Source: Halichondria panicea (Eukaryota > Porifera > Demospongiae > Suberitida > Halichondriidae). Taken from it: a stretch of 64,000 nt of DNA. The stretch's first letter is position 1. Every line of letters starts with the position of its first letter. The stretch is from assembly GCF_963675165.1 (NCBI RefSeq), contig NC_087380.1:3587803-3651802 (forward strand). The letters run 5' to 3'. Positions 1-64,000 of the stretch are shown here, piece by piece. The notes below the pieces were generated by a model that searched no databases, had not been told where the DNA came from, and worked only from the letters and a program-made list of their open reading frames with translations. A program made the position numbers and the translations under genes.

Positions 1-62
1 GCATACCTAACCCTGTCTGCCAGAGTCATAGATGTATGATTGCATGTTGTCTTGTAATATAG

Positions 63-3000
63 GTGCCGTTCGGGTGTGCTCTCCCACTGAGTTCTCACGG
101 ATTGGTGATGTTGTCCCTGTTGGGTGTACTGTTTGCATTCCGGAAGGACGTGTCGTAACGTTGAATTGCACCAGACAGAGTACCTTGGAGGTATCAGTTT
201 ACGAGTGGCGAAATGGTGCTGGTATAGTCGTGTCCACGTCACCTCTGCTCATTTCTGGCGCTAACAACAGCTACACTTGTAACACTACATACTTGGACCA
301 TTCTTCAGAAACCGTTGCCTCCGTGATTGCCTGTAAGTGAAAATCATTGGAGATTTTCATAATTTTCATGTGTCAGACTTCCATGAATTTGCTGCTATAG
401 CTACATAATTATTCACTCCATTGTTTGATTGGTAAACTCCACTATACAGACAGAGATGCTGTCACTTTCACTGCTCGAACTGCTGATGAATTTTTCTCTG
501 CACCCCTGATATACGATGGCTGCTCCAGGTATTCTGCTAACATAATTATATAGCCTTTGACATTACCAGGAGCAAATCATTCTAATATAATTATTGCTGT
601 GATGATTCTCAGGTTAAACAACCAGGTGGGACTTGAGAATATAGCTGTCTGTGCATTCGTTGGGGAGACGCTTGAACTAAACTGCGCTACTGATGACAAT
701 ATGGTTCCGTTAGAAATCACAGCTCCTGATGGGAGTATGGCCACTGGATCACTGATTGTGTCGAGTGTGGACATAGGTGACGAAGGAACTTACAGCTGTC
801 GACTGAGCAATGATCCAGGTCCTTGTGGGCTATCAACTGAGCAAAGAGAAGTGCGAGTATTCAGTTACTGTAAGTGCAATGCCACGAAAGGGTTTAACAC
901 ATACCTCAAACATCTTTTAGTAACCACGATATATTATCACCATCCCCATCTTCACTCCTATAGTCTTATCTTTGCGACACACTCGTGTTAATTCTTGGCA
1001 TAACTTCAGTAATTACAATTGACCTAATATGGCTTCTGTCAGCATCTTCATTGGTCATTGGTTAGGTCGACATCGTTGGCTCTCTGTTGCACATTCGTTA
1101 TGTATATAGAGTTCTCTAAACTGTTACAATTGACTAACTACAGCTCCCCATAATAAATTCTACATGAAATATCATCTTATGCTACTGTCTCATGCACTTT
1201 ATAATTGTAACTATAACAATTGTGTCTGTTTGGAATATGCCAGATAAGCGAGTGGATAAACCATACCTATAGTTTGTACATGTCCACCCACTCAACTGAG
1301 AAAATAGCGGGGCACATGATCGCATGCACAAATGATAACCACGCCCATAGCCATGGTAATGGTGCGCATTTAAGGGACATGCCTAATTATAGTAGAACTT
1401 TGACCCTGTTCAGAAATTAGCCGGATAATCGATTCTATGACTCCATACACACACATACAGATGTCCCTGAATCAATTAACCATACTGCTATCACTAGCAG
1501 CCTCATTTCCTTGCGTGCAGTGGAAATCACATTCATCATTCCAGCAGAAAATAATATCCCTATAGCTGAGTATCGCTACATCCTTTGCAGGAATGACTGT
1601 GCTAATTCCACAATTTCCACTGTAAGCACAGTGTCTAGGGGCAACAACATGCTTAGCTTCACTATCAGACAACTGATTCCAAACAGTCAGTATATTTTGA
1701 GGGTGTATGCTGTGAATGAGTTCACAGGCGGCACTACTCCTGTTGATGACGCTGATGCTCACATTTTCAATTCAGCAACTAAAGGTAAGAGATATCTTCA
1801 TGATTATGCTTGTACTGAATTGAGCAATAATTATGCTCGCTGCATCTATAACGCCTTGTTAGAATACACAACAGTACTACAGAACCGTATTTTATCGTTT
1901 ATCGTATTATATGCAGCTGATGGAAGACCAGTTAACCTGATAGTTTACTTATCTACTGACACTCATCTGGTATTGTCATGGACACTCCCAGCACTTGCAA
2001 CACAACCTGACGTCATCGTCATGGATTTCAACATCAGTTGGGGGAGGACTGGAGACCCATCGTCTAGTGATCTTCTACCATTCAGTCCCAGTACACCACA
2101 GCAAAGATTTGCTATACCCTCCATCCTTGAACCTTCCACTCGCTACACAATTGAAGTTATTGCTTACTACTCCGTTCCTTTCCTTATCAGTGATGGTGCT
2201 GCTATCATTGGAACAACACTGCCAAATGATCAAGGTAAAGTGAATGGCATTGTTATTTGATATTGTTACTTTCGATGTTCAATGCAGTACGTACTACTAC
2301 TTGTCCACCTGGTCGTGACTCCATCTGGGATGTCGAATGGCCTGAAACTGGAAGAAATGTGACTGTACAAGGAATATGTCCTCATCAGCTAGGCACAGAC
2401 GTTAGCGGTAAGCCAAAAAGACAGCTGTAACTTTTGCTATTATATTATTTACCGAGTATTGTAATGTTTATATAGGACAAGCCACTCGCTACTGTAACAG
2501 TGAAGGTGTGTGGGCTGACCCTGATGTACTACAATGTAAAAACATGGAGTTTATTAGTATTCTTGAGCAGGTATCTAAACAATACAAACAGATAATTATT
2601 TTGATTTGTGCCCAAATAGTTACATACAATGATCTTGATTGTTGTATATAGGTAACCAGTACTTCAAGCGAGGAGCTAGTAGAGCAAGCAGCTAATCTCA
2701 CCATGCAACTGGCCGCCATAACTCAGCCAAACGCGATCTCATTGCTTCCCTCCTCCCTAAATGCCACCAATCAAGTGCTAAGTCTGGTGATCAGTGCACT
2801 AAAAGAAGAGTCCACCACCACGGACGCTAATGAGGTAGGCGAGAAAAGGTAGTGTATATCTGGAGTATATACTGCATTGCTATATATAACAGTATAATCA
2901 TTTATACCACACTTACGTCACCACTAATTAATTTCATTGGTCAACAGCCCCGGGGCACAATATTTTTCATTTGTCCAAGAACAGAAAGGAGCCTTGCTTA

Positions 3001-6000
3001 ATGGTACTAAGACTCTAAAGCAACAGCAGAATCTGCTCTACAACAATATAGATTGCGTGCTAAGCCTCGACCCATGTACATTTTTGCCAAGAAGAGCTTG
3101 CATCTGCAGCAAAAGATGTTGAATGCACAATGCCAGTGGCAGATTCAGAAGGGGTTCTTCGGGTCCAATTGAACCCCCCATCTGAGACATAAGTGAGTGG
3201 GAGGCACTTAAGCAACTAGTTAGCAAGACGGTTTTCCTTTATTACTAGCACTTATCACTTATCTTTATTTCTTGTAAGTTTTGCAAAGCTTTGTTTGAGC
3301 AGTTTTTTACAAACTAAAAGGCTAAAAACTCTCTAGCGCATGCTGACTGTTTGAAGAAAGTGAAAACCTTTTTTTAGGTCAAGCGCATGCTCACTGTTTT
3401 GAACAACTGACGAGCCACTGGAACCCCCCTTTCAAGAATCCTAGATCCGCCACTGAATGCTCAGACTTAGGAAGCTCCTGAGCATCTGTACGAGTCGATT
3501 TGTTGCTTATAAGATGGTTAATGGCTGTAAAATCCGATATAGTCCTGCTCTTTTGCCGCAATATGCATCGTGTATTGGATTGTTGCTAGAGGGAGATCCT
3601 TTTATATAGTGCTGCGGTCACATGGTATATATAATATTATAAGTCAGATATAACTACACTTACCCAGACTCCGTATCTTGCTACCGTGGTTATATATCCC
3701 TCGGAGTATCCACAGTAGTTGAGGATATGTCAGAGTGCATATCCTCCTCGTAGGTGTGGTATATCCTATATACGTAGCAAAGATCACTGTTTTACATGAA
3801 GGTAGATCTATACCATCAAACAGGAAGCAAATTTAACCAGTAGAACGTTTTCACCAGCTTATAGTGGATGTTCTGAACAATGTGTTGGAGATAAACAACT
3901 CCCAGGGATGGAATGACTTACAGTCTGTAAGTCTATAGTATCAAATTAGAGTGTTATGCTAAAGACTTTCTCTTTCATGTAATATTATAGACTGATGCAG
4001 GAAGTCAAGTGTTGCTGGACAATGCTGAGAGACTGGGTGTTCTGTTGGCTAGGTCACAGAACGCTAATGGAACTATTGAGCCAGTTAGAGTGTCCAGGCC
4101 TAACATTGGTAAGAGGGTATAGTTATGATGTTCACTGCTCATTAATGGACACAGCCATTTCTTCAAGTTTGATTAACATCTCCAAAGACATCACGAAAGA
4201 CATCACTTTTCCTCAAATAGAAGATTTGGTCAATTACACAAACTCATCCACTCTGGTACCTGCCGCTATTCGGATATCCTCAGCATTGTTGGCAGACAGA
4301 CTGGACGAACAAAAAAACACTGGTACAGTAAATTTGGAAGTTATCATTAAAATAATATGCACTTATGAGTTTGGTTTTATAGCTATCCCAACTGTTTTCA
4401 TTCTCTTCCAAAACCTTGGCTCGTTTCTGCCTACCCCCACTGATGGTCTCAGTAATACCACCCAGGGGGCATCAGTTGTCATCTCATCTCAGGTAGGGGA
4501 GCGGGGGAATGGTCGACCCTCCCAGACACTCCAACAATCCCCTTTGTCTCTCAACTTCACTTTCAATGAAGTGAGCAACTGAGTCAAATTTTATGTGCCA
4601 TAATAAGATTATATTGATTCCACTTTAAATTATAGGTTGAAAACCCAGAAAATTATCGTTGCGTGTTCTGGAACTTCTCTGAGCCGTATGTTGCAAAATT
4701 AACACAGTCTGACTATTTATTGTGAAGCATGCAGAGTTGGCAATGGTGGCTGGATCAGTGATGGAGTATCAACTATCAACAATGCTACTGAGGGATCCAC
4801 AACTACTGTTCAGTGTTCTAGTACTCATCTCACTAGCTTTGCTGTCTTAGTGGATCTGGGAGGACCAAAGGTATCAATACAAATTATGCACTCCATATTG
4901 TACCAATATTTATTATGCATTTTTTTGCTAACAGAATAGTTCTCTTGTTGAACGCAAAATTCTTGATGTTGTTTCCTATGCCGGCTGCTCTATCTCTGTG
5001 GTCTGTCTCATAGTAGCTGTCATCTTTTTCCTTGCTCAAGGGTGTGTGTGAGCTCGTACTGTCATATACCATACATGTGGGCCTTACAAAATAATATACT
5101 GTGGTTGTCAGCTTACACACTATAGAGTGTATATATAGTGTTCTACTAAAAAATGTGGTGTGACTAAGATTTATATTAGATAAAAAGATATCTTTTTTAT
5201 GGCGTGTAATTTAAGTCAGTATTGTGCCGGTTATTTTTCCGGGGCAAAAAGGTTTTACTGGGACATTTGCCGCGGCAAAAAAGTTTGGTTTGCTAAATAC
5301 CAGGACGATTGCCCCGGCAAAAAGCAACATTTTTTGGATGGGTAAATACCGCTCCAGAATGCTTACTGAGCCATTTACCGTGGCAAAAAATTTACCAGGC
5401 CTTTTTCCACGGCAAAAATATTTACCAGGCCAGATCTAATCATCCCGTGATGTGCACCTGATCTGCCTCGTGGTGTACATTATTGTACTATGGATGTTGT
5501 GATCTCGTTATTGGCTGCCTTTCAGCTTTCAGAGAGTTAATAAGTAGATAATGTAGTCTTGTACAGCTCAAACCACCATGGATTGCATTTACTGGCACAG
5601 CTCAAACCACCATGGACTCCGTTTACTGGCAAGAGTATCATATCTGAAGCAAAACATTTATCTCTGTGACCCAACAAAGAAGTTGTGTTAATCGTTTCTT
5701 TGTTTTATAAAAGTGAACAACAAAAACTGTACACCCAATCAATATATAATCGGGATTAATGAGGGAAGGAGGAGAGACAGGAAAACAATGGGGAAGTACA
5801 ATTCTTTAGCAGACAAAAAGTCTGCGGCAACTGGCCTGGTAAATGTTTTTGCGGTTGCAAACATTCTGGAGCGGAATTTACCCATCCACAAAATTTTGAT
5901 TTTTTGCCGCGGCAATCGTCCCGGTATTTAGCGAGCCAAACCGTTTTGCCACGGCAATTTTCCCGGCAAATGTCCCAGTAAAACCTTTTTACCCCGGCAC

Positions 6001-7686
6001 AATACTGACTCAAATTACACGCCATATCTTTTACACACATGCAGAAAACAACTCTTCAACAAAGTCCACTACTTTGTTCATCTCAACTTCTCCATTTCTT
6101 TGTTGCTGGCTTTCTTAGTGTTTATTGTTGGAATTGACACTGCAGTTGGAAATAGGGTAACAGGCAATGGCCAAGCCAATAAAGTTTGTTATCAGAAAGT
6201 CTTTTCTTCTCTTAGGTTGGCTGTGCCTTTGTGACTGCCCTCCTTCATTACCTATTCCTGGCAGTGTTCTGTTGGATGTTGTGTGAGGGAGTCATGCTCT
6301 ATCTATTGTTGGTGGCCGTGTTCAGTGCAGTAACACGGAAGTGGTGGTTTTTTCTTATGCTTGGATACTGTAAGTAATGCCAATTGTTGCTATGACTGCA
6401 TGTGTATATATACTACATATTCCCTTTAGTACTTCCCCTGCCCTTTGTGTTAGTCACTGTGGCCGTTAGGTGGCGCTACTATGGTATAGCAGAAACTGAA
6501 CAATCAGAATTGTGAGTGATTGATAGTCTGTATTTTCTCATGACTCTGTTGTGAATGCAGCTGCTGGTTGACAACTCGGGATGGGACAATCTTTGGTTTT
6601 GTTGCTCCAATGCTGGCAGTTATTGTGGTGAGTGTACACCACAATCTATTATACTTGTGATCTATACACTATCAACACTCTCAGATCAACATCGTTTTTT
6701 TGGTATTCATTTTGAAGTCGCTTTGGAAGAACAAAAAAAGTGCTGCTAAGCGAATGGAAAAGGAGGAGAGTAATTTTGAACTTGTCAAGTTAAGCAATAA
6801 TGCTATATTACTGCATGTGCTAGCTCATGAATATATTGCAGGTCTCTACTGCAGGGCGTAGTTGTTCTCCAGCCCCTGCTGGGCCTCACATGGGCATTTG
6901 GACTGCTCACACTCGTCAGAAACACTTCAGCTTTCGTCTGGATATTCACCATCCTCAATTCACTCCAGGTGAAGTGACAACTCTAGTGTTATCATTGACT
7001 TGATACTTAATAATTTTTATATAGGGAGTGGCTGTTTTGTTCTTCCATGTTATAAGGAATGATCAGGTAAGGTGAATAGTATATTTATAATTGCTGCACC
7101 ATTTTGTACAAAGGTGAAGCAAAAGATCAACTACTGGTGCATGAAGTTGTTCCGTCCTTCTACAATTTCAAGATATGATACCGTAAGTGTTAAATCGCCT
7201 TGGATAAATTTTAACATGCTCTTCTTTACTGCAGACTGGAATGTCTAACCTTACAAGTGAAAGCTTAAAAGGTAGATTTTTGATGTAGAATAATTAAGCA
7301 CCTCTTATGCACAGTAGCTAATTGAACACCAAATTTTTGCAGACACAAGCACCCTAAAATCCACTCTCCCAAGCGGAATAACGCTGCCCCTATCTGAGCA
7401 TTCGGAGCAGTCACAGTACTCTCAGCTTCCTATCACTGAAACCAAGATGGAACTAGCAAATGAGGCTGATGACGTAATGGTGGGACAATTACAACCTGTC
7501 TAATATTACAACTGATTGTATTTTTATGTAAAGGAGGCTGTTGCTGATTCACTGGACACTAAGGTCGATCTTAAGCATGATAGTAATGCTACAGAGGACC
7601 TCAGTAATCTAGTGGACTCTAAGGATGACGAAAAAATGGACATGATTGTGGACAAGACAACAACTCTCACTAATAAAGATGTCTAG
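63..7686 (+). CDS. Adhesion GPCR gene A (Ig/FN3/HRM/GAIN/7TM), 5'-truncated by the window
   Basis: Exons seen: 63-332, 450-528, 613-869, 1461-1784, 1917-2234, 2288-2407, 2476-2570, 2652-2834, 3858-3926, 3991-4108, 4155-4322, 4383-4570, 4636-4685, 4735-4870, 4935-5041, 6045-6156, 6216-6369, 6430-6511, 6561-6627, 6685-6788, 6842-6968, 7025-7066, 7114-7182, 7235-7271, 7343-7479, 7534-7686. In order they encode two Ig-like domains, two FN3 domains, an HRM-type domain (WPET, then RYCNSEGVW), a GAIN region, a GPS ending in SSTHLTSFAV (predicted cleavage between L and T near 4831), seven membrane segments and a cytoplasmic tail. TM motifs such as CWMLCEGVMLYLL and LLGLTWAFGLL are typical of adhesion GPCRs. 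The first exons lie before the window, as the complete inverted paralogue at 33554-43376 shows. Every exon has the same length as its counterpart there. Ligand unknown. Confidence 0.93.
3134..3455. mobile_element. MITE-like element in an intron of gene A
   Basis: Ends form an imperfect inverted repeat (CAGTGGCAGATT at the left, GATCCGCCACTG at the right), flanked by the direct repeat AATGC, a probable 5-bp target duplication. There is no coding capacity. The same insertion sits at the equivalent intron of gene C (37779-38098), so it predates the duplication. Confidence 0.7.
3456..3857. other. Remainder of the long GAIN intron of gene A
   Basis: AT-rich intron sequence, present in inverted form in gene C with small indels. 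I see no exon or recognisable repeat boundary in it. Confidence 0.5.
5199..6025. mobile_element. Foldback element with long inverted arms in the TM1-TM2 intron of gene A
   Basis: The left end ATGGCGTGTAATTTAAGTC is mirrored at 6025 by GACTCAAATTACACGCCAT. The arms run about 200 bp and are rich in a repeated TTGCC..GGCAA motif. Similar ATCTTTT flanks on both sides suggest a target duplication. No transposase is visible. The same insertion is in gene C (35212-36068). It accounts for most of the roughly 1-kb intron. Confidence 0.82.
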
Positions 7687-8311
7687 TAGCTTTGTTGGTG
7701 AAAACAATATATAGTGCATGGACAAAGAAATCTAACAATTAATGCTGCAGATTGCAGAAGCTGCCAGAAAGGATTGTATGCATGTGTGACTGAATTTAAG
7801 TTTAGCATAATTATATCTAGAGTACAAAATTAGTGTGTTTAGCATAATATTATACGTATAATATAGAGCGTAAATTTTGTGGAATGGCCTCCAAAAGCGT
7901 TTCCTTTAATAAGTTTCGTGGGTTGACTGCTTATCGAAAACACTCCCAGGCCATGCCTTGATCTTTCTAGAATAATTTTTGTGTAGGATTGCTAACCCAC
8001 GAAAACAGCAAAAATGAAAAGTTCGCGCTATAGTGACCGGCGGTGCATGTGTTACACTAGACATTTGATAGACAAAATGCATTGTTGTACCTTCAACTTA
8101 ATGTTTGATAATCATCATCTATAATAGTACCGGCTTGATTTGGCCATATGTGACTCCTCTTGACTATACCATACTATATTTAAATTACATACAAAAGCAA
8201 CAGTTTATGTTTATTTCCAGATTGATGTGGTGAACTGATCTAACAGTATAATTATACAACCCTTAATTGAGTATTTTTAGGTGTTACATTATAATATATA
8301 CAGACTCTATA
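7687..8311. other. 3' flank of gene A, no gene seen
   Basis: The part up to about 7972 is repeated in inverted form at 33270-33553, next to gene C; similarity stops near a TTCTAGAA sequence, marking the duplication edge. No ORF with domain features and no canonical AATAAA signal was noticed. Confidence 0.5.
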
Positions 8312-8658
8312 GCCCTGTTTACACCAGGCCTTTAATCCGGGTTGGAATCTGGATTAAACCTAACCGCGTTCGTGTACGGCCTTAATTATCCGGGTTCTAA
8401 TCCGGATTAGCCAACCCACTTCTGGAGGTGGTGCAGTTGTGTCAGAAGCGGTTTAGCTGTGAGTAAGCACAAAGGCTATAAGCTTATAACTAGCTAATTC
8501 TGAGGTGTTGTACTGTTCGTGGGTGTTTTTAGAGTAAGCCTGTAGCTTCCTATCAGCCAATGTTTGCGCAAATGCAATTAGTGGTCGTTTTACTATGCCC
8601 ACTACTAAAAAAAATCTGACTCTCATTCAACCCAGATTAGGTGTCGTGTAAACGGGGC
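8312..8658. mobile_element. MITE-like element with GCCCTGTTTACAC ends
   Basis: The left end GCCCTGTTTACAC is matched at the right by GTGTAAACGGGGC, giving about 13-bp terminal inverted repeats with one mismatch. Internal inverted segments (ATCCGGGTT, AATCCGGATT) strengthen the foldback. Similar end sequence occurs in introns of genes B (about 15270-15286) and B' (about 50515-50532). Noncoding. Confidence 0.65.
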
Positions 8659-9115
8659 TTATAGTACCCTGTTTAGTTGTGAACAAGAGGAAGATAAGAT
8701 TGTGGAAAGTCATGCAGTGTAATGCTGCATGCATAACTCTCAGCAAATCTCCCTCAAAATAGTTACTACTATATATAGGCGCTGCATATAATTATGTCCA
8801 ACAGTCGATTTTTCAGACAGTAGAATGAGACATGTAGACATTTTAAGCTCCTGAAGATTATTTGTAGCCTTTTTTGCATACATACAAGAAGTATGCTTAT
8901 TCATACATTATCACATGCTTGTTTCCTTACAGGATATCGCAGCCTTACTAATTAAAGACCGTGAATACTATATACAACTGAAATTTGTGGTTGATAACTT
9001 ATATAGATCTAGACGTCTAGATGATTTCATGCCTATAGTATATAAGTGTATAATCCCAAATGATAGCACTGCATGTGCTTGTTATGGATATAACCTCAAC
9101 ACAACAAGGCAGTAG

Positions 9116-9290
9116 TTTCAAATTTGGCAGATTTTGATGTTAATGCTTCGTTGTTTAATAAAGCGAGCAGAAGTTAAGAACCTGCACGTTGGCCTAGATG
9201 TACACGTGGCTTGGACTCAAGGCTGCGTGTAGACTCACTTAAATTAATGCCGAGGGTTTGCACTTCAGTGCTCTAGTGCATATTGACTGC
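9116..9290. repeat. Interspersed repeat shared with 58025-58280
   Basis: Blocks such as TTTGATGTTAA, CTTGCACGTTGGC (or CCTGCACGTTGGC) and GCCGAGGG..GCACTTCAGTGCT recur in the same order in the last intron of gene D2. No coding signal was seen. The class of element is unknown to me. Confidence 0.5.
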
Positions 9291-9396
9291 TCACAATAAT
9301 TGTAAACTATAGTTATAATCATCTCACTTTCATCAGCCTTAGACATTCTTACAATTAAATTTTGTGATCATGTCAGTATCAGTGCAGTTGCCAAAT

Positions 9397-9500
9397 TATC
9401 AAGAATTGAAAGCCAAAATGTTTATGTCAGTATCCGAGGAATTGTAACATTATCAAGAATTGAAAGCCAAAATATTTATATTATGTCAGTGTCTGAGGAC
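9397..9500. repeat. Two copies of a roughly 55-bp tandem repeat upstream of gene B
   Basis: Units begin TATCAAGAATTGAAAGCC at 9397 and 9451. The equivalent place before gene B' (44588) has three units, so copy number changed after duplication. Confidence 0.7.
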
Positions 9501-10350
9501 AAACATACGTGCGTCACATTCATTGTTTACAATAGATGTGTGCGCATGCATAATTATAGGTGGATTAATGTATATAGCCCACCAGTGGGTCTGTTTGTCT
9601 CTGCTCTGTATATGGCATCACTACCATAGCAACCATATATTGCACTGCATTATATGGCACTAATGCACTGCAGGGATTATAATGCTTTTGGGACTTATGC
9701 CCCACTGTCCCACCCAATAACTCATTAATTTGGGTCCCTTTTATAGGCTACTATACCCACTACCTTTTCCATTAGAATTTACTCTGGAATTCATGTATTC
9801 ACTAAAATTCACTCAAAACACATGTCTTTTATAGGGAAAAAACTTGACTAATCAGAAGAGTTTGACGTCATTGGGCAACAAGTTAGTTATTGCAAGTGCC
9901 CTCTGCGGCCCTCGGGCATTATGTCATCCAGTGCAATATAATTATGGCATGTTGCACTCGTGCTGGACAATAACTAATACATAAAGCACTACAGCCAAGT
10001 GGCCCGAGTACCATATTTTGTATGCTCCATGCAAGCTCTCTGCTGTAATACTAATCATCAGATCTAGCTTATAGAGTGCATGTCTAATTAGCTTATACAC
10101 TGCTATACAATTTGCACAGCACTCCACCCGTTGTGAGACATTCTATAGAACCACTGCCTGCGGGCTCTCTGCTGTAATACTAATCATCAGTGCATGTCTA
10201 ATTAGCACATACACTATGACACTACACAATTTGCACAGCACTCCAGGACCACGGACCACGATTGTGAGACATTCTATAGAACCACTGCAGACAGTTTAGC
10301 ACTATACTTGGGCTTTATGTAAGTTAGACGTTGTTGAAAAGATAATTATA

Positions 10351-10552
10351 CAGTGGAACCTCCGTTAACAACTACCTCCGAATAAAGGCCAGCTGCTATA
10401 TAACGGCCAGGCACCCAGGTCCTAAATGAACAGTTTGTGTACAAAACAACCTCTCAACAAAGACCAAAACATTGTATAAAGGCCAAAACATTGTATAAAG
10501 GCCAAAACATTGTTCCCTAAAGGTGTCTGCATGTTATAGAGAGGTTCCACTG
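10351..10552. mobile_element. MITE with CAGTGGAACCTC ends and TA flanks
   Basis: CAGTGGAACCTC at the left and GAGGTTCCACTG at the right are inverted, and each end is flanked by TA, the target duplication expected of Tc1/mariner-type elements. The copy before gene B' is at 45617-45807. Degraded relatives lie near 21172-21300 and 57238-57357. Confidence 0.8.
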
Positions 10553-10622
10553 TATCTACAATAATGTGTGGCTTATAAAACGTTCAGATTTGTGCGGTTG
10601 ATAGAAGTATAGTGAGAGTTAG

Positions 10623-10632
10623 TATATAAATA
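10623..10632 (+). promoter_or_regulatory. Possible TATA box of gene B
   Basis: TATATAAATA lies 55 nt before the start codon of gene B and is conserved with its surroundings before gene B'. The distance fits a core promoter with a very short 5' UTR. No transcript evidence. Confidence 0.35.
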
Positions 10633-10687
10633 GCAATCCAACTGCATGTGCACATACATGCATGGACATGTTATATCATACTATAGA

Positions 10688-13600
10688 ATGAGTTTCAAGC
10701 ACCATTTTTTCCTCTTTTTACTTTTGGGAAACGTGTCTTTTGTGTGGAGCCAAACTCAGAGTGAGTCATTTTAAAGTAAAACGTCTCATGTCTATGTGAT
10801 GAACCATTAATTTTTTGTTCTTATTGTAAGTCTATAGTGTGTAACTTTATCAATGGTACTCAAATAACGGCCTGGGAGATTATGCAGAACTTTAGCCATG
10901 CTGACGATCTGGAGTAGTTAGTGAACGTGTTCAACCCCATGCATGCAGGCACATAGGTGGCTTGCATTATAATTATATAGTCTGCATGTCAGTGTGTCTT
11001 TGCCTGCCTGCCTGCTGTCTGTCTGTCTGGTTCTGCTTATTAATTTTATATAGTCTTGATTTAGATTGGCTAGAGATCATGGCTTTTTTAAATAAACTCT
11101 TATGTTTATGTGCACCCTACAAGCCTATACAAACCTATTATGTTAATACTCCAACTAGTAAAGGCTTCCTTGCCGGACTCTGTTGAGATACCATATACTG
11201 TCTCAGTGCATCGCCTAAAACTGCAGCAGTGCTACATGCCATTTTAAAACTTGCCCCAACTGTATATGGCTAAATTTCATAGAATTGCAACACACATGAC
11301 TATTAAAATGCATGTGTCTTGCATGCTGGTCATTCATAATTATATAGGACTGATTATGATTTCTTGTGTGTAAATTAAAAGCCTTAAATTGTCCATTAAC
11401 CCTATATAGATGTGACCTTATCAAGTGTTGGCAACAAATTTGTAGTCGGTTTTCCCAGAAGTAATGGTCACGGAGAAAACCAGTTGTTTGTCGCAAACAC
11501 TGGGTCGATTAATGTTAGTTTCACAGTCACACCAATTAATGTTAGTGGGAGCGTTTCAACTTCTTCAACTACGGTAGTAAACATTCCATCTATTTTTGAG
11601 GTTTCTTCTATCAATGAAAGGAATAAGGGAATCCTTGTTGAAGCTGATGGAAACGTCAATGTGTATAGGATATCTTTTGCCACTTCAGCTACTGCAGATG
11701 CTTATTTGGCATTGCCATGTAATGAAATGGTAGTGTATGAATACGAATATTATGGAATCTCGTATATTTCCCCTGGTAGTGACTTTCCTAGTGTGATTTT
11801 GATGGTGGCTTGTGAAAATGAAACTGTTGTCAATTTTGAATACTCAATAATAACACTCAATAGTATGGAAACGTATCAGATTGAAAGTGGTACTGATCTG
11901 ACAGGAACAAGAATAACAAGTTCCAAACCCTTATCTGTATTTAGTGGATCTGATTGTGCTAATGTTCCCCGAGATGTAGACTTTTGTGACCAACTGGTTG
12001 AACAAGTGCCTCCAACTGTGACATGGGGCTCAAAATTCTTCGTAGCTTCTCTCGAGGGTAGATCTACTGGTGAACGTATTCGTGTTCTTAGTGCCCGAGC
12101 AGCAAATGTAGCTGTGAACTGCAACACTGTGGTATCTGTCAGGGAATTCCAGTTGCAGAGTGGAGGGAGTTTCAGAGAATTTGAAATCCCTGTTAACAGT
12201 TTCTGTAGCATTGAATCCACTTCTCCAGTACTTGTTGCTCAGTATGCATATGGTAGTCAGAGTGAGAGTAAAAGATGTGGTGTGGGAGACCCATTTATGA
12301 TGATAATTCCTCCAATTGAACAGTTTACAAACAACTATTTAATAGAGACATTCGCTCGTTTAGAATACAGCTATGTCACTATGTATGTTGCTTCTGAGTT
12401 TTTTCAACCTGAACACATTTTATTGGACAATTCTGTTGTTTCTGGTTGGCATAATGTTAGCTGTTTAAGTGGAGAGGTTTGCGATTACGTAAGTAGAGTG
12501 AATGTGTCCACTGGAGGCCATTCTATTCGCCATCAAAACAGCTTAGCCGTTCTAGGCGTTTCAGTATACGGATTCGACTTGTGCAATTCTTATGGTTACC
12601 CTGGAGGCATGAGGTTGTCTCCCATACAATGCAGCTGTGGTCCAAATTCTACTTGTCTGAATAACATGAGGAACTTCAACTGCAAACGTGAGTTTTAAGT
12701 AGTCTATATATAGTTTCTATAAACAAGAAGAAAAGTTGGATCAGTTTTATGTGCCCTGCTCTTATTACAATCCCACGAGTGGTTCCGCAGCCATGTGACA
12801 TATAATCCTCAAATGCATGGCCATACAATTTAAGGTGAAGGGGACACATTGTAACACTTCAATATAATTATACCTATTGTAGAGTGCGTAGGCACCACTT
12901 GTTGCCCACCTGGTCGTGATTCTATCTGGGGTATTGAATGGCCTGAAACTGAGAGAAATGCATCGATACAAAGAGATTGTCCTAGGGAAGACATTAGTGG
13001 TAAGTCAAACTGTTGGAATTTTTATTGATTTTATTGCTGTTAATAGGACAAGCCACTCGCTACTGTAACAGTGAAGGTGTGTGGGCTGACCTTGATGTCG
13101 TACAATGTAAAAACATTGAGTTTGTTAGCATTCTTGAGCAGGTAAGTATCCAAACAATACACACAGTCTAAGCTATTATAAGTCTTTTTGACTTGTGTCT
13201 AACTCACTGAAATTGCATGTATATGTTTATTATAGGTAACCAGTATTTCAAGCCACGAGCTAGTAGAGCAAGCAGCTAATCTCACCATGCAACTGGCCGC
13301 CATAACTAAGCCAAACATTGTCTCATTACTACCCTCTTCCCTGAACACAACCAACCAAGTACTCAGTTTGGTGATCAGGGCCCTAGAGGAACAGTCAGAA
13401 AATTCTACCACTGATGCTATTGAGGTATAAGTAAGAAATAAAATCTAGCTGAATGCATGTTAGATATCCATGTAGCAATGACATGCATGTTACAGTATCC
13501 AACATTGAACTTTGCAAGTGCTAATGGAATTAAGATCGCAATAATCTACTACATAATTTATAGCTTTTTGCGAGATTGCAAATGTCACATTTTTTTGCTG

Positions 13601-16600
13601 AACTGGCTGATTTACATGCAATGTTTACATTTACAAAACCCTATAATTGTCCCTCAACAAAATTAATTTTAAGCAAATCACATTTTCCATGCATAGCCAA
13701 TAGTGGATGTACTGAGCAATATGCTTGAGGTGACCAACTGTCAAGGAATGAATGACCTGCAGTCTGTAAGTATATATAGTGCTGTATCACATTGTAAAGG
13801 TTTGCAATATTTATAATTATACATAACTATAGAGTGATGCAGGTAGTCAAATGTTGCTGGACAATGCTGAGAGACTGGGTGTTCTGTTGGCTAGGTCACA
13901 GAACGCTAATGCAACCATTGAGCCAGTTAGAGTGTCCAGGCCTAACATTGGTAAGAGGGTATAGTTATGATGTTCACTGCTCATAATGGACATGCATCAT
14001 GCAGCCATTTCATCAAATGTGATTGATACTTCTAAGGCCTTCACAGAAGACATAACTTTCCCTAAAAAAGAAGATTTGGTCAATTTCACAAACACATCCA
14101 TTTCGGTACCTGCCGCTATTCGAACAACCTCAGCATTTTTGACAGAAATACAGAGTGAACGAAACAACACAGGTGCAATTTCTTTATAAGTGGTTAATGC
14201 AATTATGAATTTGGTTTCTGCTTATTACAATTATAGCTATCCCAACTGTTTTCATCATTTTCCAAAATCTAGGCTCGTTTTTGCCTACCCCCACTGGTGG
14301 TTTCAGTAACACCACCCAGGGGGCATCAATTGTCATCTCATCTCAGGTAGGGGAGCGGGGGAATGGTCGACCCTCCCAGACACTCCAACAATCCCCTTTG
14401 TCTCTCAACTTCACTTTCAATAAAGTAAGCAACAGGCCGATTTTATGTAAATTGATCATGATTGTACTTTCCTATAGGTTGAAAATTCCGAAAGTTATCG
14501 CTGCGTGTTCTGGAACTTCTCTGAGCCGTATGTTGCAAAATTAACACAGTCTGACTATTTATTGTGAAGCATGCAGAGTTGGCAATGGTGGCTGGATCAG
14601 TGATGGAGTATCAACTGTTGGCAATGCTACTGAGGGATCCACAACTACTGTTCAGTGTTCTAGTACTCATCTCACTAGCTTTGCTGTCTTAGTGGATCTG
14701 GGAGATGGGTTGAAGGTATCAAAACCCACTTCATTGTACTATAACAAGTAGTCCATTGTTCATTCTGCCAACAGAATATTTCTGAAGTAGAGAGCATAAT
14801 TCTTGATGTTGTTTCTTATGCTGGCTGCTCTATCTCTGTGCTCTGTCTGATAGTAACCGTTGTCTTCTTCCTTGCTCAAGGGTGTGTGTGTGAGCTATTT
14901 CACTGCCAGTAGTTAAAATTACTTACTTATGTGTATGTGATTGTAATCGTAAAACAATAAACGATGACCGGAGTGTGTAATGATACCGTGTACGAGGGTA
15001 CAGCAGGGCATTGATTGATTGACGTGTAAATATGTACCTGTGTGACTACGTATGTATATCATTTACATGCAGGAGACAACTTTTCAACAAAATCCACTAT
15101 TTTGTTCATCTTAACCTCTCCATTTCTCTGCTGTTGGCTTACTTTGTGTTCAGTGTTGGAATTGAAACTGCAGTTGGAAATACGGTAAAGCATGATGTGT
15201 AGATATAATTAGATAATGCACTAATGCGCATTATCTAATCTGGATTACAATGCGCATTACTTTGCGTGTAAACAGGGCTATATAGTCAGAACTTTCTTCC
15301 CTCTCTAATAGGTTGGCTGTGCTTTTGTGACTGCCCTCCTTCACTATCTGTTCTTGGCAGTATTCTGTTGGATGTTGTGTGAGGGAGTCATGCTCTATCT
15401 GATGTTGGTGGCCGTATTCAGTGCAGTAACAAAGAAATGGTGGTTTTTTCTTATGCTTGGATACTGTAAGTATTATATAATGTCAATCTTTATGCCTGCA
15501 TAATTATACTTGATTTTATTTCCCTTTAGTGCTTCCCCTGCCCTTTGTGTTGACCACTGTGGCTGTTAGGTGGTACTACTATGGTGTGACGGAGACAAAA
15601 AAGTCAGAATTGTGAGTGGTTATATATAGATATTTGTACTTTTTCATGACTGTATGCAGTTGCTGGTTGACAACTAAGGATGGGACAATCTTTGGATTTG
15701 TTGCTCCAATGCTGGCAGTTCTTGTGGTGAGTGTATATCACAATCTATCATCATAACATGAACTGTGTCAGATCAACGTGGTCTTCCTGGGATTCATTCT
15801 GAGGGTGCTGTGGAATGACAAAACAAGAGCTGCTAGCAAACAGAGTGATGAGAAGAGAAATGTGACGAAACTTGCCAAGTAAGGCTAATAAAGCAACAGT
15901 GTTATAATGTTATTGTTCTTGACAATTTAAACAGGTCACTACTGAAGGGCGTAGTTGTTCTCCTGCCACTACTTGGCCTCACTTGGGCATTTGGACTGCT
16001 CACTCTTGTCAGCAACACTTCAGCTTTTGCTTGGATCTTCACCATCCTCAACTCATTCCAGGTGAAAGGAATACTCAACTTCATAATAGTTTGATATTAT
16101 CATCTTGTTTCGATAGGGAGTGACTATTTTGTTTTTTCATGTTATAAGGAATGATAAGGTATACCATTACTGCACACAATTCTATTGTATTTAACTGTAC
16201 CGGTTGAAGGTAAGGGGAGAAATCAAGATCGGCTACTGGTATAGAAAGTTTTGCCGTACCTCTGCAGTTTCAAGCGATACAGTGAGTGTTAATAATCGAA
16301 TTGTAATTTAACATGTTCTCTATAATGCAGACATCTGGAATGCCTACCCTCGTAAGGCAAAGCTCAAAAGGTAGATTCTACATTGTACACTGAAAACTCA
16401 CTTTCTGAGCAGTATAGATCTAGTATCTAGTATAGAGCACCTTAGATATATATTTTTGCAGACACCAGCACGCTCAAATCCACTCTCCCAAGAGGAGGAA
16501 CGCTGCTCCCATCTGAACATTCGGAGCAGTCACAGTACTCTCAGCTTCCAATATTTATGGTGAGACATTTACAACCAATGGCTATGACATTGCATGTGAT

Positions 16601-16744
16601 TGTTTTTTGTTTATGAAGGAGGCTACTGGGGATTCAATGGACACTAAGGTCAATCTTGAGCACATTGTTGAGCAGGATAGTGATGCGGCTAACGAGGACC
16701 TCAAGACAGCAACTCTCATTGATGGAGATGCTGGTGAAAACTGA
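10688..16744 (+). CDS. Adhesion GPCR gene B with IgGFc-binding-like N-terminal domain
   Basis: Exons: 10688-10760, 11410-12687, 12883-12999, 13047-13141, 13236-13424, 13697-13765, 13833-13950, 14005-14172, 14237-14424, 14478-14527, 14577-14715, 14775-14881, 15073-15184, 15312-15465, 15530-15611, 15660-15726, 15772-15878, 15935-16061, 16117-16158, 16210-16281, 16331-16370, 16462-16559, 16619-16744. This gives 1205 aa. Exon 1 is a signal peptide (MSFKHHFFLFLLLLGNVS). Exon 2 (about 425 aa) begins GNKFVVGFPRSNG and resembles the IgGFc-binding N-terminal domain, ending in a short Cys-rich segment (CSCGPNSTCLNN). Then come an HRM-type domain, GAIN, GPS (THLTSFAV), 7TM and tail, all close to gene A. 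All junction phases agree. The IgGFc call is from remembered family pattern; the GPCR part is firm. Confidence 0.92.
10838..10917 (+). other. Candidate alternative exon 1b of gene B
   Basis: After a pyrimidine-rich stretch ending in CTATAG, splicing from exon 1 (phase 1) would keep frame and add 26 residues ending in TAG, giving a secreted peptide of about 50 aa. The copy in B' (46112-46191) differs only by a synonymous ATT/ATC change. It could also be a poison exon or chance. Confidence 0.3.
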
Positions 16745-17269
16745 ATTATAGTTAGACTGGCTTCAAAAAGAAAGTATAAGATCTAGTTGTTAGATTTAGT
16801 CGTGTGCTGCATGTTTTGTAGTTAAGTTTTGTTAGCCTGACTGATAAAATTATGGTAAGGTCATTGCATGGGCCAGGAGTTCTTACCTATACCTGCATGA
16901 AGATTGACGGGTAGTAATTTTGCTCTGTTTTTTAGGGTACTCTATAATTTTGGCGGATTATTCATTAGCACAATAAAAAGTAGATAGAAAAGGACAACAG
17001 GGGCAGGATCCGAAAAGAGGGGGCAATTTACAGAAACATTTTTACTAAAAAAAGGTTAACTGTTTTTTTCAAGCCCTAGCTTTTCTGGTCATGGGTTGAT
17101 TGATGTCTACAACATGAGACATAGAGTACAAGAAGGGCTGGGGTTATTTATATAGCCAGGAGTCTCTTCACTAACAACGATGGTCAATAGTGAAAGCAAA
17201 ACATTTCAAGTGATAAGTGTTTTGTTTGCAGCTAATGCTAGATTTTAGTGATTGCATTGATTTGGATTA

Positions 17270-17326
17270 TATTAATACTTCCCCTGTCTCATATAAAATT
17301 AATATGAGACAGGGAAAGTATTAATA
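17270..17326. repeat. Hairpin-forming palindrome
   Basis: The arm TATTAATACTTCCCCTGTCTC and its near-perfect reverse complement (one C missing on the right) surround a short AT loop. In the duplicate (52520-52578) only the loop has changed, by two bases. Confidence 0.75.
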
Positions 17327-17705
17327 CGAGCCGGACCCAATAATTGGCTACGTCTGGCATATCTTATGTTGAAATACAGTCCTTCTCTTGTCTATAAAAA
17401 CAGTTACTCTTGTGGTACATGTAACAGATACCAGTGAATTTTACTTTAAACTATTTCAAAATGTTTCCAAGTAATTTACAGTGCGGACATGTAAATTCTG
17501 GCAAACTATAATTGTGGTACTCTCTGTCAACACAAGCATGCATTGCATACAACTCCTGATTACTATATACTTACTATAATTAATTGCAGAAAGAATAGCT
17601 GAAGGAATCTTTGCTGTCTCATAATTGGTACCATCTCACAATACTCTAGCTCTAGCATGCAGGAGTGCATGAATACATTCCTGGTAAGTAGCAAAAGACT
17701 GATAT

Positions 17706-17741
17706 AGATCTAGATATAGCAGGAATGCTATATCTAGATCT
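17706..17741. repeat. Short perfect palindrome
   Basis: AGATCTAGATATAGCA is followed by a 4-nt loop and its exact reverse complement. It is conserved at 52957-52992. Confidence 0.75.
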
Positions 17742-20334
17742 GCATGAAGGCATCTGGCTCAGCTTCATTCAGCCTTGAAAAGTGTACTAGATGGATGGGT
17801 CTGCTATTCTGCATGCAAAGACTTCTATCAGAGTGGTTAATTAGACCCCTTGAAAATTATTAAACATGTATGGTAAACCGTAAAGGGTTGTTACATTTAT
17901 AACAAAAAAACTAAAGACTTGGACCCAGGCCACATCGAGGCCACATGGCCTAGCCTGCCAGATCAGACACAATGGAATCAAGCAAGCCCACTTTAGCTGC
18001 TGTATTAAATGAGCTAGTTCCGATTGAAGACAAATGGCAGGACATTGGGATACAGCTGAACCTGAAAGATGAAATATTGCTGGGAAACCTACCAACACAC
18101 GCTCTCAGTTGCAAGAAATGATTCGCCATTGGCTGGACACTAGTAAGGCTTCTTGGACTGACCTAGTTTCTGTTTTGAGTACACGTTTAGTGTCAGAGGA
18201 AACCATAGCAGGTGTACTGAGCTTTACGTATTGCTATGATCATGAACCCCTCAATACTGATGGAGGGGAAAGCCGCAAAGATTCGTTGGAGAGAGAGCCT
18301 CGTCTCAATGGCAACCATCGCTCTGAAGCTAGAACTAAGTCAATCGTAGTGAGAGTCAAAGGTCGAAATGTACCCCGTGAAGTTACATCACGGCTCGAAA
18401 AGACAGTTCCAGAGTGTGATGGCACAGAGCATAGTCTTGGAAACTATGAGGTGGATAAAGGTCACACCCATAAATCTCATCGTCACTCAATTTCAAGCGC
18501 TTCAGGCATGTTTCTAAGATAATGTTATCAATTTTAATGTTTCTCCACCTGTATAGAACTTCTAAAAAGTGAGGTTGGAAAGTCGCTGAGAAGAAAATTG
18601 CTGAGTGATGTTAAATCTGCTAGAAGACACCTGGTAAGAAGATTTATGTGCATGTATAGCAAAATGTTTGTTTTCCCACCGGTGTGCAATTGCTATATAC
18701 TGATTGTGACTGTCACCTCAGAATGGTCACTCTGAACCAGTAGTGATTGACTCAAGATCAAAGCACACCCCAGAGGGAAATCCTGACCTACAGGATCGTA
18801 TACGAGGTATGACTAGGAAGAAATACTGTTGAGGTAGTTAGAATCTGTAATGGCGTGAATGTCTCGTAGATTATTGCCCTTTGCTTTAATGTACATGTGC
18901 AACAACTGCAGTTCTTCATATTCCTCCAAACCACAGGCTCATACTCGGAAGGCACAACGGAAACTCCCAACTCAAGATTGAAATCGAGGCAGACCAGAGT
19001 CGTTGAAAACACACAAAGAGATTACACAAAACAACTGGTATCATCCACTGACAAACGTAAGAGTCAATTCTTACCTGAGAAGGAGAAACATACTCCAAGA
19101 CGACCAGACAAAGACATGGCGGCCGTTAGTTGATTCAATAACTCATCATCGCCAAATCGTTTCTCGAGAAGATCCATAGACGTGAAAAATACGACAGATA
19201 GATCAAGAAAGGCTCCAGAACTCTTAAAAAATGCTCACACTCAAATTGTATGCTCAAAAACACCTGAGAGTATTCTGAACCGGAACAGAATAGCGGCTGC
19301 AATTTGTGACACTGTGAAGACAACTCTAAACGAGAATAAATGTGACAAGCAAAAGGTGAGATCAGATGCACCTAAAAAACGAGCAAGTTTTGTTTCGATT
19401 GAGTCACCCTGTGACCTGTTCGAAGGTTTGATAAAGCTGTGAAATCCCTTATGAAGAGTAGTTCAAAACATTTTAAAAGTGTGGAAAGAAACGTGAAAGT
19501 GTCTGATATAGATTAAACCTCAGAAAACAACTCTCACTGTCACTCCACTCATTCTGAGCACTCAACGTCCAGCTCACATTACCCCACAAAGAATACTTCA
19601 GACACAAAAATGTCAAAAGAAGGATCTGATTTGGAGATAGCCTCAAGAAAATCTAAATACAAACACTCTACAAAATCACCTGTTGAAAGAGAGTGTAAAT
19701 CCCGGTCAAGTAAAGTGGTCAAGATTGAGGTGACTAGTGACGGTTCTCCCTCTCAAAAGATCAAGAAGAGCTCTTACCACTACTCCAGTGACTCAGAACT
19801 TACGAAGTGCAAATCAAAACACACTAAAAATAAATCCGAAAAAAGTGCGGAGAGAAAGAGGAAATCTGAAGAAGAGTCCGACTCAGAAACTGTTCCAAGC
19901 GCTCACACTTGACTAAATCTCCTCTTCAAAATGAAAGTGACTCCTTGCCAAGTAAGGTGATCAAAATTGAGGTGTCCAGTGATATAGAAGTGTCAACCCG
20001 CCGAAAGATAAAAAAGAGCTCACACAAATACTCTAGTGATTCTGACAGTACAAAGAAACAATCTGAAAAGCATGCAGATAAAAAGAAGAAATTGGAAGCA
20101 GAAAAAGAGGCTGAACCAGAATCGACCTCAAGATGTGAAAATTATGATATTCATAACTTTTCAAAACTCCTCACGAGTAGCTTTTATTTCCAAATTATCT
20201 GTGAGTACACGTTTTTACGATTTTACTTTCATTCACAAACGTAGTGAATGTTAATACCCACAAAATGTTTTGTTGTCTTTTAAGGTACATGAATGGTATA
20301 AATGTTTTGGTCTAGCCCTATAGTCATAGTTATT

Positions 20335-20864
20335 ATGCCTCGGTGCGCATGCGCAAGCGAGGTAAGGTAGTGTGTTTGTGTGTCTGTGTGTGTGTCTGTG
20401 TGTGTGTCTGTGTAGACTGCTACAGCTGCTCCAGGATGAATCAAGTGCAAGTAAGAGTTTCTATAGGCTTCTAGTCATGTTTACTTGGATTTTAATTCGT
20501 GGATTTGCAAAATAATGCTTCGTTCTCGAGTTATGCCTAGTTTTGCTTACTTGGAATGCCATTGCAGCCTTTTCAGTAGAGCACGTGGCCAAACTTGCTT
20601 ACCGAGTGTTGCTACTCTACTTAGTAGTTAGCTCTGCACTAGAACGCTAGCTATTGGTAGCTGCAAAGGTGACAAGAGAGCTTCAAGGCTCTGCTAATGC
20701 AGCCATTAATTTTAGACTTTAACTTTTGGCATAGATCGTTTTTAACAACAATCATGGGCGGTCATTACCCACTCTGTGAGTTTTTGCATGCAGCAAAATT
20801 AAATTGTTTTATCATGTGTATAAAAGCTTTATGTTATGTAGCTTTGGCATCTCCACCGAGGCAT
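20335..20864. mobile_element. MITE with ATGCCTCGGT ends, copy 1
   Basis: The left end ATGCCTCGGTG is mirrored by CACCGAGGCAT at the right. The interior holds a TG-rich microsatellite and no ORF. A full-length relative is at 21725-22248, with an internally deleted one at 57788-58012. Confidence 0.82.
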
Positions 20865-21365
20865 CAGCACCTGTGGTGCTTTCATTGGTACATGATTCTC
20901 AATCAGTATCGATTGACTCCTTTCCTTTCTATACAGATACCTTCCCATATCGTTTCCATCAGTTAGCGAGACCACCCCCTACAAACACGACAGACAGCAA
21001 GCAGCTGTTCCAGATGTCCTCCACCCCAAACCTTCTAATGTAACTTTGGGCGAATAATAATAATCTTAGCTAATTTTGTCCGGCTATATTTAGGTACTCA
21101 TTATATAATTAATTTATATATATGTACCCCCTACAAAGAAAATCGCATGTATTCATCGTAACTTATATACGGAGGAACCCTTGTTATAACGGCCACCCTT
21201 GAAGAAATGCCAGTCACCCAGGTCCAATTTGCATACAAAACAACCCCTTGACAAAACGCTACCTCTGTATAACTTGTTCCCCAAATCAATGTCTGCTCAA
21301 AATGGTGAAAATTAATGATCATTATTCATTACTTCCCAAATCTCCTCGCACATTTTCCCTATAGA

Positions 21366-21485
21366 TTAGTGTACCATCTTTTGTGGAGATCTCTTCTGAA
21401 TCATCAGTCGGCAAGGCTACACCTGGCAAACATGACAGACTGGGAGCACCTGATCCCAATACCTTTCAACCAACACCTTCTAAGG
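21366..21485 (+). pseudogene. Remnant exon of D1 (counterpart of D2 exon 6)
   Basis: Encodes ISVPSFVEISSESSVGKATP and onward, preceded by CTATAG and followed by GTAGAC. Nearly identical to D2 57448-57567. It is an exon of the broken gene, listed to show that intron boundaries remain recognisable. Confidence 0.7.
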
Positions 21486-21724
21486 TAGACATACTGACAG
21501 TGCATGTGCATCATCCTAAGGATCATCTCTTTCCTGTACTAACAGTGTATAGTCTATGTAGTGCTCAATTATATGTCCCTATTGTTACCTGAGGCCGTGC
21601 CGCGGCCAGCGGGTATAGTAGTCTGTTGATTTGTCTGTTTGTGACATCTGAGTCTACTCCCCTGGATACCATAGCACTGCATTTACAGCATGGATAGCCT
21701 TCACACAACAAGTAATTATTAGTT

Positions 21725-22248
21725 ATGCCTCGGTGCGCATGCGCAACCGAGGTATACGGTAGTGTGTTTGTGTGTGTCTGTCTGTGTGTGCGTAGACTGC
21801 TACAGCTGCTCAAGGATCAATGAAGTGCAAGTAAGAGTTTCTATAATGTATCTAGTAATGTTTTCTTAGATTTTAATTTGTGGATTTGCAAAATATGCTT
21901 CGTTCTTGAGCTATGCTTACTTGGAATGCCAATGCAGCCTTTTCAGAAGAGTGCATAGCAAAACTTATTCACCGAGTGTTGCTACTCTAATTAGTAGTTA
22001 GCTCTGTACTAAAATGCTAGCTATTGGTAGCTGCAAGAGTGAGATGAGAGCTGCAAGAGTGAGATGAGAGCTGCAAGGCACTGCGCTGCGCTGATGCAGC
22101 CATTAATTACTTGAACTTTTGGCATCGATCGTTTTAACAACAATCATGATTGATCATTACCCACTCTTTGAGCAACAAAATTAATGCATTTTCTAATGTG
22201 TGTATAATAGTTTTATGTTATGTAGCTCTGGCATCTCCACCGAGGCAT
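21725..22248. mobile_element. MITE with ATGCCTCGGT ends, copy 2
   Basis: Same ends and interior as the copy at 20335. It occupies the intron position matching the element at 57788-58012 in D2 (both follow the flank CCTTCACACAACAAG), so this insertion predates the duplication. Confidence 0.82.
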
Positions 22249-22299
22249 CATGATAAAAGGTGTGCTCCATTATTCTCTCCTCACCGTACCCCATATGTT

Positions 22300-22317
22300 C
22301 CCCCCCCCCCCCCCCCC
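22300..22317. repeat. Pure run of 18 C
   Basis: Uninterrupted C tract in the last intron of D1. The same place in D2 has only short C runs, so it expanded after duplication (or is a sequencing artefact). Confidence 0.85.
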
Positions 22318-23010
22318 ACTGCTTCTTCATTCTTCACTCACGGAGTGGCATCTGTGCCAGCTTTAATTGGCTTAAAATACATTGGCTTTGTGGTGATAGT
22401 GACCGGTCCTTAATTACTGTATATATACTATCTATACTGTCACATCCATTAACTGCCATACAGATACGTAAAGTGTCCTCAGGGACCAAAACTAAATCAT
22501 CAGAGAAACCACCAAATTCTCCCAAACCAAACGCTGACGAATTTAATGTTCCCTCGACATTTGGCGATGGAGATTGTGCCAAGAGACAGTTTATTGCTCG
22601 GAAGTGTGTCAAATGCAAACGTTTGCCCAGAAAGCCCAAGCGTTCACGATGCTGTCTCCTCTTGTATTGTGAGCCATGTTCCATGGATACCAAGTACCAG
22701 CTGTGCAGTATGTGTGGCAGGAAACAAGTGTTCAAACTCGATTCTGAACTCAACAACAAGATACCCAAACTAACTGTCTTCTGCAAGCACAACTCGGGAG
22801 GTTGCGATTGGAAGGGCAAACTGTACAAGCTCAAAGACCATCTTTTACACAAATGTGAGGTCCCCTGTCTGTACAGCTCTTTTGGTTGCCAAGCAACGGT
22901 TACCAATGACAACTACAATAATCACATTGAGAAATTAGCTTTAGTGCACCTTGAACTGTATAAAAAGAGCAGGAATAAATCAGCTGACAGTTAATGTAAT
23001 GTGATGTGCT

Positions 23011-23289
23011 GTGATGTACATGTACGTATATAATTATAGTTATTGTGTTTGTACTATTGCATGCAGTTGCATGATTGTCAGATACATAATAATATTTTTT
23101 GCTATCTCAAACAAAATGATTCATGTAAATTATTATGATTATTGTGACAAATTGTTCCGAATTAGTCTTAATCCAATTCAAATTGTAACGCTTGGCCAAT
23201 TTGATGCAATGCTTTTGGAGTTAAACTATATAATTATGGCTAGCTATGTCAATCAGAAAGTTCCAAAATGCGTCTAAGATCTCGTAATT
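23011..23289. other. Duplication edge with degraded sequence
   Basis: Similarity to 59100-59260 continues past the D1 stop and appears to include a degraded match of the terminal ZNG1 exon (CCGAATTAGTC.. and CAAATTGTAACGC). No intact gene. Confidence 0.4.
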
Positions 23290-24430
23290 ATGCTTTGAGG
23301 TAGCCACACAAGGATGTCTATAGAGTCCATGAAGATAATCAGTATAATGGACCAATTGGTTGTGAGGGACAGAATCAAATACTTTCCTCAAATCTGCATG
23401 CTCCTATACTTGTGTATTTGAGTATTTCATCCCAGTAATTTGTGACGTACATTGACTGCCTATATAGCAGTGCTTCTTGAGTTGAGAAACCAGATCTAAA
23501 TCCGAATTGATTGTCAGAGAGTAATTTGTTTGGTTATTTCAATTCTCTCTAGTATACTAGAGGAAGGAGTGAAATTGGTCTGTAGTTCGCGACAGCAGAT
23601 TTGTCACCATCAGCTTTGTGGAAGGTGATAGTTTCCATGGCAAAAGAACTTTCCCTTGATTGTCGAACAAAGCTGACAATTAACTGAGGTGCTATTGAGT
23701 TTTCTAGCATAATGGTTGATATTCTAAGGTCCAGGTGTATGTTGAGATATGACATGCTTCAATTGAGATGGTTGAGAGAAGCAAGTTGTTGAATAGGTTT
23801 GCCTTCTGTTTGGGTATGTTAGTGTGACATGTGGTGGGATCCTTTTATTGTTTTGTGATAATAATAAAGCAAACCAGAAGGTGTTTTAATGTATATTGGA
23901 TATAGACTTGTTTTTAGCTGATCTTAGGGCATAATTACGTCTACATTTATTGTAGTTTGATCGTGATAGGGTAGTGTTAATGCGTTCAGCTTTTTTGATT
24001 AAGATCTCAATTTCTTTTGTGATTGTCTCTTAATTGTTATTATATGGTAATTGTTCCTTGTTGGAGATCTCGTTGTAGGTATGAACTTTGTCATAATTGC
24101 CATGCATTGAGTTATACCATAATTATGTTGTCAACATTGACAACATCTGCACTTGATGATCATGAGTTTGGCTGAATATTCTTGTATTTGCAGAATCGAA
24201 ATCTGCTAACCCCATAGATTTCTGCGTGGTACCTTAGCCCTTTTAGTTGGTGTCAGATCAGTAAGATGTTTTAGTGGCGGCCCAACCTCACAGGACAGAA
24301 TTGTTTGCTTAATTAATAGATGTGCATTTGGTAAAGAGACAACTTGTTTCAATGAAAGTTTGTCACTAATTGTTGTATAATTATGATGCATTAGGGAATC
24401 CTTTGAGTTTGAGATGTACGTAGTCATGCA
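23290..24430 (-). mobile_element. Degenerate LINE (non-LTR retrotransposon) fragment
   Basis: On the minus strand, in shifting frames, canonical reverse transcriptase motifs appear in order: ADGDKSAVANYRPISLLP (about 23560), DNQFGFRSGFSTQEALL (about 23500) and ADLRKVFDSVPHNQLV (about 23380). Stops and frameshifts separate them. The stretch from 24430 down to 23760 has compatible but unrecognised ORF pieces (one 73 aa), probably the region between endonuclease and RT. The 3' half with the YxDD catalytic motif is absent. A second small piece of the same RT is at 30728-30798. Confidence 0.85.
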
Positions 24431-24800
24431 TGCATTCCAACTTATTAGGTAGTATATAGTGTCTCAAGTGAGGCTTGCGCTTGTTACTAACAAATTATAC
24501 TCTCCCATATTTACTAAAGGTGTACCCAATGCTTGCACACAATTGGCAAAGCTTATACTGGGAAATTCTGAGTCTACCCAAATATGTCTAATCATAAATT
24601 ACAGTACAGGTGGTTATATGGTTGAGCTGGTGCTTTACTGAAACTCCCCTGGATCTAATAAGTGCATGCATAGGATGTGGAAAATCAAATGTTGGCTATA
24701 AGTAAACTCTAAACAGAACCTGAGAGTGCAGCCTAATAAATATCCATATGGCCATTAAACAAGTGAGTTAAATCTATAGGGCATGCAATGTATACACAGC

Positions 24801-24808
24801 TATAAATA
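24801..24808 (+). promoter_or_regulatory. Possible TATA box of the beta-helix gene
   Basis: TATAAATA lies 80 nt before the preferred start codon. Position fits a core promoter; nothing else supports it. Confidence 0.35.
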
Positions 24809-24880
24809 CTAAATTGTTCCATTCAAAATGCCTCATCATTGTGTACATGATTGTATGCACTTCAGATATGCACTTCAGAT

Positions 24881-27800
24881 ATGCTGTCTAGAAGTATTTG
24901 GTTAGTGCTGCTACTGACCCTAGCTACTGTTACCAGGAGCGAGCACTATCACATTGTGCCAGTGGATTCAACTGACTTGTGTCATGACTATCGAAATGGA
25001 AATTGTTTCACTCTCGAGCAACTTGTTCAAAGAGACCTGTTATCTGGTGGAGACAATCTCACCTTGAGCTTCCTACCAGGAGATCATGTGCTAACGGAGC
25101 ATTTATTGATTTGTAACTTCTCGCATGTGCATATCATTGGCCAAAACGAAAGTCCTGCTGTAGTCAGATTCGATAGCAATAGTGCGATACTTTTTGCTAG
25201 TACTACTGAATTAAATATTGAGCACTTAGGTTTTGTTGGAGCGAATGTTGGACCACAAAACGTTGAAATTTTGATCATTGACAGTGCCTATGATATCTAC
25301 ATCAATCACTGCTATTTTTCAGATTTTAAATTACTCAATCAAGTGGAAAACCACCTAGTTAAGATTGCTAATACTCAAGCTGCAACGATAGAGAGCACTC
25401 TCTTTATGAACAACACTGGTCGGGTACTGCACGTTGTGGCTCATGATGTTTACATAACAAATAATGAGTTCACTGGAAATAATGGAGGTGCAGTTGACAT
25501 TGAATCAAACAACACACTGATTAACAACACAGAGTTCAACTACAACAGTGCTTGGAGCGGAGGAGCAGTAGCAGTGGTATCTGGTACTGTAGTGATCACT
25601 TGGTGTAACTTCACAAATAACAAAGCTTTCCACTGTGGTGGAGCGATTGCTGTTGTCTCAGGCAGTGTGTCCATCTCAGATTGTGAACTAACAAACAACA
25701 GAGCTGACAGAAGTGGTGGAGCGATCCTTGTTAATTCAGGCAGTAATGTGTCCATCTCAGACAGTGTGCTAACAAACAACAGAGCTGACAGGAGTGGTGG
25801 AGCAATTGATGTTGACTCAGGCAGTAGTGTGTCCATTTCCGACAGTACACTGATAAACAACAGAGCTGATAAAAGTGGTGGAGCGATTGATATTGACTCA
25901 GGTAGTAGTGTGTCCATCTCCGACAGTACACTGACAAACAACAGAGCTGACAGAAGCGGTGGAGGAGCGATTGATGTTGACTCAAGCAGTGTGTCCATCT
26001 CGGACAGTATGCTGACAAATAACAGAGCTGACGGGAGTGGTGGAGCGATTTCCGCTTACTCAGGCAGTGTGTTCGTTTCCAACAGTACACTGACAAATAA
26101 TAAAGCTGACGTGAGTGGTGGAGCAATTTATACTCACTCAGGCAGTATTGTATCCATTTTCAACAGTACACTCACAGACAACAGAGCTGACAGGAATGGT
26201 GGAGCGATTGATGTTAACTCAGGCAATGTGTCCATCTGGAACAGCATACTGACAAAAAACAGAGCTAACAGGAAGGGTGGAGTGATTGCTATTTACTCAG
26301 GCAGTAGGGTGTCTATTTCCAGTATATCTATCTCGGACAGCACACTGACAAACAACAGAGCTAACAATGGTGGAGCGATTAGTGTTGACTTAAGCATTGT
26401 GTCTCTCTCTGATAGCACACTGACAAACAACAGTGCTGGAGCGATTTATTCCTTTGACAGTAATGTGACCATCTCAGACAGCACACTGTCAAATAACAGT
26501 GCTAGTGGGACAATTATTGTTGACTTACACAGTAGTGTGATAATATCAGACAGTACACTGACACACAATAGTGCTAATGAGGGTGGATCAATTGATGTCT
26601 TCCAATCTTCCACCTTGATCATCAACAACACTAGTGTTACTAACAACATGATGAGTTTGAACATTTCACAGTCAAATGTGACATTTACTGGAATGAATAT
26701 TGTCAGCAATAACCATGGTCCCATCTATGCTTTCAATAGTCGAGTCGAGTTTAATGGACCTACAACTCTCAGTAACAATTGTGGTGTATTTGGTGGAGCT
26801 ATCAGCATTGTCCAGAGTGAAATGTACATTAACACGAAAGGGGTGATCATCACCAACAACACAGCTACCTCTGGAGGAGGGATATTTCTAAGAGAAAGTA
26901 CACTCTTTGTAAATGAGCCAATAGAGATCAATCTCAACACAGCACAGAATGGTGGAGGGATTTATGCATATTCTAGCAAAATTGAGTTTCAATCATCAGG
27001 ATCAGTGGTAAGTGATTATCCACTTCCTCTAAATAAACAAAGTAAGATTGCTGACAACATTGCTGAGAATGGTGGAGGTATTTATGCAGTTGCTACATCC
27101 ATTAAACTTACTCAATCATATGTCAACATTGACACAAACACAGCAACCGCTGAAGGTGGTGGAGTGTATCTACAGCAAAATTCGAAACTTTACCTTTTTA
27201 AAAAAGACATTGAATATCCGATGTCTAGGCCTCGGGATCAATTATTTGTCAAGTTAATGATTAATAACAACTCGGCTCGGTACGGAGGTGGGATATTCGT
27301 GGCAGATGACACTGAGAGTGGTGCGTGCAGAGGAGGGGCCACTGAAACAAATACTACTCAGACCATTTTTTCTGACTGCTTCATTCAAACAATTAAACAG
27401 TATAGAAAGAGATTTGCTACTCCAAACTATTTCAATTCATTCATGACTAACAACATAGCTACCCAGTCAGGAGCAGACATTTACGGAGGTTTGTTTGACA
27501 GGTGTACAGCAAGTCAAAATGCTGAATATCACATTTCTTCAAACGAATCTCTATCAGATTACGTAAGGAAAACAGTAAAATTTTCTTCGATATCCTCTAG
27601 GCCTATTCAAGTAATTTTATGTAACCATTCACAAAGTGACAATATTTCCACAAAAAAGGGACATGTGATTATAGTAAGTGTTACGGCTGTTGACCAAGTT
27701 GGAAATTCATTGAATGCCACAATTCGAAGTTCTGTTATCACTGAGAGTAGAGTTGGTCGTCTTAAAGAAGGACAAGCAGAACAAACAGTTGGCAATCAGT

Positions 27801-29680
27801 GCACAGAATTAGAGTATAATGTATTCTCACAAGATAGATCTGCTCAAGTGGTACTCTATGCTGATGGTCCATGCATCAATTTGGGAATTTCAAGACAAAT
27901 TATCAATATATCTTTTCTACCATGTACATGCCCCTTTGGGCTCAAGCCAATTCAGTCTCCAATTGAGTGCAAGTGTGACTGTGATCCAGTCTTGCAACAA
28001 AGATATCATATAACAAACTGTTTTGAGGAAAATGGGACCATTGAAGTGAACAACATATGGATAGAAGTCATAAATACCACCAACGGAACAGGTTATGTTG
28101 CTAGTAACTGTACATTTGACTATTGTGTACAAAAACCAATCAATATCAGCCTAAGCAACCCTGACAAACAGTGTGCCTACAATCGAAGTGGTGTCTTGTG
28201 TGGAGAATGTGAACCAGGACTCAGTCTTGTGTTGGCTACGTCAAGATGTGAACAATGCTCTAATATTTACCTTCTTCTTTTAATTCCATTTGCACTGGCA
28301 GGCATATTGCTAGTTGCTTTAATTCTCGTGCTCAACATTACTATAGCAACTGGAACGATTCATGGCCTCATTTTCTATGCTAACATGCTAGCAGCTAATA
28401 GATCGATTTTCTTACCTAACTTAAACAACTTTTTAACAGTTTTCATATCATGGGTGAATCTTGACTTGGGAATCGAGACATGCTTTTACAATGGAATGAA
28501 CTCTCAAGCAAAAGTACTCCTTCAACTTGTCTTTTCAGCTTACATGTTTCTTCTGATGTTCTTAATAATCATTTTGAGCAAGTACTTTGACTCATTTGCA
28601 AAGCTCCTCTCCAACAGGAACCCAGTTGCTGCCCTAGGCACACTCTTCCTACTCTCTTATTCCAAACTCTTACGATTTATCATTGCTGCACTACAATACA
28701 GGGTCTTAGATTATCCTGATCATACAAATGATATAGTTTGGCTGTACGATGGCAATGTGCAATACTTCACTCCAAAACACATCCCTCAATTTGTAGCTGC
28801 CGTCATAATCCTCATTGTCGGTGGATTGTTCACTGTACTGCTTTTCTTTGGACAATGGTTTCCACGCTGTTCTAAGGTTATGAAATGGACCAAGAACACA
28901 AAATACATTGGTTTTATGGATGCATACCATGCTCCATTCACTCCCAAGCATCGCTATTGGGTGGGACTGCTCCTCTTTGCTTTGATTACTCATAATCTAG
29001 TAACTGCTATGGCTCCAAACACTTCTCTCCCTATTCTATCAGCTGGGGTTCTTTCAGCTGGAATTATTGTCTGGAAACTACTAAATAATCGCTTGTATAA
29101 AAACACATTATGTGGTTCCTTCGAAACTCTCTATCTATTCAATGTTGCTATTCTTGCATTTGGCACCTTTTTTGTCAGAGATACAAAGAAAAATCAGTCA
29201 GCACTAGCCAAAACTTCAATGGCTATATCATTCACTTTAGTTGTGATAATACTCTGCTACCACTTTTACCAATCTATACTCAAGAAAAGTAATACATGGC
29301 TGAAGATAAAGGACATTATAAGGAAATTATGTGTTGATGTTGCAGACAGACGAGCTAACAATGGCTGGGAAATGTATCGTCCGGTAGTCGATGAAAATGA
29401 TGACGATGAATTACTTGAAGTAGTAGACGACTATGAACAAAGAGACCCGGTGGACCCACCTTACACTGGTGGAGCCGTGGAAGAAGCTGACCCTGATCGC
29501 TACATCACTCCTCCCATCATCAGACCAGCCACGAGGCCTGACCAGCTGAGACTATCCTACATGGATGAACTAGCCCCCCTCACCGCAGAAGACCACAGAC
29601 AAGTCCCTCCCCCTCCAAGAGTCAACTGTCATCCCGTTGTTACACACACAGAAGTCGGTCCCATACACAATAAAGTGTGA
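24881..29680 (+). CDS. Intronless secreted-type beta-helix protein with C-terminal multi-TM domain
   Basis: One uninterrupted reading frame. The start at 24881 is preferred over 24851 because MLSRSIWLVLLLTLATV makes a clean signal peptide; the 24851 start adds ten residues. Numbering from 24881, residues 30-900 are a right-handed beta-helix-like repeat region with SGGAI and LTNNRA motifs, similar in style to chlamydial Pmp (GGAI/FxxN) repeats. About a dozen near-identical 25-28-aa repeats lie at 25690-26590. A Cys-rich stretch follows (CECxPG-like, LCGECEPGLSL near 28200), then eight or nine hydrophobic segments (28260-29280) and an acidic, Pro-rich cytoplasmic tail. The protein has 1599 aa. 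I do not know its function; a cell-surface receptor or adhesion molecule is inferred. Lack of introns among intron-rich neighbours suggests retroposition or lateral origin. Confidence 0.9.
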   Translation: MLSRSIWLVLLLTLATVTRSEHYHIVPVDSTDLCHDYRNGNCFTLEQLVQRDLLSGGDNLTLSFLPGDHVLTEHLLICNFSHVHIIGQNESPAVVRFDSNSAILFASTTELNIEHLGFVGANVGPQNVEILIIDSAYDIYINHCYFSDFKLLNQVENHLVKIANTQAATIESTLFMNNTGRVLHVVAHDVYITNNEFTGNNGGAVDIESNNTLINNTEFNYNSAWSGGAVAVVSGTVVITWCNFTNNKAFHCGGAIAVVSGSVSISDCELTNNRADRSGGAILVNSGSNVSISDSVLTNNRADRSGGAIDVDSGSSVSISDSTLINNRADKSGGAIDIDSGSSVSISDSTLTNNRADRSGGGAIDVDSSSVSISDSMLTNNRADGSGGAISAYSGSVFVSNSTLTNNKADVSGGAIYTHSGSIVSIFNSTLTDNRADRNGGAIDVNSGNVSIWNSILTKNRANRKGGVIAIYSGSRVSISSISISDSTLTNNRANNGGAISVDLSIVSLSDSTLTNNSAGAIYSFDSNVTISDSTLSNNSASGTIIVDLHSSVIISDSTLTHNSANEGGSIDVFQSSTLIINNTSVTNNMMSLNISQSNVTFTGMNIVSNNHGPIYAFNSRVEFNGPTTLSNNCGVFGGAISIVQSEMYINTKGVIITNNTATSGGGIFLRESTLFVNEPIEINLNTAQNGGGIYAYSSKIEFQSSGSVVSDYPLPLNKQSKIADNIAENGGGIYAVATSIKLTQSYVNIDTNTATAEGGGVYLQQNSKLYLFKKDIEYPMSRPRDQLFVKLMINNNSARYGGGIFVADDTESGACRGGATETNTTQTIFSDCFIQTIKQYRKRFATPNYFNSFMTNNIATQSGADIYGGLFDRCTASQNAEYHISSNESLSDYVRKTVKFSSISSRPIQVILCNHSQSDNISTKKGHVIIVSVTAVDQVGNSLNATIRSSVITESRVGRLKEGQAEQTVGNQCTELEYNVFSQDRSAQVVLYADGPCINLGISRQIINISFLPCTCPFGLKPIQSPIECKCDCDPVLQQRYHITNCFEENGTIEVNNIWIEVINTTNGTGYVASNCTFDYCVQKPINISLSNPDKQCAYNRSGVLCGECEPGLSLVLATSRCEQCSNIYLLLLIPFALAGILLVALILVLNITIATGTIHGLIFYANMLAANRSIFLPNLNNFLTVFISWVNLDLGIETCFYNGMNSQAKVLLQLVFSAYMFLLMFLIIILSKYFDSFAKLLSNRNPVAALGTLFLLSYSKLLRFIIAALQYRVLDYPDHTNDIVWLYDGNVQYFTPKHIPQFVAAVIILIVGGLFTVLLFFGQWFPRCSKVMKWTKNTKYIGFMDAYHAPFTPKHRYWVGLLLFALITHNLVTAMAPNTSLPILSAGVLSAGIIVWKLLNNRLYKNTLCGSFETLYLFNVAILAFGTFFVRDTKKNQSALAKTSMAISFTLVVIILCYHFYQSILKKSNTWLKIKDIIRKLCVDVADRRANNGWEMYRPVVDENDDDELLEVVDDYEQRDPVDPPYTGGAVEEADPDRYITPPIIRPATRPDQLRLSYMDELAPLTAEDHRQVPPPPRVNCHPVVTHTEVGPIHNKV
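25690..26590 (+). repeat. Coding minisatellite, about 75-84 bp period
   Basis: Units start near ACAAACAACAGAGCTGAC and run through GGTGGAGCGATT to TCCATCTCAGACAGTAC. Spacing is 81 bp between early units and 78 or less later, always a multiple of three. Each encodes one beta-helix turn pattern LTNNRADxSGGAIxVxSGSxVSISDS. Confidence 0.88.
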
Positions 29681-29710
29681 ACTGTCTTATAATTATAGCT
29701 ACATGGTACC

Positions 29711-29716
29711 AATAAA
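29711..29716 (+). terminator. Poly(A) signal of the beta-helix gene
   Basis: AATAAA lies 31 nt after the stop codon. Confidence 0.55.
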
Positions 29717-30091
29717 CTTTCGTAGGTTATCCATATAACTGCATGTACTTTACACTTTGATTATTATTTTTGTGTTCATATACAATAGCTATGATTCTAA
29801 GTTGGCTATCATCAATACGTACCACTATAGCTCTCTTATGGGGTCAATTACAGCAAAAATGCATAATTATGAATTAATCTGTACCACCAGCATACGCGTG
29901 CTAATGTTTCAGGTGTGCTACAACTAGCCTATAGAATAGGATTTCTACTGGCGTTTCAGTGGTGGATCTAGAAAAAGGTGTATAGGTGCTGAGCAAGAGA
30001 AAAGGATCCTCCTGCGCGGTAGCGCCCGAAAATCGAGGATTACCGCCACCTTTTGACGTCATTTTCGGTGTGTGTGGTATCAATCAGAGGA

Positions 30092-30203
30092 GGTCCAACA
30101 TGCGTGCACGAATCACTACAAGTGCTAGTGCATTTGGCCTGGACGTTATCACGTGACCGCAATGCACTGAACTTATAGTGATTCGTGCACACATGTCAAA
30201 CCT
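30092..30203. repeat. Imperfect long hairpin
   Basis: TGCGTGCACGAATCACTACA at the left pairs with TATAGTGATTCGTGCACACA at the right; an inner pair AGTGCATT/AATGCACT extends the stem. Probably a small foldback element. Confidence 0.65.
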
Positions 30204-30727
30204 TTTCTGGGTATCAATGTCATTAGTCTTTTTTTTATTAGGTGTGGTTTGCATTGCAGTGGTTCTTGCACTAGATTAGTTGCATGTGCACCACCATAAT
30301 ATTTTAAATTAGCGACTTTTTGGGTTAAAAATGATCGCATGCTTTGGGCGCTGTATAAACTATACGTTCACTACACACTCAGTTTGGGGCAAATGGTAAA
30401 TTTCAAAACTACTTGAGATAAGTGTATAACAGTTTTCCTTTGGTTTCATTGTTTACATAATTATAACGTATAAACTATAGCTGTTAATTTTTTTTTCCCC
30501 CTAACTTGAAAAGTCGAAGCTAGCTGTGACCTTTGCTTGTTCATCATTCGTTCGTGGTTACTAAAGCTATGATCATACTAGGGCCCTTCACCTATTCTTT
30601 AATTAATGTGCCTATATATATTTCTCATAAAAATCTGAAAAATGTGACATAATAATTACAGACAAAATGAAAGCACCACAGGTGCTGATACCTCGGTGGA
30701 GTTTTTGTTCGACGTATCACTCAATTA

Positions 30728-30798
30728 AGGGAAAGTTCTTTTGCCATGGAAACTATCAAACCTTACACCTTCCACAAAGCTGATGGTGACAAATTAAT
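30728..30798 (+). mobile_element. LINE reverse transcriptase scrap
   Basis: Encodes RESSFAMETI, a 9-nt insertion, then TFHKADGDK, matching the minus-strand LINE fragment at about 23600-23670 in opposite orientation. Confidence 0.75.
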
Positions 30799-30982
30799 TT
30801 ATCAGGGTTGTGCAAAGGCACTGCATGACTAAACGAGTGTTGCAAGCGTGCGCTTGCTAATGCCTCTCGCCATAAGAAAGAGGTGTTCACATTTAATATA
30901 TAGTGTATACTGGTCGTCTTAAATGGCCTGTAGCCAAACAGTGGGAGCAAACCTTTGTCAAAGGCATATAGTCATGCAGTAG

Positions 30983-31127
30983 CCTAGCCTCGATTCCAGG
31001 CCGAGTTGTTTCTAGCTAGGCCGACAACTCCGTTCTATTAAAAAAAAATCGGCCTGGGACTGAGGCTAGCAGAAGCCTCGATTCTAGGCCGATTAAGATA
31101 CATTTTAATCGGTCTTGAATCGAGGCT
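30983..31127. mobile_element. Double inverted-repeat element with 13-14 bp flanking direct repeat
   Basis: Two successive foldbacks: GCCTCGATTCCAGGCCGA with TCGGCCTGGGACTGAGGC, and GCCTCGATTCTAGGCCGATT with AATCGGTCTTGAATCGAGGC. Both sides carry TAGTCATGCAGTAG (30969-30982, 31127-31140), a likely target-site duplication. Confidence 0.7.
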
Positions 31128-31435
31128 AGTCATGCAGTAGTCTGTGAATAAGTACAATTCAATCACAGAATTAAATCAACGATACTGAAGCAACTGCATG
31201 TTATTTAAATGGCCTGTAGCCAAACAGTGCAAAGGCACAGAGTAAGAGAGAATTTAAGCGTAGTATAGCACAGACAGTATAGTATATAAACAAGCAGAAA
31301 GTGTGTATCTAATAATTATACTGAGAAGAAAAGACTTGTGTACATGTATATTGTTATCGACTTATGCATGTACATGAATCTATTGTTATCTAGTCATTTG
31401 TTTTGTGGCTTACCGGTATACCAGGACCTCAAGAA

Positions 31436-33268
31436 AAATTGAGTTTGTTAGCATTCTTGAGCAGGTATATCCAAACAATACACACACTCAGTTTAAGCTA
31501 TTATATATAAGATCATTCTTTTTTATAGTCTTTTTGACTTGTTTCTAACTCACTGAAATTGCATGTATGTTTATAAGGTAACCAGTATTTCAAGCCATGA
31601 GCTAGTGGAACAAGCAGCTAATCTCACCATATGCAACTGGCCGCCATCACTCAGCCAAACATGGTCTCATTACAACCCTCCTCCCTGAACACAACCAACC
31701 AAGTACTCAGTTTGGTGATCAGGGCCCTAAAGGAATAGTCAGAAAATTCGACCACTGATGCTATTGAGGTAAGTAAGAAATCAAATCTAGCTGAATGCAT
31801 GTTATAGATATTTGGATATCCATGTAGCAATGACATGCATGTTACAGTATATATTTTTCCAACATTGAACTTTGCAAGTGCTAATGGCTTGGTAAAATTA
31901 AGATCGCAATAATCTACTACATAATAGCTTTTTGCGAGATTGCAAATGTCACATTTTTGCTGAACTGGCTAATTCACAATGTTTACATTTACAAAACCAT
32001 TGTACTATAATTGTCCGTCAACAAATTTTAAGCAAATCACGTTTTTCCATGCATAGCCAATAGTGGATGTACTTAGCAATATGCTTGAGGTGACCAACTA
32101 TCAAGGATGGAATGACCTGCAGTCTGTAAGTATATATAGTGCTGTATGACATTGTAAAGGTTTGAAATATTTATATACATAACTATAGAGTGATGCAGCT
32201 AGGTAGTCAAGTGTTGCTGGACAATGCTGAGAGACTGGGTGTTCTGTTGGCTAGGTCACAGAACGCTAATGCAACCATTGAGCCAGTTAGAGTGTCCAGG
32301 CCTAACATTAGTAAGAGGGTATAGTTATGATGTTCACTGCTCATAATGGACATGCATCATGCAGCCATTTCTTCAAATGTGATTGATACTTCTAAGGCCT
32401 TCACAGAAGACATAACTTTCCCTAAAAAAGAAGATTTGATCAATTTCACAAACACATCCATTTCGGTACCTGCCGCTATTCGAACAACCTCAGCATTTTT
32501 GACAGAAATACAGAGTGAACGAAACAACACAGGTGCAATTTCTTTTAAGTGGTTAATGCAATTATGAATTTGGTTTCTGTTTATTACAATTATAGCTATC
32601 CCAACTGTTTTCATCATTTTTCAAAATCTGGGCTCGTTTTTGCCTACCCCCACTGGTGGTTTCAGTAACACCACCCAGGGGGCATCAATTGTCATCTCAT
32701 CTCAGGTAGGGGAGCGGGGGAATGGTCGACCCTCCCAGACACTCCAACAATCCCCTTTGTCTCCCAACTTCACTTTCAATAAAGTAAGCAACAGGCCGAT
32801 TTTATGTAAATTGATCATGATTGTACTTTCCTATAGGTTGAAAATTCCGAAAGTTATCGCTGCGTGTTTTGGAACTTCTCTGAGCCGTATGTTGCAAAAT
32901 TAACACAGTCTGATTATTTATTGTGAAGCATGCAGAGTTGGCAATGGTGGCTGGATCAGTGATGGAGTATCAACTGTTGGCAATGCTACTGAGGGATCCA
33001 CAACTACTGTTCAGTGTTCTAGTACTCATCTCACTAGCTTTGCTGTCTTAGTGGATCTGGGAGATGGGTTGAAGGTATCAAAACCCACTTCATTGTACTA
33101 TAACAAGTAGTCCATTGTTCATTCTGCCAACAGAATATTTCTGAAGTAGAGAGCATAATTCTTGATGTTGTTTCTTATGCTGGCTGCTCTATCTCTGTGC
33201 TCTGTCTGATAGTAACCGTCGTCTTCTTCCTTGTTCAAGGGTGTGTGTGTGAGCTATTTCACTGCCAT
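31436..33268 (+). pseudogene. Truncated pseudogene of adhesion GPCR gene B
   Basis: Collinear with gene B from within the second HRM exon (IEFVSILEQ) through GAIN, GPS and TM1, then stops abruptly after the TM1 exon at about 33268, where inverted gene A-type sequence begins. Disruptions relative to B include an AT insertion in CACCATATGCAACTGG (about 31628), a CAG-to-TAG stop at 31736 and a 4-base insertion near 32198. It lacks any signal peptide, N-terminal domain or TM2-TM7. Confidence 0.9.
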
Positions 33269-33553
33269 ATTCTAGAAAGATGAAGGCATGGCCTGGGAGT
33301 GTTTTTGATAAGCAGTCAACCCACGAAATTTATTAAAGGAAACGCTTTTGGAGGCCATTCCACAAAATTTACGCTCTATATTATACGTATATGCTAAACA
33401 CACTAATTTTGTACTCTAGATATAATTATGCTAAACTTAAATTCAGTCACACATGCATACAATCCTTTCTGGCAGCTTCTGCAATCTGCAGTATTAATTG
33501 TTAGATTTGTTTGTCCATGCACTATAATTATATTCTTTTCACCAACAAAGCTA

Positions 33554-36500
33554 CTAGACATCTTTATTAGTGAGAGTTGTTGTCTTGTCCACAATCACGT
33601 CCATTTTTTCGTCATCCTTAGAGTCCACTAGATTACTGAGGTCCTCTGTAGCATTACTATCATGCTTAAGATCGACCTTAGTGTCCAGTGAATCAGCAAC
33701 AGCCTCCTTCACATAAAAATACAATCAGTTGTAATATTAGACAGGTTGTAATTGTCCCACCATTACGTCATCAGCCTCATTTGCTAGTTCCATCTTGGTT
33801 TCAGTGATAGGAAGCTGAGAGCACTGTGACTGCTCCGAATGCTCAGATAGGGGCAGCGTTATTCTGCTTGGGAGAGTGGATTTTAGGGTGCTTGTGTCTG
33901 CAAAAATTTGGTGTTCAATTAGCTACTGTGCATGAGGTGCTTAATTATTCTACATCAAAAATCTACCTTTTGAGCTTTCACTTGTAAGGTTAGACATTCC
34001 AGTCTGCAGTAAAGAAGAGCATGTTAAAATTTATCCAAGGCGATTTAACACTTACATTATCATATCTTGAAATTGTAGAAGGACGGAACAACTTCATGCA
34101 CCAGTAGTTGATCTTTTGCTTCACCTTTGTACAAAATGGTGCAGCAATTATAAATATACTATTCACCGTACCTGATCATTCCTTATAACATGGAAGAACA
34201 AAACAGCCACTCCCTATATAAAATTATTAAGTATCAAGTCAATGATAACACTAGAGTTGTCACTTCACCTGGAGTGAATTGAGGATGGTGAATATCCAGA
34301 CGAAAGCTGAAGTGTTTCTGACGAGTGTGAGCAGTCCAAATGCCCATGTGAGGCCCAGCAGGGGCTGGAGAACAACTACGCCCTGCAGTAGAGACCTGCA
34401 ATATATTTATGAGCTAGCACATGCAGTAATATAGCATTATTGCTTAACTTGACAAGTTCAAAATTACTCTCCTCCTTTTCCATTCGCTTAGCAGCACTTT
34501 TTTTGTTCTTCCAAAGCGACTTCAAAACGAATACCAAAAAAACGATGTTGATCTGAGAGTGTTGATAGTGTATAGATCACAAGTATAATAGATTGTGGTG
34601 TACACTCACCACAATAACTGCCAGCATTGGAGCAACAAAACCAAAGATTGTCCCATCCCGAGTTGTCAACCAGCAGCTGCATCCACAACAGAGTCATGAG
34701 AAAATACAGACTACCAATCACTCACAATTCTGATTGTTCAGTTTCTGCTATACCATAGTAGCGCCACCTAACGGCCACAGTGACTAACACAAAGGGCAGG
34801 GGAAGTACTAAAGGGAATATGTAGTATATATACACATGCAGTCATAGCAACAATTGGCGTTACTTACAGTATCCAAGCATAAGAAAAAACCACCACTTCC
34901 TTGTTACTGCACTGAACACGGCCACCAACAATAGATAGAGCATGACTCCCTCACACAACATCCAACAGAACACTGCCAGGAATAGGTAATGAAGGAGGGC
35001 AGTCACAAAGGCACAGCCAACCTAAGAGAAGAAAAGACTTTCTGATAACGAACTTTATTGGCTTGGCCATTGCCTGTTACCCTATTTCCAACTGCAGTGT
35101 CAATTCCAACAATAAACACTAAGAAAGCCAATAACAAAGAAATGGAGAAGTTGAGATGAACAAAGTAGTGGACTTTATTGAAGAGTTGTTTTCTGCATGT
35201 GTGTAAAAGATATGGCGTGTAATTTGAGTCAGTATTGTGCCGGGGCAAAAAGGTTTTACTGGGACATTTGCCGGGAAAATTGCCGTGGCAAAACGGTTTG
35301 GCTCGCTAAATACCGGGACGATTGCCGCGGCAAAAATCAAAATTTTGTGGATGGGTAAATTCCGCTCCAGAATGTTTGCCACCGCAAAAACATTTACCAG
35401 GCCAGTTGCCGCAGACTTTCTGTCTGCTAAAGAGTTGTACTTCACCATTGTTTTCCTGTCTCTCCTCCTTCCCTCATTAATCCCGATTATATATTGATTG
35501 GGTGTACAGTTTTTGTTGTTCACTTTTATAAAACAAAGAAACGATTATAACTATAAATCAATACACTTGATAAACACAACTTCTTTGTTGGGTCACAGAG
35601 ATAAATGTTTTGCTTCAGATATGATACTCTTGCCAGTAAACGGAGTCCATGGTGGTTTGAGCTGTGCCAGTAAATGCAATCCATGGTGGTTTGAGCTGTA
35701 CAAGACTACATTATCTACTTGTTAACTCTCTGAAAGCTGAAAGGCAGCCAATAACGAAATCACAACATCCATAGCACAATAATGTACACCACGAGGCAGA
35801 TCAGGTGCACATCACGTGATGATTAGATCTGGCCTGGTAAATATTTTTGCCGTGGCAAAAGGCCCGGTAAATATTTTTGCCACAGTAAATGGCTCAGTAA
35901 ACATTCTGGAGCGGTATTTACCTACCCATCCAAAAAATGTTGCTTTTTGCCGGGGCAATCGTCCCGGTATTTAGCAAACCAAACTTTTTTGCCGCGGCAA
36001 ATGTCCCAGTAAAACCTTTTTGCCCCGGCAAAATAACCGGCACAATACTGACTCAAATTACACGCCATAAAAAGATATCTTTTTATCTAATATAAATCTT
36101 AGTCACACCACATTTTTAGTAGAACACTATATATACACTCTATAGTGTGTAAGCTGACAACCACAGTATATTATTTTGTAAGGCCCACATGTATGGTATA
36201 TGACAGTACGAGCTCACACACACCCTTGAGCAAGGAAAAAGATGACAGCTACTATGAGACAGACCACAGAGATAGAGCAGCCGGCATAGGAAACAACATC
36301 AAGAATTTTGCGTTCAACAAGAGAACTATTCTGTTAGCAAAAAAATGCATAATTGAATATGGAGTGCATTGATACCTTTGGTCCTCCCAGATCCACTAAG
36401 ACAGCAAAGCTAGTGAGATGAGTACTAGAACACTGAACAGTAGTTGTGGATCCCTCAGTAGCATTGTCGATAGTTGATACTCCATCACTGATCCAGCCAC

Positions 36501-39500
36501 CATTGCCAACTCTGCATGCTTCACAATAAATAGTCAGACTGTGTTAATTTTGCAACATACGGCTCAGAGAAGTTCCAGAACACGCAGCGATAATTTTCTG
36601 GATTTTCAACCTATAATTTAAAGTGGAGTCAATATAATCTTATTATGGCACATAAAATTTGACTCAGTTGCTCACTTCATTGAAAGTGAAGTTGAGAGAC
36701 AAAGGGGATTGTTGGAGTGTCTGGGAGGGTGGACCATTCCCCTGCTCCCCTACCTGAGATGAGATGACAACTGATGCCCCCTGGATGGTATTACTGAGAC
36801 CACCAGTGGGGGTAGGCAGAAACGAGCCAAGGTTTTGGAAGAGAATGAAAACAATTGGGATAGCTATAAAGCCAAACTCATAAGTGCATATTTAATGATA
36901 ACTTCCAAATTTACTGTACCAGTGTTTTTTTGTTCGTCCAGTCTTTCTGCCAACAATGCTGAGGATATCCGAATAGCGGCAGGTACCAGAGTGGATGAGT
37001 TTGTGTAATTGACCAAATCTTCTATTTGAGGAAAAGTGATGTCTTCCGTGATGTCTTTGGAGATGTTGCTCAAACTTGAAGAAATGGCTGTGTCCATTAA
37101 TGAGCAGTGAACATCATAACTATACCCTCTTACCAATGTTAGGCCTGGACACTCTAACTGGCTCAATGGTTCCATTAGCATTCTGTGACCTAGCCAACAG
37201 AACACCCAGTCTCTCAGCATTGTCCAGCAACACTTGACTTCCTGCATCAGTCTATATTACATAGAAAGAGAAAGTCTTTAGCATAACACTCTAATTTGAT
37301 ACTATAGACTTACAGACTGTAAGTCATTCCATCCGTGGGAGTTGTTTATCTCCAACACATTGTTCAGAACATCCACTATAAGCTGGGGAAAACATTCTAC
37401 TGGTTAAATTTGCTTCCTGTGTGATGGTATAGATCTACCTTCATGTAAAACAGCGATCTTTGCTACGTATATAGGATATACCACACCTACGAGGAGGATA
37501 TGCACTCTGACATATCCTCCACTACTGTGGATACTCCGAGGGATATATAACCACGGTAGCAAGATACGGGGTCTGGATAAGTGTAGTATTATATCTGACT
37601 TATATATACCATGTGACCGCAGCACTATATAAAAGGATCTCCCTCTAGCAACAATCCAATACACGATGCATATTGCGGCAAAAGAGCGGGACTATACCGG
37701 ATTTTGCAGCCATCAACCATCTTATAAGCAACAAATCGACTCGTACAGATGCTCAGGAGCTTCCTAAGTCTGAGCATTCCGTGGCGGATCTAGGATTCTT
37801 GAAAGGGGGGTTCCAGTGGCTCGTCACTTGTTTGAAACAGTGAGCATGCGCTTGACCTAAAAAAAGGTTTTCACTTTCTTCAAACAGTCAGCATGCGCTA
37901 GAGAGTTTTTAGCCTTTTAGTTTGTAAAACTGCTCAAACAAAGCTTTGCAGAACTTACAAGAAATAAAGATAAGTGATAAGTGCTAGTAATAAAGGAAAA
38001 CCGTCTTGCTAACTAGTTGCTTAAGTGCCTCCCACCCACTTATGTCTCAGAGGGGGGGTTCAATTGGACCCGAAGAACCCCCTCTGAATCCGCCACTGGC
38101 ATTGTGCATTCAACGTCTTTTGCTGCAGATGCAAGCTCTTCTTGGCAAAAATGTACATGGGTCGAGGCTTAGCACGCAATCTATATTGTTGTAGAGCAGA
38201 TTCTGCTGTTGCTTTAGAGTCTTAGTACCGTTAAGCAAGGCTCCTTTCTGTTCTTGGACAAATGAAAAATATTGTGCCCTGGGGCTGTTGACCAATGAAA
38301 TTAATTAGTGGTGACGTAAGTGTGGTATAAATGATTATACTGTTATAATTATATAGCAATGCAGTATATACTCCAGATATACACTACCTTTTCTCGCCTA
38401 CCTCATTAGCGTCCGTGGTGGTGGACTCCTCTTGTAGTGCACTGATCACCAGACTTAGCACTTGATTGGTGGCATTTAGGGAGGAGGGAAGCAATGAGAT
38501 CGCGTTTGGCTGAGTTATGGCGGCCAGTTGCATGGTGAGATTAGCTGCTTGCTCTACTAGCTCCTCGCTTGAAGTACTGGTTACCTATACACAACAATCA
38601 AGATCATTGTATGTAACTATTTGGGCACAAATCAAAATAATTATCTGTTTGTATTGTTTAGATACCTGCTCAAGAATACTAACAAACTCCATGTTTTTAC
38701 ATTGTAGTACATCAGGGTCAGCCCATACACCTTCACTGTTACAGTAGCGAGTGGCTTGTCCTATATAAACATTACAATACTCGGTAAATAATATAATAGC
38801 AAAAGTTACAGCTGTCTTTTTGGCTTACCGCTAACGTCTGTGCCTAGCTGATGAGGACATATTCCTTGTACAGTCACATTTCTTCCAGTTTCAGGCCATT
38901 CGACATCCCAGATGGAGTCACGACCAGGTGGACAAGTAGTAGTACGTACTGCATTGAACATCGAAAGTAACAATATCAAATAACAATGCCATTCACTTTA
39001 CCTTGATCATTTGGCAGTGTTGTTCCAATGATAGCAGCACCATCACTGATAAGGAAAGGAACAGAGTAGTAAGCAATAACTTCAATTGTGTAGCGAGTGG
39101 AAGGTTCAAGGATGGAGGGTATAGCGAATCTTTGCTGTGGTGTACTGGGACTGAATGGTAGAAGATCACTAGACGATGGGTCTCCAGTCCTCCCCCAACT
39201 GATGTTGAAATCCATGACGATGACGTCAGGTTGTGTTGCAAGTGCTGGGAGTGTCCATGACAATACCAGATGAGTGTCAATAGATAAGGAAACTATCAGG
39301 TTAACTGGTCTTCCATCAGCTGCATATAATACGATAAACGATAAAATACGGTTCTGTAGTACTGTTGTGTAGTCTAACAAGGCGTTATAGATGCAGCGAG
39401 CATAATTATTGCTCAATTCAGTACAAGCATAATCATGAAGATATCTCTTACCTTTAGTTGCTGAATTGAAAATGTGAGCATCAGCGTCATCAACAGGAGT

Positions 39501-42500
39501 AGTGCCGCCTGTGAACTCATTCACAGCATACACCCTCAAAATATACTGACTGTTTGGAATCAGTTGTCTGATAGTGAAGCTAAGCATGTTGTTGCCCCTA
39601 GACACTGTGCTTACAGTGGAAATTGTGGAATTAGCACAGTCATTCCTGCAAAGGATGTAGCGATACTCAGCTATAGGGATATTATTTTCTGCTGGAATGA
39701 TGAATGTGATTTCCACTGCACGCAAGGAAATGAGGCTGCTAGTGATAGCAGTATGGTTAATTGATTCAGGGACATCTGTATGTGTGTGTATGGAGTCATA
39801 GAATCGATTATCCGGCTAATTTCTGAACAGGGTCAAAGTTCTACTATAATCAGGCATGTCCCTTATGTGCGCACCATTACCATGGCTATGGGCGTGGTTA
39901 TCATTTGTGCATGCGATCATGTGCCCCGCTATTTTATCAGTTGAGTGGGTGGACATGTACAAACTATAGGCATGGTTTATCCACTCGATTATCTGGTATA
40001 TTCCAAACAGACACAATTGTTATAGTTACAATTATGTAACAATTTAGAGAACTCTATATACATAACGAATGTGCAACAGAGAGCCAACGATGTCGACCTA
40101 ACCAATGACCAATGAAGATGCTGACAGAATACATTTTTAGTCAATTGTAATTACTGAAGTTATGCCAAGAATTAACACGAGTGTGTCGCAAAGATAAGAC
40201 TATAGGAGTGAAGATGGGGATGGTGATAATATATCGTGGTTACTAAAGAGTTTATTTGTTTGAGGTATGTGTTAAGCCCTTTCGTGGCATTGCACTTACA
40301 GTAACTGAATACTCGCACTTCTCTCTGCTCAGTTGATAGCCCACAAGGACCTGGATCATTGCTCAGTCGACAGCTGTAAGTTCCTTCGTCACCTATGTCC
40401 ACACTCGACACAATCAGTGATCCAGTGGCCATACTCCCATCAGGAGCTGTGATTTCTAACGGAACCATATTGTCATCAGTAGTGCAGTTTAGTTCAAGTG
40501 TCTCCCCAACAAATGCACAGACAGCTATATTCTCAAGTCCCACCTGGTTGTTCAACCTGAGAATCATCACAGCAATAATTATATTAGAATGATTTGCTCC
40601 TGGTAATGTCGAAGGCTATATAATTATGTTAGCAGAATACCTAGAGCAGCCATCGTATATCAGGGGTGCAGAGAAAAATTCATCAGCAGTTCGAGCAGTG
40701 AAAGTGACAGCATCTCTGTCTGTATAGTGGAGTTTACCAATCAAACAATGGAGTGAATAATTATGTAGCTATAGCAGCAAATTCATGGAAGTCTGACACA
40801 TGAAAATCTCCAATGATTTTCACTTACAGGCAATCACGGAGGCAACGGTTTCTGAAGAATGGTCCAAGTATGTAGTGTTACAAGTGTAGCTGTCGTTAGC
40901 GCCAGAAATGAGCAGAGGTGACGTGGACACGACTATACCAGCACCATTCCGCCACTCGTAAACTGATACCTCAAAGGTACTCCGTCTGGTGCAGTTCAAC
41001 GTTACGACATGTCCTTCTGGAATGCAAACAGTACACCCAACAGGGACAACATCACCAATCCGTGATAACTCAGTGGGAGAGCACACCCGAACGGCACCTA
41101 TATTACAAGACAACATACAATCATACATCTGTAACTCTGGCAGACAGGGTTAGGTATGCAAACGCCCAATAGGAATGTACGACATACAAATTCTGACGTT
41201 TGAAGTTGCCATGTCTGATCCAAATGTGTTGTTTGCCCAACAAGTCCAAGCTCCGACCACAGCCCGGTAAGCTGCCCTCCTTGCTGCCTCAAGAGAGTCA
41301 AATAAAGGAGCAAATGTTGCATTAAACAGTTGAAAGTCCAATTGAATTGCACCCTGCCGACGACCCACAGTTGGAGTTGTAAGTATCGGTACCGGAAAGA
41401 AATATTGTGACATCAACACCATACGTTGCACAGACGTAGAAAAAAAGTCTATGTTATCCATAATGTTTGGAGAAGCGGTATTTAATTCTGAGTAGAGTAA
41501 GTCCCCATCGAGTGACCATGAACGGAATGGAACAGGAAAGGCTCGTGATACATTCAGGACATTGTCTGATTCAGCATTGACTATTTGGCAGAGAACAGTA
41601 ACAGTTCCTCGGAAGTTTGGGTCAATGCAAAAATCAGATCCTATCTTGTACTCGATATCAGCTGTGAGTTCCGTTGTACCAGCTATACTAAAAGGATCTG
41701 CAAAACAAATTTTGTGTATAAGAATTCTCACATGAGACAGACTAATAACAGACTGCCGTTAGCGCGAAATTTTTGAGGAGTTCAGTGCTCTAGATAGCGT
41801 CCGGTCACCGAACAATTTCCGGTCAATAATTGCAATTGTGTAAGCTTGTCTGGGCATTCGCGGTCAGTTTTCCTAGCGTGAAAATTTATTAATATTAAAT
41901 TGGTAAAATGGAGAGAAACCGAGCTACAGCTAGTGATATAAGTACTGATGATGCATCTAGTAGTAGTAGTAGTAGCTCTACATATTATTTTGTGTTCCTA
42001 AGAGAAGAGCAGTGTCTACAAAAACAGTAGATAAGTGGATTATCGAACATGAAAAGGCTCTGAACACTTTAACCTGGCTCAGTGGAATATGAACAATCCG
42101 ATTGTTTGGATAGCCTTCTTCGCATCAGAATCGAAGGACCCCCCCCTAGAGCAGTGGACTAGTGAGAATGCAGTAAAGCTTTGGTGGGGAGACAAGACTC
42201 GCCGAGTAAACCGCAGTGAGCCCAGTACCAGTTCTGGTGTTTCCAGTAGCCAAGTAGCATCTCAAAGTAAGCCACCCACATGGACACTCGACGACTGGGA
42301 CACTTGGCTAGACTCAGACTGATCTTTATTATTATGTGTTTAGCTTAGTTTGTTATTTCTAGCAGACTGATGATTACATTTTTTTAAGCTTGGTTCTATT
42401 AAAAAAAATTTGTCCTGTCATTTCCTGCAATGCCCTTTCAATTAAGTACTTGTCAGGACATTTTGTCCTACTAATTAAAAATTATCTAGAGCACTGGGAG

Positions 42501-43376
42501 TTAGCAATCTTCCACGAAAATTAGCCACGAAATTGCTTAGCTAAATAAACGGAAGACACAACGTCATGATTCTAGAGGAAGTTTAAAATTTCGCGCTATA
42601 CAGTATTTCATGACCATGCACCTAGTTAATATGCATGTGATGCTTAAACCAAAACTTACTGTTGTCAGTAGCAACGTTAAGAATAGGAGGACCTCCAATA
42701 ACTTGCAGGGAGGTATTAGCCAAATGACACTCTTTAAATTCTGTACCACGGGAAACGCAAACTTCACAAATGTACAAGCCGTTGGAAGTTAATGAAGCGC
42801 CTACACCGAACGTTGTCGTTATATTGAGCCATTCATTAAATTCTCCACCGATTTGCTGACTCTGTTCAGAAAGTATCTGATTAAGAGTGGCTCCTGGATG
42901 AGACTCTCCTATAGGAAAGGAAAGTATAGTGTGTATAAATATATACATACAGCTAAAGCCTAAAGCTCATGCGTGTGTAGTGTGTTCCAGTCCATATACT
43001 ATACATGCAACGATCAAATGTCATCGGAGTGATCATCTGCATACCTACTGTAGTTAGTATACTCACCAGTGAATATATCTTTACTCTGGAACAACCATCG
43101 GATCGATCCTCCAGGAAACCTCTGCAGCCAAGGCAGGCACCAGAAATTGGCATTGACATTCTCTTGTACAACAGCAAGAACTATAGGATCATCAATTACA
43201 ATTATTACTGACTCCAAAGTCAAAGCAGCAAATTCGAGAAGTTCGGGATTTTGACCTAGCTTCAATAGTTGGATCTCGGGGCCTGACAGTGTAATATTTC
43301 TTTCGCTAGCGCCTACGATGCCTGTCACTGCGACGATGCCAAGTACTAGGGTTAGTTGAAGAACCTTGGAGACCAT
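33554..43376 (-). CDS. Adhesion GPCR gene C, complete inverted paralogue of gene A
   Basis: 29 exons, 5' to 3' (higher coordinate first): 43376-43067, 42908-42660, 41697-41188, 41097-40828, 40719-40641, 40556-40300, 39775-39452, 39319-39002, 38948-38829, 38760-38666, 38584-38402, 37382-37314, 37251-37134, 37087-36920, 36863-36676, 36610-36561, 36511-36376, 36330-36224, 35192-35081, 35021-34868, 34807-34726, 34676-34610, 34552-34449, 34395-34269, 34213-34172, 34124-34056, 34003-33967, 33897-33761, 33706-33554. Sum 4635 nt, 1544 aa. Signal peptide MVSKVLQLTLVLGIVAV (the in-frame ATG at 43397 is less apt). Four Ig-like domains (exons 1-2, 3, 4, 6), two FN3 (7, 8), HRM (9-10), GAIN (11-16), GPS with HL-T site (17), 7TM (18-25), tail. 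It supplies the 5' exons missing from gene A. Confidence 0.95.
35212..36068. mobile_element. Foldback element in gene C, counterpart of 5199-6025
   Basis: Same ATGGCGTGTAATTT ends and TTGCC/GGCAA-rich arms, in the matching intron. Small indels distinguish the two copies. Confidence 0.82.
37779..38098. mobile_element. MITE-like element in gene C, counterpart of 3134-3455
   Basis: Ends GTGGCGGATCTAG and GAATCCGCCACTG; the first base pair of the left terminus has changed. Same intron as in gene A. Confidence 0.65.
41760..42598. mobile_element. TIR element with ORF remnants in intron 2 of gene C
   Basis: Ends TAGCGCGAAATTT and AAATTTCGCGCTA are exact inverted repeats; TA at each end fits a TA target. 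The interior (+ strand) has broken ORFs: a Ser-rich start at 41907, the piece STKTVDKWIIEHEKALNTL at about 42014, and a 77-aa frame at 42089-42322 ending in TLDDWDTWLDSD. These look like a degraded transposon protein but I cannot name the family. Confidence 0.65.
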
Positions 43377-44587
43377 GGCTGAATGCAGATAGGGCAATGA
43401 ATAAATCTAGCTGAAAATGCAAGCTTATATCACTGAATTTGAAACAGAGCTATCACAAGGACATAGATGTGATAACTTGAACAGAAGTAGTGTTCAAGCT
43501 GGCGCTGTGCTAATGCCTCTCGCCATGTTTTTGCTTTCGCTCAAAAGTATTAGAGTGTTATATTAGTTTCTATAATGAATTTTATATTAAAGTTAGCTTA
43601 TCTATATAAAGTCACTGAGAAGAAAAGACTTATTTACATGCATCTATTGTTGTTATTTATTGTATTATGTGGCTTACCAGGACCTCAAGAAAGAAGAAAA
43701 TTGATTCTTCCAGGATCTGTAGTTCAGTGTATATATAATATCTAAGAAGAAAAGACCTGTGTACATGCATATTGTTATCTATATTGTTATATTTTCTGAG
43801 TATTGTACCTAACAAAAAGCTAGCGCTTTAGTGCAAAGCTAACTCATATGTTGAATAGAAAGTTTGTGCGGACAGATGATGCTATGAAAGATTCTGAAGA
43901 GACTGCAACAGCCTTCAATGTGAGTCAAACTAGCCATAACTCGAGAAAAAAGCTTTAGTTTGCTAATCCACAAATCAAATCCAAGAGAACGTGGCTAGAA
44001 GCCTATAGAAGCTGTTAGCTTTTGTCGCATTGCAACCGTTGAGCAGTTACAGCTGGAACAGACACACAGACACACAGTCAGCTTTACCGTATCCCTTGTG
44101 CGGCTACGCCTCGAGGCATAATAAGAACAATCTAGTAGGCAATAACCAAATAAGGACGCCAAAACAGGACGTAACATGACAGCACATCAGCACTTGTCTT
44201 ACTTCTTCACAATAATTGAGTGTTTCTTGGGAACCTGATACCACTAACAAGGCTAAATGTTTACACAGTTACTCTCCATATCCATTACATAATATTGTAC
44301 TTAACATAATATACTGAAATCATACCCCAAGCCCACAATGGTATCCTCAAAGCAAAATGTGCTGCAGCAGGTGCTTCTACTGACTCACTACTCAGCTATG
44401 TTTAGCAAAGATGAAGTTTAAGGAGCCCTTACAGACAGCGTTTGGTAAATTGTAGTGATGGACTTGCGTAAATAACTTCTTGAATGTCGAGTCTAAACTA
44501 TAGTCATAAAATCATCTCACTTTCATCAGCCTTAGACATTCTTACGATTAAATTTTGTGATCATGTCAGTGTCAGTGCTTGCCAAAT
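43377..44587. other. Intergenic region between divergent genes C and B'
   Basis: No gene seen. It contains sequence shared with 30830-31440 (for example GTGGCTTACCAGGACCTCAA at 43671) and a diverged ATGCCTCGGT-family MITE at 43811-44119. Promoters of both genes must lie between here and 45946. Confidence 0.55.
43811..44119. mobile_element. Diverged reverse-oriented ATGCCTCGGT-family MITE
   Basis: Reverse complement matches the 20335 element at several blocks: TAGCGCTTTAGTGCAAAGCT, CATAACTCGAGAA, AGCAGTTACAGCTG and the end CGCCTCGAGGCAT. The far terminus is not clear. Confidence 0.6.
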
Positions 44588-44745
44588 TATCAAGAATTGA
44601 AAGCCAAAATATTTATGTCAGTATCCGAGGAATTATCAACATTATCAAGAATTGAAAACCAAAATATTTATGTCAGTATCCGAGGAATTATCAACATTAT
44701 CAAGAATTGAAAGCCAAAATATTTATATTATGTCAGTGTCCGAGG
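44588..44745. repeat. Three copies of a 55-bp tandem repeat upstream of gene B'
   Basis: Units begin TATCAAGAATTGAAAGCC at 44588, 44643 and 44698, exact 55-bp spacing. The matching site before gene B has two units. Confidence 0.85.
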
Positions 44746-45616
44746 ACAAACATACATGCGTCACATTCATTGTTTACAATAGATGTACGCATGCATATAA
44801 TTATAGGTGGATTAATGTATATAGCCCACCAGGGGGTCTGTTTGTCTCTGCTCTGTATATGGCATCACTACCATAGCAACCATATATTGCACTGCATTAT
44901 ATGGCACTAATGCACTGCAGGGATTATAATGCTTTTGGACTTATGCCCCACTGTCCCACCCAATAACTCATTAATTTGGGTCCCTTTTATAGGCTACTAT
45001 ACCCACTACCTTTTTCCATTAGTTGTGGGAACGAAACCTAAGAATTTACTCTGGAATTCATGTATTCACTAAAATTCACTCAAAACACATGTCTTTTATT
45101 AGGGAAAAAACTTGACCAATCAGAAGAGTTTGACGATATTGGGCAACAACTTAGTTATTGCAAGTGCCCTCTGCGGCCCTCGGGCATTATGTCATCCAGT
45201 GCAATATACGGCATGTTGCACTCGTGCTAGACAATAACTAATACATAAAGCACTACAGCCACGTGGCCCGAGTACCATATTTTGTATGCTCCATGCAAGC
45301 TCTCTGCTGTAATACTAATCATCAGATCTAGCTTATAGAGTGCATGTCTAATTAGCTTATACACTGCTATACAATTTGCACAGCACTCCACCCGTTGTGA
45401 GACATTCTATAGAACCACTGCCTACGGGCTCTCTGCTGTAATACTAATCATCAGTGCATGTCTAATTAGCACATACACTATGACACTACACAATTTGCAC
45501 AGCACTCCAGGACCACGGACCACGATTGTGAGACATTCTATAGAACCACTGCAGACAGTTTAGCACTATACTTCAGGGCTTTATGTAAGTTAGACGTTGT
45601 TGAAAAGATAATTATA

Positions 45617-45807
45617 CAGTAGAACCTCCGTTAACAACCACCTCCGAATAAAGGCCAGCTGCTATATAACGGCCAGGCACCCAGGTCCTAAATGAACAGT
45701 TTGTGTACAAAACAACCTCTCAACAAAGGCCACCTCTGTATAAAGCTTAATTAAGGCCAAAACATTGTTCCCCAAAGGTGTCTGCATGTTATAGAGAGGT
45801 TCCACTG
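45617..45807. mobile_element. TA-flanked MITE, counterpart of 10351-10552
   Basis: CAGTAGAACCTC and GAGGTTCCACTG ends, one mismatch. Interior differs from the first copy by a local rearrangement around the AAAGGCCAAAACATTGT repeats. Confidence 0.78.
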
Positions 45808-45877
45808 TATCTATACAATAATGTGTGGCTTATAAAACGTTCAGATTTGTGAGGTTGATAGAAGTAGCGAGAGTTAG

Positions 45878-45887
45878 TATATAAATA
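45878..45887 (+). promoter_or_regulatory. Possible TATA box of gene B'
   Basis: TATATAAATA, 59 nt before the start codon, conserved with gene B. Confidence 0.35.
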
Positions 45888-45946
45888 GCAATCCAACTGC
45901 ATGTACACATACATGCATGGACATAATTATTATATCATACTACAGA

Positions 45947-48900
45947 ATGAGTTTCAAGCACCATTTTTTCCTCTTTTTACTTTTGGGAAATGTGTCTTTC
46001 GTGTGGAGCCAAACTCAGAGTGAGTCATTATAATCTATTTTAAAGTAAAACATCTCATGTATATGTGATGAACCATTAATTTAATTTTTTGTTCTTATTG
46101 CAAGTCTATAGTGTGTAACTTTATCAATGGTACTCAAATAACGGCCTGGGAGATCATGCAGAACTTTAGCCATGCTGACGATCTGGAGTAGTTAGTGAAC
46201 GTGTTCAACCCCATGCAGGCACATAGGTGGCTTGCATTATATATAGTCTGCATGTCAGTGTGTCTTTTCCTGCCTGCCTGCTGTCTGTCTGTCTGGTTCT
46301 GCTTATTAATTTTGTATAGCCTTGATTTAGATTGGCTAGAGATCATGGCTTTTTTAAATAAACTCTTATGTTTATGTGCACCCTACAATTATACAAACCT
46401 ATTATGCTAATACTCCAGCTAGTAAAGGCTTCCTTGCCGGACTCTGTTGAGATACCATACTGTCTCAGTGCATCGCCTAAAACTGCAGCAGTGCTACATG
46501 CCATTTTAAAACTTGCCCCAACTGTATATGGCTAAATTTCATAGAATTGCAACACACATGACTATTAAAATGCATGTGTCTTGCATGCTGGTCATTCATA
46601 ATTATATAGGACTGATCATGATTTCTTGTGTGTAAATTAAAAGCCTTAAATTGTCCATTAACCCTATATAGATGTGACCTTATCAAGTGTTGGCAACAAA
46701 TTTGTAGTCGGTTTTCCCAGAAGTAATGGTCATGGAGAAAACCAGTTGTTTGTCGCAAACACTGGGTCGATTAATGTTAGTTTCACAGTCACACCAATTA
46801 ATGTTAGTGGGAGCGTTTCAACTTCTTCAACTACAGTAGTAAACATTCCATCTATTTTTGAGGTTTCTTCTATCAATGAAAGGAATAAGGGAATCCTTGT
46901 TGAAGCTGATGAAAACGTCAATGTGTATGGGATATCTTTTGCCACTTCAGCTACTGCAGATGCTTATTTGGCATTGCCATGTAATGAAATGGTAGTGTAT
47001 GAATACGAATATTATGGAATCTCATATATTTCCCCTGGTAGTGACTTTCCTAGTGTGATTTTGATGGTGGCTTGTGAAAATGAAACTGTTGTCAATTTTG
47101 AATACTCAACAATAACACTCAATAGTATGGAAACGTATCAGGTTGAAAGTGGTACTGATCTGACAGGAACAAGAATAACAAGTTCCAAACCCTTATCTGT
47201 ATTTAGTGGATCTGATTGTGCTAATGTTCCCCGAGATGTAGACTTTTGTGACCAACTGGTTGAACAAGTGCCTCCAACTGTGACATGGGGCTCAAAATTC
47301 TTCGTAGCTTCTCTCGAGGGTAGATCTACTGGTGAACGTATTCGTGTTCTTAGTGCCCGAGCAGCAAATGTAGCTGTGAACTGCAACACTGTGGTATCTG
47401 TCAGGGAATTCCAGTTGCAGAGTGGAGGGAGCTTCAGAGAATTTGAAATCCCTGTTAACAGTTTCTGTAGCATTGAATCCACTTCTCCAGTACTTGTTGC
47501 TCAGTATGCATATGGTAGTCAGAGTGAGAGTAAAAGATGTGGTGTGGGAGACCCATTTATGATGATAATTCCTCCAATTGAACAGTTTACAAACAACTAT
47601 TTAATAGAGACATTCGCTCGTTTAGAATACAGCTATGTCACTATGTATGTTGCTTCTGAGTTTTTTCAACCTGAACACATTTTATTGGACAATTCTGTTG
47701 TTTCTGGTTGGCATAATGTTAGCTGTTTAAGTGGAGAGGTTTGCGGTTACGTAAGTAGAGTGAATGTGTCCACTGGAGGCCATTCTATTCGCCATCAAAA
47801 CAGTTTAGCCGTTCTAGGCGTTTCAGTATACGGATTCGACTTGTGCAATTCTTATGGTTACCCTGGAGGCATGAGGTTGTCTCCCATACAATGCAGCTGT
47901 GGTCCAAATTCTACTTGTCTGAATAACATGAGGAACTTCAACTGCAAACGTGAGTTTTAATTAGTATATAGTTCCTATAAACAAGAAGAAAAGTTGGATC
48001 AGTTTTATGTGCCCTGCTCATATTACAATCCCACGAGTGGTTCCGCAGCCATGTGACATATAATCCTTTCAAATGCATGTCCATACAATTTAAGGTGAAG
48101 GTAACACTTCAATATAATTATACCTATTGTAGAGTGCGTAGGCACCACTTGTTGCCCACCTGGTCGTGATTCTATCTGGGGTATTGAATGGCCTGAAACT
48201 GAGAGAAATGCATCGATACAAAGAGATTGTCCTAGGGAAGACATTAGTGGTAAGTCAAACTGTTGGAATTTTTATTGATTTTATTGCTGTTAATAGGACA
48301 AGCCACTCGCTACTGTAACAGTGAAGGTGTGTGGGCTGACCCTGATGTCGTACAATGTAAAAACATTGAGTTTGTTAGCATTCTTGAGCAGGTAAGTATC
48401 CAAACAATACACACAGTCTAAGCTATTATAAGTCTTTTTGACTTGTGTCTAACTCACTGAAATTGCATGTATGTTTATTATAGGTAACCAGTATTTCAAG
48501 CCACGAGCTAGTAGAGCAAGCAGCTAATCTCACCATGCAACTGGCCGCCATAACTAAGCCAAACATAGTCTCATTACTACCCTCTTCCCTGAACACAACC
48601 AACCAAGTACTCAGTTTGGTGATCAGGGCCCTAGAGGAACAGTCAGAAAATTCTACCACTGATGCTATTGAGGTAAGTAAGAAATCAAATCTAGCTGAAT
48701 GCATGTTAGATATCCATGTAGCAATGACATGCATGTTACAGTATCCAACATTGAACTTTGCAAGTGCTAATGGCTTGGTAAAATTAAGATCGCAATAATC
48801 TACTACATAATTTATAGCTTTTTGCGAGATTGCAAATGTCACATTTTTTTGCTGAACTGGCTAATTCACAATGTTTACATTTGCAAAACCATTGTACTAT

Positions 48901-51900
48901 AATTGTTCCTCAACAAATTTTAAGCAAATCATGTTTTTCCATGCATAGCCAATAGTGGATGTACTTAGCAATATGCTTGAGGTGACCAACTATCAAGGAT
49001 GGAATGACCTGCAGTCTGTAAGTATATATAGTGCTGTATCACATTGTAAAGGTTTGCAATATTTATATACATAACTATAGAGTGATGCAGGTAGTCAAGT
49101 TTTGCTGGACAATGCTGAGAGACTGGGTGTTCTGTTGGCTAGGTCACAGAACGCTAATAATGCAACCATTGAGCCAGTTAGAGTGTCCAGGCCTAACATT
49201 GGTAAGAGGGTATAGTTATGATGTTCACTGCTCATAATGGACATGCATGCATCATGCAGCCATTTCTTCAAATGTGATTGATACTTCTAAGGCCTTCACA
49301 GAAGACATAACTTTTCCTAAAAAAGAAGATTTGGTCAATTTCACAAACACATCCATTTCGGTGTCTGCCGCTATTCGAACAACCTCAGCATTTTTGACAG
49401 AAATACAGAGTGAACGAAACAACACAGGTGCAATTTCTTTATAAGTGGTTAATGCAATTATGAATTTGGTTTCTGTTTATTACAATTATAGCTATCCCAA
49501 CTGTTTTCATCATTTTCCAAAATCTGGGCTCGTTTTTGCCTACCCCCACTGGTGGTTTCAGTAACACCACCCAGGGGGCATCAATTGTCATCTCATCTCA
49601 GGTAGGGGAGCGGGGGAATGGTCGACCCTCCCAGACACTCCAACAATCCCCTTTGTCTCTCAACTTCACTTTCAATAAAGTAAGCAACAGGCCGATTTTA
49701 TGTAAATTGATCATGATTGCACTTTCCTATAGGTTGAAAATTCCGAAAGTTATCGCTGCGTGTTCTGGAACTTCTCTGAGCCGTATGTTGCAAAATTAAC
49801 ACAGTCTGACTATTTATTGTGAAGGATGCAGAGTTGGCAATGGTGGCTGGATCAGTGATGGCGTATCAACTGTTGGCAATGCTACTGAGGGATCCACAAC
49901 TACTGTTCAGTGTTCTAGTACTCATCTCACTAGCTTTGCTGTCTTAGTGGATCTGGGAGATGGGTTGAAGGTACCACTTCATTGTGCTAAAGCAAGTAGT
50001 CCATTGTTCATTCTGCCAACAGAATATTTCTGAAGTAGAGAGCATAATTCTTGATGTTGTTTCTTATGCTGGCTGCTCTATCTCTGTGCTCTGTCTGATA
50101 GTAACCGTCGTCTTCTTCCTTGCTCAAGGGTGTGTGTGTGTGTGAGCTATTTCACTGCCAGTAGTTAAAATTACTTACTTATGTGTATGTGATTATAATC
50201 GTAAAATAATAAACGATGACCGGAGTGTGTAATGATACCGTGTACGAGGGTACAGCAGGGCATTGATTGATTGACGCGTAAATATGTACCTGTGTGACTA
50301 CGTATGTATATCATTTACATGCAGGAGACAACTTTTCAACAAAATCCACTATTTTGTTCATCTTAACCTCTCCATTTCTCTGCTGTTGGCTTACTTTGTG
50401 TTCAGTGTTGGAATTGAAACTGCAGTTGGAAATACGGTAAAGCATGATGTGTAGATATAATTAGATAATGCACTAATGCGCATTATCTAATCTGGATTAC
50501 AATGCGCATTACTTTGCGTGTAAACAGGGCTATAGTCAGAACTTTCTTCCCTCTCTAATAGGTTGGCTGTGCTTTTGTGACTGCCCTCCTTCACTATCTG
50601 TTCTTGGCAGTGTTCTGTTGGATGTTGTGTGAGGGAGTCATGCTCTATCTGATGTTGGTGGCCGTGTTCAGTGCAGTAACAAAGAAATGGTGGTTTTTTC
50701 TTATGCTTGGATACTGTAAGTATTATATAATGTCAATCTTTATGCCTGCATAATTATACTTGATTTTATTTCCCTTTAGTGCTTCCCCTGCCCTTTGTGT
50801 TGACCACTGTGGCTGTTAGGTGGTACTACTATGGTGTGACGGAGACAAAAAAGTCAGAATTGTGAGTGGTTATATATAGATATTTGTACTTTTTCATGAC
50901 TGTATGCAGTTGCTGGTTGACAACTAAGGATGGGACAATCTTTGGATTTGTTGCTCCAATGCTGGCAGTTCTTGTGGTGAGTGTATATCACAATCTATCA
51001 TCATAACATGAACTGTGTCAGATCAACGTGGTCTTCCTGGGATTCATTCTGAGGGTGCTGTGGAATGACAAAACAAGAGCTGCTAGCAAACAGAGTGATG
51101 AGAAGAGAAATGTGACGAAACTTGCCAAGTAAGGCTAATAAAGCAACAGTGTTATAATGTTATTGTTCTTGACAATTTAAACAGGTCACTACTGAAGGGC
51201 GTAGTTGTTCTCCTGCCACTACTTGGCCTCACTTGGGCATTTGGACTGCTCACTCTTGTCAGCAACACTTCAGCTTTTGCTTGGATCTTCACCATCCTCA
51301 ACTCATTCCAGGTGAAAGGAATACTCAACTTCATAATAGTTTGATATTATCATCTTGTTTCGATAGGGAGTGACTATTTTGTTTTTTGATGTTATAAGGA
51401 ATGATAAGGTATACCATTACTGCACACAATTCTATTGTATTTAACTGTACCGGTTGAAGGTAAGGGGAGAAATCAAGATCGGCTACTGGTATAGAAAGTT
51501 TTGCCGTACCTCTGCAGTTTCAAGCGATACAGTGAGTGTTAATAATCGAATTGTAATTTAACATGTTCTCTATAATGCAGACATCTGGAATGCCTACCCT
51601 CGTAAGGCAAAGCTCAAAAGGTAGATTCTACATTGTACACTGAAAACTCACTTTCTGAGCAGTATAGATCTAGTATCTAGTATAGAGCACCTTAGATATA
51701 TATTTTTGCAGACACCAGCACGCTCAAATCCACTCTCCCAAGAGCAGGAACGCTGCTCCTATCTGAACATTCGGAGCAGTCACAGTACTCTCAGCTTCCA
51801 ATAATTATGGTGAGACATTTACAACCAATGGCTATGACATTGCATGTGATTGTTTTTTGTTTATGAAGGAGGCTACTGGGGATTCAATGGACACTAAGGT

Positions 51901-51994
51901 CAATCTTGAGCACATTGTTGAGCAGGATAGTGATGCGGCTAACGAGGACCTCAAGACAGCAACTCTCATTGATGGAGATACTGGTGAAAACTGA
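45947..51994 (+). CDS. Adhesion GPCR gene B' (IgGFc-binding-like domain), near-identical to gene B
   Basis: Exons: 45947-46019, 46672-47949, 48133-48249, 48297-48391, 48484-48672, 48949-49017, 49081-49201, 49260-49427, 49492-49679, 49733-49782, 49832-49970, 50023-50129, 50325-50436, 50562-50715, 50780-50861, 50910-50976, 51022-51128, 51185-51311, 51367-51408, 51460-51531, 51581-51620, 51712-51809, 51869-51994. Sum 3621 nt, 1206 aa, one residue more than B because of an in-frame AAT insertion near 49158. The large exon 2 differs from that of B by only a handful of residues (for example G to E at 46911 and R to G at 46928). Same order of signal peptide, IgGFc-binding-like domain, Cys-rich linker, HRM, GAIN, GPS, 7TM and tail. 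One TM7-end residue differs (His to Asp near 51390). The donor after exon 5 is normal (GTAAGT), whereas B has GTATAA. Confidence 0.93.
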
Positions 51995-53249
51995 ATTATA
52001 GTTAGACTGGCTTCAAAAAGAAAGTATAAGATCTAGTTGTTAGATTTAGTCGTGTGCTGCATGTTTTGTAGTTAAGTTTTGTTAGCCTGACTGATAAAAT
52101 TATGGTAAGGTCATTGCATGGGCCAGGAGTTCTTACCTATACCTGCATGAAGATTGACGGGTAGTAATTTTGCTCTGTTTTTTAGGGTACTCTATAATTT
52201 TGGCGGATTATTCATTAGCACAATAAAAAGTAGATAGAAAAGGACAACAGGGGCAGGATCCGAAAAGAGGGGGCAATTTACAGAAACATTTTTACTAAAA
52301 AAAGGTTAACTGTTTTTTTCAAGCCCTAGCTTTTCTGGTCATGGGTTGATTGATGTCTACAACATGAGACATAGAGTACAAGAAGGGCTGGGGCTATTTA
52401 TATAGCCAGGTGTCTCTTCACTAACAACGATGGTCAATAGTGAAAGCAAAACATTTCAAGTGATAAGTGTTTTGTTTGCAGCTAATGCTAGATTTTAGTG
52501 ATTGCATTGATTTGGATTATATTAATACTTCCCCTGTCTCATATATAAAATTAATATGAGACAGGGAAAGTATTAATACGAGCCGGACCCAATAATTGGC
52601 TACGTCTGGCATATCTTATGTTGAAATACAGTCCTTCTCTTGTCTATAAAAACAGTTACTCTTGTGGTACATGTAACAGATACCAGTGAATTTTACTTTA
52701 AACTATTTCAAAATGTTTCCAAGTAATTTACAGTGCGACATGTAAATTCTGGCAAACTATAATTGTGGTACTCTCTGTCAACACAAGCATGCATTGCATA
52801 CAACTCCTAATTACTATATACTTACTATAATTAATTGCAGAAAGAATAGCTGAAGGAATCTTTGTTGTCTCATAATTGGTACCGTCTCACAATACTCTAG
52901 CTCTAGCATGCAGGAGTGCATGAATACACTCCTGGTAAGTAGCAAAAGACTGATATAGATCTAGATATAGCAGGAATGCTATATCTAGATCTGCATGAAG
53001 GCATCTGGCTCAGCTTCATTCAGCCTTGAAAAGTGTACTAGATGGGTCTGCTATTCTGCATGCAAAGACTTCTATCAGAGTGGTGTCACCGCCGCGCCAG
53101 TGGGTGTACATTGTACACTGCATGTAATTACCCCTTGAAAAATTATTAAACATCGTATGGTAAAGGGTTGTTACATTTATAACCAGAAAACTAGAGTCTA
53201 CTTTCACTCACATCAAGGCCACATGGCCTAGCCTGTCAGATCAGACACA
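51995..53249. other. Intergenic region between genes B' and D2
   Basis: Duplicate of 16745-17971, with the same two hairpins (52520-52578, 52957-52992). About 60 bp near 53085-53145 (a GC-rich piece plus GTACATTGTACACTGCATG) has no match in the first copy. Confidence 0.6.
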
Positions 53250-56200
53250 ATGGAATCAAGCAAGCCCACTTTAGCTGCTGTATTAAATGAGCTAGTTCCG
53301 ATTGAAGACAAATGGCAGGACATTGGGATACAGCTGAACCTGAAAGATGAAATATTGCTGGAAATCGAGAGAAAACCCACCAACACACGCTCTCAGTTGC
53401 GAGAAATGATTCGCCATTGGCTGGACACTAGTAAGGCTTCTTGGACTGACCTAGTTTCTGCTTTGAGTACACGTTTAGTCTCAGAGGAAACCATAGCAGG
53501 TGTACTGAGCTCTACGTATTGCTGTGAACCCCTCAATACTGATGGAGGGGAAAGCCGCAAAGATTCGTTGGAGAGAGAGCCTCATCTCAATGGCAACTAT
53601 CGCTCTGAAGCTACAACTAAGTCAATTGTAGTGAGAGTCAAAGGTCGAAATGTACCCCGTGAAATTATATCACGGCTCGAAAAGACAGTTCCAGAGTGTG
53701 ATGGCACAGAGCTTAGTCTTGGAAACTATGAGGTGGATAAGGGTCACACCCATAAATCTCATCGTCACTCAATTTCAAGCGCTTCAGGCATGTTTCTAAG
53801 ATAACGTTGTCAATTTTAATGTTTCTCCACCTGTATAGAGCTTCTAAAAAGTGAGGTTGGAAAGTCGCTGAGAAGAAAATCGCTGAGTGATGTTAAATCT
53901 GCTAGAAGACACCTGGTAAGAAGATTTATGTGCATGTATAGCAAAATGTTTGTTTTCCCACCGGTGTGCAATTGCTATATACTGATTGTGACTGTCACCT
54001 CAGAATGGTCACTCTGAACCAGTAGTGATTGACTCAAGGTCAAAGCACACCCCAGAGGGAAATCCTGACCTACAGGATCGTATACGAGGTATGACTAGAA
54101 AGAAATACTGTTGAGGTAGTTCGAATCTGTAATGGCGTGAATGTCTCGTAGATTATTGCCCTTTGCTTTAATGTACATGTGCAACAACTGCAGTTCTTCA
54201 TATTCCTCCAAACCACAGGCTCATACTCAGAAGGTACAACGGAAACTCCCAACTCAAGATTGAAGTCGAGGCAGACCAGAGTCGTTGAACACACACCAAG
54301 AGATTACACAAAACAACTGGTATCATCCACTGACAAACGTAAGAGTCAATTCTTACCTGAGAAGGAGAAACATACTCCAAGACGACCAGACAAAGACATG
54401 GCGACCGTTAGTCGATTCAATAACTCATCATCGCCAAATCGTTCCTCAAAAAGATCCATAGACGTGAAAAATATGACAGATAGATCAATAAAGGCTCCAG
54501 AACTCTTAAAAGATGCTCACATTCTGAACCGGAATGGAATAGCGGCTGCAATTTGTGACACTGTGAAGACAACTCTAAACGAAAATAAATATGACAAGCA
54601 AAAAATATTGAAGGTGGAATCAGATGCACCTAAAAAACGAGCGAGTCTGGATTCGATTGAGTCACCCTGTGAAAAGACGGCTACAAAGCCTGTTAGAAGG
54701 TTTGATGAAGCTGTGAAATCCCTTATGAAGAGTAGTAGTTTAAAACATTCTAAAAGTGTGGAAAGAAACGTGAAAGTGTCTGATACAGATTCAACCTCAG
54801 AAAACAACAAAATCTCTCACTGTCACTCCACTCATTCTGAGCGCTCAACGTCCAGCTCACATTACCCCACAAAGAAAACTTCAGACACAAAAATGAAAGT
54901 GAAATCAAAAGAAGGATCTGATTTGGAGATAGCCTCTAAATACAAACACTCTACAAAATCACCTGTTGAAAGAGAGCGCAAATCCCGGTCAAGTAAAGTG
55001 GTCAAGATTGAGGTGACTAGTGACGGTTCTCCCTCTCAAAAGATCAAGAAGAGCTCTCACCACCACTCTAGTGACTCAGAACTTGCGAAGTGCAAATCAA
55101 AACACACTAAAAATAAATCCGAAAAAAGTGCAGAGAGAAAGAGGAAATCTGAAGAAGAGTCCGGCTCAGAAACTGTTTCAAAAAAATCCAAGCGCTCACA
55201 CTTGACTAAATCTCCTCTTCAAAATGAAAGTGACTCCTTGCCGAGTAAGGTGATCAAAATTGAGGTGTCCAGTGATATAGAAGTATCAACCCGCCGAAAG
55301 ATAAAAAAGAGCTCGCACAAATACTCTAGTGATTCTGACAGTACAAAGAAACAATCTGAAAAGCATGCAGTTAAAAAAAAGAAATTGGAAGCAGAAAAAG
55401 AGGCTGAACCAGAATCGACCTCCAAGAAATCCAGGCACTCAAAGATGTTACCTGTTTCGACTCCTTCAAATAAGATGATCAAACTCGAGGTAGCAAGTGA
55501 CACTGACTCTCTGCCCAAAAAGAGCACAAAGCCTCACTCACTCTCTACTACTGCCCTCCCCCTCTCACTCACAAAGCGTATCAAAACTGAAGTACTCTCT
55601 GACTTGGAAAATGAATATACACCCGAAAATGAAGTTTATAGAATTTCTGTTCCAGTCGCAAATGTAATAAAACCGAACGCTAAAGTGTCTAACTATGAAC
55701 ATAATACTGATTCTGTCGTTAAACATATGGCTGATTCGAGAACCCCACAAGAGAGATATGCTTCTTCCACTGTCATGCCGGCTCAAACCACCACTACACT
55801 ACTACCACATTTCCAACAGGTGCGGCCGCTGATCCCACATATAAACTCATTCCCCATGACTGGACCTACTGCTCCCATTGTTCCCTATGTGCCAGTTGGC
55901 AGAGTACCATCTTATTATCAACCTCTGCTGCCAATCCCTGCCAAGGTATGACAGAAATTATTACTTTGTACTAAAATGACACTACTGTATAGGGGGTAAT
56001 TTTTGTGGGGTAAAAAATTCGTTTTTGGCGGTCATTTTCGTGAGTAACAATTTATTTTGCTACATTGCCTGCACTGCGCAATGCAATGCCTCAATAAAAA
56101 TGTTATCCACAAAAAGGTAGCCGGTATGCGTTCCAGCTACCTTTTTGTGATAACATTTTTGTCGAGGTCAGTTTTCCCATGAAAATAATGAATATCTTAC

Positions 56201-59081
56201 CACATGAAATTACTCCTATAATTATTTCCGGTAATCTTAATGTTTTGTCTGCTCAAGATGTGAAAATTATAACTTCCCAAATCTCCTCGCGAGTAGCTTT
56301 TGTTTCCAAATTATCTGTGAGTACACGTTTTTACGATTTTACTCTCATTCGCAAACGTAGTGAATGTTAATGCCCACAAAATGTTTTGTCGTCTTTTAAG
56401 GTACATGTATGGCAAATGTTTTTGGTCTAGCCCTATAGTCATAGTTATGCACTTGTTAAAGTAATGCCCCACCTCCCCCCTACCGGGGATAAGTGGGGAT
56501 TAGTTGGGGATTAGACTTGAAGTTGCTCCCCTACCTAGGAGAATTAGACAGATCACCTGATGCATGCGTTGGGTCAAAGGTCAATTAAAGATCACATGAT
56601 GTCTGCCACACTCTTCCTTCCAACACATGCTGAGTACAGTGAGAGCAAAATTTACAGTTTATTGATCCCGAGCAATCTCTGCCTTCTTGACTTCACTAGC
56701 TCTATAGGAGTATAGCTCTATAGGAGTATAGCTGTCAATATTTATATAGTAATTCTGATACTTCAAATAATCTGTTTATCTTCTCGCTAGAGTGTGATAC
56801 AGGTCTAATCCCCACATCACCCCCATGTTGTACTAGGGGCTACCAGGGGATTAGACCAAATAACATGCCCAAAGGTAGGGGTATTAGATCAGGTGATTGG
56901 TCTAATCCCCACCTATCCCCGGTATGGGGGGGGGGTGGGGCATTAGATTGACAAGTGCATTATTGGTATATGATTCTCAATCAGTATCGATTGACTCCTT
57001 TCCTTTCTATACAGATACCTTCCCTTATGGACATATCGTTTCCATCAGTTAGCGAGACCACCCCCTACAAACACAGCAGACAGCAAACAGCTGTTTCGGA
57101 TGCCCTCCACCCCAAACCCTCTAATGTAACTTTGGGCGAATAATATCTTAGCTAATTTTGTCCGGCTATTTCGGTACTCATTATAATTTATATGTACCCC
57201 CTACAAAGAAAATTGCATGTATTCATCGTAACTTTTATACGGAGAAACCCTTGTTAACGGCCACCCTTGAAGAAATGCCAGTCACCCAGGGGTCCAATTT
57301 GCATACAAAACAACCCTTGACAAAATGCTACCTCTGTATAACTTGTTCCCTAAATCACTAATCTTAATGTTTTGTCTGCTCAAGATTGTGAAAATTAGTG
57401 ATAATTATTCATTACTTCCCAAACCTCCTCGTACATTTTCCCTACAGATTAGTGTACCATCTTTTGTGGATATCTCTTCTGAATCATCAGTCGGCAAGGC
57501 TACACCTGGCAAACATGACAGACTGGGAGCACCTGATCCCAACACCTTTCAACCAACGCCTTCTAAGGTACACATACTGACAGTGCATGTGCATCATCCT
57601 AAGGATCATCTCTTTCCTGTACTAACAGTGTATAGTCTATGTAGTGCTCAATTATATGTCCCTATTGTTACCCGAGGCCGTGCCGCGGCCAGCGGGTATA
57701 GTAGTACGTTGGTTTGTTTGTTTGTGACATCTGAGTCTACTCCCCTGGATACCATAACCAGCGTGGATAGCCTTCACACAACAAGTTATGCCTCGGTGCG
57801 CATGCGCAAGCGAGGTATACGGTTGTGTGTGTGTGTAGACTGCTACAGCTGCTCAAGGATCAATTGAGTGGAAGTAAGAGATTCTATAAGCTTCTAGATT
57901 ACCCCCTCTTTGAGTTTGCATGCAGCAAATGTTTATCGTGATAATTATAATGTGTGTATAAAAGCTATTAGTAGCTTTATGTTATGTAGCTTTGGCATCT
58001 CCACCGAGGCATCAGCACCTGCGATGCTTTCATTATTTAAAGTGGCAGATTTGATGTTAAAGCCTCGTTGTAGAATAAAAGCCAGTAAGAAGCTTGAACT
58101 TGCACGTTGGCTAGCTAGCTAACACACGTCATTTATTCGAGGTAGATCTATACATAATTATTTGCAGCTGAAGTGATCCTTTACCCTAACTGAACACTCC
58201 TCTGGGTTTTATAGATCCTATTTATTCATGTCAACAGCCGAGGGTTAGCACTTCAGTGCTGTAGTGTACTGTAGTTATAATTATTGGCTACATGTTAACA
58301 TAATTATGATAAAAGGTGTGCTCCATCATTCTCTCCTCATCGTCCCCCATATGTTTCCTCACTCCCCCATTGCTTCCTCATTCTCCCCTCGTACTTCCCT
58401 CACGGAGTGGCATCTGTGCCGGCCAGCTTTAATTGGTTGAAAATACATTGGCTTTGTGGTGATAGTGACCGGTCCTTAATTACTGTACATGTATATACTA
58501 AACTAAGTGCTATCTATACTGTCACATATCCATTCAACTGCAATTTTTCCGTGCAGGTACGTAAAGTGTCCTCAGGCACCAAATCATCAGAGAAACCACC
58601 AAACTCTCCCAAACCAAACGCTGACGAATTTAATGTTCCCTCAACATTTGGCGATGAAGATTGTGCCAAGAGACAGTTTATTGCTCGGAAGTGTGTCAAA
58701 TGCAAACGTTTGCCCAGAAAGCCCAAGCGTTCACGATGCTGTCTCCTCTTGTATTGTGAGCCATGTTCCATGGATACCAAGTACCAGCTGTGTAGCGTGT
58801 GTAGGAGGAAACAAGTGTTCAAACTCGATTCTGAACTCAACAACAAGATACCCAAACTAACTGTCTTCTGTAAGCACAACTCAGGAGGTTGCAATTGGAA
58901 GGGCAAACTGTACAAGCTCAAAAACCATCTTTTACACGAATGCGAGGTCCCCTGTCCGTACAGCTCGTTTGGTTGCCAAGCAACGGTCACCAATGACAAC
59001 TACAAGAGTCACATTGAGAAGTTAGCTTTAGTGCACCTTGAACTGTACAAGAAGAGCAGGAATGAACCAGCTGACAGTTAA
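53250..59081 (+). CDS. Gene D2: death domain, SUMO-motif-rich basic region, TRAF-type zinc finger
   Basis: Exons: 53250-53787, 53839-53915, 54004-54088, 54219-55945, 57015-57125, 57448-57567, 58557-59081; 3183 nt, 1060 aa. Residues 8-90 form a death domain (KWQDIGIQLNL, REMIRHWLDTSKASWTDLV, EETIAGVL). The long exon 4 is Lys/Ser-rich and likely disordered, with five psi-K-x-E motifs (LKVESD, VKIEVTSD, IKIEVSSD, IKLEVASD, IKTEVLSD). The last exon has a Cys-rich RING-like segment (CVKCKRL, CCLLLYCEPC, LCSVC) followed by a TRAF-type zinc finger (FCKHNSGGCNWKG, HLLHECEVPCPYSSFGC). Intron 1 needs a GC donor (CAG|GCATGT) for phase to fit. An adaptor or E3-ligase-like role in innate signalling is inferred from the families. 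Stop lies 118 bp from the stop of convergent ZNG1. Confidence 0.88.
56096..56160. repeat. Hairpin in intron 4 of D2
   Basis: AAAAATGTTATCCACAAAAA with GGTAGC pairs with GCTACC and TTTTTGTGATAACATTTTT; one bulged base. It lies in the part missing from D1. Confidence 0.75.
56449..56958. mobile_element. MITE with GCACTTGT..ATGCCCCACC ends in intron 4 of D2
   Basis: The left end GCACTTGTTAAAGTAATGCC is mirrored by GGCATTAGATTGACAAGTGC. Interior repeats the theme GGGGATTAG/CTAATCCCC several times. Noncoding. Absent from D1, so it inserted after the duplication. Confidence 0.82.
57788..58012. mobile_element. Internally deleted ATGCCTCGGT MITE in D2
   Basis: Both ends match the 524-530-bp relatives at 20335 and 21725, but about 300 bp of the interior is missing. 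It occupies the same insertion site as 21725-22248. Confidence 0.8.
58025..58280. repeat. Interspersed repeat shared with 9116-9290
   Basis: Present in the last D2 intron, absent from the corresponding D1 intron, and similar to sequence downstream of gene A. Confidence 0.5.
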
Positions 59082-59199
59082 TGTGATGTGATATGTGATG
59101 TGATGTGATGTGATGTATACATGTACGTGTGTTTGGCAGTTGCATGATTATCAGATATATATTTTTTTCAAAATGATTCATCTAATATTATTGTGACAA

Positions 59200-62100
59200 T
59201 TAAAGACAAGCAGTTCTGAATGAGTCCATTAAGATGTCTTTATCCAAATTGTAACCTGCAACGATGAGAATAAAAAAATCACAACAATGTCAAGCACAGT
59301 ACAGTTACAGTGAATAGGTAGGCCAAACCACACCCAAAACGTCGTATCTGGCTGTAATAAAATTACAAGCATTTAGTATATGTAGCGAGTCACATTTCAG
59401 GGCAAGTTTTGTTCAGTATGATCAAGCTAACAATCTGTGCCAAACGATACCGAGGTAACCGTACTTCAGAGAGCCGTATTAGCGAGAGTACTGTATAAAT
59501 CAACTGAAGGTGCACTCACCAATAAACACGAGCCTGTTGATCCTTCTCTCACTACCCCACTCAGTGGAGGGCTCCTTCTCAAACAGCTCGTATACCCCTT
59601 GCACGATCACACGTCTGGTCTCCCCGACGACTGACAAAACGCCCTGGGGGGGGGGGGGGGGGGGTGGGGTGGGGTGATGGGGAAACATTAGCACAGTGTT
59701 GTGGGTGACTGGGGGAAGGATGGTACCCCAATAACGCATGTCTGGCATCTAAAATTATGCATGACAGATACACTGTGAGGGCCATTATCAATTAATGAGG
59801 ACATTCATAGGCCAGCAATGCTCAGCTGTGGAGCACATCCATTACCTGGCTGTATTATAATTAAATGCGTATAGCCTTACATGTTTGCACTTGGAAGGCA
59901 ATACGTTCACTGCAGGGTGTCTTACAGAATTTTGAAGTAAGAGGGGGGGAATAGGCCACGCAGAGTGTATCGCCAATTAGGGGGTCTGGCTCGAAAAATG
60001 GTTGTTAAGAAGGTAGTCTGAGGTGAATATTCTGGTGGGTTTTGGGCATTAAATTTAGTATTGTCGTATATCGTACGTAAATTATTTTTGGCAACTTAAT
60101 GCACATTTTAGGGGGATTTGAACCAGGGGGATACACCCTTCCCCCTCTACGACACGTACCCCTGCATTGTATATGATAGTCACAGTAACATGCATAACAT
60201 GCCACAAATCACGGTACATGTACCTTCATCCGCATAATCTCCATGGTCCTGCCCTCTCTGTCACGCCCACTCTTTTCCCATAGCAATTCCTATAGGGGGC
60301 ATACAGTGGCGATAAGGACACCTCTTTCAACAAAAATGCGGGCCACACAAACTCTTCTCAGGCCCGCCCATTTAACTTTCGCTTGCTCCTAATGGGCTGT
60401 AAAGATCGTGACAATAAGCTTTTGACATTTTTATGCATGTTGGCCTTTGACCTTTTTTATGTACGCTTGTAAAAAAATCCACATCCTGTATCAATGAGAA
60501 ACTAGAAAGTTAGTTGTATGGCCCAATCCTTTGCGCTACAGCTCTGCCACATACGTACTTGGAGCCAGCTGTCCAGTTTGTCCTCCAAGACATCTTGCTC
60601 AACTTCAAATGTCACTGTACGCACCGCCTAGAAAAATAAAAATGTACAGTATACTTTAGCTGGAAGAGAATACTGCGCTTACATCGTTGATATGTCCATC
60701 ATTGGAATGGGACGATTGAGTACATGGAATGGACCTTGACGTACTATCGTAAGCATGCAGATCCAGAATGAGACCCAGGTCGATTTTGGAACGGAGTGTT
60801 TCCACCATTTTAGCCATACTGTTGATGTCACTACGCAGGAGAAATCAAAACATTGTGTAATCAATCTACAAACTAGCCTCCTTCACACAGGCGAGGAGGT
60901 GGGCATGTTGGACCGAAGCTATCTCTACAAACACATGGTAGCTAGAGACAGACATCTAGACAGTTTGATACTACTGGGGTGAACAGGTGAACAGATAACC
61001 ATGCAATCTCACATAATAAGGCTATGAAATTGTCTGGATTGTGGGTGCTATAAAACATACCTTATTCTACTTTTAATGGCCTCCAGTTGTTGCTTAGTGA
61101 CCAAGTCTGTCTTGTTGACCAGAATAATGTCTGCAAGAGCGACTTGTCTGTAGAAAATAAACTCAGAAAATGTCACAGAGCAATATTGATGATAAGAGAC
61201 TGACCTAATGGCTTCATTGACAGAACCATCTTGTTTCTTTTCATCCAGCTGCTGGCTACAATGCTTGGAGTCTATTACAGTTACTATACCTGGGAGAAAA
61301 GTACATGAAAACTATCAGAGGTACATGTAGGAATAGCGGCTAAGTGAGCACAGAGTTAAAAAGTATTTGTAGCCAATGTACATGTAAACAGGCACAATTG
61401 ATATTAATTATGAAGTACTTTTTAACGTACCCCCACGGCCACCATACCCTCACCCACTCACCATCAAGATAGATCTCGCTCCCCAGACCCTCGTCGAGCC
61501 AAAAAATAGAGGCAATGGGACCCGGGTCGGCCAGGCCAGTGGTCTCCAAGAGAATGTAGTCAAACTTGCCCTTCTTCTCCATCAAGCTCTCTATTGCCTT
61601 CACGCCAACATCTCTAGGTGTGTGTGAGGAGGCGTTATACGTATAATACAAGTAGGCTTCAGTAGTCCACTTTTAGAGAGAAATCCTCAAAGGGTTTGGT
61701 CCCAAAATTCTCCACCAACACTCCTTTACTAGACAAAACGAACATACATGTACATGTAGACAGCCGCTCCTGAACTTACACCCTGCACCCCCACACACAC
61801 TCTCACTTGACGGAGAGCAGCATAGAGAGCCGTTCCTGAGCAACACCTCACACCCATACCCACACACATCACACCCCACACCCCACACACACCCTCACTT
61901 GACGGAGCCGCATAGAGAGCCGTTCCTGAGCAATACCTCACACCCACACACATCACACCCACACACACCCTCACTTGACGGAGCAGCATAGACAGCCATT
62001 CCTGAGCTCCAGCCACTCTTCAAACAGCTCTCCAGACTGACCTACTGACATAGACTTCTCCACTGCACTACCTGTGAGAGGAGTAGTGCTTTACACATAA

Positions 62101-62559
62101 CTACGATCTTTTGTATAGGATACTCTTACAGATTGTAAAAAAAATTTTTTACACATAATTACCATGCCAGTATCAAGATACAAATCTAAAACCTTATTAC
62201 CACCTACGCATTATTAATTATGACTGTATAGATCTCTAAACTGACTTTGGAATTATTAACCTTTCGAAGCATATCTCAATATTCTGATACCTCACCTTCC
62301 CCGAACTCGTTCAGGATGACGGCTATCTTCTTCTGATGCTGTTCAGTGAGGATGTAGTTCAACAGAGTCGTCTTACCAGCACCTGCATGATAGGGGGGCA
62401 CAAGATCAATTCTACCACCCACAGGATCGGAGTACAGGGCACAGTATTATTAAAGTTCTTCCAAAACCTACCCAGAAACCCAGTAATTATTGTGACAGGA
62501 ATTTTGACTATGGGAGGTATAGGTACCAGCTCTGGGACATCATCTTCTGAGTCTGACAT
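59200..62559 (-). CDS. ZNG1: ZNG1/CBWD-type COBW GTPase (zinc metallochaperone family)
   Basis: Exons 5' to 3': 62559-62472, 62382-62296, 62071-61975, 61613-61462, 61289-61205, 61147-61061, 60830-60683, 60627-60559, 60289-60224, 59643-59520, 59255-59200; 1059 nt, 352 aa. Motifs: an acidic N-terminus ending in VPELVPIPP (the family's N-terminal binding element), Walker [15 protein letters not shown], metal-binding GCLCCSVK, Walker B-like [12 protein letters not shown], guanine-recognition NKTD, and the C-terminal COBW domain ([17 protein letters not shown]). The family transfers zinc to methionine aminopeptidase in a GTP-dependent way; that is family knowledge, not shown here. Human members are near 395 aa, so this C-terminus is shorter. 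All junction phases agree. Single copy; only a possible scrap of its last exon exists near 23190. Confidence 0.97.
59646..59664. repeat. Run of 19 G (poly-C on the ZNG1 strand)
   Basis: Lies immediately before the acceptor AG of ZNG1 exon 10, so on the coding strand the polypyrimidine tract is almost pure C followed by CAG. Confidence 0.9.
61803..62012 (-). repeat. Exon-derived minisatellite in ZNG1 (three units)
   Basis: The 3' end of exon 3 with its splice donor (61971-62012) is repeated at about 61894-61930 and 61803-61840, each followed by a GT-rich tract ending in a TGTGAGG-type sequence. The copies still spell [11 protein letters not shown] and LRNGSLCC in frame fragments, degenerate versions of the GCLCCSVK metal-binding motif, and keep GTGAG donors. 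Confidence 0.85.
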
Positions 62560-62835
62560 GACTTTGACCAGAGCAAGTCTTTTTTTACTTTTCTGGGACT
62601 CAAAGGTGGGTGGGGATTGGATAAAAGGGGAGTGGCTCAGTTGCTGCTGAGCTCAGTTTTGATCGAGTGTGCGATCCTCTTTCTCTAAGATCTAATTGCC
62701 GGAATCTAGATGATCTGTTGCTCTGTTGCAGTTCAGTATGAGTGGAAATGTTCTTCTGGTGAAAAACAGGAGTCAAGTAAAAGGAATAAGGTAGATCTAT
62801 ATCTATAGAGTAGTATCTAGACTATTAATAATTAA
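62560..62835. other. 5' flank of ZNG1
   Basis: Presumed promoter region on the minus strand. I see no clear TATA box. No other gene. Confidence 0.4.
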
Positions 62836-63912
62836 TTTTATATCGATAGATACCGTACTGTATAGAGTAAACAATGGAACTTCGAACAACACGGATTTTT
62901 GAACGATTTAGCACCACGGTAAGCAAAAACAAACAGCGATATGCAGAATCTGACCCTACACAAGCCGACTTACATGCCTTAGGAACAAGCTGGGTTGAAT
63001 AGCAACATCGTAGCTCTTGCAATGATGACGTAATAATCCAGAAAACAAAAGTGTGCGATAGTTGGAATTTCGAAAAAAGTAATGTATCCCCGAACCGAGG
63101 TACTTGCCGCTTTAATTAGCTAATATCGAGCTTCCCATCAGCTTTAGTATGTCCTATTTAGGTATGTAGTGAACATAAGCAACACACTAAAATTACTTCA
63201 CTGCTACTCAAAACTGTATACAACCATCCACGTGGGTGTTAAAAGTGCTGATTCAGCACTTACTGTTCGAAAGTTTATTGTTTGTTTTGAGTAGCAGTGA
63301 AGTAATTTTAGTGTTGCTTATGTTCACTACATACTAAATAGGACATACTAAATAGCTGATGGGAAGCTCGATATTAGCTAATTAAAGCGGCAAGTACCTC
63401 TGTTCGGGGATACATTACTCTTTCCGAAATTCCAACTATCGCACACTTTTGTTTTCTGGATTATTACGTCATCATTGCAAGAGCTACGACGTTGCTATTC
63501 AACCCAGCTTGTTCCTAAGGCATGTAAGTTGGCTTGTGTAGGGTCAGATTCTGCATATCGCTGTTTGTTTTTGCTTACCGTGGTGCTAAATCGTTCGAAA
63601 ATCCGTGTTGTTTGAAGTTCCATTGTTTACTCTAGCGGGTATATTTCGAGGGTAAAAATTCTACCTGTATCATGTGTACATGTACCGTATAGAGGGTATA
63701 TTTCGAGAGTATAAAAATGTTCGTGGTTTTCGCAGATTAAGCATGTACCGCGAACATTTATAACCGCGAATTTAATATCGCATGCATAATTATATGCTGC
63801 AAAAGGCTGCTATTCCATGAAAATGAAATCCGCAAAAACCTTTCTAAAGGCATTTTCATGAACATTTTTACCCTCGAAATATACCCGCTATACAGTATCT
63901 ATCGATATAAAT
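62836..63912. repeat. Long inverted repeat (arms about 375 bp, spacer about 70 bp)
   Basis: Left arm 62836-63214 and right arm 63284-63912 are reverse complements with few differences, for example GCGATATGCAGAATCTGACC at 62937 and GGTCAGATTCTGCATATCGC at 63542. The right arm is longer because a MITE sits in it. The spacer holds a small palindrome GTGCTGATTCAGCAC. Arms contain no convincing gene. Confidence 0.9.
63635..63888. mobile_element. TA-flanked MITE nested in the inverted repeat
   Basis: Ends GCGGGTATATTTCGAGGG and CCCTCGAAATATACCCGC are exact inverted repeats, flanked by TA on both sides. The uninterrupted left arm (CTGTATAGAGTAAAC at 62869) shows the empty site with a single TA. Confidence 0.9.
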
Positions 63913-64000
63913 TATTGTAAACTGTTAGATTAATGTTTTACTTCAGGAACCTTCTTGAGGGGTCTGGTTACTATGACAGATCCCGTTGCATTCAGCATAT

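Follow-up and report, generated by a model that had tools for sequence, protein, structure and literature searches.

An IgGFc-binding domain joined to an adhesion GPCR in the sponge Halichondria panicea, with probable origin by exon replacement

Introduction

How does a receptor core acquire a new sensor? The question is raised by a locus of the sponge Halichondria panicea at which an IgGFc-binding domain, of a kind present in bacteria and elsewhere described in proteins of mucus and glue, appears to be joined to G-protein signalling in an animal. To our knowledge, the diversity of adhesion GPCR ectodomains is usually ascribed to domain shuffling so old that it has become untraceable. The ectodomain swap considered here would be recent enough to read in the DNA, with limits at exon edges, a synonymous divergence of 0.3-0.4, and unswapped neighbours, and a second receptor chassis in the same genome retains decaying pieces of what appears to be an earlier ectodomain. 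The swap would offer a case in which the gain of a new sensor by a receptor core can be tested, and would show how animals can retarget a receptor.

The analysed window is a stretch of 64,000 nucleotides (C4:3587803-3651802; contig NC_087380.1) of an assembly of 131 Mb and 39 contigs (GCF_963675165.1). Wnt matches at 10 places in the assembly mark the DNA as that of an animal; a COX1 search yielded a single fragment, with two TGA, within contig C1. The window contains two near-identical genes, A and B. The best explanation as a whole, to which we assign a probability of roughly 0.6, is that these are working adhesion GPCR genes with a replaced ectodomain and a retargeted signalling core.

Structure of gene A

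Gene A lies on the forward strand at 10688-16744 and was modelled by hand as an adhesion GPCR of 1205 amino acids encoded in 23 exons. These limits, given in an earlier sequence-only reading of the locus, coincide exactly with the start codon and the stop codon of the splice model; 22 of 22 introns have GT-AG boundaries and the frame is open throughout (1205 codons plus a stop, with no internal stop). Re-prediction with our own protein-to-genome spliced aligner, using protein A as the query, recovered exactly this set of 23 exons. Exon 1 (10688-10760), read by eye, supplies the start codon and a hydrophobic N-terminus, a probable signal peptide.

Exon 2 (11410-12687; about 425 amino acids; intron phases 1 and 1) had been proposed to encode an IgGFc-binding domain, and an HMM search of this interval against Pfam IgGFc_binding had been set beforehand as the test. 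The match is decisive: PF17517 aligns over its full length (model positions 1-297 of 297) at 11697-12572, or residues 121-412 of the spliced protein (E 1.6e-49; 169.2 bits with a cut-off of 25.6), and a six-frame profile search of the genome reports the same interval with an E-value of 1.9e-49. Near its end, exon 2 encodes a small Cys-rich segment (12630-12686), as had been anticipated. To judge from read-through of five exons on chromosome C1, this segment seems to be the opening portion of an EGF-like module that related genes have in full.

Intron 2 (12688-12882; 195 nt) marks the junction between the presumed captured exon and the receptor chassis. The first chassis domain, HRM (exons 3 and 4; 12900-13111; residues 457-511), is weak when taken alone (22.7 bits, E 1.3e-4, below the Pfam cut-off of 26.2), and its position before GAIN is as expected. 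GAIN (PF16489; exons 5-9; 13272-14349; residues 534-740; E 1.1e-16; 61.4 bits, cut-off 26.5) lies N-terminal to the 7TM region and is followed by the GPS motif (PF01825; 14499-14691; residues 773-820; E 1.3e-10; 42 bits, cut-off 22.5) and the 7tm_2 domain (PF00002; 14802-16128; residues 838-1084; E 3.1e-48; 164.6 bits, cut-off 20.6). Within the GPS an H-L-T triplet is encoded at 14668-14676, from which the sequence runs TSFAVLVD; we take HLTSFAVLVD to be typical of a cleavable GPS (H-L-[T/S]) with a hydrophobic tethered agonist segment.

The IgGFc, HRM, GAIN, GPS and 7tm_2 regions all share one reading frame, and the proposed joining of the IgGFc exon to the HRM-GAIN-GPS-7TM chassis was thus borne out as a single open frame. 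Exons 1-2 could instead be a gene for a secreted IgGFc protein, standing next to a separate receptor gene of exons 3-23. Read-through of exon 2 does reach a stop at 12696-12698, and IgGFc domains exist in non-GPCR genes of this genome; against two genes, the exons are only 195 nt apart with matching phases, no in-frame Met follows exon 2 before residue 539, in exon 5, and the same domain order recurs at other loci. A sequence scan of intron 2 found neither AATAAA nor ATTAAA; by this signal, nothing points to transcripts that end in the intron. Two adjacent genes are therefore very improbable, and the order IgGFc-HRM-GAIN-GPS-7TM within one gene, in both A and B, is to judge from these models virtually certain.

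Comparison with described proteins

The adhesion GPCRs of sponges analysed by Krishnan et al. 2014 (PMC4302439) share with A a class B 7TM region, a GPS with HL|T, and a long modular ectodomain; before the GPS they have an HRM, for which the match in A is below cut-off. Domains named there for Amphimedon GPCRs include Ig, fn3, SRCR, EGF and HRM, whereas IgGFc_binding, present in A, does not figure among those in the legend of that paper's Figure 4. According to the available parts of PMC9354016 and PMC11237159, FCGBP and the vertebrate IgGFcBD proteins resemble A in having IgGFc_binding near the N-terminus, but those described are secreted and most of them have VWD-C8-TIL units, or tandem IgGFc domains with disordered repeats, where in A a 7TM receptor follows. 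Protein A (1205 aa) gives five Pfam matches at E<=1, none of them to VWD, C8 or TIL.

For H. panicea itself, the Figure 1 legend of a study of pattern-recognition receptors that include GPCRs (PMC8242945) names IgGFc-binding, HormR, GPS, GAIN and 7TM. The legend lists domains without receptor class, and neither an IgGFc-GPCR nor an origin by exon replacement is described in the available part of the paper; the architecture may thus have been drawn before. The suggestion that the combination is absent from described adhesion GPCRs accordingly holds in that no description was found in the parts of the literature searched, and has to be softened in that this legend lists IgGFc-binding together with GAIN. 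IgGFc was not found in the available parts of PMC12716839 or PMC6208332, nor any of four terms sought in that of PMC13197933, and literature records on IgGFc with sponge, IgGFc with GPCR, and PF17517/IPR035234 yielded, as far as their text was available, nothing further bearing on the combination. An origin of the architecture by ectodomain replacement was likewise not found described in the parts of this literature searched.

Copy B and neighbouring genes

The second intact copy, gene B (45947-51994, forward strand), has 23 exons with GT-AG boundaries at 22 of 22 introns and encodes 1206 amino acids; its IgGFc exon lies at 46672-47949 according to the splice model and Pfam, which was run on exon 2 only, and as in A this exon is of phase 1-1. 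Two near-identical intact copies had been recognized previously and both stand, with the amendment that the sequences place them in a gene group of this genome, not merely in a pair. About 17.5 synonymous and 16.5 nonsynonymous changes separate A from B (dS 0.021, dN 0.006, dN/dS 0.28; Fisher p 1.3e-4 with counts rounded to 18 and 16), which indicates that both have been under constraint since they diverged.

A dS of about 0.021 falls within the range of sponge heterozygosity, and A and B could on that ground be two alleles or an assembly duplicate, and hence one gene. The structure of the region argues otherwise: past 17.8 kb the blocks match piecewise only, with five pieces longer than 100 nt at 88-95% identity, and gene C and the A block have their second copies in different orientations. 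We consider a single gene rather unlikely.

Three neighbours in the window share the chassis. Gene C (part; 1421-7635, forward strand) has an fn3 ectodomain (1421-2257) before the same HRM-GAIN-7TM chassis as A, as seen from the fn3 match and exon matches. Gene C' (approximately 33662-43406, reverse strand) is an inverted near-copy of gene C, recognized by inverted repeats and chassis identity, with an Ig-like/fn3 ectodomain for which Pfam gives an fn3 match and Ig matches below cut-off. Fragment D (approximately 31432-33499, forward strand), identified by nucleotide matches and a model, is a truncated chassis copy from exon 4 onward, with 93% nucleotide identity to positions 13111-14908 of A, one stop in its model and no IgGFc match.

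Origin of exon 2

Exon 2 and the chassis of A have different nearest relatives. In its IgGFc part, A is 64-77% identical to 12 of the 13 loci modelled on chromosome C1, but the same 12 loci are only 34-37% identical to A in HRM-GAIN and 43-47% in GPS-7TM; the thirteenth, C1_4.52, is of a distant type (53%, 24% and 32%, respectively). Genes C and C', in which no IgGFc match was found, are 78-79% identical to A in HRM-GAIN and 82% in GPS-7TM, and a receptor locus just upstream of the window, L031, is 87% identical in GPS-7TM. One further locus, C3_3.34, reverses the pattern of the C1 loci, with 35% identity to A in IgGFc, 44% in HRM-GAIN and 64% in the 7TM region.

Synonymous divergence follows the same division. 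Between A and three C1 genes, dS is 0.36-0.39 in IgGFc and 1.8-2.2 in GPS-7TM, with HRM-GAIN saturated, whereas between A and gene C it is 0.32-0.33. Slow evolution of the IgGFc domain was considered as a cause of the high similarity of exon 2 and is ruled out by dS; since synonymous sites largely escape protein constraint, it cannot give such a contrast.

The limits of the two similarities fall at exon edges. DNA similarity of A to the 12 C1 receptor genes (77-82% of nucleotides) is contained within 11379-12685, that is, exon 2 plus about 30 bases upstream, and for C1_17.607 it extends only to 12440. With gene C, the match opens at 12888, five bases inside exon 3, and runs on across introns toward the 3' end. 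By blastn, exon 1, the rest of intron 1 and intron 2 of A have no match to C, C' or the other loci compared. Phase 1 at both ends, as in exon 2, is often seen in shuffled exons.

Phylogenies of the two parts are likewise in conflict. In the IgGFc tree (38 rows), A and B fall inside a C1-type clade of 24 rows with support of 98/99; this tree has long branches and 12 of its 35 inner branches are starred, and no conclusion is drawn from where it puts L045, L046 and L049. In the 7TM tree (32 rows), A and B group with L031, C and C' (100/99). AU tests reject a 7TM tree in which A and B are forced together with the C1 receptors (p 1.1e-5) and an IgGFc tree in which they are forced together with C3_3.34 (p 1.8e-5).

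In five C1 loci, the IgGFc exon read by eye continues through an EGF-like module and is followed by zero to three Sushi exons, Sushi matches being found by Pfam in two of the five stretches. Exon 2 of A uses a different donor site and ends in the middle of this module, and this accounts for the small Cys-rich segment. (The exon 2 donor sites that the aligner assigns in C1 genes are doubtful, being forced by the join to HRM.) The type of donor gene can be narrowed only to C1-type IgGFc genes: dS between A and 19 of these lies at 0.34-0.49, with the ten receptors among the 19 mixed with the non-receptors, and the range for two Sushi-type genes (0.40-0.41) overlaps that for the ten C1 receptor genes (0.34-0.41). 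C1_17.607, C1_17.635, C1_4.52, L039 and distant loci are outside this comparison.

Former ectodomain of the A chassis

An fn3 domain stands directly before HRM in genes C and C', with Ig-like exons further out in C'. Upstream of L031, Pfam finds SRCR, Sushi and fn3 in the stretch L068, and the fn3-to-HRM part of L031 has 78% DNA identity to that of gene C. All three near chassis relatives read thus have fn3 where A has IgGFc. Together with the conflicting histories of exon 2 and chassis, this points to replacement of a fibronectin-type ectodomain by a C1-type exon, and we regard it as highly probable on these comparisons that the ectodomain of A and B arose by exon replacement.

Gene conversion would produce the same appearance if IgGFc was already joined to this chassis in the ancestor of A and its exon was then overwritten by a C1-type gene; the combination would then be old and the receptor would work in the same way. 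The chassis of C3_3.34 lies in the clade of A (100/99; 7TM identity 64%) with an IgGFc part of a more distant type (35%), and this pairing makes an old link of IgGFc with the chassis clade possible. However, C, C' and L031, the relatives closest in chassis, each have fn3 next to HRM, and L025, L028 and L029 of the same clade have no linked IgGFc place in the genome search. The IgGFc domain of C3_3.34 moreover groups with those of L044 and L048, which that search did not link to receptors (100/99, with long branches and a program warning). Such an overwriting is unlikely, and exon replacement remains the preferred origin.

A second chassis with probable cadherin relics

Other ectodomains occur among the loci whose 7TM region is closest to that of the C1 receptors; the three described here belong to a set of eight such loci without IgGFc. 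Sushi repeats were found by Pfam upstream of L021 (in L053), an exon with no Pfam match upstream of L026 (in L054), and, upstream of L024 (in L055), reprolysin and cadherin repeats with a weak disintegrin match. Between the IgGFc and HRM exons, 11 of the 12 C1 receptor genes contain pieces with 65-85% DNA identity to the cadherin stretch of L055; C1_17.607 has no match to it. Translated matches to this cadherin occur in nine of the 12 genes, several with in-frame stops, and in none of 20 control sets of shuffled intervals. When five presumed relics were searched with Pfam, one gave a Cadherin match (26.2 bits, cut-off 28.8) and four gave none. These pieces look like relics of a cadherin ectodomain that was replaced by IgGFc-EGF-Sushi.

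A broader reading, which we advance tentatively and rate a little short of even, is that the intron before the HRM exon of adhesion GPCRs is a recurrent swap point at which whole ectodomain cassettes replaced one another on a small number of GAIN-7TM chassis. Remains of the displaced cassette would stay behind, and IgGFc would have been captured three times or more. If true, receptors would have been retargeted repeatedly in this lineage. The cassettes named in this reading are IgGFc, Sushi, SRCR-fn3, Ig-fn3 and reprolysin-disintegrin-cadherin.

The IgGFc-binding domain and its proposed role

The AlphaFold2 model of 11415-12686 is nearly all beta strand (pLDDT 88.2, pTM 0.90) and was built from an alignment of 34 sequences, 14 from this genome and 20 bacterial. 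A sequence search with exon 2 of copy B found no solved homologues at E<=10, and in a fold search of the PDB no chain has a TM above 0.24 among the best 50 of 1055 rows. VIA-align gave a Z of 10.9 for residues 5-103 (1nc7) and at most 7.8 in the other 49 of the best 50 rows. The lack of a whole-domain structural match to the model among the rows seen does not show that the fold is new. In BFVD there is one clear fold match, to a Feldmannia virus protein (TM 0.53).

Bacterial relatives of the domain were found at 12 loci with 29-42% identity, and all 12 genomes matched PF17517 again. In the phylum of one of these (G003, the genome of L058, labelled Planctomycetota), PF17517 is present in nine of 294 genomes sampled, including G003 and G005. 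The name of the domain does not mean that it binds IgG in this animal.

We propose the following mechanism. A phase-1-1 IgGFc exon from a chromosome-C1-type gene would have landed directly before the HRM exon of a recipient chassis that formerly bore fibronectin/Ig domains. The GAIN domain is predicted to cleave itself at HL|T, and the outermost IgGFc domain would hold an extracellular ligand; a pull on the outer fragment, or its loss, would free TSFAVLVD and switch on the 7TM core, the exon swap thereby retargeting an existing signalling core. Self-cleavage and tethered agonism are here inferred from the adhesion GPCR family, and by that analogy signalling through a tethered agonist is quite probable for A and B. 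The most likely ligand would be either a glycoprotein of the surface or matrix or the surface of a microbe; for a microbial or matrix ligand we see the chances as evenly balanced.

The IgGFc receptors might, in a different light, form an expanding family of microbe sensors in innate immunity and not receptors for the sponge's own matrix. Clustered copies, some of them broken, and the relatives of the domain in bacteria would fit such a role, as would, from the available parts of the papers, the mucosal role of FCGBP (PMC9354016) and the differential expression of a GPS-containing adhesion GPCR of Aplysina aerophoba upon exposure to microbial patterns (PMC6208332). The LPS-responding genes of H. 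panicea, however, included no GPCR in the available part of PMC8242945, and amino-acid change in the IgGFc domain is not in excess. For 55 pairs of 11 C1 genes (the family without C1_17.607 and C1_4.52), median dN/dS is 0.48 in IgGFc, 0.55 in HRM-GAIN and 0.36 in GPS-7TM; with the value for IgGFc not above that for HRM-GAIN, there is no sign of diversifying selection aimed at the domain. A microbe-sensor family is on balance doubtful.

IgGFc genes across the genome

The six-frame profile search found 133 PF17517 places in the genome. A place was counted as linked if a GPS or 7tm_2 match follows it on the same strand at less than 10 kb, with no other IgGFc in between, using 150 of 182 7tm_2 matches; at least 20 of the 133 places are linked in this way, one of the 20 being a 200-nt fragment. 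Conversely, 19 of 108 GPS places have IgGFc less than 10 kb upstream. As controls, none of the 108 is linked on the opposite strand, and 10 of 108 have IgGFc downstream on the same strand, which is expected because such genes stand in tandem.

Eighteen loci were modelled (A, B and 16 others). Sixteen have no internal stop and two have one stop each; 16 of 18 is an upper bound on intactness, because some of the models cover the query only in part and the aligner can bypass a stop via an intron. Two of the 18 are on C5, where loci at 4.28, 6.31 and 6.48 Mb have IgGFc-GPS spacings of 8.4-9.8 kb and two more have spacings of 14.5 and 22.5 kb, too spread out to count as proven single genes.

The domain also occurs without a receptor. 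In two IgGFc-EGF-Sushi genes, L032 and L033, the IgGFc exon is of the same type as that of A (75-76% identical), but the EGF-like module continues and Sushi repeats follow. The EGF_CA match in L032 (19.3 bits) is below the cut-off of 27, and after the Sushi repeats of L032 a single hydrophobic segment, as read by eye, takes the place of GAIN-7TM. In L042, a more distant type of IgGFc precedes Calx-beta repeats.

IgGFc domains outside the window

An IgGFc receptor on contig C3 of the same assembly (locus L015, C3:3340500-3350499) has the same type of HRM-GAIN-7TM chassis as the receptors of the window, although its IgGFc part is of a different, more distant type; this combination suggests that the IgGFc part of L015 was acquired separately. 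IgGFc places are also clustered on contig C1 (C1:15.0-15.12 Mb), and each of the two stretches read there, L032 and L033, combines an IgGFc exon with an EGF-like module and Sushi repeats; L032 ends in a single hydrophobic segment.

The AF2 model of the IgGFc part of gene A, the adhesion GPCR of the first duplicated block (window 11415-12686), gave one viral structure match, the Feldmannia irregularis virus protein Q6XLX4 (TM 0.53, E 1.2e-9). This match suggests that IgGFc-like proteins are present in algal viruses.

Related receptor loci

Profile matches identify an adhesion GPCR locus on contig C5 (L055 together with L024; C5:5694100-5705600, −), in which the exons upstream of the GAIN-7TM part (L024) have matches to a reprolysin-type metalloprotease, a disintegrin (weak) and cadherin repeats; the reprolysin-type match has a HEAGHNFG motif. 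A 575-nt stretch between the IgGFc and HRM exons of the C1 receptor locus L013 (C1:17634300-17643300) is 95% identical to part of L055, and is perhaps a mobile element.

Receptor copies and other genes in the window

The IgGFc receptor block is directly duplicated in the window, alongside inverted, near-identical copies of an fn3-type receptor (1-8100, + versus 33500-43400, −). A truncated receptor fragment (31432-33499, +), with one stop within its model, has 93% DNA identity to gene A from exon 4 onward.

A single-frame gene of 1601 aa (24875-29680, +) has Pfam matches to Chlamydia-PMP-type and beta-helix repeats, followed, as read by eye, by several hydrophobic segments; it is absent from the window's repeats of at least 300 nt. 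Regions 53232-55951 and 17900-20250 contain a Death-domain frame (53232-53801; 34.2 bits) next to a long Lys/Ser-rich frame; the latter is open for 599 aa in the second duplicated block and in pieces in the first.
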